The position numbers and the translations under genes were made by a program. Shown here piece after piece: positions 1 to 64,000 of a DNA stretch of 64,000 nt. Within the stretch, counting starts at the first letter, position 1; each line of letters starts with the position of its first letter. Source of the stretch: Promicromonospora panici (GTDB taxonomy: Bacteria; Actinomycetota; Actinomycetes; Actinomycetales; Cellulomonadaceae); the NCBI RefSeq assembly GCF_900608595.1, contig NZ_UWYY01000014.1, positions 124,001 to 188,000 of the forward strand, given 5' to 3'. The notes under the pieces were generated by a model that ran no database searches, was not told where the DNA came from, and saw only the letters and a program-made list of their open reading frames with translations.

Positions 1-2
1 AC

Positions 3-350
3 GTCCCCCGCCGTCGCGCGCTGCTGCTCGCCACGGTGCTGGGTGACCAGGGCGCGCAAGACGTCGAGAACGCCATCGGCGGGTCAGGCGTCGCGTGGGG
101 CAAGGTGCTGCTCACGAGCATGCCGCGCACCACTTTGCACCGTGTGAACAAGGCGCTGACGCACCGGTTCATCCAGAAGCAGATCGCCAAGCAGGGCAGC
201 CTGCTGCTCGGCCGCATCCTGCCGTTCGGCATCGGCGCGGCGGTGGGCTTCTTCGGCGCGCGCGCCCTCGGTCACACCGTGATCGGCCAGTCTCGCGTCG
301 CGTTCGGCGCTCCGCCGGAGCATTTTCCCCGCGTCATCGAGCAGAAGTAA
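3..350 (+). CDS. C-terminal part of an EcsC-like hypothetical protein (5' truncated by window edge)
   Basis: The reading frame is open from the first bases of the window and stops with TAA at 350, so only the C-terminal ~115 residues are visible. The piece has a basic helix (FIQKQIAKQG), then a Gly/Ala-rich hydrophobic stretch (ILPFGIGAAVGFFGARALG), and ends in VIGQSRVAFG and a short tail. That layout resembles the end of EcsC-family proteins, where a hydrophobic glycine-rich helix precedes a conserved Ala/Arg region. The family call is tentative because the diagnostic N-terminal part is outside the window. The next gene is about 55 nt downstream in the same direction but appears to have its own promoter. 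Confidence 0.5.
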   Translation, partial: VPRRRALLLATVLGDQGAQDVENAIGGSGVAWGKVLLTSMPRTTLHRVNKALTHRFIQKQIAKQGSLLLGRILPFGIGAAVGFFGARALGHTVIGQSRVAFGAPPEHFPRVIEQK

Positions 351-391
351 ACAAATATCACAACCGCTGGGCGGGATGACGGCACCCTGTC

Positions 392-397
392 TAGGCT
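392..397 (+). promoter_or_regulatory. -10 box (TAGGCT) of a leaderless promoter for rocD
   Basis: TAGGCT fits the actinobacterial -10 pattern TAnnnT. It ends 8 nt before the ATG at 406, so transcription would begin at or next to the start codon. No Shine-Dalgarno sequence precedes this ATG. The same hexamer at the same relative position precedes the next gene. A -35 box is not convincing. Confidence 0.5.
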
Positions 398-405
398 TGC
401 GATCC

Positions 406-1917
<1,512 letters not shown>

Positions 1918-1920
1918 GCG

Positions 1921-1926
1921 TAGGCT
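1921..1926 (+). promoter_or_regulatory. -10 box (TAGGCT) of a leaderless promoter for the AspT-type aminotransferase
   Basis: TAGGCT lies directly after the rocD stop codon and ends 7 nt before the GTG at 1934. This places the likely transcription start at the start codon. It supports separate transcription from rocD and the choice of GTG 1934. Confidence 0.5.
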
Positions 1927-1933
1927 CCCGGGG

Positions 1934-3208
1934 GTGACCACTACGACGTCGTCCCACACCACCGTTATGCTCCCGGCGCTCTCCGAGCTACAGCAGGCCT
2001 ACGCCGAGCTTCAGGCCAAGGGCCTGAAGCTGGACCTCACGCGCGGCAAGCCGTCGGCCGAGCAGCTCGACCTCGCCGAGCCCATGCTGGCCCTGCCCGG
2101 GATCGGCGTGCACGCCGACGACACGGGCACCGATGTGCGCAACTACGGCGGGCTGGACGGCGGCCTCGCGATCCGGCGCATCTTCGCCGAGCTCCTGGAC
2201 GTGCCGGTGGAGCAGCTCCTCGCGGGGGGCAACGCCTCGCTCACCACCATGCACGACGTCGTCACCTTCGCCGAGCTGTTCGGCTTCCCCGAGTCGCCCA
2301 AGCCGTGGGCGCGCGAGGACAAGGTGCGCTGGATCTGCCCGGTGCCGGGCTACGACCGCCACTTCACGATCTGCGAGGCGCTGGGCATCGAGATGATCCC
2401 GGTCCCGATGACGCCGGACGGACCGGACGCCGAGGCCGTGGCCGCGCTCGTCGCGGAGGACCCCACCATCAAGGGCATGTGGGCGGTCCCGACCTACTCG
2501 AACCCGGACGGTGCCGTCATCACGGAGGACGTCGCCCGCGCGCTCGTCTCGATGCCCGCCGCCGCACCGGACTTCCGCATCCTGTGGGACAACGCCTACG
2601 CCGTGCACCACCTGACCGACGACGAGGTGACCAGCCCGAACGCCATCGCACTGGCCGCCGAGGCCGGCCACCCGGACCGCGTGATCCTGTTCGCGTCCAC
2701 GTCCAAGGTCACGTTCGCGGGCGCGGGCGTCGCGTTCCTCGGCAGCTCGGCGGCCAACATCGCCTGGTACAAGAAGCACCTGTCGGCGGCGTCGATCGGC
2801 CCGGACAAGCTCAACCACCTGCGGCACTCGATGTTCTTCGGCTCGGCCGACGGCGTGCGCGAGCACATGCGCAAGCACCGCGAGATTCTGGCGCCCAAGT
2901 TCGAGGCGGTAGCGCAGATCCTGACCGAGCGCCTGGGCGGGTACGGCATCGCGTCGTGGACGGAGCCGAAGGGCGGCTACTTCGTGTCGCTCGACGTCGC
3001 GCCGGGCACCGCGTCCCGCGTGGTGCAGCTGGCCAAGGAGGCCGGGATCGCTCTCACGCCGGCAGGCGCTACCCACCCGTACGGCAAGGACCCGGAGAAC
3101 AAGAACGTGCGCCTCGCACCGTCGATGCCTCCGCTCGACGAGGTCCGCACGGCGATGGACGGCGTAGCGACCTGCGTCCTGCTAGCGGCAGCCGAAACTG
3201 CGAAGTAG
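1934..3208 (+). CDS. aspT: Aspartate aminotransferase of the corynebacterial AspT type
   Basis: This is a 424-residue PLP enzyme of the actinobacterial AspT class, distinct from E. coli AspC, that interconverts aspartate and 2-oxoglutarate with oxaloacetate and glutamate. Visible marks are the N-terminal LDLTRGKPSAEQLDL, the NYGGLDG glycine motif, PTYSNPDG, WDNAYAVHHL (the Asp/Tyr pair that binds the PLP ring) and the Schiff-base lysine K258 in FASTSKVTFAGAG. The frame is open far upstream into rocD. GTG 1934 is chosen because a -10 box lies 7 nt before it. The next in-frame ATG (1967) would also leave the fold intact. The gene converges on usp, with a long hairpin between them. Confidence 0.82.
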   Translation: MTTTTSSHTTVMLPALSELQQAYAELQAKGLKLDLTRGKPSAEQLDLAEPMLALPGIGVHADDTGTDVRNYGGLDGGLAIRRIFAELLDVPVEQLLAGGNASLTTMHDVVTFAELFGFPESPKPWAREDKVRWICPVPGYDRHFTICEALGIEMIPVPMTPDGPDAEAVAALVAEDPTIKGMWAVPTYSNPDGAVITEDVARALVSMPAAAPDFRILWDNAYAVHHLTDDEVTSPNAIALAAEAGHPDRVILFASTSKVTFAGAGVAFLGSSAANIAWYKKHLSAASIGPDKLNHLRHSMFFGSADGVREHMRKHREILAPKFEAVAQILTERLGGYGIASWTEPKGGYFVSLDVAPGTASRVVQLAKEAGIALTPAGATHPYGKDPENKNVRLAPSMPPLDEVRTAMDGVATCVLLAAAETAK

Positions 3209-3209
3209 C

Positions 3210-3272
3210 TGTTGTGGGCGTGATCGTTGCGCCTAGAACGGCCACGTAGTCGCAACGATCACGCCCACAACA
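3210..3272. terminator. Perfect 22-bp hairpin between convergent genes
   Basis: Arms 3210-3231 and 3251-3272 are exact reverse complements (22/22) around a 19-nt loop. The left arm starts right after the aspT stop (3208) and the right arm ends 7 nt before the usp stop codon (3280-3282), so it can end transcription from both sides. There is no U-tract, as is common for actinobacterial terminators. Confidence 0.75.
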
Positions 3273-3279
3273 AACTGCG

Positions 3280-4260
3280 TCAGTCCGGGCAGTGTTTGTT
3301 GACCACCAGGACCGGGCACGCCGAGTGGTGCAGCACCGCCTGGCTCGTCGAACCGAGCAGCAGCCCCCGGAACCCGCCCCGGCCGCGTGAGCCCACCACC
3401 AGCAGGTCCGACGCCGTGGAGAACTCCGTGAGCAGCTCCGCACCCGTGCCGTCCAGCACGATCCGCCGGATCCGCAGCCCGGGGTTCTCGGCCTCGTACC
3501 GGTCGATCAGGACGTCCATGCCGGCCCCGATGTCGGCCAGGACCTGCTCGCGGTCGATGGCGGAAGGCAGCCACGCCAGCATCCCGGCGTTGCCCACGGG
3601 AACTCCGGTGACGGCGGTCAGCTCGGCGCCCCACGCGTTGGCCTGCTCTATCGCGTGCTGCAGCGCTCGCTCGGCCTGCGGGGACCCGTCCACACCCACG
3701 ACTATGCGGCGCACCTCGCGGATCTCGGCGGCCCCGGGTGCCACGGCCACCGGCTCGGTGCCGGACGCCGCCGGGCCGCCGGTGCCGCCGTCGGGCACGC
3801 TCCAGGAGACGCCGCGGTTGGCCTCGGCGCGCAACGGCACCACGACCACGGGGCAGCGCGCGTGCGCGGGCAGCGCGGAGGACACCGTACCCAGCAGGCG
3901 TTCCGTGAACCCACCCTTGCCGCGCGTGCCGACGACGGCCAGGCCGTAGTCGGCGGACAGCTCGACGAGCACGCCTGCCGCATCACCGGTGGCGACCTCC
4001 GTCGTGGCGCGCACCCCGGCGTCCGCGACGCGGGCCTCAGCCTCGACGAGGACCGACTTGGCGCCCTCCTGGATGGTCGTGTCGTCGAGAGCGGCATACC
4101 CGCCGTCGAGCGACGCCGCCGTGAACGACGGCAAGGAATAGCTGCACACGATGTGCAGTGACCAGCCCACACGGTGTGCGTACGCGGTGGCCCAGTCCAA
4201 CGCGTGGAGACTCGCGGCCGATCCGTCCACCCCGACCAGTACGACCTCGGATCGTGTCAT
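3280..4260 (-). CDS. Universal stress protein with two UspA domains
   Basis: This 326-residue protein carries two tandem UspA domains (about residues 5-150 and 185-322). Each begins with a hydrophobic strand and GVDGS and ends with a nucleotide-binding loop of the form G-x2-G-x9-G-[ST]. The loops are GTRGKGG...GTVSSA and GSRGRGG...GSTSQA, so both halves should bind ATP. It is cytoplasmic. The start MTRSEVVLVGVDGS is preceded by GAAAGGG at suitable spacing, which is preferred over an ATG 13 codons upstream. Tandem-domain USPs of this type are usually dormancy- or hypoxia-linked in actinobacteria, but no regulatory site was seen here. Confidence 0.9.
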   Translation of the reverse strand: MTRSEVVLVGVDGSAASLHALDWATAYAHRVGWSLHIVCSYSLPSFTAASLDGGYAALDDTTIQEGAKSVLVEAEARVADAGVRATTEVATGDAAGVLVELSADYGLAVVGTRGKGGFTERLLGTVSSALPAHARCPVVVVPLRAEANRGVSWSVPDGGTGGPAASGTEPVAVAPGAAEIREVRRIVVGVDGSPQAERALQHAIEQANAWGAELTAVTGVPVGNAGMLAWLPSAIDREQVLADIGAGMDVLIDRYEAENPGLRIRRIVLDGTGAELLTEFSTASDLLVVGSRGRGGFRGLLLGSTSQAVLHHSACPVLVVNKHCPD

Positions 4261-4361
4261 CGCCAGCCCTTTCTTCGGCAGTGCACCATTGCACTCCAAC
4301 GCTACCGGCGGCGCGCTGGTTATGGGTGTCCGGTGGCAAAAAGACTGCAGGAAAATGGCAA

Positions 4362-4433
4362 AGCAGAGATCGACGAAGTAGAGCGCCTGTCCAAGTCTTT
4401 CCGGACAAGCGCTCTACTTCGTCGATCTCTGCT
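4362..4433. repeat. Long hairpin, family A (31-bp arms), probable terminator
   Basis: Arms 4362-4392 and 4403-4433 pair over 31 bp with a single G-T wobble around a 10-nt loop. It lies just past the stop of the NlpC/P60 gene and upstream of usp, so it would terminate the former. The inner 19 nt of the left arm (cgaagtagagcgcctgtcc) recur exactly in the hairpin at 8469-8551, so the two are copies of one repeat family and not independent terminators. Confidence 0.8.
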
Positions 4434-4454
4434 GTGCAGTTCTGCGCGGCTGGA

Positions 4455-5240
4455 TCAGCCCATGCGGACGAACGTCGGGTTCGACTGCCAGATGGGGCGG
4501 AAGTCGACCACGGTGCCCGGCTTGGAGGCGTCGATCATGGTGTTGCCGCCGGCGTAGATCGAGACGTGCCCGGGCGTCCACATGAGGTCGCCAGGCTGCG
4601 CCTCCGAGGCCGGCACGGTGGTGCCGTAGCCCGGCTGCGCGGACGACGAGTGCGGCAGGCTGATACCGAGCTGGCCGTAGACGTAGGCGGTGAACCCTGA
4701 GCAGTCGAAGCCGCTCGGCGAGGATCCGCCGGAGACGTAGGGCACACCGACGTAGCGGCTCGCGATCGAGATCACGGAGTTGCCGATCGCCGATGCGGGA
4801 ACGTCGACCGAGGTCGAGACGGTGCTCGCGGCGGCCTCAGCGGCCTCTGCGGCGGCAGCATCGGCGGCCTCAGCGGCTTCCTCGGCGGCGAGCTCTGCCT
4901 GGTAGTCCTCGTTCTCGGCCGCCGAGACCACGGAGACCGCGGTCTTCTCGACGTTGAGCTCGGCATCGGCGGCGACGCTCACCACGGGAGCGTTGGCCAG
5001 CGCCTCCCGGGCCTGCGACGTCAGCGCGTTGAGGTCCACCGAGTTCATCTTGGCGTGGCCGGTCTCCACCGGAGCCGCCTGGGCGGCCATCGCGCCACCG
5101 AAGGTCGAGACGAGAAGCGCACCACCGGCAGCTGCGACAGCGGTACGGCGACCGACTGCGGCGTTCTGGGCAAACTCGGTGAGCGGAGTCACGGGTCGGC
5201 GCGCAGCCCGATGGCGCGCGCTGGTCGTACGTGCAGTCAC
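4455..5240 (-). CDS. Secreted NlpC/P60 cell-wall endopeptidase
   Basis: This 261-residue exported peptidoglycan hydrolase probably cleaves stem-peptide bonds. After a basic N-terminus there is a hydrophobic signal segment (about residues 32-57, ending AAQAAP). An Ala/Glu-rich helical linker follows (about 110-145). The C-terminal NlpC/P60 domain has catalytic C180 in GFDCSGF and H225 in PGHVSIY. Start GTG 5240 is chosen for the strong AAGGAG at 8 nt spacing. Upstream in-frame codons fall inside the riboswitch. Expression is predicted to respond to c-di-AMP through the leader at 5258-5426, as for cell-wall hydrolases of other actinobacteria. It is followed by the 4362-4433 hairpin. Confidence 0.9.
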   Translation of the reverse strand: MTARTTSARHRAARRPVTPLTEFAQNAAVGRRTAVAAAGGALLVSTFGGAMAAQAAPVETGHAKMNSVDLNALTSQAREALANAPVVSVAADAELNVEKTAVSVVSAAENEDYQAELAAEEAAEAADAAAAEAAEAAASTVSTSVDVPASAIGNSVISIASRYVGVPYVSGGSSPSGFDCSGFTAYVYGQLGISLPHSSSAQPGYGTTVPASEAQPGDLMWTPGHVSIYAGGNTMIDASKPGTVVDFRPIWQSNPTFVRMG

Positions 5241-5257
5241 GTAGTACCTCTCCTTGA

Positions 5258-5426
5258 ACGCCTTCGAGGTCAGCTGTCGGGTTCGGGTGGGAGAAATCAC
5301 CCGGCCGTGCGATCCCGAAGGATTGCCCGGCTTCACCCCTAGGACGCGCCCTGGCGCCCGATGGTGGGTCCCCCGCCTCTGTCATGCGGTCGTTTTGGGG
5401 CCCCGGCCGGTGACAGAGTTCGGCGT
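5258..5426 (-). promoter_or_regulatory. c-di-AMP riboswitch (ydaO/yuaA type) in the NlpC/P60 leader
   Basis: Read on the minus strand, the leader shows the conserved blocks of the actinobacterial ydaO class in order. These are CTGTC, then GACAGAGGCGGGGGACCCA, GGGGTGAAGCC, CCGGGCAATCC, and the 3' block CCCGAACCCGACAGCTGACC followed by TCGAAGGCGTT. The outer helix can form between ACGCC (5426-5422) and GGCGT (5262-5258), with CTGTC pairing to GACAG. The 3' boundary is 17 nt before the start codon, close to the Shine-Dalgarno sequence. This class binds c-di-AMP and normally turns expression off. The 160 nt further upstream (to 5585) should hold the promoter, but I see no clear -35/-10 pair. Confidence 0.92.
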
Positions 5427-5585
5427 CCGTCCGAGGACTCCCACGAATAGCTCCGCGGGAGCGATCCGAACGTACCGGACCTCACCCGCAATGTCACGTT
5501 CCGGCAACGAATGCCATGACGTGTCGGAACTGCGGCGTCACCTTTCCGGCAAAGCGGACGGTTCGGACGAGGCTCCGACAGCCTC

Positions 5586-6302
5586 TCAGGCGGTCGCGAC
5601 GAAGAGGTGGCGGGCCAGGTCCTCACCGAGCTCGAGCGCCGTCGTGGCGCCGTCGACGGTCACCGTGTAGGTCCCGTCGGTGTGCTCGGCGGTGATCCGG
5701 GAGCCGGGCACCAGGCCGGCGTCGGACAGGCGGGCGAGCAGCTCGACGTCGGTCTGCAGCGGCTCCGCGATGCGGGTGAGCGACGCCGCCAGCGGCTCGC
5801 CCTTGATGCCCTTCTTGGCCGCGGCCTCGAACGCCGACGGCAGCGAGATGACGCCGGTCAGGAACGGCACGTCGGTGTAGGCCTCGCCGAGCTCGGACAG
5901 GCCGGGGATCGGGTTGCCGTACGGGTCGTGGTGCGGGTGGTCGAGCAGCCCCACCAGGCGCTTCTCCACGAGGTCGCTCATCACGTGCTCCCAGCGGCAG
6001 GCCTCGACGTGCACGTGCTCCCAGTCGAGCTTGATGACGTCGGTGAGCAGGCGCTCCGCAAGACGGTGCTTGCGCATCACGCGCATCGCCTTCTCGTGGC
6101 CCAGCTCGGTCAGCTCGAGGTGGCGGTCGCCGGTCACGATCACGAGACCGTCGCGTTCCATGCGCGCGACGGTCTGCGACACCGTCGGACCGGAGTGCCC
6201 CAGACGCTCCGCGATGCGCGCGCGCAGGGGCGTGATGCCCTCCTCGTCGAGCTCGTAGATCGTCTTGAGGTACATCTCGGTGGTGTCGATCAGATCCGTC
6301 AC
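5586..6302 (-). CDS. ideR: Iron-dependent repressor IdeR/DtxR
   Basis: This 238-residue metal-activated repressor of iron uptake and storage genes has an N-terminal winged helix with the recognition region SGPTVSQTVARMERDGL. A dimerisation and metal-binding domain follows, then a C-terminal SH3-like domain. With GTG 6302 as start, the DtxR metal ligands fall exactly on their usual numbers: M10, H79, E83, H98, C102, E105 and H106. GGGAG lies 6 nt before this GTG. The in-frame ATG at 6317 would shift the numbering by five and has no ribosome site, so 6302 is preferred. The gene is divergent from serC, sharing an 83-nt region. No obvious iron box (TTAGGTTAGGCT-like) was found there. Confidence 0.93.
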   Translation of the reverse strand: MTDLIDTTEMYLKTIYELDEEGITPLRARIAERLGHSGPTVSQTVARMERDGLVIVTGDRHLELTELGHEKAMRVMRKHRLAERLLTDVIKLDWEHVHVEACRWEHVMSDLVEKRLVGLLDHPHHDPYGNPIPGLSELGEAYTDVPFLTGVISLPSAFEAAAKKGIKGEPLAASLTRIAEPLQTDVELLARLSDAGLVPGSRITAEHTDGTYTVTVDGATTALELGEDLARHLFVATA

Positions 6303-6373
6303 GTCAGCTCCCGTCATGCGCGCAGCCGCCCAGTCGCCCTGGACTCGTGCGGCCCGGGCGTCGGCCCAGGTCC

Positions 6374-6379
6374 TAGTCT
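6374..6379 (+). promoter_or_regulatory. -10 box (TAGTCT) of a leaderless promoter for serC
   Basis: TAGTCT ends 6 nt before the GTG start at 6386, giving a transcription start at or beside the initiation codon. There is no Shine-Dalgarno sequence in this gap. The box lies in the short divergent region shared with ideR. Confidence 0.5.
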
Positions 6380-6385
6380 AGTTCT

Positions 6386-7495
6386 GTGCCACTGACAATC
6401 CCGACACACCTGCTGCCCGCCGACGGCCGATTCGGCTCCGGCCCTTCCAAGGTGCGCCCCGGCCAGGTCGATCATCTCGTGGCGAACGCGCACGTGCTCG
6501 GTACGTCACACCGGCGTCCGCCGGTGAAGGACCTGGTACGCCGCATTCGTGAGGGTGTCACGGAGCTGCTCGGCGCGCCCGACGGGTACGAGGTGGTGCT
6601 CGGCAACGGTGGCTCCACCGCCTTCTGGGACGTCGCGACGCTCTGCCTCGTGGAGCGCAAGGCGCAGCACGCGGCCTTCGGCGAGTTCGGCGGCAAGTTC
6701 GCCACAGCGACGTCGCGCGCGCCGTTTCTCAAGCCCTCCCAGGTGATCTCCGCGGAGCCGGGCTCGGTCGCCTACCTCGCGGCGTCCGACGACGTCGACA
6801 CCTACGCGACCCCGCACAACGAGACCTCGACGGGGGCGATGGCGCCGGTGCTGCGGCCCGCCGGGCCCGACGGCGCCATCCTGCTCACGGACGCGACGTC
6901 CGGTGCCGGTGCACTACCCGTGGACCTGAACCAGACCGACGCCTACTACTTCGCCCCGCAGAAGGCGTTCGCGGCCGACGGCGGCCTCTGGCTCGCCGTC
7001 CTGTCCCCCGCTGCGGTCGAGCGCGCCGCGCGCATCGAGGCCTCGGGACGCTGGGTGCCGGAGTTCCTGTCCCTGACGACGGCGATCGAGAACTCGCGGC
7101 AGGACCAGACCCTCAACACACCCGCCGTCGCGACCCTGCTGCTCCTGGCCGACCAGGTGGAATGGCTGATCGCCCAGGGCGGGCTCGAGTGGTCGACGAA
7201 GCGCTGCGCGACATCCGCCGAGATCCTCTACTCGTGGGCCGAGGCCCGCGAGTGGGCGACGCCGTTCGTAACACGCCCCGAGGAGCGGTCCACGGTGGTC
7301 GGCACCATCGATCTGGCCGACGAGGTCGACGCCGGCCGGGTGATCGCCGAGCTGAGCGCGAACGGCGTCCAGGACGTGTTCGCGTACCGGAAGCTGGGGC
7401 GCAACCAGCTGCGGGTCGGGATGTTCCCCGCAGTCGACCCGGAAGACGTCGCGGCACTCACTGCCTGCGTCGACTACCTCGTCGAAACCTTCTGA
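6386..7495 (+). CDS. serC: Phosphoserine aminotransferase (SerC, actinobacterial type)
   Basis: This 369-residue class V PLP aminotransferase catalyses the second step of serine synthesis (3-phosphohydroxypyruvate plus glutamate to phosphoserine). It begins with LPADGRFGSGPSKVRP, typical of the long actinobacterial SerC branch. It shows GTSHRRPPVKDLV, LGNGGSTAFWD, the PLP-binding Asp in LLTDATSGAG, and the Schiff-base lysine K193 in FAPQKAFAADGG. The C-terminus carries the small domain with YRKLGRNQLRVGMFP. Length is normal for the family. The GTG start follows a -10 box by 6 nt, consistent with a leaderless message. Confidence 0.93.
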   Translation: MPLTIPTHLLPADGRFGSGPSKVRPGQVDHLVANAHVLGTSHRRPPVKDLVRRIREGVTELLGAPDGYEVVLGNGGSTAFWDVATLCLVERKAQHAAFGEFGGKFATATSRAPFLKPSQVISAEPGSVAYLAASDDVDTYATPHNETSTGAMAPVLRPAGPDGAILLTDATSGAGALPVDLNQTDAYYFAPQKAFAADGGLWLAVLSPAAVERAARIEASGRWVPEFLSLTTAIENSRQDQTLNTPAVATLLLLADQVEWLIAQGGLEWSTKRCATSAEILYSWAEAREWATPFVTRPEERSTVVGTIDLADEVDAGRVIAELSANGVQDVFAYRKLGRNQLRVGMFPAVDPEDVAALTACVDYLVETF

Positions 7496-7543
7496 CCAGC
7501 GCGATCACGTCCGCAATATCCCTCGCATGGGTAGTTCTGCCTA

Positions 7544-7572
7544 TTGTCCGGGGTACAGGGACTCTGTAACGT
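7544..7572 (+). promoter_or_regulatory. Candidate sigma-70-type promoter upstream of the MHYT gene
   Basis: TTGTCC (7544-7549) and TAACGT (7567-7572) are separated by exactly 17 nt, a plausible vegetative -35/-10 pair. A 42-nt leader follows before ATG 7615. It is only a sequence match. Confidence 0.35.
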
Positions 7573-7614
7573 TTCCGCAACAGTGGGAACCATTTCGAGG
7601 GGCTGTTCAACACC

Positions 7615-8466
7615 ATGCCAGTGATCGACCACTTCACATTCGGGATCATCACGCCGCTCCTGGCGTACGCGATCTCGTGCACCGGCGCAGCGACGGGCCT
7701 CGCGTGCACGTCTCGTGCCCGAGCAGCGTCGGGCGGCACGCGCGCGGCATGGCTCGTGTTCGGCGCCATCGCCCTCGGAGGCACAGGCATCTGGGTGATG
7801 CACTTCGTCGCCATGCTGGGTTTTTCCGCCTCCGGCGTGACCATCAGGTACAACATCCCCGAGACCCTCCTGAGCGCGGCGATCGCCATCGTCGTGGTCG
7901 GTGCGGGCCTCTTCATCACGGAGCTCGGCAAGCGCAAGCTCCCGGCGATGCTCGTCGGCGGTGCCCTCGCGGGTGCCGGCGTCGCGGCCATGCACTACAT
8001 GGGCATGGAAGCGATGGAGATGTCGGCGGACGTCGTCTACGACCCGACCTATGTGATCGCCTCGGTGGTCATCGCCATCGTCGCGGCCACCGCCGCGCTG
8101 TGGTGCACCGTGCACATCCGGGGCACGCTCGCCACGATCGTGGCCACTCTGGTCATGGGGATCGCCGTCACCGGCATGCACTACACCGGGATGGCCGGCG
8201 TCTCCGTGATCAACCCCGTGGAAAGCGTGCCGGCCGGCGCTTCCACCATGCAGCTGCTCGTGCCGCTCGTGATGGCGGTGAGCGTCGTGACGTTCCTGCT
8301 GATCCTCGGGATCGGCCTGTGGCCGACCGAGGACGAGCTGCGCACCCAGGCCGAGTTCGAGAACCGCCTCAAGGCGCACAGTGAGCAGGCCAAGCGGTTC
8401 GAGAACGTCCAGCAGGAGGTCCAGCCCGGACCCGGGCAGTTCGCGCAGACGCATCGCGCGCACTGA
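7615..8466 (+). CDS. MHYT-domain integral membrane protein (putative sensor)
   Basis: This 283-residue protein is mostly membrane-embedded, with about seven transmembrane helices. The three internal repeats each contain the MHYT signature: WVMHFVAM, AAMHYMGME and GMHYTGMA. In this family the Met/His residues are proposed to bind a metal, possibly copper, and to sense a diatomic gas or redox state. The short hydrophilic C-terminal tail (about 45 residues, Gln/Glu-rich) carries no GGDEF, EAL or kinase output domain, so the protein is a stand-alone sensor module or has another role. The ribosome site is weak (GAGGGG at 12 nt). A family A hairpin follows within 3 nt of the stop. Confidence 0.85.
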   Translation: MPVIDHFTFGIITPLLAYAISCTGAATGLACTSRARAASGGTRAAWLVFGAIALGGTGIWVMHFVAMLGFSASGVTIRYNIPETLLSAAIAIVVVGAGLFITELGKRKLPAMLVGGALAGAGVAAMHYMGMEAMEMSADVVYDPTYVIASVVIAIVAATAALWCTVHIRGTLATIVATLVMGIAVTGMHYTGMAGVSVINPVESVPAGASTMQLLVPLVMAVSVVTFLLILGIGLWPTEDELRTQAEFENRLKAHSEQAKRFENVQQEVQPGPGQFAQTHRAH

Positions 8467-8468
8467 GG

Positions 8469-8551
8469 TAGGTCCGCGAAGTAGAGCGCCTGTCCGAGTC
8501 TCGCCCGTCACCGGGGGCAGACTCGGACAGGCGCTCTACTTCGCGGACCTA
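8469..8551. repeat. Long perfect hairpin, family A (33-bp arms), probable terminator
   Basis: Arms 8469-8501 and 8519-8551 are exact reverse complements over 33 bp with a 17-nt loop. It starts 3 nt after the MHYT stop codon. Positions 8477-8495 match 4374-4392 of the earlier hairpin base for base. A further partial copy of the arm end (acttcgcggacc) follows to 8562. Confidence 0.82.
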
Positions 8552-8586
8552 CTTCGCGGACCGGGTGTGACCGCACCCACGTACCG

Positions 8587-8599
8587 TTAGCAAGGCTAA
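8587..8599. promoter_or_regulatory. Palindromic operator TTAGC-AAG-GCTAA for the MarR regulator
   Basis: This is a perfect 5-bp inverted repeat with a 3-bp spacer, immediately upstream of the -10 box of the marR-MFS operon. Palindromes of this form are typical MarR-family operators. The position between -35 and -10 would let the repressor block RNA polymerase, which suggests autoregulation together with control of the transporter. Confidence 0.72.
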
Positions 8600-8604
8600 T
8601 GACC

Positions 8605-8610
8605 TAGAAT
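8605..8610 (+). promoter_or_regulatory. -10 box (TAGAAT) of a leaderless promoter for marR
   Basis: TAGAAT is a near-consensus -10 hexamer ending 6 nt before GTG 8617. The message would be leaderless. It is directly adjacent to the palindrome at 8587-8599. Confidence 0.6.
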
Positions 8611-8616
8611 GGGTCG

Positions 8617-9060
8617 GTGTCGAGCTCCCGCAGATCCAGCCGAAGCCCGGCCACCGTCGGCGGCGACCTTCGTGTCGCCCTGACCCGCATCTCCCGCCGG
8701 CTGCGCGCCGAACGCGGCGAGGCCGACCTCCCCGAGGGCCAGTTCGGGATCCTGACGGTGCTGCACAAGCACGGCGAGATGTCCCCTGGTTCCCTCGCCG
8801 AGCACGAGCGGGTCCGGCCGCCGTCCATGACGCGGGCCGTGAACACGCTGGCCGAGCTCGGGCTCGTCGAGAAGGTGGAGCACGCGACGGACCGCCGCCA
8901 GGTCGTCGTCCGGCTCACCGCCGCCGGAGTGCGCGAGGTGGCCGAGACGCGCCGTCGTCGGGATGCGTGGCTCACCAAACAACTGTCCACCCTGACCGAA
9001 GAGGAGAGAGAGATCCTTGCGGGAGCCAGTGAGCTCCTCATCCGGATCGCCGCTCGATGA
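8617..9060 (+). CDS. MarR-family transcriptional regulator
   Basis: This 147-residue winged-helix regulator shows the MarR core: FGILTVLHKHGEMSPGSLAEHERV (helix-turn-helix entry), PPSMTRAVNTLAELGLVEK (recognition helix), then the wing with the conserved DRRQ and VRLTAAG. Flanking helices form the dimer interface. It most likely represses itself and the following transporter through the TTAGC/GCTAA palindrome and is released by a small toxic or phenolic ligand. The ligand is unknown. Its stop overlaps the start of the MFS gene (ATGA), so the two are translationally coupled. Confidence 0.9.
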   Translation: MSSSRRSSRSPATVGGDLRVALTRISRRLRAERGEADLPEGQFGILTVLHKHGEMSPGSLAEHERVRPPSMTRAVNTLAELGLVEKVEHATDRRQVVVRLTAAGVREVAETRRRRDAWLTKQLSTLTEEEREILAGASELLIRIAAR

Positions 9061-10361
9061 GCGCAACTTTTGCCAGCCTGAAATATCGCAACTACCGCCT
9101 CTGGTTCGCCAGCGCTCTCGTCGCCAACATCGGCACCTGGATGCAGCGCGTGGCGCAGGACTGGGTCGTACTGACCCTCCTCACCAACAACTCCGGCGTC
9201 GCCGTCGGCATCGTCACCGCACTGCAGTTCGTCCCCCACATCTTCCTGTCCGCGTGGGCGGGGCTCCTCGCTGACCGCGTCGACCGCCGCAAGCTCCTGA
9301 TGCTGACGCAGGGCGGCATGGGCGTACTGGGCCTCGGGCTCGGTGCGCTGGTGCTGTCCGGCGCGGCCGAGCTGTGGCACGTGTACGTGTTCGCGACCCT
9401 GCTGGGCGTGGTGAGCGCCGTCGACGGACCCGTGCGCCAGACCTTCGTCGCCCAGCTCGTGCCGACCACGCGGCTCGCGAACGCCGTCGGGCTCAACTCG
9501 ACGAACTTCAACGCCGCGCGACTCATCGGGCCCGGCGTGGCGGGTCTGCTCATCGCCGCCGTCGGCAGCGGATGGGTGTTCATCATCAACGGCATCGCCT
9601 TCGGCGCCGTCATCATCTCGCTCACCCGGATGCGCGACCTGCACGCCCTGCCGGTCGCGTCGCGCGCCAAGGGCCAGATCCGCGAGGGCCTCGCCTACAT
9701 CCGCGGCCGCAGCGACATCGTGGTGATCATGGTCGTGATGGGCGTGGTCTCGACGTTCGGCCTGAACTTCCAGCTCACGTCAGCCATGATGGCGCGCGTC
9801 GAGTTCGGCCGGGGCGCCGGCGAGTACGGCATCCTCGGGTCGGTCCTGGCGATCGGCTCGCTGGCCGGGGCGCTCCTGGCCGCCCGGCGCGAGCGGCCCC
9901 GCGTGCGGCTCGTGCTCGGCGCCGCGTTCGCGTTCGCGATCGCGATGGGGATCCAGGCGGTCATGCCGACGTACCTCGGGTACCTGCTGATGTGCATCCC
10001 GGTCGGCTTCGCGTCCCTGACCATGCTGACGTCGGCCAACGCGGCGATCCAGCTGTCCGTAGCGCCGGAGCTGCGCGGCCGCGTGATGTCGATCTACGTG
10101 CTGGTGGTGCTCGGCACCACGCCCCTCGGTTCCCCGGTGGTGGGCTGGGTCGGCGAGACGTTCGGGCCGCGGTACGCGGTGCTGATCGGCGCAGTGGCGA
10201 CCCTGCTGGTGGCCCTGGCCGCGTCCGTGTGGGCGTACCGGACGTGGCACGTGCGCGTGCGCGCCCGGCTCTCGCGCTCGCACCGCATCCCGCGCCCGTA
10301 CCTCCAGGTGACGTACCCGGACGCGACCCCGGAGCCGGCGTCCCAGGCCCTGGCGGCGTAG
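9057..10361 (+). CDS. MFS efflux transporter (EntS/MFS_3-like)
   Basis: This 434-residue, 12-helix major facilitator permease begins SLKYRNYRLWFASALVANIGTWMQRVAQDW, typical of the MFS_3/EntS group. The cytoplasmic loop-2 signature is GLLADRVDRRKLL, and LRGRVMSIY is the repeated loop in the second half. The family exports siderophores, drugs or other small molecules. The pairing with a MarR regulator suggests substrate-induced export. The soluble C-terminal tail is about 35 residues. It overlaps marR by 4 nt, so expression follows that of the regulator. Confidence 0.85.
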   Translation: MSATFASLKYRNYRLWFASALVANIGTWMQRVAQDWVVLTLLTNNSGVAVGIVTALQFVPHIFLSAWAGLLADRVDRRKLLMLTQGGMGVLGLGLGALVLSGAAELWHVYVFATLLGVVSAVDGPVRQTFVAQLVPTTRLANAVGLNSTNFNAARLIGPGVAGLLIAAVGSGWVFIINGIAFGAVIISLTRMRDLHALPVASRAKGQIREGLAYIRGRSDIVVIMVVMGVVSTFGLNFQLTSAMMARVEFGRGAGEYGILGSVLAIGSLAGALLAARRERPRVRLVLGAAFAFAIAMGIQAVMPTYLGYLLMCIPVGFASLTMLTSANAAIQLSVAPELRGRVMSIYVLVVLGTTPLGSPVVGWVGETFGPRYAVLIGAVATLLVALAASVWAYRTWHVRVRARLSRSHRIPRPYLQVTYPDATPEPASQALAA

Positions 10362-10397
10362 CTGGGTGTCGCCGGACGCAGGGCGTCCCGCGCGTTG

Positions 10398-10556
10398 GCA
10401 CCGAGCGACGCGCTCGCACCGAGCGACGCGCTCGCACCGAGCGATTGTGCCCGGAACTCCTGCCGATTCCGGGCACAATCGCTACACGCCACATCACGTG
10501 CGCTCGCACCGAGCGATTGTGCCCGGGATCGGCCGGCGTTTCGGGGACAACCGCTC
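10398..10556. repeat. Family B repeat block: tandem 18-mers and two hairpins in a 385-bp non-coding gap
   Basis: The gap 10362-10746 has no convincing gene. It opens with two exact tandem copies of gcaccgagcgacgcgctc (10398-10415, 10416-10433) and a third diverging into accgagcgattgtgcccgg. A perfect 17-bp hairpin follows (arms 10440-10456 and 10467-10483), then a second copy of the same unit with an imperfect partner (10508-10555). The same gattgtgcccgg core returns at 11768-11890. It may terminate the MFS operon. The rest of the gap (10557-10746) shows no clear signal. Confidence 0.7.
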
Positions 10557-10746
10557 AGTCTGGGATCGGACGGCTCCGGGCGGGCGGCGCGGTGGTTCCC
10601 GGCGGAGATCAGTGGGGTCGGGTACAAGGCCTCGTGACGGCGGCGCAACGTTCCGTGGTCGTCCACAGGGGCCGTTCTCAGCGTGTTGTGCACAGGAGGG
10701 TGCTCGGGCTCGAACCTGACCGGCCTGGCGCTGCTGTGGTGGACGT

Positions 10747-11751
10747 ATGACAAAGATCTTCCAGATCCCGAGCAGCGCATTGCCACTGATCCGCCGGCAG
10801 TCCGGTCTCCTTTCCACCGACCAGTGCGAGGAGTTCGGCATTGGGCGAGAGATCCGACGCCGGATGATCAAGCAGCAACGTTGGAGCAGTCCAGCGCGTG
10901 CTGTGCTCGACACCAACCCCGTACCTCTCCGCAGCAGGACGAGAGACGACTGGTTCGAGCATGCCGCCCGATGGCGAACCTGGCTCGCCTTGCTCGTCCA
11001 CTGCTCGGACGCCATCGCGACGGGGTGCTGTGCGTTGGTACTGCACGGCGTGTCCGGGCTCCCTCGCGATTTCCCTCTCGAGGTCGCACGCCCCGACCGA
11101 TCGCCGCGGCGCACCCGCTACGGCGTCGTCGTCGTGAGGTACCCACCGTTTCCCACGGTGACGATCAGCGGCCGCACAGTGGCCGAGATCGACCACGCGG
11201 CGGCGCAGGCCCTGCCGAAGCTCCCGCGCCACAACGCCCTCGCCGTGCTCGACGACCTCGTGAGGCGCCACGGGTTCGACACGGCCCGCCTGGCGGAACT
11301 GCGAGAGCTAGTGGTGCGGCGTCGCCGTGGCTCCGCCTGGCTTAACGCTCTGTTCGAGCTGGTCAACGGACGCTCGGAGTCTCCAGCGGAGTCGTTCGCA
11401 CGGCTCTCGTGCCACGACAACGGCGTGCCGCCCGACGACCTCCAGGTCCGCTTCACCAGGGACAGTGTCGTCGTCGCACGCGTCGACATGGGCTGGCGTC
11501 TGCCCGACGGACGTTGGCTCGTGGTCGAGATCGACGGCGTCGGTCCCCACAGCACTCCGCAGGCCCTGGTTCAGGACGCTCCACGACAGAACCAGCTGCT
11601 GGCGTCCGGGCAGGTGATCATGCTGCGTTTCAAGCCGAACGACAACGAGCAACCCGGCGGCATCGGCGCGAAGGTCGCGACGGTCCTGACCAGCCACGGC
11701 TGGCGCCCCGGCCGATACACAGCCGTCGGAGCACGCGTCGACCTGTCGTGA
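10747..11751 (+). CDS. AbiEi-like / PD-(D/E)xK-fold hypothetical protein
   Basis: This 334-residue cytoplasmic protein is of a type common as orphans in actinobacteria. The N-terminal part (about 1-130) looks like an AbiEi-type antitoxin winged helix (LIRRQSGLLSTDQCEEFGI, then CALVLHGVSGLP). The C-terminal part (about 215-320) shows a nuclease-like pattern: ESPAESFAR, then VVARVDMGWRLPDG and RWLVVEIDG. That spacing fits the E, D and ExD positions of the Vsr/DUF559 endonuclease fold. Whether it is catalytic is unknown. No toxin partner lies beside it. It is boxed in by family B hairpin repeats on both sides, which suggests a separately acquired cassette. Confidence 0.6.
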   Translation: MTKIFQIPSSALPLIRRQSGLLSTDQCEEFGIGREIRRRMIKQQRWSSPARAVLDTNPVPLRSRTRDDWFEHAARWRTWLALLVHCSDAIATGCCALVLHGVSGLPRDFPLEVARPDRSPRRTRYGVVVVRYPPFPTVTISGRTVAEIDHAAAQALPKLPRHNALAVLDDLVRRHGFDTARLAELRELVVRRRRGSAWLNALFELVNGRSESPAESFARLSCHDNGVPPDDLQVRFTRDSVVVARVDMGWRLPDGRWLVVEIDGVGPHSTPQALVQDAPRQNQLLASGQVIMLRFKPNDNEQPGGIGAKVATVLTSHGWRPGRYTAVGARVDLS

Positions 11752-11767
11752 CGCTGGACGTCGCACC

Positions 11768-11890
11768 ACCGAGCCATTGTGCCCGGATCCCGCCCCCCGT
11801 CCGGGCACAATGACTCAGCCTCACGACACGGGCGCGGTACTGCGCCATTGTGCCGGGACGGGGGGCGGGATCCGGGCGTAATCGCTCGGT
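11768..11890. repeat. Family B large inverted repeat (35-bp arms) between convergent genes
   Basis: Arms 11768-11802 and 11856-11890 pair over 35 bp with 3 mismatches. Each arm also folds on itself through attgtgccc/gggcacaat-type stems (for example 11771-11787 with 11800-11816), so the whole is a pair of hairpins in opposite orientation. It lies between the stop of the nuclease-like gene and the stop of the purine permease, and could terminate both. Confidence 0.75.
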
Positions 11891-11921
11891 CCGGCGCTGG
11901 CCGCGACGCAACCCGACCACG

Positions 11922-13385
11922 CTAGATGCCGAAGGCGCTCCGGATCGGGCCCAGGAGGAAGTAGACGACGAACAGTGCCGCCGCCACCCACAGCAGCGGG
12001 TGCACCTTGCGGGCCTTGCCGACCGCGATCTTGAGCAGCACGAACGAGATCACGCCGGCCCCGATACCAACCGTGATCGAGTACGCGAACGGCATGAGCA
12101 CCATCGTGAGGAACGCGGGGATGGCGACCTCGAGGTCGGTCCAGTCGATGCCCGTCACCTGGACGACCATGAGGAACCCGACGATCACGAGCGCGGGGGT
12201 GGCGGCCTCGTGCGGCACCACCTCGACGAGCGGCGACAGGAACGTGGTCAGCAGGAACGCCACGCCGGTGGTCACGGCGGCGAGCCCGGTCCGGGCGCCG
12301 TCGCCCACACCGGACGCCGACTCGACGTACGCCGTGTTGGACGAGACCGATCCGGCGCCGCCCCCGACCGCGGCCAGCGAGTCGACGATCAGGATCTGGG
12401 TCGTCCGGGGAGGGTTCCCGCGCGAGTCGAGCAGCCCGGCCTCGCCGCCGATGGCGACCATCGTGCCCATCGTGTCGAAGAAGTCGGCGATGAGGAGCGT
12501 GAACACCAGCAGGATCACCGCCACGATGCCGATCTTGTCGATCGAGCCGAACAGCGAGAACTGGCCGATCAGCGAGAAGTCGGGCAGCTTGACCACGGAG
12601 TCCGGCAGCGCGGGGACGTTGAGTGCCCAGCCGCCCGGGTTGTCCTCCGTGCGCATGCCGATGCCCCCGACGGCTTCGACGACCATCGCGAGCACGGTGG
12701 ACGCGATGATCGCGATGAGGATGCCACCGCGCACCTTGCGCACGACGAGGACGGCGGCCAGCAGCACCCCGAACGCGAACACGAACAGCGGCCAGGCGCC
12801 GAGCGAGCCGCCCATGCCGAGCTCCGTGGGCGTCGACAACGACGCCGGGATACGCACGAAGCCGGCGTCGTACACGCCGATGAACGTGATGAACAGGCCG
12901 ATGCCCACGCTGATCGCGATCTTGAGCTCGCGCGGCACCGCTCGGAACACGGCCTCGCGGAAGCCCGTGACCACCAGGACCAGGATGACCAGACCCTCCA
13001 GCACCACGATGCCCATGGCGTCCGCCCAGGTCATGCGCGGCAGGGCCGCTACGGAGAAGGCGACGACGGCGTTCAGGCCGAGCCCCGCCGCGAGCGCCAG
13101 CGGGAAGTTCGCGACGAGTCCCATGAGGATCGACATGACGCCCGCCACCAGCGCCGTGGCCGCGGCGATGGCCGTGATGTCGCCGATCGAGGTACCGCCG
13201 CCGAGGTACTGCCCGGTGCCGTCGGGCACGTTGCCCAGGATCAGCGGGTTCAGCACGACGATGTAGCTCATCGTGAAGAAGGTGACGAGCCCGCCGCGTA
13301 CCTCCGTCCACACCGTGGAACCGCGTTCGCTGATCTTGAAGAACCGGTCGACGGCGCCCTGCGCCTGGGCCTGGTCGTGAGCCAT
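11922..13385 (-). CDS. NCS2 purine permease (guanine/hypoxanthine, AzgA/PbuG-like)
   Basis: This 487-residue membrane protein has about 12-14 helices. It opens with the AzgA-group hallmark (VDRFFKISERGSTVWTEVRGG, then FFTMSYIVVLNPLIL). It also has the AAGLGLNA substrate-region motif, DFFDTMGTMVAIGGEAGLLD, and SSNTAYVESASGVGDGARTGLAAV, which are conserved in proton-coupled hypoxanthine/guanine/adenine importers. Length is as expected. GAAGGGGAA precedes the ATG. It ends against the family B inverted repeat. The acyltransferase stop is 19 nt upstream, so the two may be cotranscribed. Confidence 0.88.
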   Translation of the reverse strand: MAHDQAQAQGAVDRFFKISERGSTVWTEVRGGLVTFFTMSYIVVLNPLILGNVPDGTGQYLGGGTSIGDITAIAAATALVAGVMSILMGLVANFPLALAAGLGLNAVVAFSVAALPRMTWADAMGIVVLEGLVILVLVVTGFREAVFRAVPRELKIAISVGIGLFITFIGVYDAGFVRIPASLSTPTELGMGGSLGAWPLFVFAFGVLLAAVLVVRKVRGGILIAIIASTVLAMVVEAVGGIGMRTEDNPGGWALNVPALPDSVVKLPDFSLIGQFSLFGSIDKIGIVAVILLVFTLLIADFFDTMGTMVAIGGEAGLLDSRGNPPRTTQILIVDSLAAVGGGAGSVSSNTAYVESASGVGDGARTGLAAVTTGVAFLLTTFLSPLVEVVPHEAATPALVIVGFLMVVQVTGIDWTDLEVAIPAFLTMVLMPFAYSITVGIGAGVISFVLLKIAVGKARKVHPLLWVAAALFVVYFLLGPIRSAFGI

Positions 13386-13404
13386 GGTCCGATGTTCCCC
13401 TTCG

Positions 13405-15486
13405 TTACCCGATGCTGCTTGACGACGTGCCGCGGACGGCGGCCAGGAGCATCTGCTCCACGGCCGGTACCCGGGTCAGCACGTAGTCCACGCTGAGGTG
13501 GTGGAAGTCGCGGTAGACGGGGTGGCTCGTGTCGCCGACGCCGCAGCGGGTGTCGTCGCACGTCTCGGACCAGACGCCGTCCCAGGTGGTCACACCGTAC
13601 TTCGTCCAGATGCCGGCGCTGATGTCGGGCAGGTCGCCGTTGGACTCCTCGGCCTCGGCGCGTGTCATGCTGCAGTCGCCGAGCCCGGGCCAGGGCCGGG
13701 TGAGGCATTCGAGGGGGTCGACGTCGAGCTTGGGGTTGTCCTTGACGGCTACGACGGCGGGGATCGTGGCGGTGAGGTGGGCGAACAGGGCGTCGTTGGC
13801 GCTCGTCCAGGCGTCGCGGACCTCGTTCTCGGTCATCAGGGTGCCGTCGGCGTGCTGCATGCGGTCGGCGTAGATCTGGGCCTGGCCGACGACGACGGCG
13901 TCGGGCCGCAGGTCGTCGACGACGCGCAGGGACTCGGCCTGGAAGTCGCCGCAGGGGCCGCGTTCGGCGGGCTGCTGCACGTTGATCTCGGCGGCGGGGC
14001 AGCCGTGCCGCCAGCGGACGGCGAGGCGCAGGCCGGCGTCGCGCGCCGCGACGTCGAACGCGGGGATCCAGTGCATGGCGTGGGAGTCGCCGAGGAGCAG
14101 CACCGTGGTGTCGGCCTCGACGTCGCCGAGCATGCAGACGTCGGTGCCCGACGTCGTCGGGGTGATCTCGGTGCAGCCGTAGGGCTTGGGCTCGGCGCCT
14201 GCCTCGACGGCGGTGGCGTACGGCTCTCGTTCCAGCACCGCCCCGGTCGCGACGCGGGTGCCGACGGTGAGGCCGCCCACGGCTAGCCCCATCACCAGCG
14301 TGACGGCGGCGGTGGCCCGCCACGACTTCAGGGCCCGGCTGAACCGGATGGGGTTCTCTACCCAGCGGTAGGTCATGACGGCGGCGCCGAGCGCGCCGAG
14401 GGAGGCGAGCACCTTGATCCAGATCGCGTCGTCCTGGACGGCCGCGGTGGTGAGCACCACGAACGGCCAGTGCCAGAGGTACCAGGAGTAGGAGACGTCG
14501 CCGAGCCGCTGCAGCATGGGCAGGTCGAGCACGCGGTCCACCCAGGTGCCGGACGCCGGGACGCTGCCCGCGGCGAGCACCAGGAGCGCGCCGCCCACGG
14601 GCAGCAGGGCGATGGTGCCGGGGAACGGGTCGGTCTCGTGCACGAACGCGAAGGAGAGCGCCAGCAGTGCGAACCCGGCGGTGCCGAGCAGCGCCCGGAG
14701 CAGCCTGGGGCGCAGGCGGGTGCGTGGGGCGAGCCGGTCCCACGGCAATGTCGCGACGAGCGCGGCGCCGGCGAACTCCCAGGCGCGGGTCGGCAGGATG
14801 TAGAACGCCCAGTCCGGCGCGGCTGTCGTCAGCCAGACCGAGGCCGCCAGCGACACGACGAACGTCCCGCCGAACAGGACCTGCAGCATGCGGCGCGCCG
14901 GGACGCGGGTGCGCCGGGCGATCGCGAGGGCCAGCAGGATGAGCAGCGGCCAGAAGATGTAGAACTGCTCCTCGATGCCGAGCGACCACGTGTGCAGGTA
15001 GGGGCTCGGGGTGACGGAGTCGGAGAAGTAGTTCTGCCCCTGATAGGGAAACAGGAGGTTGGAGACGAACAGCATGGAGGCCGCGCCGTGCCACGCGAGG
15101 CGCCCCCAGACCAGCGGCGACAGGAGCAGCAGGCACACGATCAGCGTGACGCTCACGACCAGCGCGAGCGCCGGCACGAGGCGCCGCATGCGGCGGGTCC
15201 AGAACTGGACCAGGTCGACGGTCCCGCTGCGGCCGACCTCGCGCAGCAGCAGCGAGCTGATGAGGTACCCGGAGATGACGTAGAAGACGTCGACGCCGGT
15301 GAACCCGCCGGGGATCGCGATCCCCGCGTGGTAGACGACGACGGCGAGCACGGCGACGGCCCGGAGCCCGTTGATGTCCGTGCGGAACCCGTGGCCGGCG
15401 CCGGACGCCGGGTCCGAGCCTGGACCACGGGGTTCCGGGGATCGTCCGGTGGGTCGGTCGACGGCGGTGGTCGTCGCCTGCGCCAA
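13405..15486 (-). CDS. OafA-like acyltransferase 3 with C-terminal SGNH domain (1)
   Basis: This 693-residue membrane O-acyltransferase probably adds acetyl groups to a cell-surface polysaccharide. The N-terminal acyltransferase-3 domain (about 35-390, ten helices) has the catalytic-region H in VVYHAGI, GGFTGVDVFYVISGYLI and SLGIEEQFYIFWP. The periplasmic C-terminal SGNH domain has GDSHAMHW with the nucleophile Ser, and DFHHLSVDY near the end as a possible Asp/His pair. Start is TTG 15486, supported by AGGAG 5 nt upstream. The two-domain layout matches OatA/OafA-type enzymes, where the membrane part moves the acyl group and the SGNH part transfers it. Confidence 0.85.
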   Translation of the reverse strand: MAQATTTAVDRPTGRSPEPRGPGSDPASGAGHGFRTDINGLRAVAVLAVVVYHAGIAIPGGFTGVDVFYVISGYLISSLLLREVGRSGTVDLVQFWTRRMRRLVPALALVVSVTLIVCLLLLSPLVWGRLAWHGAASMLFVSNLLFPYQGQNYFSDSVTPSPYLHTWSLGIEEQFYIFWPLLILLALAIARRTRVPARRMLQVLFGGTFVVSLAASVWLTTAAPDWAFYILPTRAWEFAGAALVATLPWDRLAPRTRLRPRLLRALLGTAGFALLALSFAFVHETDPFPGTIALLPVGGALLVLAAGSVPASGTWVDRVLDLPMLQRLGDVSYSWYLWHWPFVVLTTAAVQDDAIWIKVLASLGALGAAVMTYRWVENPIRFSRALKSWRATAAVTLVMGLAVGGLTVGTRVATGAVLEREPYATAVEAGAEPKPYGCTEITPTTSGTDVCMLGDVEADTTVLLLGDSHAMHWIPAFDVAARDAGLRLAVRWRHGCPAAEINVQQPAERGPCGDFQAESLRVVDDLRPDAVVVGQAQIYADRMQHADGTLMTENEVRDAWTSANDALFAHLTATIPAVVAVKDNPKLDVDPLECLTRPWPGLGDCSMTRAEAEESNGDLPDISAGIWTKYGVTTWDGVWSETCDDTRCGVGDTSHPVYRDFHHLSVDYVLTRVPAVEQMLLAAVRGTSSSSIG

Positions 15487-15583
15487 TTTTTCTCCTGCGG
15501 TCGTTCCGGACGGGTGCGCGGCTCACACCATAACGGGCACATCGGGTCGGCTTGCCCCGGTAACGAGGAGGGTGTGAGGAGAG

Positions 15584-16123
15584 TCAACCGAGGAACACGT
15601 GGGAGCAGATCAGCACCGGCGCGTCGGCGGTGCCGCCGTCGCGCACGCATCCGATGGCGCCCCGCACGAGGTCGGCGCTCACCAGGTTGTCGCGGTGCGT
15701 CGGTGAGTCCAGCCAGGCCAGCACCACGTCCTGCGGCGGACGGTCGGTGCGGCTGAGGTTCTCCGCGGCGAGCGTGCCGCCCGGGCAGCTCTTCTGCACC
15801 GGCAGCAACGGCGCGTGCGCCAGCTCGGGCGCCCCGATCAGCGCGGCGGCCCGGTCCGTGGCGGCGCCCTCGAGGCACTCGTCGTGCTGCAGCGTGGGCA
15901 GGTCGAGCTGCGCGCGGACCGCGTTCACGCCGTCCTCCAGGGCCGCCGCGTACTGCTCGCGGTCGGCCAGGTCCACCTCGTCGGACGGCGTCCAGGTCGG
16001 CTCGGGCACGGCGGTCGCCTGCTCGGACCGGCGCGGGCCGGCGTCGTCGCCCGTCGAGCAGGCGGTGAGCAGCACGGCGGCCGTGAGGAGCGTGGCGGCG
16101 AGGCGGGTCGGGGTGCGGAGCAC
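15584..16123 (-). CDS. CAP/SCP-domain lipoprotein (1)
   Basis: This 179-residue exported lipoprotein has signal peptide LAATLLTAAVLLTAC (lipobox Cys at about residue 22). The CAP (cysteine-rich secretory/PR-1) domain shows the usual His and Glu of the CAP cavity (ELAHAPLL, AAENLS) and the WLDSPTHRDNL motif. Two pairs of Cys could form disulfides. The start is taken as GTG 16123, which puts the signal peptide at the N-terminus; the ribosome site is poor. The C-terminus (ICSHVFLG) is nearly identical to that of the next gene, so the two are tandem paralogues. The function of bacterial CAP proteins is generally unknown. Confidence 0.78.
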   Translation of the reverse strand: MLRTPTRLAATLLTAAVLLTACSTGDDAGPRRSEQATAVPEPTWTPSDEVDLADREQYAAALEDGVNAVRAQLDLPTLQHDECLEGAATDRAAALIGAPELAHAPLLPVQKSCPGGTLAAENLSRTDRPPQDVVLAWLDSPTHRDNLVSADLVRGAIGCVRDGGTADAPVLICSHVFLG

Positions 16124-16169
16124 GACGTCGATTCGACACCGCGCACCCGCCGTCCACAACCGGAACGGT

Positions 16170-17033
16170 CTATCCGAGGAACACGTGGGCGCAGATCATG
16201 ACGGGCGCGGCAGGATCCCCGCCGTCCGGCACGCAGGCGATGGCGCCGCGGGTCAGGTCGCCGTTCAGGATGTTGGCGCGGTGTCCCTCGGAGTCCATCC
16301 AGCCCTGGGCCGCCTCGGCCGGTGACCATCCGCCCTTGGCCAGGTTCTCGGCCACGGCCATGGTGGGGCAGGTTTCGAAGATCGGCTCCAGCGGCGCGTG
16401 CGCCAGCTCCTGGCCGATCAGCGCCTGGGCCCGTTCCAGCGCCACGTCGTACGCGCAGTCGTCGTGGGTCAGGGCCGACAGGCCGTTCGCGGTGCGATGC
16501 CCGTTGACGGCGTCCTCCAGGGCCGCCGCGTACTGCACGGCGTCGGTCAGGTCGGGCTCCGCGCCGGTATCGCCTCCCGAACCGGAGTCGCCGCCGGTTC
16601 CCCCGCCAGAGCCGCCGTCCGAACCACCAGTGCCGTCGCCCCCTGAGCCGCCTCCCGAGCCCTCACCGCCCGATCCGCCGCCCCCGGGACCGGGCGCGGG
16701 ATCACGGTCGGCGCCGCGCGACGCCGCCCCGCTGGGCGCGGGCTGGACGTCCACCGCCGCGGACTCCTGGGTGTGCTCCCCCGTGATGGACCCCACCGAC
16801 GTGGGGCGCGACGCGGGCTCCGGCGACGGTGCCACCTCGACGGGCGCGGCCGCGCTCACGACGCCGGGGGCTATCCCCGGTGCGGGCCTCGGCTCGGCGC
16901 CGGGGTCGAGGAGACCGGCGCACGCCGTGAGGCATACGCCCACCGCCACGGCGAGCGCCGCGCGGGCGACGGCCCTGCCCTGGGCGCGCCCCGGCCGGGC
17001 CGCGGACGACGTCGTACAGCGTGCTGGGGACAC
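16170..17033 (-). CDS. CAP/SCP-domain lipoprotein (2) with long Gly/Ser linker
   Basis: This 287-residue paralogue of the neighbouring CAP lipoprotein has signal peptide with lipobox GVCLTAC and a Pro/Ala-rich stalk. A linker of about 45 residues is almost only Gly, Ser, Asp and Thr. The CAP domain (about 155-287) has ELAHAPLE, AVAENLAKGGW, GWMDSEGHRANIL and a C-terminal ICAHVFLG. The linker probably spans the wall so the domain is displayed outside. I choose GTG 17033 because TATTGT at 17047-17042 lies 8 nt upstream, suggesting a leaderless message. Much longer in-frame extensions upstream lie over the divergent lyase promoter and lack any signal peptide. Confidence 0.78.
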   Translation of the reverse strand: MSPARCTTSSAARPGRAQGRAVARAALAVAVGVCLTACAGLLDPGAEPRPAPGIAPGVVSAAAPVEVAPSPEPASRPTSVGSITGEHTQESAAVDVQPAPSGAASRGADRDPAPGPGGGGSGGEGSGGGSGGDGTGGSDGGSGGGTGGDSGSGGDTGAEPDLTDAVQYAAALEDAVNGHRTANGLSALTHDDCAYDVALERAQALIGQELAHAPLEPIFETCPTMAVAENLAKGGWSPAEAAQGWMDSEGHRANILNGDLTRGAIACVPDGGDPAAPVMICAHVFLG

Positions 17034-17041
17034 AAGTGCGG

Positions 17042-17047
17042 ACAATA
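17042..17047 (-). promoter_or_regulatory. -10 box (TATTGT) of a leaderless promoter for CAP lipoprotein 2
   Basis: On the minus strand TATTGT ends 8 nt before GTG 17033. It matches TAnnnT and the spacing seen at four other starts in the window. Confidence 0.42.
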
Positions 17048-17196
17048 CCGGCGATTGCGGCGGTACGGAATGCCCGGAACGTCGCCCGGCGCGCACGACC
17101 ACCCGGCTCCGGACACCATGGTCCAGACCTCGCGCACACGATGCGCCGCCGCACGACGTCGACCAACCGGACGGCGGCCGACAAGGAGAGACGGAT

Positions 17197-19617
17197 CTGA
17201 CCACGCGACGCGCCCCACGACACGCCGAGCACGCCGAGCAGAGCGGGCAGAGCGGGCAGAGCGGGCAGAGCGGGCAGGACGTCCGGGCCGTCACCCGGCG
17301 GCAGGCCCTGCGGATCGGCGGGATCGCGCTGGGCGCCTCGGCGCTCGTGGTGGGCGGGCTGGTGGCGTGGGACGCGATCCGCGACCGGGCCGAGCCGTTC
17401 GCCGCGGTCCGCGCGCGGTGGCGGGATCAGCTGACCGGCCCCTCGCCGGACGACGCCGACGCGGTCGCCGGACGGCTGCTCGGCGAGATCACCCCGGACG
17501 GCCGGTGGTCCGACCTGGCTCTGACGAGCCGGGAGCGGACGATCGGCCTGCGGATCGACTACGAGCGGCTCCGGTCGATAGCCCGCGCCTACGCCACCCC
17601 GGGCTCCCGCTACGAGCACGACGACAGCGTGCGGGACCTCCTCCTGAGCAACCTCGACCAGCTCCACGAGACGTACCGCGGGAACATCCGGCGGTCCGGG
17701 AACTGGTGGGACCGGGAGGTCGGCATCCCGCTGCAGCTCACCGCCATCTCCATGCTGCTGTACGACGACCTCGACGCCGATCGGCTCGAGCGCTGGATGG
17801 CGGCCGTGCGCGCGCACACCCCGGCGCCGAAGTACACGGCGGCGAACCGCGCCTGGACCGGGCGGGTGGTGGTCGAACGCGCGCTCCTGCTGGACGACGA
17901 GGAGGCCCTCGCCGCAGGGCTGCGGGGCATGACGCCGGCGTTCCGGCCCACCACCTCCGGCGACGGGATCTACGCCGACGGCTCGTTCCTGCAGCACGCC
18001 GTCCACCCCTACTCCGGCGGCTACGGGCTCTCCCTGCTGACGTCGGCCGCGTCCGTGCTCGCGCTCCTGCACGACACGCCGTGGCAGCTCTCGGGTGAAC
18101 CTGTGGACAACCTCCTGAGCTGGGTCGACGACGGCCTGGTCCCGTGGCTGCACGCCGGGGCGGTGCTCGCCCCGGTGCGGGGCCGCAACATCGCGCGCGC
18201 TTCGGTCCGGGACCACGACGCCGGTCAGACCGCGGCGTCCGCCCTGCGCCTGCTGGCCCGCGCCGCGGACGACGACCGCGCGCGGCGCTGGACCGGGCTG
18301 GCGGCCTACGCCTCCGGGGCCGCGGGCGACGGCGTCGAGCCGCTGGCGCCGCCCCAGGGCACCAGGATCTTTCCCGCGATGGACCGGGTGGTGCACCGGC
18401 GGCCGGCGTTCACGATCGCGCTGGCGATGTCGTCCGCGCGGATCGCCGGCTACGAGTCGATCGGCGCGGAGAACCTGCGCGGCTGGTACACCGGCAGCGG
18501 GGCGTACTACCTCTACGACGCGAACGGCTCCCCGTACGACGACCACTTCTGGCCGACGGTCGACGCCGCGCGCATCCCCGGGACCACGGTCGCCGCCGGC
18601 GCCCCGGCCGACTCCGCCGGGGCGGGCTTCCGCGGCGACAAGCGCTGGGTGGGCGGCGTCGCCCTCGGCAGCCGCGCGGCCGTCGGGATGGCGTTCCGGC
18701 ACCCGGCGGACAAGGGGATGCGCGAGGTATCGGGCAAGAAGTCGTGGTTCCTGCTCGACGACGAGATCGTCGCGCTCGGCACGGGCATCGGGTCGGCGTC
18801 GGGCCGAGTCGTGGAGACAGTGGTCGACAACCGGAGGCTCCAGGACCCGGCCGGCCAGCGGCTGGTCGTCGACGGGCGGCCGGTGGTCCCGGCGGGCGGC
18901 GCGCCCGTGGACGGCAGGCCCACGGGCGGCGGCTCCGTCGACGGCGTCGGCGCAGACGGCGGCTCTGCAGGCAGCGAAGCCGCGGTGCTCGCCGACGACG
19001 CCGGGTGGGCCCACCTCTCCGGCCCCACGGAGGACACCGGCATCGGGTACGTGTTCCGCCCGGGCCAGCGCCTGCGCCTGCTCCGCGAGCGCCGCACGGG
19101 CCGCTGGGCGGACATCAACCGGAGTGCGGCGCACCGCGACCCGGCGGTGCGGTCGAACGACTTCGCGACGCTCTGGCTGGAGCACGGGGTGAACCCGGTC
19201 GACGCCCGGTACGGGTACGCGATACTGCCCGGCGCGACGCCGGCTGAGGTGGCCGCCTATGCCGCAGCCCCGCGTACGGAGGTGCTCGCGAACGGGCCGG
19301 ACGTCCAGGCCGTGCGCCGCGACGGAACACTGGCGATGAACGTCTGGACGGCGACGGCGCCCGAGACGGCGGGGGTGTCGTGCGACCGGCCCGCGTCGAT
19401 CCTGCTGGTCCGGGACGGTACGCGGCTGACCGTCGCGGTCGCCGACCCGACGCAGCGGCTGGAGCACGGCCTCCGGATCACGGTCGCGCAGCCGGCGAAG
19501 CGCCTGGTCGAGGGCGACGGGCGAGTCACGGTCGACCGCTTGGGGCCGGGCATCTCGCTCACGGTGGACGCCAACGGGGCCCGGGGCGAGACGATCACGG
19601 CAACCTTCGAGGTGTGA
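17197..19617 (+). CDS. Tat-exported polysaccharide lyase family 8 (hyaluronate/xanthan/chondroitin lyase type)
   Basis: This 806-residue secreted lyase acts by beta-elimination on uronic-acid polysaccharides. After a short (QSG)n stretch comes a Tat signal, TRRQALRIGG, with a hydrophobic core. The alpha domain has the NWWDREVG aromatic patch. The catalytic triad sits at N217 (TAANRAW), H267 and Y276 (DGSFLQHAVHPYSGGYG). These spacings (50 and 9) match N349/H399/Y408 of pneumococcal hyaluronate lyase. The beta domain shows YDDHFWPTVDAARIPGTT and KSWFLLDDEIVALGTGI. The only start with a ribosome site is CTG 17197 (AAGGAG, 8 nt spacing). No ATG, GTG or TTG fits before the signal peptide. The true substrate is unknown; an endogenous surface polymer is possible. 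Confidence 0.85.
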   Translation: MTTRRAPRHAEHAEQSGQSGQSGQSGQDVRAVTRRQALRIGGIALGASALVVGGLVAWDAIRDRAEPFAAVRARWRDQLTGPSPDDADAVAGRLLGEITPDGRWSDLALTSRERTIGLRIDYERLRSIARAYATPGSRYEHDDSVRDLLLSNLDQLHETYRGNIRRSGNWWDREVGIPLQLTAISMLLYDDLDADRLERWMAAVRAHTPAPKYTAANRAWTGRVVVERALLLDDEEALAAGLRGMTPAFRPTTSGDGIYADGSFLQHAVHPYSGGYGLSLLTSAASVLALLHDTPWQLSGEPVDNLLSWVDDGLVPWLHAGAVLAPVRGRNIARASVRDHDAGQTAASALRLLARAADDDRARRWTGLAAYASGAAGDGVEPLAPPQGTRIFPAMDRVVHRRPAFTIALAMSSARIAGYESIGAENLRGWYTGSGAYYLYDANGSPYDDHFWPTVDAARIPGTTVAAGAPADSAGAGFRGDKRWVGGVALGSRAAVGMAFRHPADKGMREVSGKKSWFLLDDEIVALGTGIGSASGRVVETVVDNRRLQDPAGQRLVVDGRPVVPAGGAPVDGRPTGGGSVDGVGADGGSAGSEAAVLADDAGWAHLSGPTEDTGIGYVFRPGQRLRLLRERRTGRWADINRSAAHRDPAVRSNDFATLWLEHGVNPVDARYGYAILPGATPAEVAAYAAAPRTEVLANGPDVQAVRRDGTLAMNVWTATAPETAGVSCDRPASILLVRDGTRLTVAVADPTQRLEHGLRITVAQPAKRLVEGDGRVTVDRLGPGISLTVDANGARGETITATFEV

Positions 19618-19635
19618 CGGCTGCGGAGCCACAAA

Positions 19636-19709
19636 GGTCCGCTTCGACAACACGATCTGGCATGGATCTCGCGTCAGAACCATGCCAGATCGTGTTCTCG
19701 AAGCGGACC
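19636..19709. terminator. Long hairpin (30-bp arms) between convergent genes
   Basis: Arms 19636-19665 and 19680-19709 pair over 30 bp with one mismatch and a 14-nt loop. It lies between the stops of the lyase (19617) and the minus-strand acyltransferase (19720), so it is a likely bidirectional terminator. Confidence 0.78.
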
Positions 19710-19719
19710 CTTTCTGCGA

Positions 19720-21813
19720 CTACCTGGCGAGCGCCGCCCGGATCCGCTCGACGGCATACGACCCGAGCGTCCTGGCCCAGGTAGCCGTGATGTGGCCGCC
19801 GGTGTCGCGGTACACCACCACGTTGCCGATCACCGACGGGCACCGGCCGCCGGCGCAGTACCGGTCGGTCAGGTCGACCACGTGGGCGCCCGGCACGTCG
19901 CGCGCCGCGGCGACCAGCGGGTCCGGCTCGGCGAGCGCGCGGGCGGCTGGCGTCCCGCAGCCGTCGTCGACCGAGAAGGTCACCGCGGCCACGCACCGCA
20001 CCGACTCCGCGTCGGCGTCCGGGTTGTCCGCCAGGACCACCACCTTCGTCACGCTGTCGGCGACCGGCCGCATGGCATCGACGTAGTCGTCGTGGGCCAG
20101 CGCGTGCCGCGCGCGATCGCCGGGGGCGCGCGAGGCCGTCGTGAGGACGACGTCGTACCCGCCCGACTCCAGCGACTCCTGGATCTCCGGCAGCCCTCGG
20201 CACGTCCCGTCGCGCTCCGCGAGGTGCCACCGGCACCCGTTGCCGACGTAGGTGTCGAGCCGCCAGCCGGCGGCGTCGAGCTGCGGCTCCAGCATGGGCA
20301 CGAGCTGTGCGGCGTGGCTGTCGCCGACCAGGGCGACCCGAGTCGCCGTCGGCCGGTCGCTGCCGAACGTGCAGGTCTTCGCGGGCTCGCCCTGGTAGGC
20401 GTAGCAGTCGTAGGCGCCGCCGTCGTCGTAGGACGCGCTCGCCGGGTCGGGGGCCGCGGCGGGCCCGGCGTTCAGCGCGCAGTCGTGGCGCGGGTCGAGC
20501 GCGGCGGCGCCCACGCAGTCGGCCGGGTCGGCGGCGGTGCCGCCGGCCAGGACGGCGTCGGGCGCCGCGAGCCGGGGCGGGGCCGCGACCCGGGCCGCCG
20601 CATGACCAGCCACCCCGAGCAGCACGACGACGGCGCACGCGGCCGCGAACCGGTACCACCCCGCCGGCGGCCCGAGCCCGGTCCGCACGCCCCGCCGGAA
20701 CCACACCGCATGCCGCGCGGGCGCCTCCAGCCAGCGGTACGACGCCGCGGACAGCACGAACGTGAGAGCGAGGCCGAGCACGACGTAGATCGCCGACCCC
20801 TGCGGCACGAAGGCCAGGAGCAGCACGGCCACCGGGAAGTGCCAGAGGTACAGGCTGTACGAGATCTCGCCGACGTACTGGCCGGCGCGGTGGGTGAGCG
20901 GCCACAGGGCGACCGGGCCGCCCACGCCCGCCGCGATGACGACCGCGGCGGACAGCACCGGAAGGAGCGCCCACGGCACAGGGAAGCCCGCCCCCTCGGG
21001 GGTCACCGCTATCGCGACGGCGATGCCGGCCAGCCCCAGCCAGGCGAGCACCGAACGCACGGGTTCCGAGGTGATGCGCAGGTGGTTCGACAGGACGGCG
21101 ACGAGCGCCCCGACGCCCAGCTCCCAGGCCCGCGACGAGGTCGTGAAGTACGCCCAGGTGGGCTGCGCCGTCGTCTCGAGAAGACCCCAGGCCAGGGACG
21201 TCACGGTGAGGACGGCGACCGCCACCCCGGCAACGAGGCGAGCGTGCGAACGCCGCCAGCCGAGGTGCCGCATGCCGACGATCAGCAGGCCGAGCAGCAA
21301 CCACGGCCAGACCAGGTAGAACTGCTCCTCGACCGCGAGCGACCAGTAGTGCTGGAGCGGGGACGGCGGCTGCGACTCCTGGAAGTAGTCGACGCCCTGG
21401 CGCGCGAAGTGCCAGTTGCCGACGAAGAGGAACGAGAGAACGGCGTCGCCCACCACGCTCCGGAACCGCTCGGCGCCGAGCAGGGCGAAGGACGCGCCGA
21501 CCGTCACCAGCAGGACGAACGCCGCCGCGGGCAGGATCCGCTTGGCGCGGCGCGCGTAGAAGGTGGAGAACGAGATGGTCCCGGTCCGCTCGTACTTCCG
21601 CAGCAGGAGCCCGGTGATGAGGAAGCCGGAGATCACGAAGAACACGTCCACGCCCACGAACCCGCCCCGCGGCCAGCCGAGCAGATGGTCCGCGATGACC
21701 GCGAGGACCGCCACCGCCCGGAGCCCCTGGACGTCCGGGCGGAAGCCGGCGGGCCGCCGTCCGAACCTGCCTGCCGGTGCCGGTGGAGCCGACCGGACTG
21801 CGCTCACTGCCAT
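19720..21813 (-). CDS. OafA-like acyltransferase 3 with C-terminal SGNH domain (2)
   Basis: This 697-residue membrane O-acyltransferase has the same two-domain build as the 13.4-15.5 kb gene. The acyltransferase-3 part (about 25-370) shows FRPDVQGLRAVAVLAV, GGFVGVDVFFVISGFLI, SLAVEEQFYLVWPW and ISYSLYLWHFP. The SGNH part has ALVGDSHAAQL (nucleophile Ser) and YRDTGGHITATWA, the Asp-x3-His block, close to the C-terminus. ATG 21813 is preceded by a GGGGGG-rich ribosome site. A longer in-frame extension upstream has no support and would run across the divergent sulfotransferase start. It likely acylates the surface glycan made in this region. Confidence 0.87.
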   Translation of the reverse strand: MAVSAVRSAPPAPAGRFGRRPAGFRPDVQGLRAVAVLAVIADHLLGWPRGGFVGVDVFFVISGFLITGLLLRKYERTGTISFSTFYARRAKRILPAAAFVLLVTVGASFALLGAERFRSVVGDAVLSFLFVGNWHFARQGVDYFQESQPPSPLQHYWSLAVEEQFYLVWPWLLLGLLIVGMRHLGWRRSHARLVAGVAVAVLTVTSLAWGLLETTAQPTWAYFTTSSRAWELGVGALVAVLSNHLRITSEPVRSVLAWLGLAGIAVAIAVTPEGAGFPVPWALLPVLSAAVVIAAGVGGPVALWPLTHRAGQYVGEISYSLYLWHFPVAVLLLAFVPQGSAIYVVLGLALTFVLSAASYRWLEAPARHAVWFRRGVRTGLGPPAGWYRFAAACAVVVLLGVAGHAAARVAAPPRLAAPDAVLAGGTAADPADCVGAAALDPRHDCALNAGPAAAPDPASASYDDGGAYDCYAYQGEPAKTCTFGSDRPTATRVALVGDSHAAQLVPMLEPQLDAAGWRLDTYVGNGCRWHLAERDGTCRGLPEIQESLESGGYDVVLTTASRAPGDRARHALAHDDYVDAMRPVADSVTKVVVLADNPDADAESVRCVAAVTFSVDDGCGTPAARALAEPDPLVAAARDVPGAHVVDLTDRYCAGGRCPSVIGNVVVYRDTGGHITATWARTLGSYAVERIRAALAR

Positions 21814-21994
21814 GCGTATTCCCCCCGTGACGTCGCGTGTGGCGGTGCGCCACCATCCTGGGGTGGCGGACTTCGGCCCGCAGTTCAGAAAAGGTCGGGC
21901 GATCGGACGATTCGGGTCGCACGCGGAACATTCATCGCATATTTTTGCGGGGCGCCAGCGATCACATTTCCAGCCGACCAGCTGAGGTTTCCCG

Positions 21995-22951
21995 ATGTCC
22001 GGAACGAGCACGAGCAGCACGCCCTGGAACGACCGTCGCATCGCCTTTGTCGGCGGCCTTCATCGCAGCGGAACCACCCTGATCGCCCGAATTATTGGTT
22101 CGAGCCCGAATGCTTGCGGATTGACCGGAACGGGCGCCGTCATGGACGAGGGTCAGCACATTCAGGACACTTATGTGGGCGGTCTAGGCAATACGTCCGA
22201 ATGGTCGTTTCACCCACAGGCGCACCTCACCGAGGAGGACGCGAGGCGCTTGCCCGACGCCGGTACGCGGCTCTGGGCGAGCTGGTCGCCCTACTGGGAC
22301 CTCGACCGCACGGTGCTCGTCGAGAAGTCGCCGCCCAACCTGACGAAGATGCGCTTCTTCCAGGAGATCTTCCCGAGGTCCCGCTTCATCGTCGTCACGA
22401 GGCATCCCGTGGTACAGGCGCTGGCCGTGCGCAAGTGGGCGACGCGCACCCGCGGGCGGTTCACGTACGGGTTCCCACGGCTGGTCGAGCACTGGGTGCA
22501 CGCGCACGACGTGTTCGCCGAGGACGCCCTGCACATCGAGAACCTGCTGGTGCTGCGGTACGAGCACCTGATGCGCGACCCCGCGAACGAGCTCGGCCGC
22601 GTCGCGCGGTTCCTCGACATCGAGCTCGGCGACGACGCGGTGGACGCCGTCGACGCCGGGCGGAGCAACCGGTACGCCGAGCTGTGGCGGACCGGCGGCC
22701 GGGGTGAGCTGGCCGGCCGGGTCCGGCGCCACGTCGCGCACCTCGGGTCACGCCGGGGCACGCCCCGGGCCGACCTGCTGCGCGACGTGACCGACGCCGC
22801 GCTGCTCCCCCGCTACCGGAACGTCGTCAGCGAGCACCTCGGAGACCGGATCCGCGCCCACGGCTACGACCTGGACGCACTGGACGAGGCAGCCCCGTGG
22901 GCCCCAATGGTGCACGGCGCTCCGGCGCCCCTGGCGGCGGACGTCCGATGA
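21995..22951 (+). CDS. Sulfotransferase (PAPS-dependent, Sulfotransfer_3-like) 1
   Basis: This 318-residue cytoplasmic protein has the PAPS-binding 5'-phosphosulfate loop FVGGLHRSGTTL near the N-terminus. The 3'-phosphate block is SRFIVVTRHPVVQALAVRKW in the middle. LVEKSPPNLTKM is typical of the group, and YEHLMRDPANELGRVARFL is the usual C-terminal helix pattern. The reaction is transfer of sulfate from PAPS to a hydroxyl, presumably on a sugar or lipid-linked glycan. The downstream gene starts inside its stop codon (ATGA), so the two are coupled. The upstream intergenic stretch is lower in GC than its surroundings. No PAPS synthesis genes are in the window. Confidence 0.82.
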   Translation: MSGTSTSSTPWNDRRIAFVGGLHRSGTTLIARIIGSSPNACGLTGTGAVMDEGQHIQDTYVGGLGNTSEWSFHPQAHLTEEDARRLPDAGTRLWASWSPYWDLDRTVLVEKSPPNLTKMRFFQEIFPRSRFIVVTRHPVVQALAVRKWATRTRGRFTYGFPRLVEHWVHAHDVFAEDALHIENLLVLRYEHLMRDPANELGRVARFLDIELGDDAVDAVDAGRSNRYAELWRTGGRGELAGRVRRHVAHLGSRRGTPRADLLRDVTDAALLPRYRNVVSEHLGDRIRAHGYDLDALDEAAPWAPMVHGAPAPLAADVR

Positions 22952-23907
22952 GAGCCCCGACCCGCATCGTCTACGTCACGGGCTCCGGCCGCAGCGGCAC
23001 GAGCACGCTCGCCGGAGTGCTGCGCGAGTTCGGCCTGCAGGTGCCGGGGCCTGAGGTCGACGCCGACGCGTCCAACCCGCGTGGCTTCTCCGAGCCGCAG
23101 TGGGTGGTGGACTTCCACAACTTCATGCTGAAGGCGGCGGGCGTGCAGACGTCGGACCCGCGCCCCATCGCCTGGCACCTCGTCGACCGGGCGGGCGCCG
23201 AGGGGAACGCGCTCGGCCAGATCCGGGCGTGGCTCGACGACCAGATCGCGCGGTACGGCGACCTCGTCATCAAGGACCCGCGGCTGCTCTGGTTCCTCGA
23301 GCTCTGGCAGGAGGCCGCGACGGGCACCGGGGCCAAGGCGTCGTGCATCACGATGCTGCGCCCGCCGGCCGAGGTCGTCGGGTCCAAGGCCGCCTACTAC
23401 AAGGGCCGCGGAGTGGTGGACCGCGTGGCGGGGTGGATCAACCTGATGCTCGGCACCGAGCTCGCCACGCGGGCGACGCCGCGGGCGTTCGTCCGTTACG
23501 GCGACCTGATCCATGACTGGGACGAGCCGGTGTTCGGGGCTGCCGCCGCGCTCGACCTGCCCATGGTCGACCCCCGCAACACGGACGCGGTCCACCGGGT
23601 GGATGCGTTCATCGACCCCGCGCTGCGCCGCGTCGGTGCCACGTGGAACGACGTGCCCGTCCCGGCGCCGCTGCGCGCGCTGGCCGACGACACGTGGGCC
23701 GCGCTCGACGCCCTCCCCGGGCACGACGACGCCGGGACCCGCGCCGAGTTCGATCGGCTCCGCGCGCTCTACCCGTACGTGCACCGCAAGGTCGCGTCGT
23801 CGCCGGCCCGGCGGATCGCCCGCATGGTGCCGACAGAGGTGGTGCCGCCCGCGGTCCGCCAGAGCGTCGCGGGCATGCTCTGGCGCTCCCCGGACGCCGC
23901 AAACTGA
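22948..23907 (+). CDS. Sulfotransferase-like protein 2
   Basis: This 319-residue protein has a P-loop-like PAPS-binding motif YVTGSGRSGTSTLAGVL at the N-terminus. LVIKDPRLLWFLELW follows, as in sulfotransferases acting on glycans. The expected arginine/serine 3'-phosphate region reads CITMLRPPAEVVGSKAAYY. The C-terminal third (about 240-319) is not recognisable. ATG 22948 overlaps the stop of sulfotransferase 1 by 4 nt, and I prefer it over an upstream in-frame ATG inside that gene. The pair may sulfate two positions of one acceptor, or one may be a scaffold. It is distinct enough from its neighbour not to be a recent duplicate. Confidence 0.75.
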   Translation: MRAPTRIVYVTGSGRSGTSTLAGVLREFGLQVPGPEVDADASNPRGFSEPQWVVDFHNFMLKAAGVQTSDPRPIAWHLVDRAGAEGNALGQIRAWLDDQIARYGDLVIKDPRLLWFLELWQEAATGTGAKASCITMLRPPAEVVGSKAAYYKGRGVVDRVAGWINLMLGTELATRATPRAFVRYGDLIHDWDEPVFGAAAALDLPMVDPRNTDAVHRVDAFIDPALRRVGATWNDVPVPAPLRALADDTWAALDALPGHDDAGTRAEFDRLRALYPYVHRKVASSPARRIARMVPTEVVPPAVRQSVAGMLWRSPDAAN

Positions 23908-23928
23908 CCCCGCACGGCGGCGAGGTAG

Positions 23929-26900
23929 TCACGCGGCCGGTACCTCACCCAGCCGGGCCCGCACCTCCTCGGCCTCGGGCATGCCGAGCTCGGTGTAGAT
24001 CGTGCAGGCCTGCTCGTAGTGCGTCCGCGCCAGGTCCGGGTCGCCCAGGGCGCGGTGCGCGTGGCCGACGCCGGCATGGGCACGTGCCTGCTGATCGCGG
24101 GAACCCACCTGGACGGCGATACCGAGCGCCTCGGTGTGCGACCGCAGCGCCTCGGCCGCGTCGCCCGCGAGCCGGGCCGCCTCGCCCAGCCCGTTGAACG
24201 ACCAGGCCTGGCCGCTGACGTCGGCGGTCTCGCGGCACACGACGAGCGCCTGCCCGAAGTACGACGCGGCGTCGTCCGGCTCCTCCAGGTAGAGGTGGAG
24301 CATGCCGAGCGAGTCCAGCACGTACGCCCGCATGGTCACGATGCCCAGGGCCTCGGCAGTCGCCAAGGACCGCCGCAGCCGCCCTGCCGCGGTCGTGTAG
24401 TCGCCCCGCTCCAGCTCGGTGTTGGCGAGGTTGTTGAGCGCGATGGCCGCGCAGTACCGCGCACCGATCTCCTGGAAGATCGCGAGCGCCTCCTGGCACG
24501 CCTCGTAGGCCGCGGTGATGTTCCCCAGCCCGGCCTCGACGCCGGCGACGTTGTTGCGCACCGACGCCTCCACGAAACGGTCGCCGGACCGCCGTGCCAC
24601 GGCCAGCGCCCGGTAGTGGCCCTCCCGGGCGGCCTTGTGGTTACCGCGCCGATGGTCGATCGAGGCCAGGTTGGTCAGCGTGTACGCCTCGCCCACCAGG
24701 TCCCCGGCCTGCCGGAACAGCACGAGCGCCCGGTGGAAGTGTTCGAGGGCGGTCTCGTACCGGCTGGAGCGTGAGTGCCCGACACCGAGCTGGCGCAGGA
24801 CCTGAGCCTGACCGGTTAGGTCACCTGCTTTCTCGGCGGCGCGCAGGGCGTGCGCGTTGACGACGAAGAGGTCGACCGGATGCGCGCTGTTCACGTAGCG
24901 GTGCAGGATCACGGCGAGATCGACGACGTACCGGTTGTCGCGGCGGTCCGCGGCATGTTCGGCGACCGCGGCGAGGCAGCTCCGCTCGGCCTGGAGCCAG
25001 TCGCGCGCCGACGTCGGCTCCGACAGGTCGGGAAGCGGGGCGTCCGGCGCCTTGTCGGGCTGGTACTGCACCTCTGCCGGGTACAGGGTGCTCACCGCGG
25101 TGTAGGCGGCACCCTGGTAGTAGTCCAGGAGCCGTCGCTCCGCTGTCTGCCGGTCCTCCTCGGACTCCTCGGCGGACGCCAGGTGGGTGGCGTAGGCGCG
25201 CAGGAGGTCGTGCATGCCGTAGCGGCCGGGTCCGGTCCGGTGCAGCAGATGGGCGCGGACGAGCGTCTCCAGGACCCGGCGGGCCGCGGTCGGCGCCAGG
25301 CCGGTCAGGGCCGCGGCCACGTACTGGTCCAGATCCGGCCCGGGGTGCAGGCCCAGCCGCCGGAAGGTGCGGGCCGCTTGCTCCGGCAGGTGCTGGACCG
25401 ACCACGAGAAGACGGCGTGGACCGCCGCGTAGGGGTCGTCGCCGGGGTCCAGGAGCTCGAGCCGCTCCTGCCGGTCGGCCAGCTCCGCCACGACGTCGGC
25501 CAGGGGTCGGTCCGGCTGGGACGTCGCCAGCACGGCGGCGACCCGCAGCGCCAGCGGAAGCCGGGCGCACTGCTCGGCGAGCGTCGCGGCGGCGCCCGGT
25601 TCGGCAACCACCCGCTCGCCGATCAGCCGGTGCAGCAGGTCGACCGCCTCGGCGTCCGGCAGCAGGTCGAGACCCACCTGATGGGCACCGTGGACGGCGA
25701 CCAGCCCGGCCAGGCTGTCCCGGCTGGTCACCACGACCGCCGAGCCACCGCTCCCGGGCAGCAGCGGCCGCACCTGGGCGACGCTGCCGGCGTTGTCCAG
25801 CACGATCAGCATCCTGCGTTCGGCCAGCTCGCTGCGGTATCTGGCGGCTCGTTCGTCGTCGTCCAGGGGGACATCGTGCTCCGGGACGCCGAGCGCGGTC
25901 AGGAACCGGGCGAGTGCGTCGGCGGGCCGCACGGGCTGCTCCGGGTCGTAGCCGCGCAGGTTCACGTAGAGCTGCCCGTCGGGGAACCGGTCGGCGACCC
26001 GGTGCGCCCAGTGCACGGCGAGCGCCGTCTTGCCGACCCCGGCGGTCCCGCCGATCGCGGTGATCACCACGGCGCGCGCCGACCCGTCCTCGGCCGGGGC
26101 GGACAACAGCTCGTCCAGGCGCCGCAGGTCGGCGTCGCGCCCGGTGAACCCGGACACGTCGAGCGGCAGCTGGGCGGGACGAGGCGCCCGGCTGACGCCG
26201 GCGGTGTCGGTCGGGTCGGCAGAGTGAGCGGTGTCGGCGGCCCGGCCGCCCGCATCCGGATCCGGTGCCTCGAGCCGCCGTACGGCCAGCTCCGGATCAT
26301 GCCGCAAGATCCGCTGGTGCAGCTCGCACAGCGCCGCCCCGGGGTCGCTGCCGAGCTCGTCGGCCAGCCGCTCCTGGACCAGCCGGAAGTGCGCCAGGGC
26401 ATCGGCCTGCCTGTCGCACCGGTACAGCGCGAGCATCAGCTGCCCGGCCAGACGCTCGTCGAGCGGGTATGTCTCCGCTGCGGCGGCCACCTCGGGCAGG
26501 AGCTGCGCGTGCTCGCCACGCCGCAGCAGCAGGTCGTAGTGATCCAGGCAGGCGGCCAGCCGCTCGGCCGTGAGCGTCAGGGCGAGGGACCGCAGCCAGT
26601 CGCTGTCCAGGTCTGCGAACGGTACGCCCTGCCAGAGTGCCATGGCGTCCTGCCACAGGGCGTCGGCGCGGCCGTCGTCGGCGCACCTGGCCTGCGCGAC
26701 CAGCGCGCGGAACTGGTGCAGGTCCACCGCGGCCCGTTCGACGTCGAGCACGTAGCCGCCCGACCGGCGTGTCGGCGCCGGGCAAGCTTCGGCGTCGAGC
26801 ACGGACCGCAGCCGCGAGATGTAGCTGTGCAGCGTCTGCCGCGCGCTGCGCGGCGGCGTCGTGCCCCAGACCCGCTCGACCAGCTGGTCGAGCGAGACCG

Positions 26901-27018
26901 GTACGCCCGGCTCGACCAGCAGTGCCGCCAGGACGGCCCGCTGACGTGCCGTGCCGAGCGGGACGGGCCCACGGTCGCCCAGGGCAGACACGTGACCGAG
27001 CACCTGAAACCGGACCAT
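23929..27018 (-). CDS. SARP/AfsR-family regulator with BTAD, NB-ARC and TPR domains
   Basis: This 1029-residue transcription activator has, in order: an OmpR-like winged helix (about 15-90, PRSARQTLHSYISRLR), the bacterial transcriptional activation domain (95-245, DLHQFRALVAQAR and ERLAACLDHYDLLLRRGEH), an NB-ARC ATPase with P-loop GTAGVGKTALAVHW near 325 and Walker B MLIVLDNAG near 400, and a C-terminal half of tetratricopeptide repeats (about 700-1020). AfsR-type proteins of this shape switch on secondary metabolism or morphogenesis genes, usually after phosphorylation or ligand sensing. Start ATG 27018 follows GGGGAG. It is convergent with the sulfotransferase pair, and a hairpin separates it from the secreted-protein genes upstream. 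Its targets are not visible. Confidence 0.88.
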   Translation of the reverse strand: MVRFQVLGHVSALGDRGPVPLGTARQRAVLAALLVEPGVPVSLDQLVERVWGTTPPRSARQTLHSYISRLRSVLDAEACPAPTRRSGGYVLDVERAAVDLHQFRALVAQARCADDGRADALWQDAMALWQGVPFADLDSDWLRSLALTLTAERLAACLDHYDLLLRRGEHAQLLPEVAAAAETYPLDERLAGQLMLALYRCDRQADALAHFRLVQERLADELGSDPGAALCELHQRILRHDPELAVRRLEAPDPDAGGRAADTAHSADPTDTAGVSRAPRPAQLPLDVSGFTGRDADLRRLDELLSAPAEDGSARAVVITAIGGTAGVGKTALAVHWAHRVADRFPDGQLYVNLRGYDPEQPVRPADALARFLTALGVPEHDVPLDDDERAARYRSELAERRMLIVLDNAGSVAQVRPLLPGSGGSAVVVTSRDSLAGLVAVHGAHQVGLDLLPDAEAVDLLHRLIGERVVAEPGAAATLAEQCARLPLALRVAAVLATSQPDRPLADVVAELADRQERLELLDPGDDPYAAVHAVFSWSVQHLPEQAARTFRRLGLHPGPDLDQYVAAALTGLAPTAARRVLETLVRAHLLHRTGPGRYGMHDLLRAYATHLASAEESEEDRQTAERRLLDYYQGAAYTAVSTLYPAEVQYQPDKAPDAPLPDLSEPTSARDWLQAERSCLAAVAEHAADRRDNRYVVDLAVILHRYVNSAHPVDLFVVNAHALRAAEKAGDLTGQAQVLRQLGVGHSRSSRYETALEHFHRALVLFRQAGDLVGEAYTLTNLASIDHRRGNHKAAREGHYRALAVARRSGDRFVEASVRNNVAGVEAGLGNITAAYEACQEALAIFQEIGARYCAAIALNNLANTELERGDYTTAAGRLRRSLATAEALGIVTMRAYVLDSLGMLHLYLEEPDDAASYFGQALVVCRETADVSGQAWSFNGLGEAARLAGDAAEALRSHTEALGIAVQVGSRDQQARAHAGVGHAHRALGDPDLARTHYEQACTIYTELGMPEAEEVRARLGEVPAA

Positions 27019-27146
27019 CGTCTCCCCTGCCTCGGCGTAGAGCACCCGGAGGCAGAGAGTAATCGGCGGCGGACCAGGCGCTACAGCAAATGCAGCGTCG
27101 CGCAAAGGGTTGCGGTCGCACGCCCTCAGGCGGTAGGCCCCGCCAA

Positions 27147-27230
27147 CCCCGTGTCAGACGTGCAGGTCACTCCAGTGACCTGTACGTCTGACACGGGGAT
27201 CAGCGTGGATCAGCGTGGATCAGCGAGGAT
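27147..27230. terminator. 25-bp hairpin (family C) followed by a 10-bp tandem repeat
   Basis: Arms 27147-27171 and 27174-27198 pair over 25 bp with one wobble and a 2-nt loop. The hairpin lies after the stop of the secreted crystallin-like protein (27234) and upstream of the SARP gene, so it should terminate the former. Three tandem copies of ggatcagcgt-like 10-mers fill 27197-27230. The outer sequence gtgtcagac recurs in the palindrome at 29735-29778. Confidence 0.7.
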
Positions 27231-27233
27231 CGG

Positions 27234-27701
27234 TCAGTGCAGGAACGACCCGCCACAGGCCGTGTTGTTCACCCACTTGTGGGAGCTGATCGTGTTCTGT
27301 GCCGTGACCCGGCCGGTCCCCGGGCCGCCACCGGTCAGGTAGTCGTCGGACAGGGCACTGACGTAGTACTCGGACTTCTTGATGCACGAGTACGCGCCGG
27401 TGTAGCCCGTCTTGTCGTACACCTTGACGGCCATGCCCGACGTGCCCTTGTGCAGGATCGAGCTCGCCTTGTTCGTGTCGCCGCTACGGAAACCGCCGGC
27501 CGAGTCGCCCCAGTTCGAGTCGTTCCCGTTGGCTCGACCCAGGTAGACGTAACAGTTGCCGCCGTCGTACGCGTAGAAGTAGCCCGACGTCGCGTTGTGC
27601 CACGCGCGGTCGCAGTTGGCCGAGGCCTGCGCGGTCGCAGGGAACAGTGTTCCCGCGGCCAGGAGGCCCAGTGTCGCCAGCAGGACAGAGATCTTGCGCA
27701 T
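27234..27701 (-). CDS. Secreted beta/gamma-crystallin-like protein (peptidase inhibitor I36-like)
   Basis: This 155-residue protein has a clear Sec signal peptide (MRKISVLLATLGLLAAGTLFP, cleavage near QASA). The mature part has five Cys and Gly/Tyr/Asn-rich strands such as SGYFYAYDGGNCYVYLG, DKTGYTGAYSCIKKSEYY and NTISSHKWVNNTACG. That pattern fits Greek-key folds of the beta/gamma-crystallin and Streptomyces metalloproteinase inhibitor (I36) type. Two ATGs lie in tandem; the second (27701) has AAGGAG at 6 nt spacing. It starts 41 nt after the lipoprotein stop, so the two are probably one operon. An inhibitor or wall-binding role is only a family-level guess. Confidence 0.6.
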   Translation of the reverse strand: MRKISVLLATLGLLAAGTLFPATAQASANCDRAWHNATSGYFYAYDGGNCYVYLGRANGNDSNWGDSAGGFRSGDTNKASSILHKGTSGMAVKVYDKTGYTGAYSCIKKSEYYVSALSDDYLTGGGPGTGRVTAQNTISSHKWVNNTACGGSFLH

Positions 27702-27742
27702 CATGTTCTCCTTCATCGATTGATTCATGGGTAGGTGCGGGC

Positions 27743-28672
27743 TCAGCCGGCCAGCACCCGTTCGGCGTTCCCCAGCGCCAGGATTTGCATCCGCCGGTAG
27801 TCGGCGACCGCGTCGTCGTACCGGTCCAGGCGCCCGCGGTACTCGTTCTCCAGGTCGAGCGCCGTGCTGACCAGCGCTGTCTCCCGAGTGGCGCACGTGG
27901 CCTCGGCCACCGCGAGCTCCTTCTCGACGGCGCGCGCCCGCACGTCGCCCAGTCCCTGCAGGAGGCGGTACAGGTCGTCCCGGATCGCGGGCGGGTCGGG
28001 GTAGTCGTAGCCGCGCCGGCTCATGCAGTCCGACCAGTCGGCGAGCTCGGCCACGAAGCGCCTGTCCGTGACGATGTCCTCCGCGTAGAGGCCCACGAGG
28101 TTGGTGGCCACCTTCTCGGCCTGGAACCATGCCGCGAAGTCCCCGTAGAGCTCGTCCTTCGCCCGCGCGAAGCAGCTGTCGTCCGGGGTCTGGACCGTGC
28201 CACCCATCGGCAGCTCGGCAGACAGCATGCCGTCCGACGGGTCTCCGTCGAGTGCGGTGGACCAGCGCAGCCGCTCCGCCTCCGGCAGGGCGTTGGCGTA
28301 GGCGTGGTTCGGGTCGCTCTGCTGGATCTCTACGACCCGGTCCTCCAGCTCGAGCCCGTAGCCGTACTCGCGCGCCCAGCCGACGTCGTCGAGCACGTAG
28401 CCGGAACCCTGTCGTTCCTCGACGCTCGCCACCGGTACCGGCACGTACCGGAAGCCCTCCGCCGCCATGCAGTCCCGGACCAGGAGCTCCAGTGCCTGGT
28501 CCACCTGCACCTGCTCGGCGTCGGTCAGCTCACGGCCCGGCGCGACGGCATCGACGTTCACGGCGTCGGCCTGCGCGGCGTCTCCGGACACCTCCGAACC
28601 TGCTGCGGTGCAACCCACCACGGCCACCGCGACGGCTGCCGCCGCACAGGCGGCGAAGAGAGCTCGCCGCAT
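27743..28672 (-). CDS. Hypothetical lipoprotein, about 310 residues
   Basis: The signal peptide ends in the lipobox VVGC (Cys at about residue 21). The mature protein is acidic and mainly helical with four widely spaced Cys (LVRDCMAAEGF, DDSCFARAKDEL, WSDCMSRRGYDY, AEATCATRE), perhaps two disulfides. The CMAAEGF and CMSRRGYDYPDP segments look like two copies of one motif, which is seen in secreted actinobacterial proteins of unknown function. GGAGGTGATCC, a full anti-Shine-Dalgarno match, lies just before ATG 28672, so translation should be strong. It is likely cotranscribed with the crystallin-like gene. I do not recognise a specific function. Confidence 0.72.
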   Translation of the reverse strand: MRRALFAACAAAAVAVAVVGCTAAGSEVSGDAAQADAVNVDAVAPGRELTDAEQVQVDQALELLVRDCMAAEGFRYVPVPVASVEERQGSGYVLDDVGWAREYGYGLELEDRVVEIQQSDPNHAYANALPEAERLRWSTALDGDPSDGMLSAELPMGGTVQTPDDSCFARAKDELYGDFAAWFQAEKVATNLVGLYAEDIVTDRRFVAELADWSDCMSRRGYDYPDPPAIRDDLYRLLQGLGDVRARAVEKELAVAEATCATRETALVSTALDLENEYRGRLDRYDDAVADYRRMQILALGNAERVLAG

Positions 28673-28702
28673 ACCGGATCACCTCCTCCACGGACCGGGT
28701 TC

Positions 28703-28739
28703 TGACGTTCGCCCCCGGAGGGCACGGGGGCGAACGTCA
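28703..28739. terminator. Perfect 15-bp hairpin ending the 31.9-28.9 kb operon
   Basis: Arms 28703-28717 and 28725-28739 are exact complements with a 7-nt loop. The hairpin lies about 115 nt past the stop of the GT2 gene and just upstream of the lipoprotein start. A second, imperfect stem built on CATGCA-type arms occupies about 28821-28839, closer to the GT2 stop. Confidence 0.65.
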
Positions 28740-28855
28740 AGGCTCACCACCCGGGGGGCGGGCGTGAACGCGGCACCAGCGGCGCCGAGAACCAACGTAG
28801 GAAGGCGACCTTGCAGGAAACATGCAGGCGCCTTGCATGCCTGCCAGGGCGGACG

Positions 28856-29707
28856 TCAGACGAAGAGGGTGCGGTCCGCCAGGCTTCCCGCGATCCGGCC
28901 CGCCGTCACGGCCAGCCGCTTGACCCCGCGCCGGCGCACCAGCGGGTCGCGCGAGAGCGTCCTGGCGAGGCCGCCGGCCACCGTGACCGGTACGCGCCAC
29001 ACCGGCAGGCGCGGCAGGCCCGCCGCGCGGAAGCGCTGGAAGACGCGCACCGACTGGCGGCCGTACCGGTACTGCTGGCGGGCCAGGTCGCGCAGGCGCT
29101 CCCGCTCGTAGTAGACGACGACGGCGTCGGGCACGGCCCGGGTGGTGAACCCGGCGAGGTGCGCCCGGTAGAAGAAGTCGGACTCGTCGCCGCCGCCGAG
29201 CAGCGACTCGTCGAACCCGCCGACGGCGTCGTGCACCGCCCGGGCGAAGCCGCAGTTGGCCCCGATCGGCCGCGGGACATGCCAGAGCTGCGTGTAGGTG
29301 CCGGGGTCCGTGCCGAGCACGGTCTCGTCGGGCAGCCGCCGCTCGACGGCGCCCCCGACGCAGTCGGCCCCCGCGCGGCGGGCGCGGTCCATCGCCGAGA
29401 TCCAGCCCGGGGTGACGACGTCGTCGGCGTCGCACAGCAGCACGAAGTCGCCCTTGGCGTGCGCCACCCCGACGTTGCGCGCATGGTTGATACCCGGGAT
29501 CGCGCCCGCCCCGACGCCGCGGAAGCGCCGGTCGTTCCGGGCCGCGGCCGAGACGACGTCGCGGCTGTCGTCGCGCGAGCCGTTGTCCGCGACGAGCACC
29601 TCGAAGTCGCCGGCGAAGTCCTGGCCGGCGAGGGCTCGCAGCTGCCGGCCGAGCGTCGCCGCCCCGTCCCGGCAGGGAATGACCACGGAGTACGACGGCG
29701 ACCTCAT
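28856..29707 (-). CDS. Family 2 glycosyltransferase
   Basis: This 283-residue GT-A fold enzyme begins YSVVIPCRDGAATLGRQL, with VLVADNGSRDDS (nucleotide-binding Asp), the metal-binding LLCDADD motif, and GGFDESLLGGGDESDF with the catalytic-region ED-type acid. The C-terminal helix (ERLRDLARQQYRYGRQ) is basic and amphipathic, suggesting membrane association. It acts on the cytoplasmic face on a lipid-linked glycan; donor and acceptor cannot be told. ATG 29707 overlaps the stop of the preceding polymerase-like gene (ATGA), so it is the last gene of a three-gene coupled operon. Confidence 0.88.
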   Translation of the reverse strand: MRSPSYSVVIPCRDGAATLGRQLRALAGQDFAGDFEVLVADNGSRDDSRDVVSAAARNDRRFRGVGAGAIPGINHARNVGVAHAKGDFVLLCDADDVVTPGWISAMDRARRAGADCVGGAVERRLPDETVLGTDPGTYTQLWHVPRPIGANCGFARAVHDAVGGFDESLLGGGDESDFFYRAHLAGFTTRAVPDAVVVYYERERLRDLARQQYRYGRQSVRVFQRFRAAGLPRLPVWRVPVTVAGGLARTLSRDPLVRRRGVKRLAVTAGRIAGSLADRTLFV

Positions 29708-30867
29708 CGCGTCGCCACCGGAGCACCGGCGGATGTGTCAGACCCTGAGGTCACCCCGGTGTCCTGGGTGTCTGACACGGCGGCGGGATCGGCGTCCGGC
29801 GCGGAGGACGGCGGCGGGCGCCACAGGATGACCGCCAGCATCAGGGGCAGCAGCGGCGTCAGATGCCGGACGTACGACCCGTAGTCGGGCTCGAAGACGC
29901 TCTGCACGACGGTCAGCCCGAGGACGAGCGCGACGAGCCGCGCCCAGCGTGGGTCGGTCCGCGACTCGTCGGTCGACAGGTGCACCGCCCGGCCGAACAT
30001 GAACCAGAGCACGAGCAGGAAGGCCGCGACCACCAGGTAGTACGGCGAGAGCCGGACGATCAGCGGCAGCGGCACGGCGAACGTCAGGAGCACCAGCGCC
30101 GAGTTGAGGAAGCTCCCGACCGGCCCCTCCAGGTCGAAGAACGGCTCGATCAGGGTGCGCGTGTCCACGTCGCCGATCCGCATCTCGTTGACCTTGGTCC
30201 GGTAGAAGTCCAGCTCCACGCCGAGATAGTTCTGAAAGACGACGGACAGGACGACGAGGGCGGCCAGCGCCGCGCCGATCATCCGGCGCACCGAGAACCG
30301 CCGCGCCATGACCAGCCGGAACCCGATGTAGCCGCCGATGACGAGGTACCAGTAGTCGCGGAACTCGTGCGCGTAGTACGCCATGGCCGCGATGAGCGCG
30401 AGCTCCGGCCACAGCCCACGCCGTGTCCACAGGGCGATCAGCGCGATCGGGAGCACGAACACGTCCTTCGAGTACGTGCCCACGTAGACGACGGCCAGGA
30501 CCGTCGAGCCCGCGATGAGCGCCAGCCCCATGAGCCCGGCGTTGTCGATCCGCCCGCGCAGGGAGACGAGCACCACGGCGACGAACAGCAGGTAGCCGAC
30601 CATCGCAGCCCACGTCGGCTGGTCCGCGAGGCGGAGCTCGCGATAGATCATGCCGACCGTGCTGAAGGACTTGTCCGAGTCGTAGCCCTGGTAGCCGCCG
30701 GCGATCGTCGCGATCTTCTTGCTGTCGTACAGGAAGCGTGCCGGGACGAACGGGCTGCCGAGCAGCACGAAGCACGCGCTCCCCACCAGGAACAGTCCGA
30801 CGAAGAGCTGCTTGATCGTCCGGTCCCCGTCGATCTCGCGCCGTTCCCGGTGCGGCGTGCTCGTCAC
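29704..30867 (-). CDS. Polytopic membrane protein, candidate polysaccharide polymerase (Wzy-like)
   Basis: This 387-residue protein has about ten transmembrane helices (for example QLFVGLFLVGSACFVLLG, MVGYLLFVAVVLVSL, LLTFAVPLPLIVRL). A periplasmic loop (about 215-265) contains DFYRTKVNEMRIGD. Wzy proteins share topology more than sequence, so the call rests on topology and on its position between two glycosyltransferases in a locus with Wzx and Wzc equivalents. GTG 30867 overlaps the stop of the GT4 gene (GTGA). The last 30 or so residues (SDTQDTGVTSGSDTS) are encoded by the palindromic repeat at 29735-29778 and may be dispensable. Confidence 0.6.
   Translation of the reverse strand: MTSTPHRERREIDGDRTIKQLFVGLFLVGSACFVLLGSPFVPARFLYDSKKIATIAGGYQGYDSDKSFSTVGMIYRELRLADQPTWAAMVGYLLFVAVVLVSLRGRIDNAGLMGLALIAGSTVLAVVYVGTYSKDVFVLPIALIALWTRRGLWPELALIAAMAYYAHEFRDYWYLVIGGYIGFRLVMARRFSVRRMIGAALAALVVLSVVFQNYLGVELDFYRTKVNEMRIGDVDTRTLIEPFFDLEGPVGSFLNSALVLLTFAVPLPLIVRLSPYYLVVAAFLLVLWFMFGRAVHLSTDESRTDPRWARLVALVLGLTVVQSVFEPDYGSYVRHLTPLLPLMLAVILWRPPPSSAPDADPAAVSDTQDTGVTSGSDTSAGAPVATR
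29735..29778. repeat. Family C imperfect palindrome inside the 3' end of the Wzy-like gene
   Basis: Arms 29735-29755 and 29758-29778 share gtgtcagac/gtctgacac ends and pair over 17 of 21 positions. The outer gtgtcagac and inner aggtcac also occur in the hairpin at 27147-27198. Here the element is translated as part of the C-terminus of the membrane protein. Confidence 0.6.
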
Positions 30868-31949
30868 GACACCAGCGCCCCGCCGGTGGCCGTCGCGTAC
30901 GCCATGACGACGCCGTCGTGCAGGGCCTCCTCGTCCATCTCGCCGACGAGGTGGTCTCCCGACTCGATCATGTGCAGCCGCTGCTCCGCGTCCTCGATGG
31001 CGGCGCGGGCGGCGATCGCCGCCTCCGCCGGTGACTCGACGGCGGTGAGGCGCGAACCCTCGAACGCCGGGATCTCGCGCACGATGGTCGGCAGGCCGAC
31101 GCGGGCGGCGTCCAGCACGCTGATCGGGAACCCCTCGTACGAGGCGCAGTGCAGGTAGACGTCGGAGGCGGCCATCTGCCGCATGACGTCGTCTGCGGCG
31201 AGCCACCCGGTGACCTCGACGCCGACGTCGGTCAGCTCGCGCACGAGGACCGGGTCACCGTCGCCCAGCCAGCGGAAGGACAGCCCCAGGCCGAACCGGT
31301 CAGCGAGCCGCGCGGTCTCCGCGAAGAACCGCGGGTCCTTCTGGGCGACCACGCGGCCGACCATCGTGACGGTCGGCCGGTCGCTGACCACCGCCCCCGA
31401 GCGCGCGCCGGCCTCCCGGACCGCCGCCGACGACGGGGCGTTCGGGATGCGCACGATGTCCCGCACGCCCATGGACCGGGCGAGGCTCTCTTCGCGCGGG
31501 CTCACGGCCGCGACCACCGTCCCGTTCGCCGCGAGGGCCTGCTCCAGTGCGCGGACCACCCGGCGCACGGGCCCCGGCAGGTTCGGCCGCTCGAAGTAGT
31601 AGCAGTGCGGCTGGTAGACGACGGGGACCGGCAGCTTCCTGACCCGCGTGTACACCCCGGCCCAGCTCGAGTGCGCGTGCACGACGTCGGGCGCCACGTC
31701 GTCGACGACGCACCGGACCGCCCGCACCCGGGCCGCGATCCCGTCCGGAAGGTGTGCGGTGCTCTTGTACTCGCCGCGCCCTTGCGTGCTCTCGATCCCG
31801 GTGGACAACAGGTGGTGTTCGGCCTCTGGAACCAGTTCCGTGATGCGGTCGATCGCGCGCCCGACGCCCCCGGAATAGCGATCCGTGACATGCAGAATTC
31901 GCAACTGCGCCCCTCCGTCGCGTGCCCCATTTCGCCCCGAAAAGGACAT
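30864..31949 (-). CDS. Family 4 glycosyltransferase (GT-B fold)
   Basis: This 361-residue cytoplasmic enzyme opens with LRILHVTDRYSGGVGRAID and DVVHAHSSWAG, the acceptor-domain signatures of GT4. The donor domain has VTMVGRVVAQKDPRFF and ASYEGFPISVLDAARVG, where Glu begins the donor-binding E-x7-E motif and the second Glu is replaced by Asp. Nearest in style to transferases of capsule loci. It is the first gene of a coupled operon reading GT4, Wzy-like, GT2, divergent from the tyrosine kinase gene across 162 nt that probably hold both promoters. Confidence 0.85.
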   Translation of the reverse strand: MSFSGRNGARDGGAQLRILHVTDRYSGGVGRAIDRITELVPEAEHHLLSTGIESTQGRGEYKSTAHLPDGIAARVRAVRCVVDDVAPDVVHAHSSWAGVYTRVRKLPVPVVYQPHCYYFERPNLPGPVRRVVRALEQALAANGTVVAAVSPREESLARSMGVRDIVRIPNAPSSAAVREAGARSGAVVSDRPTVTMVGRVVAQKDPRFFAETARLADRFGLGLSFRWLGDGDPVLVRELTDVGVEVTGWLAADDVMRQMAASDVYLHCASYEGFPISVLDAARVGLPTIVREIPAFEGSRLTAVESPAEAAIAARAAIEDAEQRLHMIESGDHLVGEMDEEALHDGVVMAYATATGGALVS

Positions 31950-31960
31950 AAATCCCAGCG

Positions 31961-32067
31961 GGCGCGCTTCTACCGAACGTCGGTTAGATTACCAATGGAA
32001 GCGCAGGTAGGCGCGGCAACGGGACCCACTGGACGACTCTGTACGACGCAGATCGGCGCGCTTCTAT
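31961..32067. repeat. Direct repeat pair in the divergent region upstream of the tyrosine kinase
   Basis: ggcgcgcttcta occurs exactly at 31961-31972 and again at 32056-32067, 95 nt apart, each followed by a [ct]cg and a gnnga-like stretch. Both copies lie in the 162-nt region between the divergent GT4 and Wzc-like genes. They could be regulator sites, or one could be a duplicated promoter part. No confident -35/-10 pair was found. Confidence 0.4.
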
Positions 32068-32111
32068 CGGCCGACCGAAACCGAACGATCGTGCATCATC
32101 AGGGGAACGCG

Positions 32112-33884
32112 TTGAACGTTACCGAATACCTCAGGATCATCCGTAAGCACTGGGTTCCCGTCACCGCTCTGGCGCTTGTCGGAATCGTGTTCGCCAGTAT
32201 CTTCGCGTTCACCAGGACGCCCACTTATACGACGACCTCGCAGGTATTCGTGTCGTTCCACGGCGCGGAGTCCACCTCCGAGCTGGCCACCGGCACCACC
32301 TACGTCCAGCGCCGCGTCGTGTCGTACGCGAACCTGGTGCGCAGCGCCCAGGTGCTCGAGCCGGTCGTCGAGGAGCTGGGCCTCGACACGAACGCCGGCG
32401 AGCTGGGCACGCGGGTCCAGGCGGCACCGGTCACCGACACGGTGCTCATCGACATCACGGCGACGGACGCGGACCCGACGCTGGCCGCGCGGATCGCGAA
32501 CACCGTCGCCGAGAGCCTCGCCGGGCGCGTCGACGAGCTGGAGACACCGCAGCGGACCGGCGACTCCCCCGTCCAGCTGCAGCTGGTGCGCGAGGCCGTC
32601 CCGCCGGGCTCGGCGAGCTATCCGAACATCCCCGTCATGGTCCTCGTGGGATTCCTCCTGGGCGCGGCCCTGGGTATCGCCGTCGCCGTCCTGCGCGAGA
32701 TCGTCGACACCCGGGTGCGGTCGGAGCAGGACCTGCGCGCCATCACCGACTCGGCGGTCATCGGGACCATCACCATGGACGACGAGGCGAAGAGCAACCC
32801 GCTCGTCGTGCAGACGAGCCCCTACCACACGCGGTCCGAGGCGTTCCGGCGGCTGAGGACGAACCTGCAGTTCCTCGACCTGGACGGCGGCCCGCAGGCC
32901 CTCGTCGTCACGTCGTCGGTGCCGAACGAGGGCAAGTCGACGTCGGCCATCAACCTCGCCATCACGCTCGCCGACGCCGACGCGAAGGTCCTCCTGATCG
33001 ACGCCGACCTGCGCAGGCCGTCGGTCGCCGGGTACCTCGGCATCGAGGGGTCCGTGGGGCTCACGACCCTCCTGATCCAGCGGGCGACGATCGACGACGT
33101 CATCCAGCCGTGGGGCTCCGCGGGCCTGTACGTCATCCCGTCGGGTGCCGTGCCCCCGAACCCCGCCGAGCTCGTCGGGTCCAAGACGATGGCCCGGCTG
33201 ATCAAGCAGATGAGCGAGCAGTTCGACTACGTCATCATCGACACGCCGCCGCTGCTGCCCGTCACCGACGCCGCGCTCATCGCCAAGATGACCAGCGGCG
33301 TCCTCATGGTGGCCGGCGCCGGGCAGATCCGCCGCGAGCAGCTGCGCCAGTCGCTCGCGAACCTGTCCGCGGTCAGTGCGCGGGTGCTCGGGATCGTCCT
33401 GAACAAGGTCAGCCGGGGCGCCGACACGTACGGCGCCGGTTACGGCTACTACGAGTATCGGCCGCACCACGAGGGCACCGACGGCAAGCCCGACACCAAT
33501 GGCAAGCCCGGCAAGAAGACCCGCGGCCCGGGCAAGAAGAAGCCGGCCCGGCCGGCGCCCGCCCAGGAGCACACGACGGGCATCCGGGCGGAATCGGCAC
33601 CCACAAAGCGCATCGCGGAGCCCGTGTCGATCGCCCACCCGGTGGAGCCCGTGCAGCCCGCCCGGTCCGGGCCGACCGCCCAGCCCGCCGACCAGCGCAC
33701 CCGGCTCGCCGCCCCCGCACCCGGGAATGCCCGGCCGAGCGACGTCCCCGCACACCGGAACACAGTGACCCAGCAGCAGCCGATCGCGCCGGTCTGGGCG
33801 CCGGTCCGCGGCCTCGCCCCGACCAGCGAGCTCCAGACGATCCGTGTCTCGGACCACACGATGACCGCCCGCAACAACCGCTAG
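32112..33884 (+). CDS. Polysaccharide co-polymerase / tyrosine autokinase (Wzc-like, CpsC-CpsD fusion)
   Basis: This 590-residue chain-length regulator is fused to a BY-kinase. The Wzz domain starts NVTEYLRIIRKHWVPV, with transmembrane helices at about 15-37 and 174-196 and an external loop between. The cytoplasmic kinase has Walker A PNEGKSTSA (about 270), Walker A' LLIDADLRRPSV (about 294) and Walker B VIIDTPPLLPVTDA (about 374). A short tyrosine cluster YGAGYGYYEYRP (about 440) is the likely autophosphorylation site. A Lys/Pro-rich tail of about 140 residues follows, longer than in typical relatives. The TTG start has AGGGG at 6 nt spacing. It is expected to control polymer length and export through phosphorylation cycling. 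Confidence 0.9.
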   Translation: MNVTEYLRIIRKHWVPVTALALVGIVFASIFAFTRTPTYTTTSQVFVSFHGAESTSELATGTTYVQRRVVSYANLVRSAQVLEPVVEELGLDTNAGELGTRVQAAPVTDTVLIDITATDADPTLAARIANTVAESLAGRVDELETPQRTGDSPVQLQLVREAVPPGSASYPNIPVMVLVGFLLGAALGIAVAVLREIVDTRVRSEQDLRAITDSAVIGTITMDDEAKSNPLVVQTSPYHTRSEAFRRLRTNLQFLDLDGGPQALVVTSSVPNEGKSTSAINLAITLADADAKVLLIDADLRRPSVAGYLGIEGSVGLTTLLIQRATIDDVIQPWGSAGLYVIPSGAVPPNPAELVGSKTMARLIKQMSEQFDYVIIDTPPLLPVTDAALIAKMTSGVLMVAGAGQIRREQLRQSLANLSAVSARVLGIVLNKVSRGADTYGAGYGYYEYRPHHEGTDGKPDTNGKPGKKTRGPGKKKPARPAPAQEHTTGIRAESAPTKRIAEPVSIAHPVEPVQPARSGPTAQPADQRTRLAAPAPGNARPSDVPAHRNTVTQQQPIAPVWAPVRGLAPTSELQTIRVSDHTMTARNNR

Positions 33885-33918
33885 TGTCCGGGCTGGACCC
33901 GCGGTCCTCACCAGTTCT

Positions 33919-34485
33919 TCAGGGGATGATCCGGGCCGGCACGCCGACGGCGGACGCGTCGTCCGGGACGTCGGTGAGCACGACGGCGTTGGCCCCGATC
34001 CGGGCCCTGTCGCCGATCCGGACCGGGCCGAGCACACGGGCGCCGGCGCCGACGTAGACGTCGTCGCCGAGCACGGGGTCGCCGTCCTGCCCCGTGCGTG
34101 ACCGGGCCGCGCCCAGCGTGATGCCCTGCTGCACGCGGGCGTCGCGGCCGATGACCACCCCGGAGCCGATGACGACCCCGGTGGGGTGCCACAGGACCAG
34201 CCCGGGCCCGATCCGCGCCGACCAGGCGATGTCCGCGCCGGTGATCGCGTGGTTGACCTGCTTGAGCACGGAGCCCAGCACGGGTACGGAGCTACCCGCG
34301 CGCGCCGAGACGCGGTACAGGAACGCCGCGAGGAACCGCATCGTGAGGACCGTCGGCAGCACCCCGGCGGTGCCAGGACGGCGCGGGTCGTCGCTGCGCC
34401 GGTTGGCTGCGAGGTCGGCGAACGGACCCAGGGGCTCCGGCCCGGCGGCGCCCTGCGTCATGTCGTCCCTCGTGTCGTGTGTCAT
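33919..34485 (-). CDS. Hexapeptide-repeat acyltransferase (serine O-acetyltransferase-like)
   Basis: This 188-residue protein ends in a left-handed beta-helix of hexapeptide repeats: ITGADIAWSARIGPGLVL, HPTGVVIGSGVVIGRD, GDDVYVGAGARVLGPV, IGDRARIGANAVVLTDV. The layout resembles CysE and colanic-acid or capsule acetyltransferases, with the catalytic-region His in VLWHPTGVVIG. In this locus it most likely O-acetylates a sugar at the lipid-linked stage. ATG 34485 overlaps the stop of the preceding GT4 gene by 4 nt. It is the last gene of the 38.3-33.9 kb operon, and its stop faces the kinase stop 34 nt away. Confidence 0.85.
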   Translation of the reverse strand: MTHDTRDDMTQGAAGPEPLGPFADLAANRRSDDPRRPGTAGVLPTVLTMRFLAAFLYRVSARAGSSVPVLGSVLKQVNHAITGADIAWSARIGPGLVLWHPTGVVIGSGVVIGRDARVQQGITLGAARSRTGQDGDPVLGDDVYVGAGARVLGPVRIGDRARIGANAVVLTDVPDDASAVGVPARIIP

Positions 34486-35672
34486 CGGGTGTCCACCAGA
34501 CCTTCGTTCGTCGAGTCGGCGGGGCGCCCGCGGCCCGAGGCCCCACCGGCCGAGGCCACGCCGTCCGAGCCCACCGGCCCTCGCAGGCTCCAGCGCGCCC
34601 GGCCGACGGCGCGGGCCGCAGCGCCGATCGCCGCGCCGAGCCGGTCGCTCCCGGCGGTCCAGTCGTAAGCGGTCACGCGTTCGACGGCGTTCCGGCGCAA
34701 CCGGTCGCGGAAGGCGGCGTCCGCCATGATCCGCGCCGCTGTCCCAGCGATCGCGGCCGGGTCGCCCGGCGGCACGACCACGCCGTTGCCGAGCTCGCGC
34801 ACCACCTCGGCCTGCCCCGGCACGTCGGTCGCCACGACGGGGAGGCCCGCGGCCGCCGCCTCGATCACCTTGAACGGCGAGGTGCCCCGCGCGCTCGCCG
34901 CGACGGCGCCGCGGGTCGCGAACGCGAGCGTCGCCTCGCCCAGCACGCGCGCGACGTCGGCCCGGCCGAGTGTCCCCCGCCACTCGATGCCGGCGGAGCG
35001 CCCGGCCAGGACCTTCTCGCGCTCGACACCGTCGCCGACCACGACCAGCCGCAGCCCGTCCGGCCAGTCCGGGCGCCGTACGGCGTCCACCAGGTCGCCG
35101 ATACCCTGCCACGGCGCGAGGTTGCCCACGAAGACGCCGTACGGCGGCTGCTCGGGCGTGCGCCGGGCGGCGGCGAACAGGCTGACGTCCGCCCCGTTCT
35201 CCAGGACGGTCACCTCGTGGGCGGGCCGCCCGGTCACCTCGACCACCCAGCGCGCGATGCCCGCCGACGGCGCGAGGACCCGGTCCGCGATCACCAGCGG
35301 ACGCAGGGCGATCCACCGCAGCAGGCGCGAGCGGCCGATCCACGGGTGCACGGCCTCGACCTCGGCCAGTACGCCCTGGGCGCAGACGACCGCGGCCCCA
35401 CCGCGCAGGCGGGCCGCGACCAGCGCGGGCAGCGCGAACGGATGCCACCGCACGACGACGACGCCGCGGGCGGGCTGCCGGACCGAGTCCAGCATCAGCC
35501 GGGCGAGACGTGCGACCCGGCCGCCGGACCCTCCGCGCTGGGCGACCACCCGGTCCGGCTCGACCCCGAGCGCGGTGAGGCGCCCGATCGTCCCGTCCAG
35601 GTGCACGCCCGCGGCGGCCGACTCGGCGGCCCCCTCCAGCCATACCAGGGTCAGCCTGGTCCCTGCGTCCAC
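34482..35672 (-). CDS. Family 4 glycosyltransferase
   Basis: This 396-residue GT-B enzyme has the N-terminal RLTLVWLEGA strand, VRWHPFALPALVAARL and LAPSAGIARWVVEVTG. The donor domain has VFVGNLAPWQGIGDLVDA and SPFKVIEAAAAGLPVVATDVPGQAEVV, with the conserved KVIE glutamate and its partner. GTG 35672 is chosen for AGAAGGAG at good spacing. An ATG at 35708, overlapping the stop of the flippase gene, is a real alternative and would match the ATGA coupling used by the rest of this operon. It probably adds a sugar to the repeat unit; the donor cannot be predicted. Confidence 0.83.
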   Translation of the reverse strand: MDAGTRLTLVWLEGAAESAAAGVHLDGTIGRLTALGVEPDRVVAQRGGSGGRVARLARLMLDSVRQPARGVVVVRWHPFALPALVAARLRGGAAVVCAQGVLAEVEAVHPWIGRSRLLRWIALRPLVIADRVLAPSAGIARWVVEVTGRPAHEVTVLENGADVSLFAAARRTPEQPPYGVFVGNLAPWQGIGDLVDAVRRPDWPDGLRLVVVGDGVEREKVLAGRSAGIEWRGTLGRADVARVLGEATLAFATRGAVAASARGTSPFKVIEAAAAGLPVVATDVPGQAEVVRELGNGVVVPPGDPAAIAGTAARIMADAAFRDRLRRNAVERVTAYDWTAGSDRLGAAIGAAARAVGRARWSLRGPVGSDGVASAGGASGRGRPADSTNEGLVDTR

Positions 35673-35704
35673 GCGTTCTCCTTCTGTGTTCACGAGCCCC
35701 GAGC

Positions 35705-37195
35705 TCATGCGGCGGCACCCCTGCGCAAGAGCAGCCGCGCGCCGCGCCGCAGCACGCCGAGGTCGGCCCGGAGCCTGCGCCACAGCAGTGCCTGCAGCGC
35801 GAGCACGGCGGCCCAGACGAGGAGCCCGACACCGATCGTCAGCCAGGGGCTCATGCCGGGCAGGCGGCTCGCGACGAGCCCGCCCGCCGCGGCGGCGACA
35901 CCGTGGCTCACGAAGGCCCGGGCTCCGTTCCAGAACAGCGCCCGCGCGGGCGCGTCGGTCACCCGGCTGACCCACCACAGGCCCAGCGGCCAGACGACGG
36001 CGGTCGACGCCGCGTATCCGAGCGCGGCGCCGGTCATCCCGAAGAAGCTGCCGCCGCCGATCGCCAGCAGCACCACCGGACGGGTCACGAGCGTGAAGCG
36101 CAGCAGCGCCCCGGTGCGCCCCGACGACTGGAACACCCAGTTCGGCGCGAAGTTGGCGGCCTCGAAGACCCCGCCGACCGCCAGGATCGCGAAGGCCGGG
36201 GCGGCCTGCGACCAGCGCGGGCCCAGCACCACCTCGACCACCGGGCCGGCGAGCGCGGACGCCAGCATCAGCGCCGGAACTATCGCATGCAGCAGGATCG
36301 TCTGGCCGAACAGCAGGAACTCGCGGTAGCGGGCGGCGTCGTCGTGCACCCGCGAGAGCACCGGGAGCGCCACGCGGCTGGCCGGCCAGGTGGCCTGCCG
36401 GATCGGGAGCGCCATCAGCTGGTACACGCGGCTGTAGAGGCCGGCGACGCCCGCGCCGAAGCGGACGCCGAGAATCGCGGTGTCGATGTTCCGGGTCGCG
36501 TAACCGAGCAGCTGGGCGCCCAGCAGGTTCGCCCCGTACCGGACGAAGGGGCGCACGGAGACGTCCCGCCGCGGCCACCCGGGAACCCAGCGGCCGGCCG
36601 CGATCACCCCCACCGACATCACGAACGCCGCGACGAGCTGCTGCGCCACGAGCGCCCAGTAGCCGCCGTCCGCCAGAGCGATCAGGATCGCCGCGCACAG
36701 TCCCGCCACCGGTCCGGCCACGTCGGCGACAGCGGCGGCGCCCAGCCGCATCCCCCGCACGAGGCTCGCCCGGTGCTGGGTGGCCACGCTGTTCAGCACG
36801 AAGCTCAGGGACACCCATCGGGTCACGTCCGTGAGCTCCGGCTGCCCGTAGAAGGCGGCGACCAGCGGCGCGCACGCGATGCCGATCCCCGTGAGGACGG
36901 CGCCGATGAGGGTGTTCAGCCAGAACAGGTTGTCCCGTTCGGCGTCGGACAGGGTCCTCGCCTGGATGGCGGCGTTGGCCAGGCCGAAGTCGCGCACGGT
37001 CTCGGCGACGCCGACGAGGGCGAGCACCATCGCGAGGTAGCCGAAGGCCTCCGGGGCCAGCAGCCGGGCCAGGACGACTATCGACACCGCCTGGACGCCG
37101 ACCTTGAGCAGCTGGCCGCCCATGGTCACGGCGCCCCCGCGGGCCGCTTGCCGGCCGAGCGGCGCCGGGTCCGTCCCGACGGACGTTCCGCTCAC
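35705..37195 (-). CDS. Polysaccharide flippase (Wzx/MOP superfamily)
   Basis: This 496-residue protein has about 14 predicted helices. It starts AARGGAVTMGGQLLKVGVQAVSIVVLARLLAPEAFG (read here in parts), the classic opening of the lipopolysaccharide-biosynthesis flippase family. It continues with DFGLANAAIQARTLSDAE and NLLGAQLLGYATRNIDTAILG. It should move lipid-linked repeat units across the membrane. GTG 37195 overlaps the stop of the upstream GT4 gene (GTGA). The first 20 residues are a short cytoplasmic lead. The family marks this as a Wzx/Wzy-dependent pathway, consistent with the Wzc-like kinase next door. Confidence 0.88.
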   Translation of the reverse strand: MSGTSVGTDPAPLGRQAARGGAVTMGGQLLKVGVQAVSIVVLARLLAPEAFGYLAMVLALVGVAETVRDFGLANAAIQARTLSDAERDNLFWLNTLIGAVLTGIGIACAPLVAAFYGQPELTDVTRWVSLSFVLNSVATQHRASLVRGMRLGAAAVADVAGPVAGLCAAILIALADGGYWALVAQQLVAAFVMSVGVIAAGRWVPGWPRRDVSVRPFVRYGANLLGAQLLGYATRNIDTAILGVRFGAGVAGLYSRVYQLMALPIRQATWPASRVALPVLSRVHDDAARYREFLLFGQTILLHAIVPALMLASALAGPVVEVVLGPRWSQAAPAFAILAVGGVFEAANFAPNWVFQSSGRTGALLRFTLVTRPVVLLAIGGGSFFGMTGAALGYAASTAVVWPLGLWWVSRVTDAPARALFWNGARAFVSHGVAAAAGGLVASRLPGMSPWLTIGVGLLVWAAVLALQALLWRRLRADLGVLRRGARLLLRRGAAA

Positions 37196-38286
37196 TGTCG
37201 CCGACCGACGTCGGGCACTACCTTGTGATACGCCTCGGCGTGCCGCCGTCCGACCAGCTCCCAGTCGCGGTCCGCCAGGTGGGGACGCGTCCCGCGCTCG
37301 AGGGTCAGCCGCGCGACGGCCATCGCCCGCAGCAGGTCGCCGCGCTGCAGATCGCCGTCGAACATGATCACCCAGCCTTCGCCCACCTCGCGGGCGAGCG
37401 CGTCGGTGGCGGTGGTGCGGGGCACGAGCACGGGCCGGTCCAAGGACAGGGCGAGCAGCGCCGCCCCGGAGTTGTGCATCTGGGTGTACGGCAGCACGAC
37501 GAGCTCGGCGCGCCGCACCTCGTGCGCGAGCACCTCGTCGGACACGAACTCCAGCCGCGCCTCGACCCGGTCGTCGGCCGCGGCGACCGCGGCGATGTGG
37601 GCGGCGAGGGCGGCGTCCTGCGACTTGCCCGCGATGGTCAGGCGCATCGCCGGGTCGTCGGAGGCGCGGAACACCTCGAGCAGCCGCTCGATGCCCTTGT
37701 ACCTGCGGATCAGGCCGAACTGGAAGAGGCGCCCGAGCTCCGGCGTCGTGCGGGGATCGGGCGGGAACACCGACCGGTAGTGGCCATGCGGGATCGTCGC
37801 GTTCCGCACGCCGGACGGCAGCGGCGTCGTCGGGTTGAGCCGGATCCACAGGGCGGTCCGGCGGTCGAGGGCGTCCAGGAACCGGCGCTCCAGCCGGCCC
37901 CCCGACTCGTGGGGCACGATGTTGTGCGCGGTGCGCACCACCGGCGTCTCGGTCAGCTCCAGCCGCAGGAGCAGGGCGTAGGAGAGCACCTGCTTGACGA
38001 ACCGGCCCACCGGAGTCCGCTGCCGGACGAGGAATTCCGGCCAGTGCACGTGCAGGACGTCGTAGACGCCGAAGATCGCGCGGAACCACGAGAAGGTGAG
38101 GATCTGGATCTCCGGCGGCGCCCCGCCGATCATGTGGTCGACGTATTGCGTCGTGCCGTTCGGCGCCGGAAGCACGTGGAGCACACGGATCCGCCGGCTC
38201 GTGGCGACGTCGCCTGCCGGCTCCGTGGGGCCCTCCGCCGTGCCTGCGCGGTTCTTCAGACGCACCATGCCCCCTTCACGCACCAT
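37192..38286 (-). CDS. Family 4-like glycosyltransferase
   Basis: This protein is 358-364 residues long depending on start. The GT-B fold is suggested by RRIRVLHVLPAPNGTTQYVD, YDVLHVHWPEFLV, ETPVVRTAHNIVPHESG and the donor-side FQFGLIRRYKGIERLLEVF and LPYTQMHNSGAALLALSLDRPVLVP. The usual E-x7-E glutamates are replaced by an NSGAALLAL segment, which is seen in the subgroup that includes GumK-like or mannosyl enzymes. Two ATGs 18 nt apart (38286 and 38268) arise from a small tandem duplication of the start region, each with a GGG-rich ribosome site. First gene of the coupled GT4, Wzx, GT4, acetyltransferase operon. Confidence 0.8.
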   Translation of the reverse strand: MVREGGMVRLKNRAGTAEGPTEPAGDVATSRRIRVLHVLPAPNGTTQYVDHMIGGAPPEIQILTFSWFRAIFGVYDVLHVHWPEFLVRQRTPVGRFVKQVLSYALLLRLELTETPVVRTAHNIVPHESGGRLERRFLDALDRRTALWIRLNPTTPLPSGVRNATIPHGHYRSVFPPDPRTTPELGRLFQFGLIRRYKGIERLLEVFRASDDPAMRLTIAGKSQDAALAAHIAAVAAADDRVEARLEFVSDEVLAHEVRRAELVVLPYTQMHNSGAALLALSLDRPVLVPRTTATDALAREVGEGWVIMFDGDLQRGDLLRAMAVARLTLERGTRPHLADRDWELVGRRHAEAYHKVVPDVGRRQ

Positions 38287-38399
38287 GCCCTTTCACACGC
38301 AACGGACCTCTACCCGAACCGCGGATAATTCGGTGAGCTCGACATCCGGCAATGGCTGCAAATCGTATTCCTGCGGCTAATGTGGCGCATCCGGGACGA

Positions 38400-39932
38400 T
38401 CAATAGGCTCCGCTCGGCGCGAAGACCTCCCGGGCGGTGCGCAGCATGATCCCGATATCACCGAGCAGGCTCCAGTTCTCCACGTAATAGAGGTCCAGTC
38501 GCGTGCCCTGGTCGATCGACAGGTCGTTGCGGCCGCTCACCTGCCAGAGTCCGGTCAGCCCGGGCTTCACGAACAGGCGGCGGCGCAGCGCGTCGTCGTA
38601 CTGCGCCACCTCGAGCGCCACCTGCGGCCGCGGGCCGACCAGGCTCATGTCGCCCTTGATGACGTTGAGCAGCTGGGGGAACTCGTCGAGGGAGTACTTG
38701 CGCAGGAACCTGCCGAGCCGGGTGACCCGCGGGTCGTCCTTGCGCTTGTAGAACACGCCGACGTCGCCGTCGAGCAACTCGACGAGGCTCGCCTCGGCGT
38801 CGGGCCGCATCGAGCGCAGCTTGTAGAGCGTGAACGGCCTGCCGTTCAGCCCGATCCGCTGCTGCCGGAACATGGCCGGCCCGGGGCTGGTGAGCCGCAC
38901 GCAGAGCGCGAGAACGAGCAGAGGGACCGCCACGACCACGCCGATCAGGGCCGCCACGACGATGTCGAAGACTCGCTTGATCGCGTGCTGGAGGCCGGTG
39001 TAACCAGGCGGCGCGACCTGGACCACGGGCACGCCGTCCACCGGCGTGATGAGCAGCCGCGGGCTGGCGACGTCGGCCAGCGCCGGGACGACGACGAGCT
39101 CCGCCCCCGTGGCCTCGAGGTCCCAGGCGAGCTGCTTGAGCGCCTCGGGGGTGGCACTGTCGGACGCCGTCACCGCCACGACGTCGACGTCGATCGCGCG
39201 GGCGGCCTCCGCCGCGTCCTCCATCCGCCCGAGCACGGGGACTTCGTCCACCGGCGAGGGGATGTTCGTCCCGCCCGGCAGGCAGACGCCCACGACCAGG
39301 AAGCCCGCCTCGTGCGCGCGCTCCACGCGGCGGCACAGGTCGAGGACGGCGTCCCGCGCGCCGACGATCAGCGTGCGGCGCTGGAACCGCCCGTGCGCGC
39401 GCTCCGCGTGCAGCCGCACCGCCAGGATCCGCCGTCCGACGACGAGGAACACCAGGCCGAGCGGCAGGGTCACCGCCACGTAGGAGCGGGCGAGGTCGAA
39501 CTTCACGAGGTAGCAGACGATCGCGGTCAGACCGAAGAGCGCGAGCGTGCCGCGGGCGACGCGGATGTACTCGTCGCGGCCCGAGCCCAGGATGCGCGGG
39601 CTGCGCGCCCCGGCGAGGCCGAGCGCGATCACCCAGGCCTCGGCGAGCACCACCGAGATGAGGACGTACTGGCCGCCACGCGGTTCGAAGAGCTCCACCT
39701 GGACCTGCCGGTCGAAGCGGAGCACGTATCCCAGCGCCACGGCCGCGACCACCGCGGCGATGTCGACGAAGAGGGCCCTGCCGTAGACGATCTCCTGCCA
39801 GGGGCCGGCCGGTCCCCGGCGCGGTGGAGGAGCGGTCATCGACGCCGCGAGCCGGTCGGCCTCGCGGTCCAGCTGCGCCTTGAGCTCGGCGGCTTCTCGA
39901 TCGACGTCGGCGGCGTTCGGGTCGATGGTCAT
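38400..39932 (-). CDS. Polyprenyl-phosphate sugar-1-phosphate transferase (WbaP-like initiating enzyme)
   Basis: This 510-residue membrane protein starts repeat-unit synthesis by moving a sugar-1-phosphate from a nucleotide sugar to polyprenyl phosphate. The N-terminal half has about four helices and a CoA-binding-like flap (RTLIVGARDAVLDLCRRVE). The C-terminal catalytic bacterial sugar transferase domain (about 310-510) has KRVFDIVVAALIGVV, FTLYKLRSM, KYSLDEFPQLLNVIKGDMSLVGPRP and the signature FVKPGLTGLWQVSGRND. ATG 39932 has AGGAG at 5 nt. Galactose or glucose 1-phosphate is usual for this group, but specificity cannot be read here. A hairpin precedes it, so it has its own promoter or reads through. 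Confidence 0.9.
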   Translation of the reverse strand: MTIDPNAADVDREAAELKAQLDREADRLAASMTAPPPRRGPAGPWQEIVYGRALFVDIAAVVAAVALGYVLRFDRQVQVELFEPRGGQYVLISVVLAEAWVIALGLAGARSPRILGSGRDEYIRVARGTLALFGLTAIVCYLVKFDLARSYVAVTLPLGLVFLVVGRRILAVRLHAERAHGRFQRRTLIVGARDAVLDLCRRVERAHEAGFLVVGVCLPGGTNIPSPVDEVPVLGRMEDAAEAARAIDVDVVAVTASDSATPEALKQLAWDLEATGAELVVVPALADVASPRLLITPVDGVPVVQVAPPGYTGLQHAIKRVFDIVVAALIGVVVAVPLLVLALCVRLTSPGPAMFRQQRIGLNGRPFTLYKLRSMRPDAEASLVELLDGDVGVFYKRKDDPRVTRLGRFLRKYSLDEFPQLLNVIKGDMSLVGPRPQVALEVAQYDDALRRRLFVKPGLTGLWQVSGRNDLSIDQGTRLDLYYVENWSLLGDIGIMLRTAREVFAPSGAY

Positions 39933-39972
39933 GGCCACTCCTGGACAGGTACATCGAGGCTGGTGCGAGAAC

Positions 39973-40019
39973 GACCGCGCGCTGCCCCTCACCTCGACGG
40001 TGAGGTGCAGCGCGCGGTC
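39973..40019. terminator. 21-bp hairpin after the LAxTG gene
   Basis: Arms 39973-39993 and 39999-40019 pair over 21 bp with one mismatch and a 5-nt loop. It is placed between the stop of the LAxTG protein gene (40069) and the start of the sugar transferase (39932), where it would end or attenuate upstream transcription. Confidence 0.72.
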
Positions 40020-40068
40020 GATCAGGGAACCGCGTGAGGGCGGTCCCGGATGGATCAGTACTGCTGGA

Positions 40069-40662
40069 TCAGTTCCGGCGGGTCGCCCGGACGCGGCTCA
40101 CGACGATCGCGGCCACTCCGGCGAGCAGGAGGCCGCCGGCGATGGCGAGGTACGGCAGGCTCGTGGACCCGGTCGAGGCGAGGCTCACACCGCCCCCCGC
40201 ACTGCCCGCGCCTGCACTGCCTGCACCTGCACTGCCTGCCCCCATGGGGGATCCCGCCTCGACGGCGGTGATCGTGTAGGTCTCCGAGAGCGCCTGACCG
40301 TCCGCGTCGAGGGCCTGGACCATGTAGTCGCCGGCCGCCGAGAGGCTGGCCGTGTCGGTCGCCGTGCCGTCACCGCCGACAAGGAGCTGGGCAGAGTCGG
40401 CGCCGGCCACGTCCACGGCGTCGTCGGCGGCGGCCGCCTGGCCCGCGAAGGAGACCTGCACGGTGACCGTCCCGACCGGCGTGTCCGCGCACTCGACCGT
40501 GAAGCCGACGGGCTCCCCTACCCTGACCGACTGACTGTCGAAGGTGATCACACACGGGTATTCGCTGTAGTCGGTGTCCGCCTGATCCGCATGCGCGGCC
40601 CCGGCCGGTGCCAGCGCGGCCGCCGTGGCGATCACAATGGCGCTGATAACGCGTCGAAGCAT
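40069..40662 (-). CDS. Small sortase-anchored surface protein (LAxTG motif)
   Basis: This 197-residue protein has a Sec signal (RRVISAIVIATAAALAPAGAAHA) and a mature Ig-like region of about 100 residues with one likely disulfide (PCVITF, VECADTP). A (GAGSA)n linker follows, then LASTG, a hydrophobic helix and the basic tail RVRATRRN. LAxTG is the class E sortase signal used by high-GC actinobacteria. It is placed between the DUF4012 gene and the initiating sugar transferase, so it may be displayed together with, or linked to, the polysaccharide. Start ATG 40662 has AGGGGA at 8 nt. No sortase gene is in the window. Confidence 0.8.
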   Translation of the reverse strand: MLRRVISAIVIATAAALAPAGAAHADQADTDYSEYPCVITFDSQSVRVGEPVGFTVECADTPVGTVTVQVSFAGQAAAADDAVDVAGADSAQLLVGGDGTATDTASLSAAGDYMVQALDADGQALSETYTITAVEAGSPMGAGSAGAGSAGAGSAGGGVSLASTGSTSLPYLAIAGGLLLAGVAAIVVSRVRATRRN

Positions 40663-40788
40663 TACTCTGTTCCCCTGGATAGTGACTATCTGCTGCACGT
40701 GATAGATGCCAAGCACCGGCCTGCGTGCCCCGCATATCCAGCTCGGTAACACGCGCGCCCCGAAACCGGACCGATCAGTCGGTCGGAG

Positions 40789-42780
40789 TCATTTCCCGAA
40801 CGTCACCTTGACCGGCCTGGGCCCTGGTGTCGTACGAAGAATAACGTCCCCGTCCTGGTGCTTCCCAGAGATAATGGCATAGGACACAGAGGCTGTCTCG
40901 CCAGGGTGAAGTTTTATGTCTTCAAATACTCGCGACAGCCCATCGTGCTTTTGCGGAGAAACACCGATCTTCTCGGAGTTTTCGGACGCCTGGACGATCC
41001 AGCCGCCGGCTGGCGCATAGACGACGGAACGCATGCGGATCAGGCCCGGATCGCTCTCGTCGTTGCCGACTATGTACTCCGGCAGGCTGCCCGTCTCGGC
41101 CTCGTCGACGCGTGACGTATAGGTCACGGTCACCTGCAGCTCCCGCGATCCGTCGGGCCGGCTCCCACGCCCGACGACATTCACGGCGGTGTCGAGGTAG
41201 TAGCCGATCTTGGCCATCTGCAGACCGTGGGTGAAGACGCCGACCACCGGCCGAGAGCCGTCTACGCCGCGCAGCCCGCCGTCGAGCACCGTGCCCTCGA
41301 GCAGGTCCGCCTCCGACTGCTCGGCCGACCACACGAGCAGCCGCCCCTGGCGCGCGGCGACCGCCAGGGCCTCCACCATCCCGCCGGGCTCGCCCGACCC
41401 CGTGGACAACGACGCGAACGCCGTCTCCGCGATGTCGGCGAAGATCAGGTCGGCACTGTCGGGCGTCTCCGTGAGATATATGCCGTTGATCAGGTAGCTC
41501 ACCAGGTCGGAGCCCAGCAGGCGCGGACCGGAGCCAGCCTGGACCGGCCCGTTGGACTTGAGGACCTCGGCCAGCGCCGCCGGGTCGGTGGCCAGCACGC
41601 CGTCCACCGTCTGCCCCGTCTCGGCGGCCCACATCGCCCGCGCGATCTCCGCGGTACGCGGGAAGTCCGGCGTCGACGTCACGTTCTGCATCCAGCGTCC
41701 GAGCTTGTCGCCGAACACCGCCTGCTCGTCCTCCGTCAGGTCTGCGGCAGGCGCCCTGAACGGACCGACCTCGCTGGCGGGAAGCTGGTCGGTGAGCTCG
41801 ATCCGGCCCTGGTCCGCATGCAGCACCAGCACGGTTCCGACGATCCCGCCCAGCGCCCGCGGCTCCGCGTTGTTCTGCACCAGCACCAGGTAGTCGCGGG
41901 GCCCGTCGGCGCCCAGCATCGGCGGGATCAGCTGTGCCGCGCGCGCCGCCGTCGCCGTCGACATCCGCAGGTCCGCGAGCTGTCCTTCCAGGTCAGCGAG
42001 GGCAGCAGACACCTGCGGCAGCACGGACGCGCGGTCGACGCCGGCCACGCGGTGCAGCGCGTCACCGACCGACTCGTCCGCTCGTTCGACGTCGGGCGCG
42101 GCGTCCTGAAGGGGTGCGAGATCCACGTGTCCGCCCTTCGGGGCGAACGACGCCGGGTCGGCCACCTCGATGACCTCGGCGAGCCGCGGCAACGGCCCGT
42201 GCGCGAGCCCGTCGACCACTGTAGCCATGGTCGCCAAGGCCCCCGCCGTCGGCCCGACGCCGGGCAGCCTGCTCACGAACGACCAGTGCGGTCCGTCCGT
42301 CGCGTCCCGGGCGTCGGCGGCGTGCTTCTGCAGGTCAGCCACTGTCACGTCGAGCTGCTCGGTACGGCCGGCGACCGCGTCTGCCTGCAGCGTGGCGACG
42401 CCCTTCGCGGCCTGTTCCAGGGAGTCGCGGGCCCTGGCGGCGTCGACCGCCACCCAGACGATGAGGAGCGTGAGGACCAGGAGCAGCACGGCCACGCCCA
42501 GCGCCGCCACCTTCAGGTCCCGAAGCCGCCGGTGCGTCCAGAACACCGGCTTGGGCAGCGGCGGCTTCGTCCACGGCGCCGGCGCGGGACGCTCCCGTGG
42601 AACGGCGACGAGACGGCTGGGGACCGGCCATACCGGGTCGGGCGACCCGGGTTTTCGCAGTGGCAGGACTTTCGCATTCTCCCCGGTATTCTTTCCGGAT
42701 TGCGTACTTCTAGACGGGCTGCCGGTAGGCGGGAACACCGGCGCGTCCGCCCACTTGTCGCCCCATCCAGGATGTGTCAC
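40789..42780 (-). CDS. DUF4012-family membrane-anchored protein
   Basis: This 663-residue protein has a Pro-rich cytoplasmic N-terminus of about 85 residues, one transmembrane helix (DLKVAALGVAVLLLVLTLLI) and a large external region. The DUF4012 core shows MLGADGPRDYLVLVQNNAEPRALGG (read in parts), GTVLVLHADQGRIELTD, VDGVLATDPAALAEVL and YLINGIY. These proteins recur in actinobacterial exopolysaccharide loci, and LytR-type roles have been suspected but not shown. GTG 42780 follows AGGAGG. A TTGACC-16-TAGACG promoter lies upstream. No Asp/Arg set of the LytR-CpsA-Psr phosphotransferases is obvious, so attachment activity is not claimed. Confidence 0.82.
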   Translation of the reverse strand: MTHPGWGDKWADAPVFPPTGSPSRSTQSGKNTGENAKVLPLRKPGSPDPVWPVPSRLVAVPRERPAPAPWTKPPLPKPVFWTHRRLRDLKVAALGVAVLLLVLTLLIVWVAVDAARARDSLEQAAKGVATLQADAVAGRTEQLDVTVADLQKHAADARDATDGPHWSFVSRLPGVGPTAGALATMATVVDGLAHGPLPRLAEVIEVADPASFAPKGGHVDLAPLQDAAPDVERADESVGDALHRVAGVDRASVLPQVSAALADLEGQLADLRMSTATAARAAQLIPPMLGADGPRDYLVLVQNNAEPRALGGIVGTVLVLHADQGRIELTDQLPASEVGPFRAPAADLTEDEQAVFGDKLGRWMQNVTSTPDFPRTAEIARAMWAAETGQTVDGVLATDPAALAEVLKSNGPVQAGSGPRLLGSDLVSYLINGIYLTETPDSADLIFADIAETAFASLSTGSGEPGGMVEALAVAARQGRLLVWSAEQSEADLLEGTVLDGGLRGVDGSRPVVGVFTHGLQMAKIGYYLDTAVNVVGRGSRPDGSRELQVTVTYTSRVDEAETGSLPEYIVGNDESDPGLIRMRSVVYAPAGGWIVQASENSEKIGVSPQKHDGLSRVFEDIKLHPGETASVSYAIISGKHQDGDVILRTTPGPRPVKVTFGK

Positions 42781-42896
42781 GAGACCTCCTGATGGCTCTG
42801 TCCGCGCGGTACGCGTTACGTTACCTGCGACCCGCCGGACGGGCGCGGCGGAATTCAGCAATTTGCATTTACCCGCCGCCATGGCGGGCCCATTCC

Positions 42897-42924
42897 CGTC
42901 TACACCCAGAGGGCGCTTGGTCAA
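42897..42924 (-). promoter_or_regulatory. Candidate promoter for the DUF4012 gene
   Basis: On the minus strand TTGACC (42924-42919) and TAGACG (42902-42897) are 16 nt apart. A perfect 12-bp palindrome CCGCCATGGCGG (42876-42887) lies just downstream and could be an operator. The leader to GTG 42780 is about 110 nt. Confidence 0.4.
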
Positions 42925-43012
42925 GGCAAAGTAATATCTGGTAGAACGACGCCGCACCTACCACAGATTATGAGAGGGGCATCTTTTATAGCGCTCACGG
43001 TGCGGTACCGGG

Positions 43013-43876
43013 TCAGGCCTCCAGCAAGCCGAGCAGGTACGCGCCGTAACCGGACTTCATCAGCTTCGCCGCACTGGCGCGCAGCTCATCATCGGACAGG
43101 AAGCCGCGACGCCAGGCGACCTCCTCCGGCGCGCCGACCTTCATGCCCTGCCGGCTCTCGATCGTGCGCACATAGTCCGAGGCCTCCAGCAGTGAGTCGA
43201 ACGTCCCGGTATCCAGCCATGCAGTGCCCCGGGGAAGGACCTCGACCTGAAGCTTTCCGCGGTCCAGATAACACCGGTTGACATCGGTGATCTCGTACTC
43301 GCCTCGCGCCGACGGTTCCAGACCCTTGGCGATCTCGACCACGTCGTTGTCGTAGAAGTACAGCCCCGGCACCGCATAGGGCGACCTGGGACGCTTCGGC
43401 TTCTCCTCCAGGGAAACGGCCCGGAAGTCCCGGTCGAACTCGACGACGCCGTACGCCGTGGGGTCGGCCACCCGGTAGGCGAACACCGCGCCCCCGTCGA
43501 TCCCGTCGAACCGCGTCAGCTGTGTGCCGAGGCCGGGGCCGTAGAAGATGTTGTCGCCCAGGACCAGCGCCACCGAATTTGCCCCGAGGAACTCCTCACC
43601 CAGCACGAGCGCCTGCGCCAGCCCGTCGGGCGACGGCTGTCTCGTGTAGCTGATCGAGATACCGAACTGCGACCCGTCACCCAGCAGCCGCTGGAACTGG
43701 TCGGCGTCGTGCGGGGTCGTGATGATCAGGATGTCCCGGATGCCCGCGAGGATCAGTGTCGACAGCGGGTAGTAGATCATCGGCTTGTCGTAGACGGGCA
43801 CGAGCTGTTTGCTGACGCCCTGCGTGATCGGGTGGAGTCGGGTGCCAGAACCTCCAGCGAGAATAATTCCGCGCAT
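43013..43876 (-). CDS. rmlA: Glucose-1-phosphate thymidylyltransferase
   Basis: This 287-residue cytoplasmic nucleotidyltransferase makes dTDP-glucose, the entry to dTDP-L-rhamnose and other dTDP-deoxysugars. The signature [11 protein letters not shown], the second motif [21 protein letters not shown] (metal-binding Asp), [11 protein letters not shown] (Lys contacting the sugar phosphate) and [17 protein letters not shown] are all intact. Length matches RmlA. ATG 43876 has GAGAGGA about 8 nt upstream. It is divergent from the 44.2 kb glycosyltransferase operon across 282 nt with no confident promoter pair. rmlB, rmlC and rmlD are not in this window. Confidence 0.95.
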
Positions 43877-44158
43877 ATGGGGATCCTCTCGATATTCGAG
43901 TAATGAGGTCCAATGCCACGCGGCCAGCGTACGTGGCAGGGCTTGAGAGGTCCCGCCGAATCCAGGATTCTCCCTCGCCGTCCGCTCCTCCTCGCCCCTA
44001 CCGCCAGGTTCACGACAAATGTCGGCGCAATTCACCGAGAACCTTTCAGAGTGCTTGAATCGGCCCAGTGGTATTTACTGTTGCGCAGGTAAGCGCGTCC
44101 CGAACGCTGGGCAGCCCCCCGGGGTCGGGGTGCCCGTTTCCGAACGTACGGGGGCGTC

Positions 44159-46060
44159 GTGAACCACCAGCGTGCGACCGGTTTCGCAGCATTGCGTCGT
44201 TCCCTGTGGCATGTTCGCCGCGGCGGTCTCGCCCAGCTCCGCACTCACCTCCGTCGGCAGCGTGTCCCGCTGGCCGGGCACTCGAGCGGCGCGCACATGA
44301 CCCGGAAGGGCCTCACCTTCGACCCGTGGCCGACTGCGCGCGGCGGGTCCGGGCAGTCGGCGTCCGGTCTCCGTGTGGGCGTCATCCTGGACGATTTCTC
44401 CCGGCTGGCGTTCGCACCCGAGTGGGACCAGGTCGCGGTGACGCCCGCCTCGTGGCGCGGCGACCTGGACGCAGGGCTGGACCTGCTGTTCGTCGAGTCC
44501 GCGTGGCACGGCAACGGCGACGCGTGGCAGTACCACCTCACCGGCCCGACGGCGCCGCGGCCCGCCCTGCTGGAGCTCGTCGAGGCGTGCCGTGCCGCGG
44601 GAGTGCCCGCGGTCTTCTGGAACAAGGAAGACCCGGTCCACTTCGCTGACTTCCTCGACTCGGCAAAGTTGTTCGACCGTGTGTACACGACCGATGTGGG
44701 CCGGGTGCCGGCCTACGTCGAGGCGCTCGGCCACGACCGCGTCGGTGTGCTCGAGTTCGCGGCGCAACCCGCGATCCACAACCCGGTACGGCTCCACGGC
44801 GAGGGCCCGCAGCGCGACGTGGCATTCGCCGGGACGTACTTCGCGCACAAGTATCCCGAGCGGCGCGAGCAGATGGACCTGCTGCTCGGGGGCGCGCTCG
44901 ACGCGTCGCCGAAGATGGCGCACGGCCTCGAGATCTTCTCCCGCTTCCGGGGCAGGGACGAGACCTACCAGTTCCCGCCGCCGCTGGACCGGCGGGTGGT
45001 CGGCTCGCTCGACTACGACCGGATGCTCACCGCGTACCGGGACTACAAGGTCTTCCTGAACGTGAACTCGGTGGTGGACTCCCCGAGCATGTGCGCGCGG
45101 CGGATCTTCGAGATCACCGCGAGCGGGACGCCGGTCGTGTCGACGCCGAGCGCCGCGGTCGGAGAGTACTTCCCGGGCGACGAGGTGTTCGTGGTCCCGG
45201 ACCGGAACTCGGCCGCGTCGACGGTGCGGGCGCTGGTCCGGTCCCCGGAGCTGCGTGATCGCGCGGTACACAAGGGGCAGCGCCGGATCTGGCGGGAGCA
45301 CACCTACTCGGCTCGCGCAAAGAAGGTGCTCCACGCGGTGGGTCTTGCCGATTCCCCGGCGGTCCCGCGACCGACCGTGACGGCCCTGGTCTCGACGAAC
45401 CGTCCGCATCAGCTCGACCATGTGCTCGAGCAGCTCGGCGCGCAGGAAGACGTGAACCTGCAGGTCGCGCTGCTGACGCACGGGTTCGAGATCGAGGAGG
45501 CCGATGTCGGGGCACGCGCCAAGGATGCGGGTGTGCAGGAGCTGGTCCTGCTGTCCGCGGGCGCCGAGGTGCACCTGGGCGAGTGCCTCAATCTCCTCCT
45601 CGATGCCGCTGACGGTGACGTGATCGCCAAGATCGACGACGACGACCTGTACGGCCCGCAGTACCTGTCCGATCAGCTCTACGCGATGGCCTACTCGGGT
45701 GCGGACGTGGTGGGCAAGCAGGCGCACTACATGTATCTCGCGGGCCACGACCTGACGATGCTGAGGTTCGCCGACCGCGAGCACCGGTACACGGACAGAG
45801 TCATGGGCCCGACGATCGTCGCGCGCCGGGCGCTGGCCGCGCAGGTGCGGTTCGCCGCACTCCCGCGCGGCGAGGACACGACGTTCCTGCAGGACGTCGT
45901 GTCGGCCGGGGGCAGGGTGTACTCCGCCGACCGGTTCAACTTCGTCCAGGTGCGCGGCGCCTCCGGCGCTGGACACTCCTGGGACGCGTCAGACATCGAG
46001 CTGCTCGCGAGCGGCTCGGCCACCTTCTACGGACGTGCGACTGCGCACGTCATGTTCTGA
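44159..46060 (+). CDS. Bifunctional glycosyltransferase: CgeB-like GT-B domain then GT2 domain
   Basis: This 633-residue cytoplasmic protein has an N-terminal CgeB/Glyco_trans_1_2 GT-B part (about 75-390), with VPAVFWNKEDPVHF, YTTDVGRVPAYVEAL, DVAFAGTYFAHKYPERR and CARRIFEITASGTPVVSTPS. The C-terminal GT-A part (about 400-620) has VTALVSTNRPHQLDHVL, then IAKIDDDDLYGPQYL with an acidic metal site. It is the same two modules as in the larger enzymes downstream but in reverse order. GTG 44159 follows GGGGGC. It heads a run of six genes on the plus strand (44.2-56.1 kb) and probably builds a non-reducing part of the glycan. Confidence 0.8.
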   Translation: MNHQRATGFAALRRSLWHVRRGGLAQLRTHLRRQRVPLAGHSSGAHMTRKGLTFDPWPTARGGSGQSASGLRVGVILDDFSRLAFAPEWDQVAVTPASWRGDLDAGLDLLFVESAWHGNGDAWQYHLTGPTAPRPALLELVEACRAAGVPAVFWNKEDPVHFADFLDSAKLFDRVYTTDVGRVPAYVEALGHDRVGVLEFAAQPAIHNPVRLHGEGPQRDVAFAGTYFAHKYPERREQMDLLLGGALDASPKMAHGLEIFSRFRGRDETYQFPPPLDRRVVGSLDYDRMLTAYRDYKVFLNVNSVVDSPSMCARRIFEITASGTPVVSTPSAAVGEYFPGDEVFVVPDRNSAASTVRALVRSPELRDRAVHKGQRRIWREHTYSARAKKVLHAVGLADSPAVPRPTVTALVSTNRPHQLDHVLEQLGAQEDVNLQVALLTHGFEIEEADVGARAKDAGVQELVLLSAGAEVHLGECLNLLLDAADGDVIAKIDDDDLYGPQYLSDQLYAMAYSGADVVGKQAHYMYLAGHDLTMLRFADREHRYTDRVMGPTIVARRALAAQVRFAALPRGEDTTFLQDVVSAGGRVYSADRFNFVQVRGASGAGHSWDASDIELLASGSATFYGRATAHVMF

Positions 46061-46067
46061 GGTTCGC

Positions 46068-47318
46068 ATGGGAATCAACAAGGTCGGCGTCATCGGCCTG
46101 GGCTACATCGGGCTCCCCACTGCCGCGATCCTCGCGGACAGCGGTCTCAGCGTGACAGGCATCGACGTCGACCTCGACACCGTGGATGCCGTGAACCGCG
46201 GCGAGGTGCCCTTCGTGGAGCCGGACCTCGCGGGGTATGTCAAGGGCGCCGTCGCCGCCGGGAGACTCCGCGCTGCGCACGCGCCCGAACCGGCCGACGC
46301 GTTCATCGTCGCCGTGCCGACGCCGATGATGGGTGAGCACGAGCCCGACCTGAGCTACGTCCGGGCCGCGGCCAAGGTGCTCGCGCCGACGCTGACCGGC
46401 GGGGAGCTCGTCATTCTCGAGTCGACGTCGCCGCCCGGCGCGACCCGGCAGATGGCTGGCTGGATCCTCGACGAACGTCCCGACCTGAGCCTGGATGCTG
46501 CCGACGACAAGCCGATGATCCACGTGGCGTACTGCCCCGAACGCGTGCTGCCCGGACGGGTCATGGTCGAGCTGGTGACCAACGACCGGATCATGGGTGG
46601 CCTGACGCCGGAGGCGGCCGAGCGGGCGCGCGACCTGTATCAGGTGTTCTGCCAGGGCGAGATCCTGCTGACGGACTCTGTCACCGCCGAGATGACGAAG
46701 CTCGTGGAGAACTCGTTCCGCGATGTCAACATCGCGTTCGCCAACGAGCTGTCCGTGATCGCAGACCGGATCGGCGTCGACGTGTGGGAGCTCATCCGCC
46801 TCGCGAACCGCCACCCGCGCGTGAACATCCTGCAGCCCGGACCGGGCGTGGGTGGGCACTGCATAGCGGTGGACCCATGGTTCATCGTCGACGTCGCGCC
46901 CGAGAAGGCGCGCCTCATCCGGACGGCGCGCGAGGTGAACGACGCCAAGCCCCGCTGGGTGCTGCACAAGGTGCTGGACGCCGTGGCCGGATCCGCGTCG
47001 CCGGTGATCGCCGCCTACGGCCTGGCGTTCAAGCCGAACATCGATGATCTGCGCGAGTCGCCGGCGGTCGAGATCGTGCGCGAGATGGCAGCGACGTTCC
47101 CGAATGCGGAAGTGCTCGTGGTGGAGCCGCACGTGGACGCAGTGCCGGTCCAGCTCGCGGAGTTCGGCAACGTGCGGCTGGTCGATGCCTCCGAGGCACT
47201 GGCGAGGGGCGATGTCCAGGTACTGCTGGTGGACCACGCAGCCTTCCGTGGCCTGGCGGAGGACCTCGCGCGGCGGCGGCTGATCGACACGCGCGGGATG
47301 ACGGCGGCACCGCGGTGA
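46068..47318 (+). CDS. wecC: UDP-N-acetyl-D-mannosaminuronate dehydrogenase-like (WecC-type nucleotide-sugar dehydrogenase)
   Basis: This 416-residue NAD-dependent enzyme oxidises C6 of a UDP-hexose to the uronic acid. It has the Rossmann GVIGLGYIGLPTAAIL start, VAVPTPM, ESTSPPGAT, KLVENSFRDVNIAFANEL (catalytic-region Lys) and the active-site Cys C265 in GPGVGGHCIAVDPWF. LAFKPNIDDLRESPA binds NAD at the other lobe. The ENSFRDVNIA and HCIAVDPWF forms are those of UDP-ManNAc dehydrogenases rather than UDP-glucose dehydrogenases. No wecB epimerase is nearby. ATG 46068 has GAGG at 6 nt. Its stop overlaps the GTG of the next gene, so the product is made in step with the glycosyltransferases. Confidence 0.88.
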   Translation: MGINKVGVIGLGYIGLPTAAILADSGLSVTGIDVDLDTVDAVNRGEVPFVEPDLAGYVKGAVAAGRLRAAHAPEPADAFIVAVPTPMMGEHEPDLSYVRAAAKVLAPTLTGGELVILESTSPPGATRQMAGWILDERPDLSLDAADDKPMIHVAYCPERVLPGRVMVELVTNDRIMGGLTPEAAERARDLYQVFCQGEILLTDSVTAEMTKLVENSFRDVNIAFANELSVIADRIGVDVWELIRLANRHPRVNILQPGPGVGGHCIAVDPWFIVDVAPEKARLIRTAREVNDAKPRWVLHKVLDAVAGSASPVIAAYGLAFKPNIDDLRESPAVEIVREMAATFPNAEVLVVEPHVDAVPVQLAEFGNVRLVDASEALARGDVQVLLVDHAAFRGLAEDLARRRLIDTRGMTAAPR

Positions 47319-50300
47319 GCTCGACACGCCGTCGTGCCCTGCTCGCGAGCATGCTCCTGTCGGCATGCATCGTCCTTGTCGTCGTGGCAGTGGCCGCTCA
47401 GGGTGACTTGCGCCGGGTCGCGGCGGCACTGCTGGTAGCTGTGGGGGCGAGCACGACTGCGGCGCTGATCATCGTCCGCTCCGCGAGGCGGATCCTCGCG
47501 GCGCAAGGGCGGACCGAGCGCCGGGCGGCCGAGCACCACAAGCGCGCCTCGGTCTGGAACTTCCGGCTGACGCGAGCTCTCGGTCTCGGATCGGCGCCCG
47601 CGCGCGACGCAGACTCACCCGCAGGCAACGAGGCAACGCGGCACCAGAGTCTCCTGGCGACGGCACTTCCGGAACGGGGATGGCTCGCGGCCTACGCACT
47701 GGTCATAACAGTTCTCGCGGCCTCCGCACCGGCTACGGCAGGCGATCTGCGCCGGCTCGTCATCACGCTGCTGTGCGCGGTCCTGGCTGTCGGCGCCGTG
47801 GGTGCGGTAGTGCGGGTTGCCGAACGCCGCGTTCTGGACAGGCAAGAACGCGTCGAGCGGACGCTCGCCGGATATCACAAACGCGCCTCGGTCTGGAACT
47901 ACCACCTGTCGCAGGCACTGGGCATCGCACAGGACGGCCCTGCGACCCCAGCGAAGCTGGTTGACGTCGTCGGCCTCGACGGTGCCGGACCATTACATGT
48001 GAAGCGGCACGCAGGTGCGCGCAGCCTCCTCGACGGGGGTGTGTTCGACGCCGAGTACTACTCGGCGCTGGTGGACGCCGAGTTCGCGTCGTCTCTGGAC
48101 GCGGCGTCGCACTATCTCGCCGTCAACGCTCGGTACGGACTCGAGCCGACGCCGTTCCTGGACCGGTCGAGCATGCCGACCGAGGTACGGCGGGCACTCG
48201 CCAAGGGCGATCCGGAGCCGCTCCTGTCGTTCCTGCGCTCGGCCGAGGTCTTTGACGGACCGCTGAGCCAGTTGTTCGACGCACGTCAAAGCGCCGTCAC
48301 GCCGGGCGAGGCCGCCACGCACCCCGGCGGCGCGCTCGGAGCCTTTCTTGCTCGGGCTGGAGCGTCCGCCGAGCTGCCCGTCGATCCCGGGGCGCCGAAT
48401 GACGGCACACATGTGCTGGACGTGCGCTCGGCGCTCTTGCGGCATGCTCGGGACACGCGGGCCGCTGCCCGCTTGCTGGGCCCCCGGCTCCTGGATACCT
48501 GGGACAGCGCGGCCGAAGCGGGCTGGATCTCTCGGGCGCGCGCGGCAGTCACGGGCGACCTACCTGTCGTCAGCGTCGTGCTGCCCGTGCGGGACCGTGC
48601 TGATCTGGTGGTCACAGCGATCCGTTCCGTGCAGGCGCAGAGCCACGAACGATGGGAGCTCGTCGTCGTCGACGACGGCTCCACCGACCCGACCGCTTCC
48701 CGAGTGAGGGCGCTGGCGGCGGAGGACGGCCGAATCAGGCTCATCACCGGTACGGGTCGGGGCGTCTCGAACGCGCGCAACCTCGGTCTGGAGCATGCGA
48801 CGGGCACCTACGTCGCCTTCCTGGACAGCGATAACACCTGGGTGCCCGAGTACCTGGAGCTCATGCTGGCGGTTATGGTCCGCGACGACCTCGGCGCCGC
48901 ATACGCCGCGACGGCGCTGAAGTTGGCCTCGGGTACGCGCTATCGCGCCTTCTCCGGCGGTCTCGACCACCTGCTGGTGCTCAACCATGTAGATCTCAAC
49001 GTCTTCATGGTCAGGGCGGACGTGCTGCGGCACGCCGGGCGGTTCGACGAGGGCCTGCGCCGCTGGGTCGATCACGACTTCGTGATCCAGGTGGCGAAGG
49101 TGACCGAACCGGTGCTGCTTCCGTTCATCGGTTGCCGGTACGACGACTCCGGGGAGGCCGACGACCGGATCACGGTGCGCGAGTCGGAGCACTGGCAGTG
49201 GGCCGTGCTCGGCAAGCACTGGACCGACTGGGACGCCGCACCGGCCCCGGTGCCCGGCCGCCTGTCCGTGGTGATCCCCACCTATGACGACAGCCGGATG
49301 ACGACGAGCGCCGTCATGAGCGTGCTCCGCGACGCCGACGCGTCGGGTCTGGACGTCGAGGTGGCCGTGGTCGACAACGGGTCCCGGGTCGACGTCGGAC
49401 AGGAGCTCCTGGCCCGGTTCGGCGTCGGCGGCCGCGTGCGGTACCGGCGCCTTCCCCGCAACTTCAACTTCGCGATCGGCTGCAACGTCGGGGCAGCGAT
49501 GGCGTCCGGCGAGCTGGTCCTGTTCCTGAACAACGATACCGAGGTGCGTCCCGGTGCCCTGGCTCTTCTCATGGCAACGATGTCCGACCCGGAGGTGCTC
49601 GGAGCGCAGCCCCTGCTCGTCCACCGTGACGAGACCATCCAGACAGCGGGCACCGTCTTCACTGCCAGGGACGCATTGCCGAACCACCTGCTCGCCGGCC
49701 ATCCGACCACCGACGCACAGCACCTCCGCGACGCGACGTTCGACGCCGTGTCCGCCGCTGCTCTGGTGATGCGGGCGGCGGACGTACGAGCGCTGGGCGG
49801 TTTCGACCCGGTCTTCGTCAACGGCATGGAGGACGTGGATCTGTGCCTCCGGGCACGTCGGGACATCGGCGGGCGGTTCGTGGTAGTGCCTGCGGCGGTC
49901 GTGACCCACTTCGAGAGCAGGACGGCCGGGCGCAGCGCCGACGTCGCCGAGAACCGCCGCCTGTTCCTCGACCGGTGGCGGGGTGCACTGCCCGGACCCC
50001 AGGACGGCCTCTTCCGCGCGGCCGGGTTCGCCGTGGCGCATGTCGGTACCGACGGTCACCAGGTCCCGGGTCCGCGACCGGTCGTGGTGCGCGATCCGCA
50101 GGACCACCGCACACGCTGGGGGATCCACATCGCGAGTCCCGGCGGCGCGCACGGCGACAGGTGGGGCGACACCCACTTCGCCGAGGCGCTCCGAGATGCG
50201 CTGGAACGGGCCGGCCAGGCCGCCGTCGTCCACCGCCGACAGGCACGGGAGACACCCGCGGCGGCATACGACGATGTCAGCCTGGTGATTCGAGGGCTCG

Positions 50301-51025
50301 ACCGGGTCCGGCCAGTGCCGGGCAAGGTCAACGTGCTCTGGGTGATCAGCCACCCGGACGACGTCTCCGTCGATGAGGTCCGTGAGTTCGACCTCGTCTT
50401 CGCGGCGTCCTACGCATGGTCGAGGAAGATGACCGACCGGTCGGGGCGCCAGGTGCGTCCTTTGTTGCAGGCGACCGCCCCGGAAAGGTTCACCAGCGAC
50501 GTCGAACCCGTGCCGCACGGTGTCCCCGTCTTCGTGGGTGGGGCGCACGCGGGGCGCACGCGCTGGATGGTGAACGCCGCGGTCGAGGCGGGCGTCCCGC
50601 TGGCCGTCTACGGCAGCGGATGGGACGGGCTCCTGCCGGACGGCGTCCTGCGCGGGCAGTACGTGGGCAACCACGAGCTCGCCGCCCACTACCGCGGTGC
50701 GACACGGGTCCTCGCCGACCACTGGGAGCTGATGGCGCGCGAGGGCTTCCTGCAGAACCGTCTTTTCGACGCGGTGGCGACCGGGAGCCGGGTCGTCTCG
50801 GATTCGGTCGACGGCGTCGAGGAGGTCTTCCAGGGGGCGGTGCAGACCTGCCAGGACGGCGCCGAGCTGGCCGCACTGTGTGGTGCGGAGGGGGACGAGA
50901 GGTTCCCCAGCGACGAGGAGATGCAGAAGATCGCCGCGCACGTTCGTACCCACCACTCGTTCGACGCACGCGCGCAGGAGCTGGTCGAGGCAGTCGCGGC
51001 CGTGCGGTCGGGAGGTATTTCATGA
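47315..51025 (+). CDS. 1236-residue membrane-anchored multi-domain glycosyltransferase (GT2-GT2-GT-B)
   Basis: In order: a helix pair (about 8-55), an amphipathic segment with HKRASVWN (75-82), a second helix pair (about 125-165) and a second HKRASVWN (188-195). Then come an FDAEYYSALVDAEF module (near 245), GT2 domain 1 (about 412-640: VSVVLPVRDRADLV, VVDDGSTDPT, LDSDNTW) and GT2 domain 2 (about 650-890: LSVVIPTYDD, LFLNNDTEV, NGMEDVDLCLRAR). A C-terminal CgeB-like GT-B domain (about 925-1225: WGIHIASPGG, RWGDTHFAEAL, LWVISHPDDVS, NRLFDAVATGSRVVSD) follows. Three transferase domains suggest that several sugars are added in one pass. GTG 47315 overlaps the wecC stop (GTGA), and the next gene overlaps its stop. 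Confidence 0.82.
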   Translation: MSSTRRRALLASMLLSACIVLVVVAVAAQGDLRRVAAALLVAVGASTTAALIIVRSARRILAAQGRTERRAAEHHKRASVWNFRLTRALGLGSAPARDADSPAGNEATRHQSLLATALPERGWLAAYALVITVLAASAPATAGDLRRLVITLLCAVLAVGAVGAVVRVAERRVLDRQERVERTLAGYHKRASVWNYHLSQALGIAQDGPATPAKLVDVVGLDGAGPLHVKRHAGARSLLDGGVFDAEYYSALVDAEFASSLDAASHYLAVNARYGLEPTPFLDRSSMPTEVRRALAKGDPEPLLSFLRSAEVFDGPLSQLFDARQSAVTPGEAATHPGGALGAFLARAGASAELPVDPGAPNDGTHVLDVRSALLRHARDTRAAARLLGPRLLDTWDSAAEAGWISRARAAVTGDLPVVSVVLPVRDRADLVVTAIRSVQAQSHERWELVVVDDGSTDPTASRVRALAAEDGRIRLITGTGRGVSNARNLGLEHATGTYVAFLDSDNTWVPEYLELMLAVMVRDDLGAAYAATALKLASGTRYRAFSGGLDHLLVLNHVDLNVFMVRADVLRHAGRFDEGLRRWVDHDFVIQVAKVTEPVLLPFIGCRYDDSGEADDRITVRESEHWQWAVLGKHWTDWDAAPAPVPGRLSVVIPTYDDSRMTTSAVMSVLRDADASGLDVEVAVVDNGSRVDVGQELLARFGVGGRVRYRRLPRNFNFAIGCNVGAAMASGELVLFLNNDTEVRPGALALLMATMSDPEVLGAQPLLVHRDETIQTAGTVFTARDALPNHLLAGHPTTDAQHLRDATFDAVSAAALVMRAADVRALGGFDPVFVNGMEDVDLCLRARRDIGGRFVVVPAAVVTHFESRTAGRSADVAENRRLFLDRWRGALPGPQDGLFRAAGFAVAHVGTDGHQVPGPRPVVVRDPQDHRTRWGIHIASPGGAHGDRWGDTHFAEALRDALERAGQAAVVHRRQARETPAAAYDDVSLVIRGLDRVRPVPGKVNVLWVISHPDDVSVDEVREFDLVFAASYAWSRKMTDRSGRQVRPLLQATAPERFTSDVEPVPHGVPVFVGGAHAGRTRWMVNAAVEAGVPLAVYGSGWDGLLPDGVLRGQYVGNHELAAHYRGATRVLADHWELMAREGFLQNRLFDAVATGSRVVSDSVDGVEEVFQGAVQTCQDGAELAALCGAEGDERFPSDEEMQKIAAHVRTHHSFDARAQELVEAVAAVRSGGIS

Positions 51026-52005
51026 GCCTGCTCGTGGTGCTGGCGCACTTCGACGTCGACCGGACGCTGCGCGCCCACACTCGTCGGACGCTGGAGAACT
51101 ACGCGTCGGCGGCCGACCGCGTGGTCGTGGTGTCGACGTCGGGCATCCAGGACCGCGCCGCCGAGGGGCTGCCGGCCAACGTCGAGATCGTGGCCCGGGG
51201 CAACTTCGGGTACGACTTCTACAGCTACAAGTGGGGGCTGGACGTCGTGGGCGACTACTCCGACTACGAGCGGATCCTCCTCGCCAACGACAGCTTCGTC
51301 GGACCGACGGTGCCGGTCGGAGCGATCGTCGAGAGCGCGCAGTGCCAGTCGGTCGACATGATGGGTATGACGCTCTCCCAGAGCCACGGGACGCACGCCC
51401 AGAGCTTCTTCCTCACCATGAACCAGCGCGTCGCCCGGTCCAACGCGTTCCGCCGCTTCTGGAAGGACATGGTGCCGGTCTCGGACCGGACCAAGGTGAT
51501 CGCGTCCTACGAGGTGGGTATCTCACGGGCTGTGCTCGGCGCGGGCTTCACGGTGGGTGGCTACCTGCAGCCGAGCACCGCTGAGGAGGCCCTCGCGCGG
51601 CGGCGGTTCGAGCACCAGTCCCATGTGCGCCTGCACATCGACCTGACCGAGACGCTGGTCGGCGAGACGTACGTGTGGGACGACGCCCAGCTGAACAGGT
51701 ACAACCCGGTGGTGGCACTCGCAGACCGCGTCCTGCTCGGCGACCGGCTGCCCCTGCTGAAGTTCGACACGCTCCGCTTCGACCCCTACGAGCTGGGTGC
51801 GACCCGGCTGCTGGCGGAGTGCGAGCGGCTGCTTCCGGAGCAGTTCGACGGGGTTCGAGCCTTCCTGCGCGAGACCCGCGCGCAGTACCCGTTCCGGCGG
51901 GGTGAGAACAACATCCTGGTCTCGGAACGGTCGCTTCGTGAGACCGGACGTGGATACCTGATGGATGAGGCCTTCATGGCGCTGGCGGACGGGGAGCACC
52001 GGTGA
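51022..52005 (+). CDS. RgpF-like protein (rhamnan synthesis protein F family)
   Basis: This 327-residue cytoplasmic protein starts MSLLVVLAHFDVDRTL. It contains VEIVARGNFGYDFYSYKWGL, the family hallmark with N-x-GYDF, and ERILLANDSFVGP, with MMGMTLSQSHGTHAQSFFL and VGISRAVLGAGF further on. RgpF proteins take part in rhamnose-glucose polysaccharide assembly in streptococci and recur in rhamnan-type loci. This fits the rhamnosidase and rmlA here. ATG 51022 lies inside the stop of the giant glycosyltransferase (ATGA), and I prefer it over far-upstream in-frame codons. The following gene overlaps its stop (GTGA). Confidence 0.82.
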   Translation: MSLLVVLAHFDVDRTLRAHTRRTLENYASAADRVVVVSTSGIQDRAAEGLPANVEIVARGNFGYDFYSYKWGLDVVGDYSDYERILLANDSFVGPTVPVGAIVESAQCQSVDMMGMTLSQSHGTHAQSFFLTMNQRVARSNAFRRFWKDMVPVSDRTKVIASYEVGISRAVLGAGFTVGGYLQPSTAEEALARRRFEHQSHVRLHIDLTETLVGETYVWDDAQLNRYNPVVALADRVLLGDRLPLLKFDTLRFDPYELGATRLLAECERLLPEQFDGVRAFLRETRAQYPFRRGENNILVSERSLRETGRGYLMDEAFMALADGEHR

Positions 52006-55000
52006 AGTCACGACAGATCGTCATTGCCGGGGCGCTCGCCGCCGTGCTCACCCTGGCGGTGATCGCCGCCGCCGCGATCTGGGAGCGAACACCCTTGGTG
52101 GTTCTGGCGGCTCTGGTGGGTCTCCAGCTGGCAGTCGTCGTGCTCCTGCTCGATACGCGGCACAACTTGAGCGTCCGGCTGTACGACACGTCGCGCAAGC
52201 TCGAACGGCTGATCACGCACCGCAGTGCTCGGTCGGCCAAGGGCGAGGGCGCGCCCGCAGCTACGGAGGCAGTTTCGGGTCCCACGACAAAGACCGCGGG
52301 CACATCGGACGTCCGGCTCGTCCTCGCATCCAGGATCTTCGACCTCGAATGGTACGAGGCACAGGTGGGCCTCCAGTTCGACGACCTCGAGACCGCCGTC
52401 CGGCACTACCTCGACATCGGGGACCGCACGGGGGCTTCGCCGCACCCGCTGTTCTCCCCGGCGTGGACCCGTCAGGCTGGTCGGAGCCAGCTCATCGAGT
52501 ACCTCCGCAACGGGGAGAAGCGGTGGGGTGCGCCCACCTCTCCGGTCTTCGACCCCGCGCTGCTCGACGAGAGCCTCTCGGTCGGCAGGTACGGACCGCT
52601 CGCGTCGTTCCTGCTCCATCGTGGCGACGACGACCCCCTCCCGTACGACGGCGGAGCGGCTGACCGACTGACCCCCCGGGACGTGCGCGCACTGCTGCTG
52701 GAGTCGCTCGACGGCTGGCGTGACCGCGACAGCGACGTCGCCCCGGCCCGCGGGAGCGTGGATCCCCCTGAGCCGGACGAGGCACTGCGCGAGGCCCTGG
52801 AGCGGTTCGATGCGACTGCGGGCGAGGTTCCGCTGGTGAGCGTGATCCTGCCGACGTGGAACCGGGCGAGCACGCTCGCGGCAGCTGTCGCGTCGGTGCA
52901 GGCACAGTCGTACGAACGTTGGGAGCTCCTGGTCGCCGACGACGGCTCCACGGACGACACCGCGCTCGTGCTGGAGGCGCTGGCCGAGCGCGACGAGCGC
53001 GTCCACGTCCTCTCCCTGCCGCACGCCGGGGTGAGCGCGGCGAGGAACGCGGCCCTCCGTGTGGCACAGGGCGAGTGCGTCGCGTTCCTGGACGCCGACA
53101 AGGAGTGGGAACCGGAGTTCCTGCGCACGATGCTCGCGTGGCTGACCTCGTCGGGGAAGCGCACGGCGGCCGCCGTGTCCGCGGTCACCCGGGCGGGCCA
53201 CACCTTCTACCGCAGCGCGCCGGCCACTGACCGTTCGATGTGGGTGGGCAACACGATCGACCAGACCGCGATCGTCGCGTCGCGCGAGCTCGTGGAGCAG
53301 GTCGGAGGCTTCGACGAGACCCTACGTCGCGCTGTGGACTATGACCTGGTGCTCTCGCTGTTCGAGCTCGAACCCATCGAGATCGTCCCGTTCGTCGGCG
53401 TCCGGTACAGCGAGGACGACCAGGACCCCCACCGGGTCAGCGAGTCCGAGTCGGTCGCGTGGAACTTCTGGGTCGCCGACCGGAAGGGGTGGACGACCCT
53501 GTCGGCACAGCGGAGGGTCTCCGGCCTCGTGAGCGTCGTTGTGGACGACGTGCGGTCGCACGCCCAGGCGCAAGCGCTCCTGGAGAACCTGGACGCGCAC
53601 AGCAACGGGCTCGACGTCGAGTTCTTGCTGGTGCCGCGGGACAACGCCTGGCCACTCGCTCGTGAACTCGCGCTGCTCGCCCCACGCGATCCACGAGTGT
53701 CTCTCGTCCCGGTGCACCACGACGTGTCCCGGACGTTGAACGTGAACCGGGCGCTGCGGGCGGCTCGCGGGGACCGCGCCCTCGTCATGTCCGCGGTACA
53801 GCGCTTTGCATCGGGCGACCTGGCGACCCTGCTGGACCCGCTGGAGGACCCGGACGTCGCGGCGACCCACCCCGTCACCCTCGACGCGACGCGGCTCGTG
53901 CAGGACGCCGGCGTCGTCTACGCCGAGCACGGTACGGATCCCGTGCCGTTCCTCGACGGGCTACCACCGGACGGTCTCGGGCTGGACGGTACGCCCGTCG
54001 CGGTGCCTGGCGCGCCCCTGCCGCTGGCTGCCCGGACGGCGGACATCCTGGCGGTGCATGGAATGAGCACCCGGCTGCTCAGTCTCTGGGCCGATGTCGA
54101 TCTCGCCCAGCGCCTCGCGCGGCACACGGGTGGGTCCGTGCGGCTGGTGACCGACACGGTGGCGGAGAGTACGGAGGAGACTCGGTTCGGCCGGGCGCAC
54201 GCTACGGCGGCCGACGTCCGGACCTTCGCCGAGCTGTGGCCCGATCCCCCAGCCGGATCCCGCGCCGTCTGGACAGCGGCCGGGCGCGCCCCGCACTTCA
54301 CGGGTCTTGCTTCCATGTCCGTCCCGGGCGAGCCCGAGCGTTGGTCCCGCGGCTTGTGGCTGCCCGGTGGTGACCGAGCCACGGTGCACGAGCGCCCGCC
54401 AAGGCTGCGCTGGTCGGTGAAGACGGCGGCTCCGGCCGATGACCGCGCCCGGTCGTGGGGTGACTTCCACTTCGCGGGATCGCTCGCGCGGGCGCTCGGC
54501 GCGCTCGGCCAGGACGCGGTGGTCGACTACCAGCCGAACGCCGAGCGACCCACCGGCTCGCTGGACGACGTGGCGGTGAACCTCCGCGGGCTGCGGCCCA
54601 TCGGGCTGCCCGCGGACGCCACCAGCATCGCGTGGGTGATCAGCCACCCGGACGACGTGACGGCCAAGGAGCTGGCGGCCTACGACCTGTGCTACGCGGC
54701 GAGCTCCACCTGGTCGGCCTGGATGACCGAACAGTTCGGCGTGGGCGTCACACCGCTGCTGCAGTGCACCGATCCCGAGCTGTTCTACCCGGACGACTCC
54801 CCGGTTCCTGAGGTGACCGGAAAGGTCCTCATGGTCGGCAACTCGCGAAAGCAGTACCGCCCGGCCGCATGGCACGCGTCTCGCTCGGGGCTCCCGGTCG
54901 CGATCTACGGTGGCGACTGGGAGGGTCTGGTCCCCGACGAGACGATCGCGGGGCAGTACGTCCCGAACGACGAGCTGCGTCGTTACTACCGCAGCGCGGC

Positions 55001-55346
55001 ATGGGTCCTGAACGACCACTGGGCCGACATGCGCGCGAGCGGGTACCTGTCGAACCGGATCTTCGACGTCCTCGCGTCCGGTGGACGGCTGCTCACCGAC
55101 GACGTCGCCGGGCTCGCGGACGTGTTCCCCCGCACCGCGGCGCTACCCGAAGGGCTCGCCGTGTTCGAGTCGCCCGTGGAGCTGGTGAACCTGTTGGAGA
55201 AGGGCGCGGCGGGCTATTACACCGAAGAAGGGCTCGCGGCGACGTCCGAGCTCGTGCGTCGCGAGCACAGCTTCGCGGCGCGAGCCCAGGTCATGCTGGA
55301 CGACGTGCTGCGCCACCGAAAGTCCGGAACGAGGGAGAGCGGCTGA
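52002..55346 (+). CDS. 1114-residue membrane-anchored multi-domain glycosyltransferase, second paralogue
   Basis: Two N-terminal helices (about 6-50) are followed by a linker and the IFDLEWYEAQVGLQF module (near 113) with its PHPLFSPAW continuation. GT2 domain 1 is intact (about 280-500: VSVILPTWNRASTL, VADDGSTDDT, FLDADKEWEPEF). The second GT-A-like domain (about 505-745) has lost a clear DxD. The C-terminal GT-B domain (about 800-1100) shows RSWGDFHFAGSLARAL, AWVISHPDDV, PLLQCTDPELFYPDD and SNRIFDVLASGGRLL. The C-terminal half matches the 47.3 and 60.9 kb proteins in order and motifs. GTG 52002 overlaps the RgpF stop. It probably acts at the inner membrane face on the same lipid-linked glycan. 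Confidence 0.82.
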   Translation: MKSRQIVIAGALAAVLTLAVIAAAAIWERTPLVVLAALVGLQLAVVVLLLDTRHNLSVRLYDTSRKLERLITHRSARSAKGEGAPAATEAVSGPTTKTAGTSDVRLVLASRIFDLEWYEAQVGLQFDDLETAVRHYLDIGDRTGASPHPLFSPAWTRQAGRSQLIEYLRNGEKRWGAPTSPVFDPALLDESLSVGRYGPLASFLLHRGDDDPLPYDGGAADRLTPRDVRALLLESLDGWRDRDSDVAPARGSVDPPEPDEALREALERFDATAGEVPLVSVILPTWNRASTLAAAVASVQAQSYERWELLVADDGSTDDTALVLEALAERDERVHVLSLPHAGVSAARNAALRVAQGECVAFLDADKEWEPEFLRTMLAWLTSSGKRTAAAVSAVTRAGHTFYRSAPATDRSMWVGNTIDQTAIVASRELVEQVGGFDETLRRAVDYDLVLSLFELEPIEIVPFVGVRYSEDDQDPHRVSESESVAWNFWVADRKGWTTLSAQRRVSGLVSVVVDDVRSHAQAQALLENLDAHSNGLDVEFLLVPRDNAWPLARELALLAPRDPRVSLVPVHHDVSRTLNVNRALRAARGDRALVMSAVQRFASGDLATLLDPLEDPDVAATHPVTLDATRLVQDAGVVYAEHGTDPVPFLDGLPPDGLGLDGTPVAVPGAPLPLAARTADILAVHGMSTRLLSLWADVDLAQRLARHTGGSVRLVTDTVAESTEETRFGRAHATAADVRTFAELWPDPPAGSRAVWTAAGRAPHFTGLASMSVPGEPERWSRGLWLPGGDRATVHERPPRLRWSVKTAAPADDRARSWGDFHFAGSLARALGALGQDAVVDYQPNAERPTGSLDDVAVNLRGLRPIGLPADATSIAWVISHPDDVTAKELAAYDLCYAASSTWSAWMTEQFGVGVTPLLQCTDPELFYPDDSPVPEVTGKVLMVGNSRKQYRPAAWHASRSGLPVAIYGGDWEGLVPDETIAGQYVPNDELRRYYRSAAWVLNDHWADMRASGYLSNRIFDVLASGGRLLTDDVAGLADVFPRTAALPEGLAVFESPVELVNLLEKGAAGYYTEEGLAATSELVRREHSFAARAQVMLDDVLRHRKSGTRESG

Positions 55347-55351
55347 CGCCC

Positions 55352-56092
55352 ATGGCCGACCACCTCTTCATCATGGGCCTCGGCCGTTCCGGGACGACCG
55401 TACTGGCGCAGGTCCTCAACCAGCACGGTGAGATCGCCATGGGCATGGAGCGTTTCAAGAAAGCATGGCCCGACCTGAGCGCGCTCACCCCCGCCCACTT
55501 CACGAGAGAGCGGTTCTTCGATTTCTCCGACGAGATGACCAACATCGCGCCGTGGCGTCCGGAATGGCGGGACTACTACGCGCGGATCGACGAGAAGTTC
55601 GATCGCGTCCGATACGTCGGAGACAAGATCACCAACCTGTTCGTCCTGAAGCTCCTGACGAGCTTTCCCCAGGGCCAGGTGGTCGTGATCGCGCGGGACC
55701 TCGCTGCCACGGCCGCCTCGTGGGATGCGCGGGCCAAGAACCCGGCGGATGTGAACTGGCCGGCAAAGAACGACGGCGTGGCGGCCATCCGGTTCTGGAA
55801 CGATGCGCTGCACAAGACGATCCGGGCGGTGTCGCAGCATCCGGGACAGGTGCACGTGGTGGAGTACGAGCGCGTGTTCTCGGACCCAGAGGCCACGTCG
55901 CTGCGGCGGCTCAGCGCGGCACTCGGGCTGGAGTGGGACGAGGGGATCGATACCGCGTTCAGCGCGGCGCACGCCATCTACGCCGAGAGAATCGTGGGAA
56001 AGGTGCGGAGGCTCGACGACGACCTGCAGGCACGGATCGACCGGGACGCCGACACGACAGCGTGGAAGGCCGTGCTCGACCTGACCCTCTGA
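55352..56092 (+). CDS. Sulfotransferase (PAPS-dependent) 3
   Basis: This 246-residue protein begins MADHLFIMGLGRSGTTVLAQ, a phosphosulfate-binding loop almost at the first residue. The 3'-phosphate region reads GQVVVIARDLAATAASWDAR, and VHVVEYERVFSDPEATSLRRL (read in parts) is the usual late motif. It is the last gene of the 44.2-56.1 kb plus-strand run, 5 nt after the glycosyltransferase stop, which ties sulfation directly to glycan assembly. It is only distantly similar to the pair at 22-24 kb. A kinase with a similar P-loop is less likely because the RSGTT loop and its neighbours follow the sulfotransferase pattern. Confidence 0.8.
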   Translation: MADHLFIMGLGRSGTTVLAQVLNQHGEIAMGMERFKKAWPDLSALTPAHFTRERFFDFSDEMTNIAPWRPEWRDYYARIDEKFDRVRYVGDKITNLFVLKLLTSFPQGQVVVIARDLAATAASWDARAKNPADVNWPAKNDGVAAIRFWNDALHKTIRAVSQHPGQVHVVEYERVFSDPEATSLRRLSAALGLEWDEGIDTAFSAAHAIYAERIVGKVRRLDDDLQARIDRDADTTAWKAVLDLTL

Positions 56093-56093
56093 G

Positions 56094-58310
56094 CTAGCCC
56101 GTCAGCCGCACGTTGTCCACCCAGAACGGACCGTCCCAGGTCTGGTTCGTCGAGCCGCGGACCCAGACCTTGATGCGGACGATCGGCTCCTCAGCGTTCC
56201 AGGTGCTCAGGTCGAGTCGGACGGTGTGCCAGTCGGCGTCGGAACCGATCGCGACGGTTCCCTGCGCGACGGCACCTTCCGCACCGTAGACCCGTACGCG
56301 GACGTGCCGGGCACCGACCTGTGCGTCGGCGGGTGCCCGCACGTCGAGCGACAGCGCGGTCTCCGGGCCTGTTGTCACGGGCGCGGGCAGCGGCGCCTCG
56401 ACACCACGCCACAGCTGCGCCAGGTCGGACACGAACTGAAGGTCGCGCGGTACATCAGCCCGCAGCATCGTGCCCTCGGCGCTCACTCTGCTCACCGCGT
56501 CGGATGCCCGCCAGCCGTCGACGCCGTCGGAGAAGTCCGCCAGCCCCGTCGCTGCCGGAGCCGGTGAGGTGGCCTGTGCGCTCAGCGACGCGGGGAGCGG
56601 CGTGGGCTCGGTCCGGACGGCGAGTGCGCCGGGGTCCCAGCCCGCCACGGCGTCGCCCCAGTCGTCGATCCCGATCACGTCGAGCGCGAACGCCGTGGAC
56701 TCCAGGGAACGCTTCGTGTCGATGGCCTGAAAGACATGACGGATGAGCCTCGGCTGGTACGGCGCCGCGGGCTCGGACCGGGACAGGTCGCGGTTCCACA
56801 GGCCGAAGCGAAGCCCGCTCTCGGTCAGGTGGTCGATGTGCCGCTGCAGGATGAACGCGTCGATGCCGTCCAGGAAGGCCACCTTGTAGTAGAGGTACGC
56901 GAAGCAGGCGGCCTGGAGCCGCTGGGCCCGGTCGGAGTCGTCGGCTGCGTGGCAGCCCTGCTCGGACAGGATGATCCTGCGAGGGCTGCCGCGATAGGCC
57001 AGCTCGGGTTGCCGGACGTAGGCGTCGAGCAGCTCGATGTTCCGCGGCGTGATGCGCGGGGTGGTGGCGACGTCGTCGGTCGCCTTGGTGTCCTGCCAGA
57101 ATGCCGGGTCCTCGAACTTCTCGGGGTACGTATGGTGCGCGACGTTCCAGGGGTAGTCGCCGTGGGCCTTGGTCAGGCGGTTGAGCCCGTCGAGGACCTC
57201 CTTGCCGGGGTAGTAGCGCAGCGGCTGGTCCGCGTGCCCGGAGGGACGCCGCCACGAATGGGTGAGCGACACGTACACCCGCGGCTCGGAGTAGGCAGTC
57301 CGCGCGGCGAGGTAGGTGAGGCGGAGGGCTCGTTCGTAGGAGCCCAGGAACTCCCGAAGCGTCTTCTCGCCCATGTTCTGCCAGCTCCACTGGGCGTCGA
57401 TCTCGTTTCCGACGATGAACCCGGTCGCCCGGCCGTATCTCGCGTCCTGCCGGGTGTAGCGCTCCGCGAGGAACGCGACCGCCGCCGTGTAGGCCGCGGT
57501 GCCGCGAGCGGTCACCGTGTCGAACGCGTAGACCTTTCCCGCGCCGGGTACCGCGTCGGGGTGCCTCAGCAGGGGCCACGCGGAGCCGGCGCGCTGATCC
57601 TCCCGGAGCAGAAGGATCAGGTTGACCACGGTGCCGTTCGCCGACATGGGCCGGATCTGGCGGTCGAGGCGGGCCAAGGACTCCGAGGAGAACCAGTAGG
57701 TCTTGCCCTCCCACTCGAACGGGACCGACCGGTCCAGCCCTTCGTCCCGTACCTGCATCACCCGGTTGAGCGAGACGTTCACCGTCGCGTGCCCGATGCC
57801 GAGGATCTCCGCGTCGGACGTCACCTGGCTCTGGAGCCCCTTCTTGGTAGGCGGCGTCGGATAGGGATAGGCGTTCGTCGGCGTGATCACCAGGTCGTCA
57901 GCGAAGTGGTGGCTGCCGAGCGCCTTCCCCTCGACGACGGCGCGGTAGGCGTCGTCATAGGTATCGGTGTCGTCCGGGGGGTGCGCGACGGTCACTGAGA
58001 ACGTGCCGTCAGCCGCGGCCTCGGCGTCACCGACGGGTTCGCGGACGGACCAGGCGGCAGGGTTCTCGTAGGGCTCCGATGCGTACACCCGGACGGTCTC
58101 TCCCGGTGGGGCGCCGCCGCTGACGACAACTGAATCGTCAGTGACGGTGACGTGCTCAACGCCCGTGGGCGCGACCTGATCGGGACGGGTCATGAGGACG
58201 ACGGCCACGATCCCGAGTGCGAGCACGACGGCGCTCAGGACGAGCAGCCGCCAACGGGCGGTCGCGGGGTGTGGCGTCGCGGGCTGGGCCGGCGGAACGG
58301 TTCCGCTCAC
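56094..58310 (-). CDS. Membrane-anchored DUF5722-like glycoside hydrolase-type protein
   Basis: This 738-residue protein has one N-terminal helix (about 22-42), so the rest lies outside the membrane. An Ig-like stretch (about 50-140) precedes a TIM-barrel region (about 150-600). Candidate acids lie in GFIVGNEIDAQW (near 300) and RRIILSEQGC (near 448), the spacing expected of clan-A-type glycosidases. The C-terminal 130 residues look like a carbohydrate-binding jelly roll (SLDVRAPADAQ, WVDNVRLTG). It may trim or cyclise the secreted polymer. It overlaps the stop-start junction with the rhamnosidase gene. Its own stop is 1 nt from the stop of the convergent sulfotransferase. Confidence 0.72.
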   Translation of the reverse strand: MSGTVPPAQPATPHPATARWRLLVLSAVVLALGIVAVVLMTRPDQVAPTGVEHVTVTDDSVVVSGGAPPGETVRVYASEPYENPAAWSVREPVGDAEAAADGTFSVTVAHPPDDTDTYDDAYRAVVEGKALGSHHFADDLVITPTNAYPYPTPPTKKGLQSQVTSDAEILGIGHATVNVSLNRVMQVRDEGLDRSVPFEWEGKTYWFSSESLARLDRQIRPMSANGTVVNLILLLREDQRAGSAWPLLRHPDAVPGAGKVYAFDTVTARGTAAYTAAVAFLAERYTRQDARYGRATGFIVGNEIDAQWSWQNMGEKTLREFLGSYERALRLTYLAARTAYSEPRVYVSLTHSWRRPSGHADQPLRYYPGKEVLDGLNRLTKAHGDYPWNVAHHTYPEKFEDPAFWQDTKATDDVATTPRITPRNIELLDAYVRQPELAYRGSPRRIILSEQGCHAADDSDRAQRLQAACFAYLYYKVAFLDGIDAFILQRHIDHLTESGLRFGLWNRDLSRSEPAAPYQPRLIRHVFQAIDTKRSLESTAFALDVIGIDDWGDAVAGWDPGALAVRTEPTPLPASLSAQATSPAPAATGLADFSDGVDGWRASDAVSRVSAEGTMLRADVPRDLQFVSDLAQLWRGVEAPLPAPVTTGPETALSLDVRAPADAQVGARHVRVRVYGAEGAVAQGTVAIGSDADWHTVRLDLSTWNAEEPIVRIKVWVRGSTNQTWDGPFWVDNVRLTG

Positions 58311-60889
58311 GTGGTCCCAGGCAGGGCGATCGCGAACTCGTGCGAGCCAGGCCCGACGGGGAAGGACCGCCCGTCAGGACTCCGCACCACACCCGACGTA
58401 CCCTGCGGCAGGCGCACGCTCATGCGGATCCGGCCCGCGGGCTCGCGTTGCCACCCGGCCTCGATCTCCCCGTACGGGCTGTCGTGCCGAGTGGTCGCCC
58501 CGTCGAGCTCGTCGGGCAGCAGCGGGGCGATCGACACCGTCCGGTAGCCCGGTGAGGTGGGCTCGAGCCCACCGATCCTGCGGTGCATCCAGTCGGCGAC
58601 CGCGCCGAGCGCGTAATGGTTGAACGACGTCATACCGGGATTGTTGACGGTGCCATCGGGGCGCAGGCTGTCCCAGCGTTCCCAGATGGACGTGGCGCCC
58701 ATGGTCACGGGATACAGCCACGACGGGCAGCTGGTCTGGAAGAGCATGCGGAAGGCCAGGTCGGAATGACCGGCATCGGTCAGGGCGTCCAGGATCAGGG
58801 GTGTTCCGACGAAGCCGGTGGAAACCGTGAAGTCGGCGTCCCGGACCCTCCGGGCCAGGTGCTCCCCCGCGGACTTGCGGAGGCCCGAGTCGGGCAGCAG
58901 GTTCCAGCACAGGGCCATGGCGTAGGCCGTCTGAGAATCACTCTGGATGCGGCCGTCCTGCTCGACGAATGCTCCGGCGAACGCCCGTCGTGCCCGGGCC
59001 GCGAGATCCGCGTACCGTGCGGTGGTCCCCGGTTCGTCCAGGACATTTCCGGTCAGGGCGACAAGCTCTGCCGAGCGCGCCAGGTGAGCGGTGGCCACGA
59101 TGTGCGGCGGGCACTGCGCGGCGGCGGGGTTGTCGGCCGGGGCGGCCGGGTCGAGCCAGTCCCCGAACTGGCCGCCCCCGTCCCAGATGAGATCATCACC
59201 GGCCAGCTCTGCCTCCCGGTCGACCCAGGCACGCATGGACCCGAGCTGACGGCGCAGCAGACCCGCGTCACCGAACCGTTGGTAGACGACCCAGGGGACG
59301 ACGACCGAGGCGTCGCCCCACGCTGCCGCGGCGGGTTCCGCGTGGCGCAGGACGTCCGGCACCACGAACGGGACCCCGCCGTCGGGGTGCTGCTCGGCGG
59401 CGAGGTCGGCCAGCCAGCCGGAGAGGAACGCTCCGACGTCGAACAGGTAGGCGGCGGTAGGCGCGAAGACCTGGATGTCGCCGGTCCAGCCCAGCCGCTC
59501 GTCGCGCTGCGGGCAGTCGGTCGGCACCGCGAGGAAGTTGCCGCGTGCGCTGCGCACCACGTTCTCGTGGAACCTGTCCAGGAGCTGGTGCCCGCTGCGG
59601 AACCAGCCCGTGCGGTCCAGGTCCGTCCCCAGGACGACGGCGGTCACGTCCTCGGGACGGAGGCCGCCGACACCGGATACCTCGGCATAGCGGAACCCGT
59701 GGAACGTGAGACCGGGCTCCAGCGTCTCCGTGGCTCCGCCTGCAAGGTGGTAGGTGGCCGTCGCGCGGGCCGAGCGCAGCGGCTCCGTACACAGCCTGCC
59801 GTCCTGCAGGATCTCAGCGTGCCGGACGACGACGCGGTCGCCCGGCCGCCCGTCCCGGACCGTGAGCTGTACGCGGCCCACGAGGTTCTCGCCGAAGTCC
59901 ACGATCACGCGTCCGGCATCATCGACGGTGCAGGTCTGCGCGGGAACTGTGCGCAGCACCCGGACCGGTGGACGGTCCGCCGGCCCGATGCGGCCGAGAT
60001 CCTCGTCCAGGACGTCCACCTTGCCGGAGGAGTGCTCGGGTGTGTCCAGCAACCGCAGGTCGGTCTCCTGGCCGTCGTAGAGATCGTCCCGGAGCACGTG
60101 GCTCGGGCGGGACGCCCAGGAGGCGTCAGTGACCACACGTTCCGTCGGACGGTCCGCATAGGTGAGCTCGAGCTGGGCGAGCAGCGCCAGCCGGTCCCCG
60201 TACAGGTCACGCTTGCGCAGGTTCGTCAGATGGCCCCGGTACCAGCCGTTGCCCAGCAGCGCCGAGATCTGGTGCCGCCCAGGGGTGAGCAGAGCGGTGA
60301 CGTCGTACGTCTGGTAGCTGAGCCGGTGCTCGTACGAGGTCCATCCCGGCGCCAGCACGCCGTCGCCCACGGGGCGTCCGTCGATCCGTGCCTCGTACAC
60401 GCCCAGCGCCGACGCGTAGAGGCGGGCATCGACGAGACCCTCGTGGACGGTGAACCCCCGGGAGAGCAGGGGTGCGGGCCCGTCGAGGCTGTCGTCCGCC
60501 GGGCTGATGAAGCGTGCGGACCAGTCCTGGGGCGAGGCGAGGGCCATCTCGAACCGGCCCGGGTCGGACCAGGCGGTCCAGGAGATCTGTTCGTCACCCG
60601 GCGCTCGGCCTCCCGCACGGATCTCGACGACCGCGCGGTCCCGGGCGCCGAGTGGGCTGCCCGGCCAGGGAACGAGAACCTGATCGGTGCCGCGTACGAG
60701 CTGGACCGCGCTCGGACCGCCGTTCAGAGAGGTACGGAGCTCGTACCGGTCCTGACGCCAGCCTGGCGCGGCCTGCTCCACCCGCCAGGAGAGACGAGGC
60801 GCCGCAACCTCCGTCACGACAGGCTGAGCCGAAGCGGCCCGCAGCGGCAGGTGCTCGATGCGTACGTGCGTGGTGACCGGGGCCGTCAT
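58307..60889 (-). CDS. Alpha-L-rhamnosidase (glycoside hydrolase family 78)
   Basis: This 860-residue enzyme has no signal peptide, so it is probably cytoplasmic. It opens with the GH78 N-terminal beta domain (VTEVAAPRLSWRVEQ, YEARIDGRPVGDGVLAPGWTSYEH in parts, GNGWYRG) and IVDFGENLVGRV. The catalytic alpha/alpha barrel has PTDCPQRDERLGWTGD (near 457), WGDASVVVPW, FGDWLDP and TSIWERWDS (near 733). These carry the general acid and general base Glu of the family. The C-terminal GH78 sheet domain follows. It hydrolyses terminal alpha-L-rhamnose. Its coupling (ATGA at both ends) with a giant glycosyltransferase and a glycosidase is unusual and suggests a quality-control or recycling role in rhamnan synthesis. 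Confidence 0.93.
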   Translation of the reverse strand: MTAPVTTHVRIEHLPLRAASAQPVVTEVAAPRLSWRVEQAAPGWRQDRYELRTSLNGGPSAVQLVRGTDQVLVPWPGSPLGARDRAVVEIRAGGRAPGDEQISWTAWSDPGRFEMALASPQDWSARFISPADDSLDGPAPLLSRGFTVHEGLVDARLYASALGVYEARIDGRPVGDGVLAPGWTSYEHRLSYQTYDVTALLTPGRHQISALLGNGWYRGHLTNLRKRDLYGDRLALLAQLELTYADRPTERVVTDASWASRPSHVLRDDLYDGQETDLRLLDTPEHSSGKVDVLDEDLGRIGPADRPPVRVLRTVPAQTCTVDDAGRVIVDFGENLVGRVQLTVRDGRPGDRVVVRHAEILQDGRLCTEPLRSARATATYHLAGGATETLEPGLTFHGFRYAEVSGVGGLRPEDVTAVVLGTDLDRTGWFRSGHQLLDRFHENVVRSARGNFLAVPTDCPQRDERLGWTGDIQVFAPTAAYLFDVGAFLSGWLADLAAEQHPDGGVPFVVPDVLRHAEPAAAAWGDASVVVPWVVYQRFGDAGLLRRQLGSMRAWVDREAELAGDDLIWDGGGQFGDWLDPAAPADNPAAAQCPPHIVATAHLARSAELVALTGNVLDEPGTTARYADLAARARRAFAGAFVEQDGRIQSDSQTAYAMALCWNLLPDSGLRKSAGEHLARRVRDADFTVSTGFVGTPLILDALTDAGHSDLAFRMLFQTSCPSWLYPVTMGATSIWERWDSLRPDGTVNNPGMTSFNHYALGAVADWMHRRIGGLEPTSPGYRTVSIAPLLPDELDGATTRHDSPYGEIEAGWQREPAGRIRMSVRLPQGTSGVVRSPDGRSFPVGPGSHEFAIALPGTT

Positions 60890-63800
60890 GGTGCCTCGGA
60901 GCCGGTCAGCGTGCGGGCGCCGGCAGACGCGCCGTTCGGTGAACCGGTGGTGACGGCCTCGATCAGCGTCCGGGCCCTCGCGTCGAACGAATGGTGTTCC
61001 GCGATCTCCGCGGCGACCTTGGCCTTTCCCGAGTCGGTCGGGTAGTAGCAGAGCGAGTCGAGCGCGTAGGACCAGGCCAGTTCGAGCCAGTTCCGATAGA
61101 TCGCCACGCGACCGCCGAGAACTTCATCGAGACCCGCCACCTCGTCGGACAGAAGGTTGCCGCCCGCGGCGAGGACGTCGAACACCTGGGACGAGATCAG
61201 GCCGAGGTCGCGGAGCTCGGGCCGATGATCGACGGTCACGTAGTGCGCCGTCTGGTAGACCTCTCGCAGCTCGTCCAGGCTTCGGATGGGGTCACCGATG
61301 TACTGGGGAGGGATCTGTTCGTCCCAACCGCGGCCGTGAACCCGGAAGCGGCCACCGACCCGGAAGGACTGATGGATCGATCCGTACACGGATACCTGCC
61401 GCCAGGACTGTGGGTCGCCGACGTGCACCGACGTGATGTCCGGCACGGGAAACGCGGACGTGACGAAGAATTTCTCCGGATCCGTACAGTTCAGCAGCGG
61501 TCGGACGGCGATGCGTTCCCGGGTCCACAGCTGCTTGCACCACAGCGGTGCGGCGGAGAACGCGTGATCGTATCCGCGCACGCGGTCCGGGTCGATACGG
61601 TCGACATCGTCGGTGGCCCAGAGCACGGTCGTGGCCGTGGCGGGGAGCGGCGGCTCCGTCACACCGTCGAGATCGACCGCGACGTCCGCGTCAATGGTGA
61701 AACCGGTGCTACGGCCGTCCTGGACAGCGGCCACCTGCCCGGCGCGCCGCAGGGCCGCCGCGAGCGACTCCGCGAATTCCACCGGCCCTGCCGGAGCATC
61801 CGACGCCCCACCCGAACGCGGGACGATCAGCCAGCGCCTTTGGTCTGGGTGCTCGGTGACCTGGAACTGCCCGGACAACCACATCGTCGCGGCGGCCCCG
61901 CCGGACCAGTGCGATGCTCCATGGACGTGCGGTGTGAGATTCCATCTTTCGAACGGGAAGGTGATTGTCGGGGCCTTGGGCCACGCGCCGCGGAATGTGC
62001 GGATGTCGTGCTTGGTGTCGGTGTCGGTGTCGTGCCGCTGGGCCCGGTGCGCTACGACAGTGGCGCGGACGCTGCTGGACAGCACGCAGCCGGCAGCGAC
62101 CCTGGCAGAGATTCTCCGCACGATGTCGTCCCCGAGCCACAGGCGGTCAAGGCGGGAGTCGAAGCCACGCACTGCCCGGACGTCGGACGTGCGGAGCACG
62201 AGCGGGAAGCCCGCCGACGGGGCGTCGACACCGTCGAGGTCGCCGAGGGCGGCGAGCGGGTATCCACGGAGAGCCGGCACGGGTTCCGTCGTTCCGCCGG
62301 GGTAGAACGATCCGGCGTCGACCAGCAGGCCGTGACTGTCCACCACGACCGGATGCGTCGGGACACCGGATTCACGGACCGTCGCCACCAGTTCCGCGAA
62401 CGTCTCCGGAGCTGTCGTCAGGCGCTGCCCCGGGCCGACGACCATGAGGACTTCGCCTCGGGCTGCTCGGACGGCGCCGTTGAGGAGCAGCGCGTCCGTG
62501 GCTCGGACGTCCTGGATGACCGCGGTGGGGAACGGCTGGAGGTCGAGGAGCGCGGCAAGCTGGTCGAAAGCGGGACCACCGCAGCGCGTTGTGACGATGA
62601 CCTCGTAGGAGATCGAGCCATCGGCGATCGCGACGGCTGCGGCGACCGACTCGAGGAGGTCACGCGGTACGGCATCGTGGACCACGAAGGTCGCGGTGAC
62701 ACGTTCTGCCGGGGCGTCGTACCGGTCCCATTCAGCACGGTCGACGACGTGCGAGCTCCAGGCGGGAACACCGGAACGGTGGACGGACGTGGTGTCCGGC
62801 CGGGTCGTGAGCACGGCACCAGGTACCGGCGGCGCGTCCGACTGCGCGAGCACCCGCTGTGCGAGTTCCACGGCATGGGCATCCCCGACGGTCGCGTCGA
62901 ACCCGCCGAGACCGACCAGGAACTCACGGCGAACGACGAGGCCGGGCAGGACGCAGTCCCGCGGGTCGGTGAAGCACGGCGTACCTTCTGGCGTGACGGC
63001 GCGGGCCGCCTCCGCGTCCCGCAGCGCCCGCAGCATGCGGGGGGTGAACTCCTCCGACCAGGTGAACGAGCGGTCGCAGAAGGCGATCGCGTCGCCCGTA
63101 GCCGTCGCGATCGCCACATTGAGCGCATCGGCGAGGTCGGGCGAGTCGAGCGCCACGTAACGCACACGCGAATCGCGGGTGGCGACCGCCTCGACCGCCA
63201 GGGCGGCGTCCTCGACCTGGAACGGGTCCAGAACCAGGAGTTCCCAGGCACCGTGGCGTTGCACGGCCCGAGGTCCGGCGATGCGGTCGTAGACGTACCG
63301 GAAGTCGTTCCCGCTCTCCCGGACGACGAGGATGAACGTCAAGGTGCCGGGGACACGCTCCTCGGGGAGGCTGTCCAGCGGGGCGTCCAGCAGGCCGGAC
63401 GCGATGTCGGTGTTCACGTCGCCGTCCAGCGCTCTACTGACCGCGCTCCAGGCGGCACCGAGTGTGATGTCCTCGGGCAGGCCGTGCCGTTCCGGGTCGT
63501 ACGGCAGCACGGTTCCGGGATGGCACGACCCCAGGAACGCGGCGAGCGGTGTTGCCCCCGTCGGCACCAGGCCGTCGGGAAGCCTGATGGGGTCGAACAG
63601 CGGACTGGTCGAGAGTCGCCGGCTGAACGCAGGCTCCGTGAGGTAGCGGACAAAGGTTCGAAGCTCGCCGCCGTCCAGAATGTCCCGGTTGCGGCTGACC
63701 CAGGCGTGCGACCAGAGGGGGTGCGGGCTCAGCCCCCGGCCGCTTCCGGCGAGGACGTAGTGGAAGACGGCGTCGTACCCGGTGCCGAACTCCAGACCAC

Positions 63801-63963
63801 ACTGGAGCTGGTACCACTCCACGTCGAAGATCCCGGACATCTCGACATGGCGGATGTCGGAGAGCTCCTGGTCGGTCAGCTCGGGCCTGAGGATGGTGGG
63901 CGCGACGTCGTCGTCGGCCGGAATGTCGTCGGGGCCTTCGTAGGGGTTCTCCGCATCCGACAT
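60886..63963 (-). CDS. 1025-residue multi-domain glycosyltransferase, third paralogue (degenerate GT-A domains)
   Basis: No transmembrane helix is seen. The protein starts with an acidic segment, then the IFDVEWYQLQCGLEF module (near 45) with SPHPLWSHAW. Two GT-A-like domains follow (about 205-430 and 440-690), both without a recognisable DxD: the first reads AIAFCDRSFTWSEEF where the metal site should be. The C-terminal GT-B domain (about 730-1010) has PVEFAESLAAALRRAGQ, VLWATDDVDRI, PLLNCTDPEKFF and SSQVFDVLAAGGNLLSDEVAG. It parallels the 52.0 kb protein along its whole length, so they are paralogues. GGAGGAG precedes ATG 63963. First gene of a minus-strand operon with the GH78 and DUF5722 genes. 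Confidence 0.8.
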   Translation of the reverse strand: MSDAENPYEGPDDIPADDDVAPTILRPELTDQELSDIRHVEMSGIFDVEWYQLQCGLEFGTGYDAVFHYVLAGSGRGLSPHPLWSHAWVSRNRDILDGGELRTFVRYLTEPAFSRRLSTSPLFDPIRLPDGLVPTGATPLAAFLGSCHPGTVLPYDPERHGLPEDITLGAAWSAVSRALDGDVNTDIASGLLDAPLDSLPEERVPGTLTFILVVRESGNDFRYVYDRIAGPRAVQRHGAWELLVLDPFQVEDAALAVEAVATRDSRVRYVALDSPDLADALNVAIATATGDAIAFCDRSFTWSEEFTPRMLRALRDAEAARAVTPEGTPCFTDPRDCVLPGLVVRREFLVGLGGFDATVGDAHAVELAQRVLAQSDAPPVPGAVLTTRPDTTSVHRSGVPAWSSHVVDRAEWDRYDAPAERVTATFVVHDAVPRDLLESVAAAVAIADGSISYEVIVTTRCGGPAFDQLAALLDLQPFPTAVIQDVRATDALLLNGAVRAARGEVLMVVGPGQRLTTAPETFAELVATVRESGVPTHPVVVDSHGLLVDAGSFYPGGTTEPVPALRGYPLAALGDLDGVDAPSAGFPLVLRTSDVRAVRGFDSRLDRLWLGDDIVRRISARVAAGCVLSSSVRATVVAHRAQRHDTDTDTKHDIRTFRGAWPKAPTITFPFERWNLTPHVHGASHWSGGAAATMWLSGQFQVTEHPDQRRWLIVPRSGGASDAPAGPVEFAESLAAALRRAGQVAAVQDGRSTGFTIDADVAVDLDGVTEPPLPATATTVLWATDDVDRIDPDRVRGYDHAFSAAPLWCKQLWTRERIAVRPLLNCTDPEKFFVTSAFPVPDITSVHVGDPQSWRQVSVYGSIHQSFRVGGRFRVHGRGWDEQIPPQYIGDPIRSLDELREVYQTAHYVTVDHRPELRDLGLISSQVFDVLAAGGNLLSDEVAGLDEVLGGRVAIYRNWLELAWSYALDSLCYYPTDSGKAKVAAEIAEHHSFDARARTLIEAVTTGSPNGASAGARTLTGSEAP

Positions 63964-64000
63964 CGTGGAGCTCCTCCAGGTGGTTGGGCGGGGTGACCGG

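Follow-up and report, generated by a model that had tools for sequence, protein, structure and literature searches.

Among bacteria, sulfated polysaccharides have been said to be exclusive to cyanobacteria, in the part of PMC8205485 used here. What, in an actinobacterium of the genus Promicromonospora, do two adjoining sulfotransferase-type genes do, and which glycan would they serve? The two genes, P1 and P2, lie in a 64-kb stretch of contig C14 (the whole stretch of DNA that was analysed, called the window below) in a genome of 6.58 Mb on 56 contigs. P1 and P2 form a coupled sulfotransferase pair that has a real PAPS supply and is found in most of the genus; the enzymes are of an ordinary kind, in a less studied setting.

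Organization and occurrence of the pair

The first-pass annotation had described a gene pair overlapping by 4 nt, and both open reading frames were found at the coordinates that it gave, with the overlap ATGA (Table 1). For P2, a longer reading from a GTG start at 22897 is the alternative. The identical overlap was present in all nine Promicromonospora genomes, the window included, in which both genes are readable in full. P1 and P2 are most likely produced from one message with coupled translation. A fusion of P1 and P2 in genome G004 was ruled out: a run of N, marking an assembly gap, breaks the pair there.

Within the genus, P1 was present in 12 of the 13 genomes and P2 in 11, and the two were adjacent in 10. 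G005 and G012 carry P1 without P2, and G008 carries P2 without P1; since each gene is thus found singly, in three genomes altogether, the coupling is not obligate. By eye, an open reading frame resembling a SARP-type regulator is next after P1 in G012 (locus L079), and another stands further downstream in G005 (locus L081). Outside the genus P1 is rare: a class-wide sample of 296 genomes included seven others with P1, and no P2 adjoined it in those seven within the short flanks examined.

Table 1. Coordinates of P1, P2, P3 and of the features discussed with them. Positions are those of the window unless contig C8 is named; "loci" are the seven related Promicromonospora loci.
Feature	Position	Strand	Remarks
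AT3-SGNH acyltransferase	13405..15486	-	relative near the pair in 7/7 loci
Second CAP-domain protein	15584..16159	-	relative near the pair in 7/7 loci
CAP-domain protein	16170..17294	-	start approximate
Polysaccharide lyase family 8	16198..19617	+	tested part 17203-19617, start approximate; beside the pair in 1/7 loci
AT3-SGNH O-acyltransferase	19720..21939	-	divergent from P1; 79% relative beside the pair in 1/7 loci
P1	21995..22951	+	318 aa; PAPS-type sulfotransferase, Pfam Sulfotransfer_3
P2	22948..23907	+	319 aa from ATG at 22948; divergent protein of predicted sulfotransferase fold
SARP-type regulator (BTAD, NB-ARC, TPR)	23929..27105	-	separates the pair from the polysaccharide genes; relative in 1/7 loci
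Family 2 glycosyltransferase	28856..29707	-	pair-proximal end of the polysaccharide cluster; 1/7 loci with a close relative
ORF with Wzz chain-length and tyrosine-kinase-type domains	31149..33884	+	start probably near 32113, by eye
Priming sugar transferase (Bac_transf)	38400..39992	-	
UDP-ManNAc dehydrogenase-type enzyme	46035..47318	+	NF008286 over cut-off
P3	55352..56092	+	third Sulfotransfer_3 protein (E 2.6e-19), after a glycosyltransferase gene
C8 locus	contig C8, about 37.9-66.1 kb		NeuB, NeuA-HAD, pyruvyltransferases, ABC exporter, APS kinase, CysQ-like, cysD, cysN

Identity of P1 and of other sulfotransferase-like genes

P1 matched the Pfam family Sulfotransfer_3 with an E-value of 1.6e-23 and 84.5 bits, against a cut-off of 27. 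Its P-loop, GGLHRSGTT at residue 20, has the residues H-R-S-G invariant across the eight rows of the P1 alignment (A2), and Arg136 of the 3'-phosphate motif is invariant as well. We take the P-loop and the Arg/Ser positions of P1 and P2 to be the 5' and 3' phosphate sites of the fold. The usual Ser eight residues after the Arg is Ala144 in all eight rows, and all six other sulfotransferase-like proteins of contig C14 conforming to this simple pattern have Ser there. Among seven distant P1 homologs the residue is Ala in five and Ser in two, so the family tolerates Ala at this site. In G003, the EKS motif of P1 has changed to NTS. The best PDB sequence matches of P1 were weak and were the tyrosylprotein sulfotransferases TPST1 and TPST2 (4e-5). 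A structure model of P1, for which the input was only eight closely related rows, was of too low confidence to be used (pLDDT 34). A search of PHROGs gave no match for P1, P2 or P3. The NCBIfam NoeE matches to P1 and P3 were set aside as short P-loop matches far below the cut-off.

Genome-wide, Sulfotransfer_3 gave 11 matches at E <= 0.1, nine of them over the cut-off (one raised by in-frame neighbours), and P2 was absent from these 11. Beyond the window end, four further P-loop sulfotransferase-like open reading frames were seen in locus L012, at 4380-5405, 6562-7608, 12946-14469 and 14466-15491 (adding 63000 gives the window coordinate). They lie near RgpF-type genes and have no Pfam sulfotransferase match; one of the four is related to P2, with 28% identity over 267 residues.

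Predicted fold and relatives of P2

The window P2 had no match in Pfam (E 0.01) or NCBIfam (E 0.1), and PDB sequence searches with the P2 profile and with P2 alone returned nothing. Its motifs are nevertheless all present: the P-loop GSGRSGTS at residue 12, Arg138 and Ser146. An AlphaFold2 model was built from 26 sequences, the window protein and those of 25 of the 42 P2 loci (alignment A1), and had a pLDDT of 85.1 and a pTM of 0.82. In a Foldseek search of this model against the PDB, all four matches at E <= 0.001 were sulfotransferases. VIA-align placed TPST1 first (Z 15.8, rmsd 3.8, 211 residues aligned), followed by TPST2, the olefin synthase and curacin sulfotransferase domains, and the mycobacterial sulfotransferases Stf9 (2z6v, Z 13.4) and Stf1 (2zq5, Z 12.7); the best kinase-type rows had Z 9.9. 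A kinase identity for P2 is thus not favoured, sulfotransferases being its best structural matches. Sequence identity with P2 is low throughout, at about 15% for TPST1/TPST2, 16% for Stf1 and 12% for Stf9. TPST1 and TPST2 are animal enzymes that sulfate proteins, whereas no sign of a protein acceptor was found here. Two Nocardioides orthologs of P2, both of those tried, matched Sulfotransfer_3 over the whole profile (1.6e-5 and 3.5e-5), with scores (25.7 and 24.6 bits) that narrowly miss the cut-off of 27. The first-pass annotation had called P1, P2 and P3 sulfotransferase-like, and this identity is upheld by Pfam for P1 and P3 and by the predicted fold for P2. As far as tested, neither P1 nor P2 folds as a kinase, the P2 model having a sulfotransferase fold and P1 being judged by its Pfam match.

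The P2 loci found numbered 42, namely seven from Promicromonospora, which are the closest named relatives, and 35 of Nocardioides type, one of them named Pimelobacter. No P1 relative was found within 6 kb of P2 in the Nocardioides-type loci. In 34 of the 35, a match resembling a family 2 glycosyltransferase directly precedes P2, on the opposite strand. These matches are weak (28 to 39% identity over about 90 to 133 residues); the one tried against Pfam (L049) was confirmed at 6.2e-39. Distant P2 matches were also found in 42 plasmid records, with 31 to 32% identity in the best 10 of the 42.

PAPS supply and proposed role of the pair

PAPS synthesis genes, which the first-pass annotation had proposed looking for, are present together on contig C8. 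One strong APS kinase match was found in the genome, at C8:60378-60836 (3.9e-58), besides two weak ones (1.5e-4 and 5.9e-4). Near it are a CysQ-like protein of the inositol-phosphatase family, which matches the CysQ model at 1.2e-25 without reaching its equivalog cut-off, a CysD above its cut-off, and a CysN recognised by eye from the translation. The genome has two PAPS_reduct-family matches in all, CysD and CysH. In NCBIfam, CysH scored over the cut-off of the phosphoadenylyl-sulfate reductase model (249.4 against 154) and of the cysH model (191.3 against 165.1), and under that of the specific APS reductase model (206.3 against 235.3) and of the PAPS reductase model (177.2 against 254.2). 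Its paired-cysteine motifs are presumably those of the iron-sulfur APS reductases. Should CysH prove to be an APS reductase, sulfation would be the sole use of PAPS.

Our preferred reading, held with moderate confidence, is that P1 sulfates a conserved envelope glycan from PAPS and that P2 is a looser, second sulfotransferase-type protein. CysD-CysN and the APS kinase would supply PAPS. P1 would then most likely transfer the sulfuryl group from PAPS to a sugar of an envelope glycan or of its lipid-linked precursor, before export, and the CysQ-like phosphatase would clear the resulting PAP. The PAPS site of the window P2 is intact, and this protein is probably an active enzyme that either places a second sulfate or assists P1. 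As the acceptor, a glycan kept across the genus is more likely than the polysaccharide made by the glycosyltransferase run of the window.

Loosened constraint on P2

The two genes differ in how strongly they are held. In the same nine genomes, pN/pS was 0.32 for P1 (bootstrap 0.27-0.37) and 0.51 for P2 (0.44-0.58), so that the ranges are separate, and both values are below 1. The P1 set comprised 11 genomes and the P2 set nine, G004 being left out on account of its assembly gap, and the bootstrap was run on the same nine. By block, pN/pS of P2 was 0.76 for residues 1-27, which hold the P-loop, 0.65 for residues 106-150, and highest, 0.80, for residues 61-105, a block with no PAPS site. The C-terminal block 240-287 had a value of 0.18 with an ordinary amount of synonymous change, which points to restraint on the protein.

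Core P-loop residues of P2 (15-19) have changed in four of the ten proteins of the genus, those of G003, G008, G010 and G011, and Ser146 is also lost in G003, G008 and G011. A single change at the loop margin (residue 14 or 20) is found in each of the G006, G007 and G009 proteins, and those of the window, G001 and G002 have no P-loop change. In the aligned Nocardioides orthologs the PAPS motif is kept. The P2 tree joins G011 to the intact G001 (support 0.98), places G010 in a clade with the intact G007 and G009 (support 1.0, inner order unresolved) and groups G003 with G008 (0.88); these placements imply at least three losses. P2 seems, from its sequences, to be losing catalytic parts in several relatives, and in some species it may lack catalytic activity.

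We then compared departures from the ancestral residue between the PAPS-motif columns and the other conserved columns of P2, keeping those columns in which the genus majority is the Nocardioides residue (10 of the 11 in the motif, 102 of the 156 others); the G008 protein was included in these counts and in the tree only. Departures occurred in 19 of 100 cells of the motif columns and in 135 of 1020 cells of the others (Fisher p 0.13). A loss of the PAPS motif exceeding that of the other conserved columns is hence unsupported. The erosion thus belongs to a wider relaxation of P2 that spares the C-terminal block, and catalysis is not singled out.

That P2 now serves P1 as a non-catalytic partner, or is in the course of being lost, is conceivable but somewhat unlikely. 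The core PAPS-site residues missing from four of ten proteins, the higher pN/pS of P2 than of P1 and the tightly held C-terminal block would all fit it. However, the motif columns depart no more often than the other conserved columns, the loosest block is not a PAPS-site block, and the window's own P2 is intact, so that plain relaxed selection may be enough. The stronger form, in which P1 and P2 make up a two-part sulfotransferase with P2 turning from an active enzyme into a non-catalytic partner as separate lineages lose its PAPS site and selection keeps its C-terminal block, is rather unlikely.

The neighbouring polysaccharide cluster

The first-pass annotation had placed the pair in a surface-glycan setting, and its neighbours are as described there: an AT3-SGNH O-acyltransferase, a polysaccharide lyase of family 8 and CAP-domain proteins. 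From this it had proposed a sulfated extracellular polysaccharide or glycolipid. The surface-glycan setting stands, and the tie to the polysaccharide of the window's own glycosyltransferase run is not supported. AT3-SGNH and CAP genes lie upstream of the pair in all seven Promicromonospora loci, and downstream the species differ: ORF starts inspected by eye indicate polysaccharide genes in some and other genes elsewhere. The location of the pair is constant, and the adjoining polysaccharide genes change. Because the lyase is beside the pair in one of the seven related loci and the downstream genes differ, the pair cannot be tied to the polysaccharide of the window run.

It is unlikely that the pair sulfates the acidic polysaccharide that the adjoining Wzx/Wzy-type cluster (about 28856-55346) would produce, in the manner of synechan. 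The synechan xss cluster of Synechocystis 6803 contains two sulfotransferase genes, xssA and xssE, together with Wzx/Wzy-type genes (PMC8205485, in the part used here). In the window the pair is physically close to the cluster, P3 lies within the glycosyltransferase run, and in G002 polysaccharide genes directly follow the pair. However, the constant neighbours of the pair are the AT3 and CAP genes, and no polysaccharide cluster was recognised in G005, G009 and G010 in the stretch read by eye from ORF starts. The synechan cluster also differs in that it is cyanobacterial and plasmid-borne, and no coupled pair is described in that part of the paper (PMC8205485). The window pair, by comparison, is not part of the cluster core and persists where the cluster is different.

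Further features were seen in this region. The UDP-ManNAc dehydrogenase-type enzyme (Table 1) suggests an aminouronic acid in the window polysaccharide. At 56094-60889, a DUF5722 protein and an alpha-L-rhamnosidase-type protein adjoin the glycosyltransferase run. A tRNA scan of the 64-kb window found none.

A candidate Kdn locus on contig C8

The first-pass annotation considered sulfated glycans uncommon in actinobacteria outside mycobacterial sulfolipids, but a sulfated wall polymer has been reported for this very genus. In Promicromonospora citrea 665T, the cell-wall glycan includes a teichulosonic acid of 7,9-pyruvylated Kdn with glucose-3-sulfate, alongside a pyruvylated galactan (PMC6801904, in the part used here, citing Dmitrenok et al. 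2017). There the structure is described without genes. No sulfotransferase is named for the Promicromonospora polymer in the literature covered, a weak negative, as the primary report (Dmitrenok 2017) lies outside that scope.

In our genome the locus that fits this polymer is that on contig C8 (Table 1), not the window pair. Its NeuB has a Pfam match of 4.9e-85 and falls under the cut-offs of the N-acetylneuraminate and pseudaminate synthase models. Also there are a NeuA-type cytidylyltransferase with a HAD domain, a family 8 glycosyltransferase and an ABC exporter, the exporter recognised by eye. Four of the six PS_pyruv_trans matches of the genome are at this locus, one of the four under the cut-off. 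Between the pyruvyltransferase genes lie two open reading frames with KTGTT P-loops and no Pfam match, which appear sulfotransferase-like from their P-loop and their similarity to a KTGTS group on contig C14. The KTGTS group likewise lacks a Pfam sulfotransferase match. APS kinase and NeuB are both present in all 13 genomes of the genus, in every case on one contig and less than 9 kb apart. C8-type loci were examined in nine of the 12 other genomes, some of the stretches ending before the whole locus. A KTGTT gene was seen in four of the nine (G002, G006, G007 and G008) and was not seen in the other five (G004, G005, G009, G010 and G011), some of which are represented by incomplete stretches; its presence in only four of nine counts against a simple one-locus answer.

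The C8 locus is nonetheless a likelier source of the sulfated Kdn polymer than the window pair, since it fits the chemistry of the polymer, links APS kinase to NeuB throughout the genus and has two sulfotransferase-like genes of its own. That the pair instead makes the glucose-3-sulfate of a P. citrea-type Kdn wall polymer is improbable. Such a role would agree with the report of the polymer in the genus, with the distribution of NeuB, APS kinase and P1 (13, 13 and 12 of the 13 genomes), and with the five C8-type loci in which no KTGTT gene was seen and another enzyme may be needed. The two candidates adjoining the pyruvyltransferase genes here, and the KTGTT genes in four other loci, argue against it. 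As for P1, P2 and P3 being P-loop kinases or other nucleotide enzymes, which share the P-loop fold and appear lower in the structural match lists of P2, this is highly improbable, because P1 and P3 exceed the Pfam sulfotransferase cut-offs and the significant Foldseek matches and top VIA-align rows of P2 are sulfotransferases.

Implications

With P1 as the putative sulfotransferase of a conserved envelope glycan and P2 as its looser companion, the genus contrasts with the view of sulfated polysaccharides given at the outset, having a reported sulfated wall polymer, a NeuB-linked PAPS supply in 13 of 13 genomes and many sulfotransferase-like genes. Named genes are now available for finding the enzyme that puts sulfate on an actinobacterial wall glycan, and the coupled pair lets one ask why a sulfotransferase gene persists while its cofactor site erodes.
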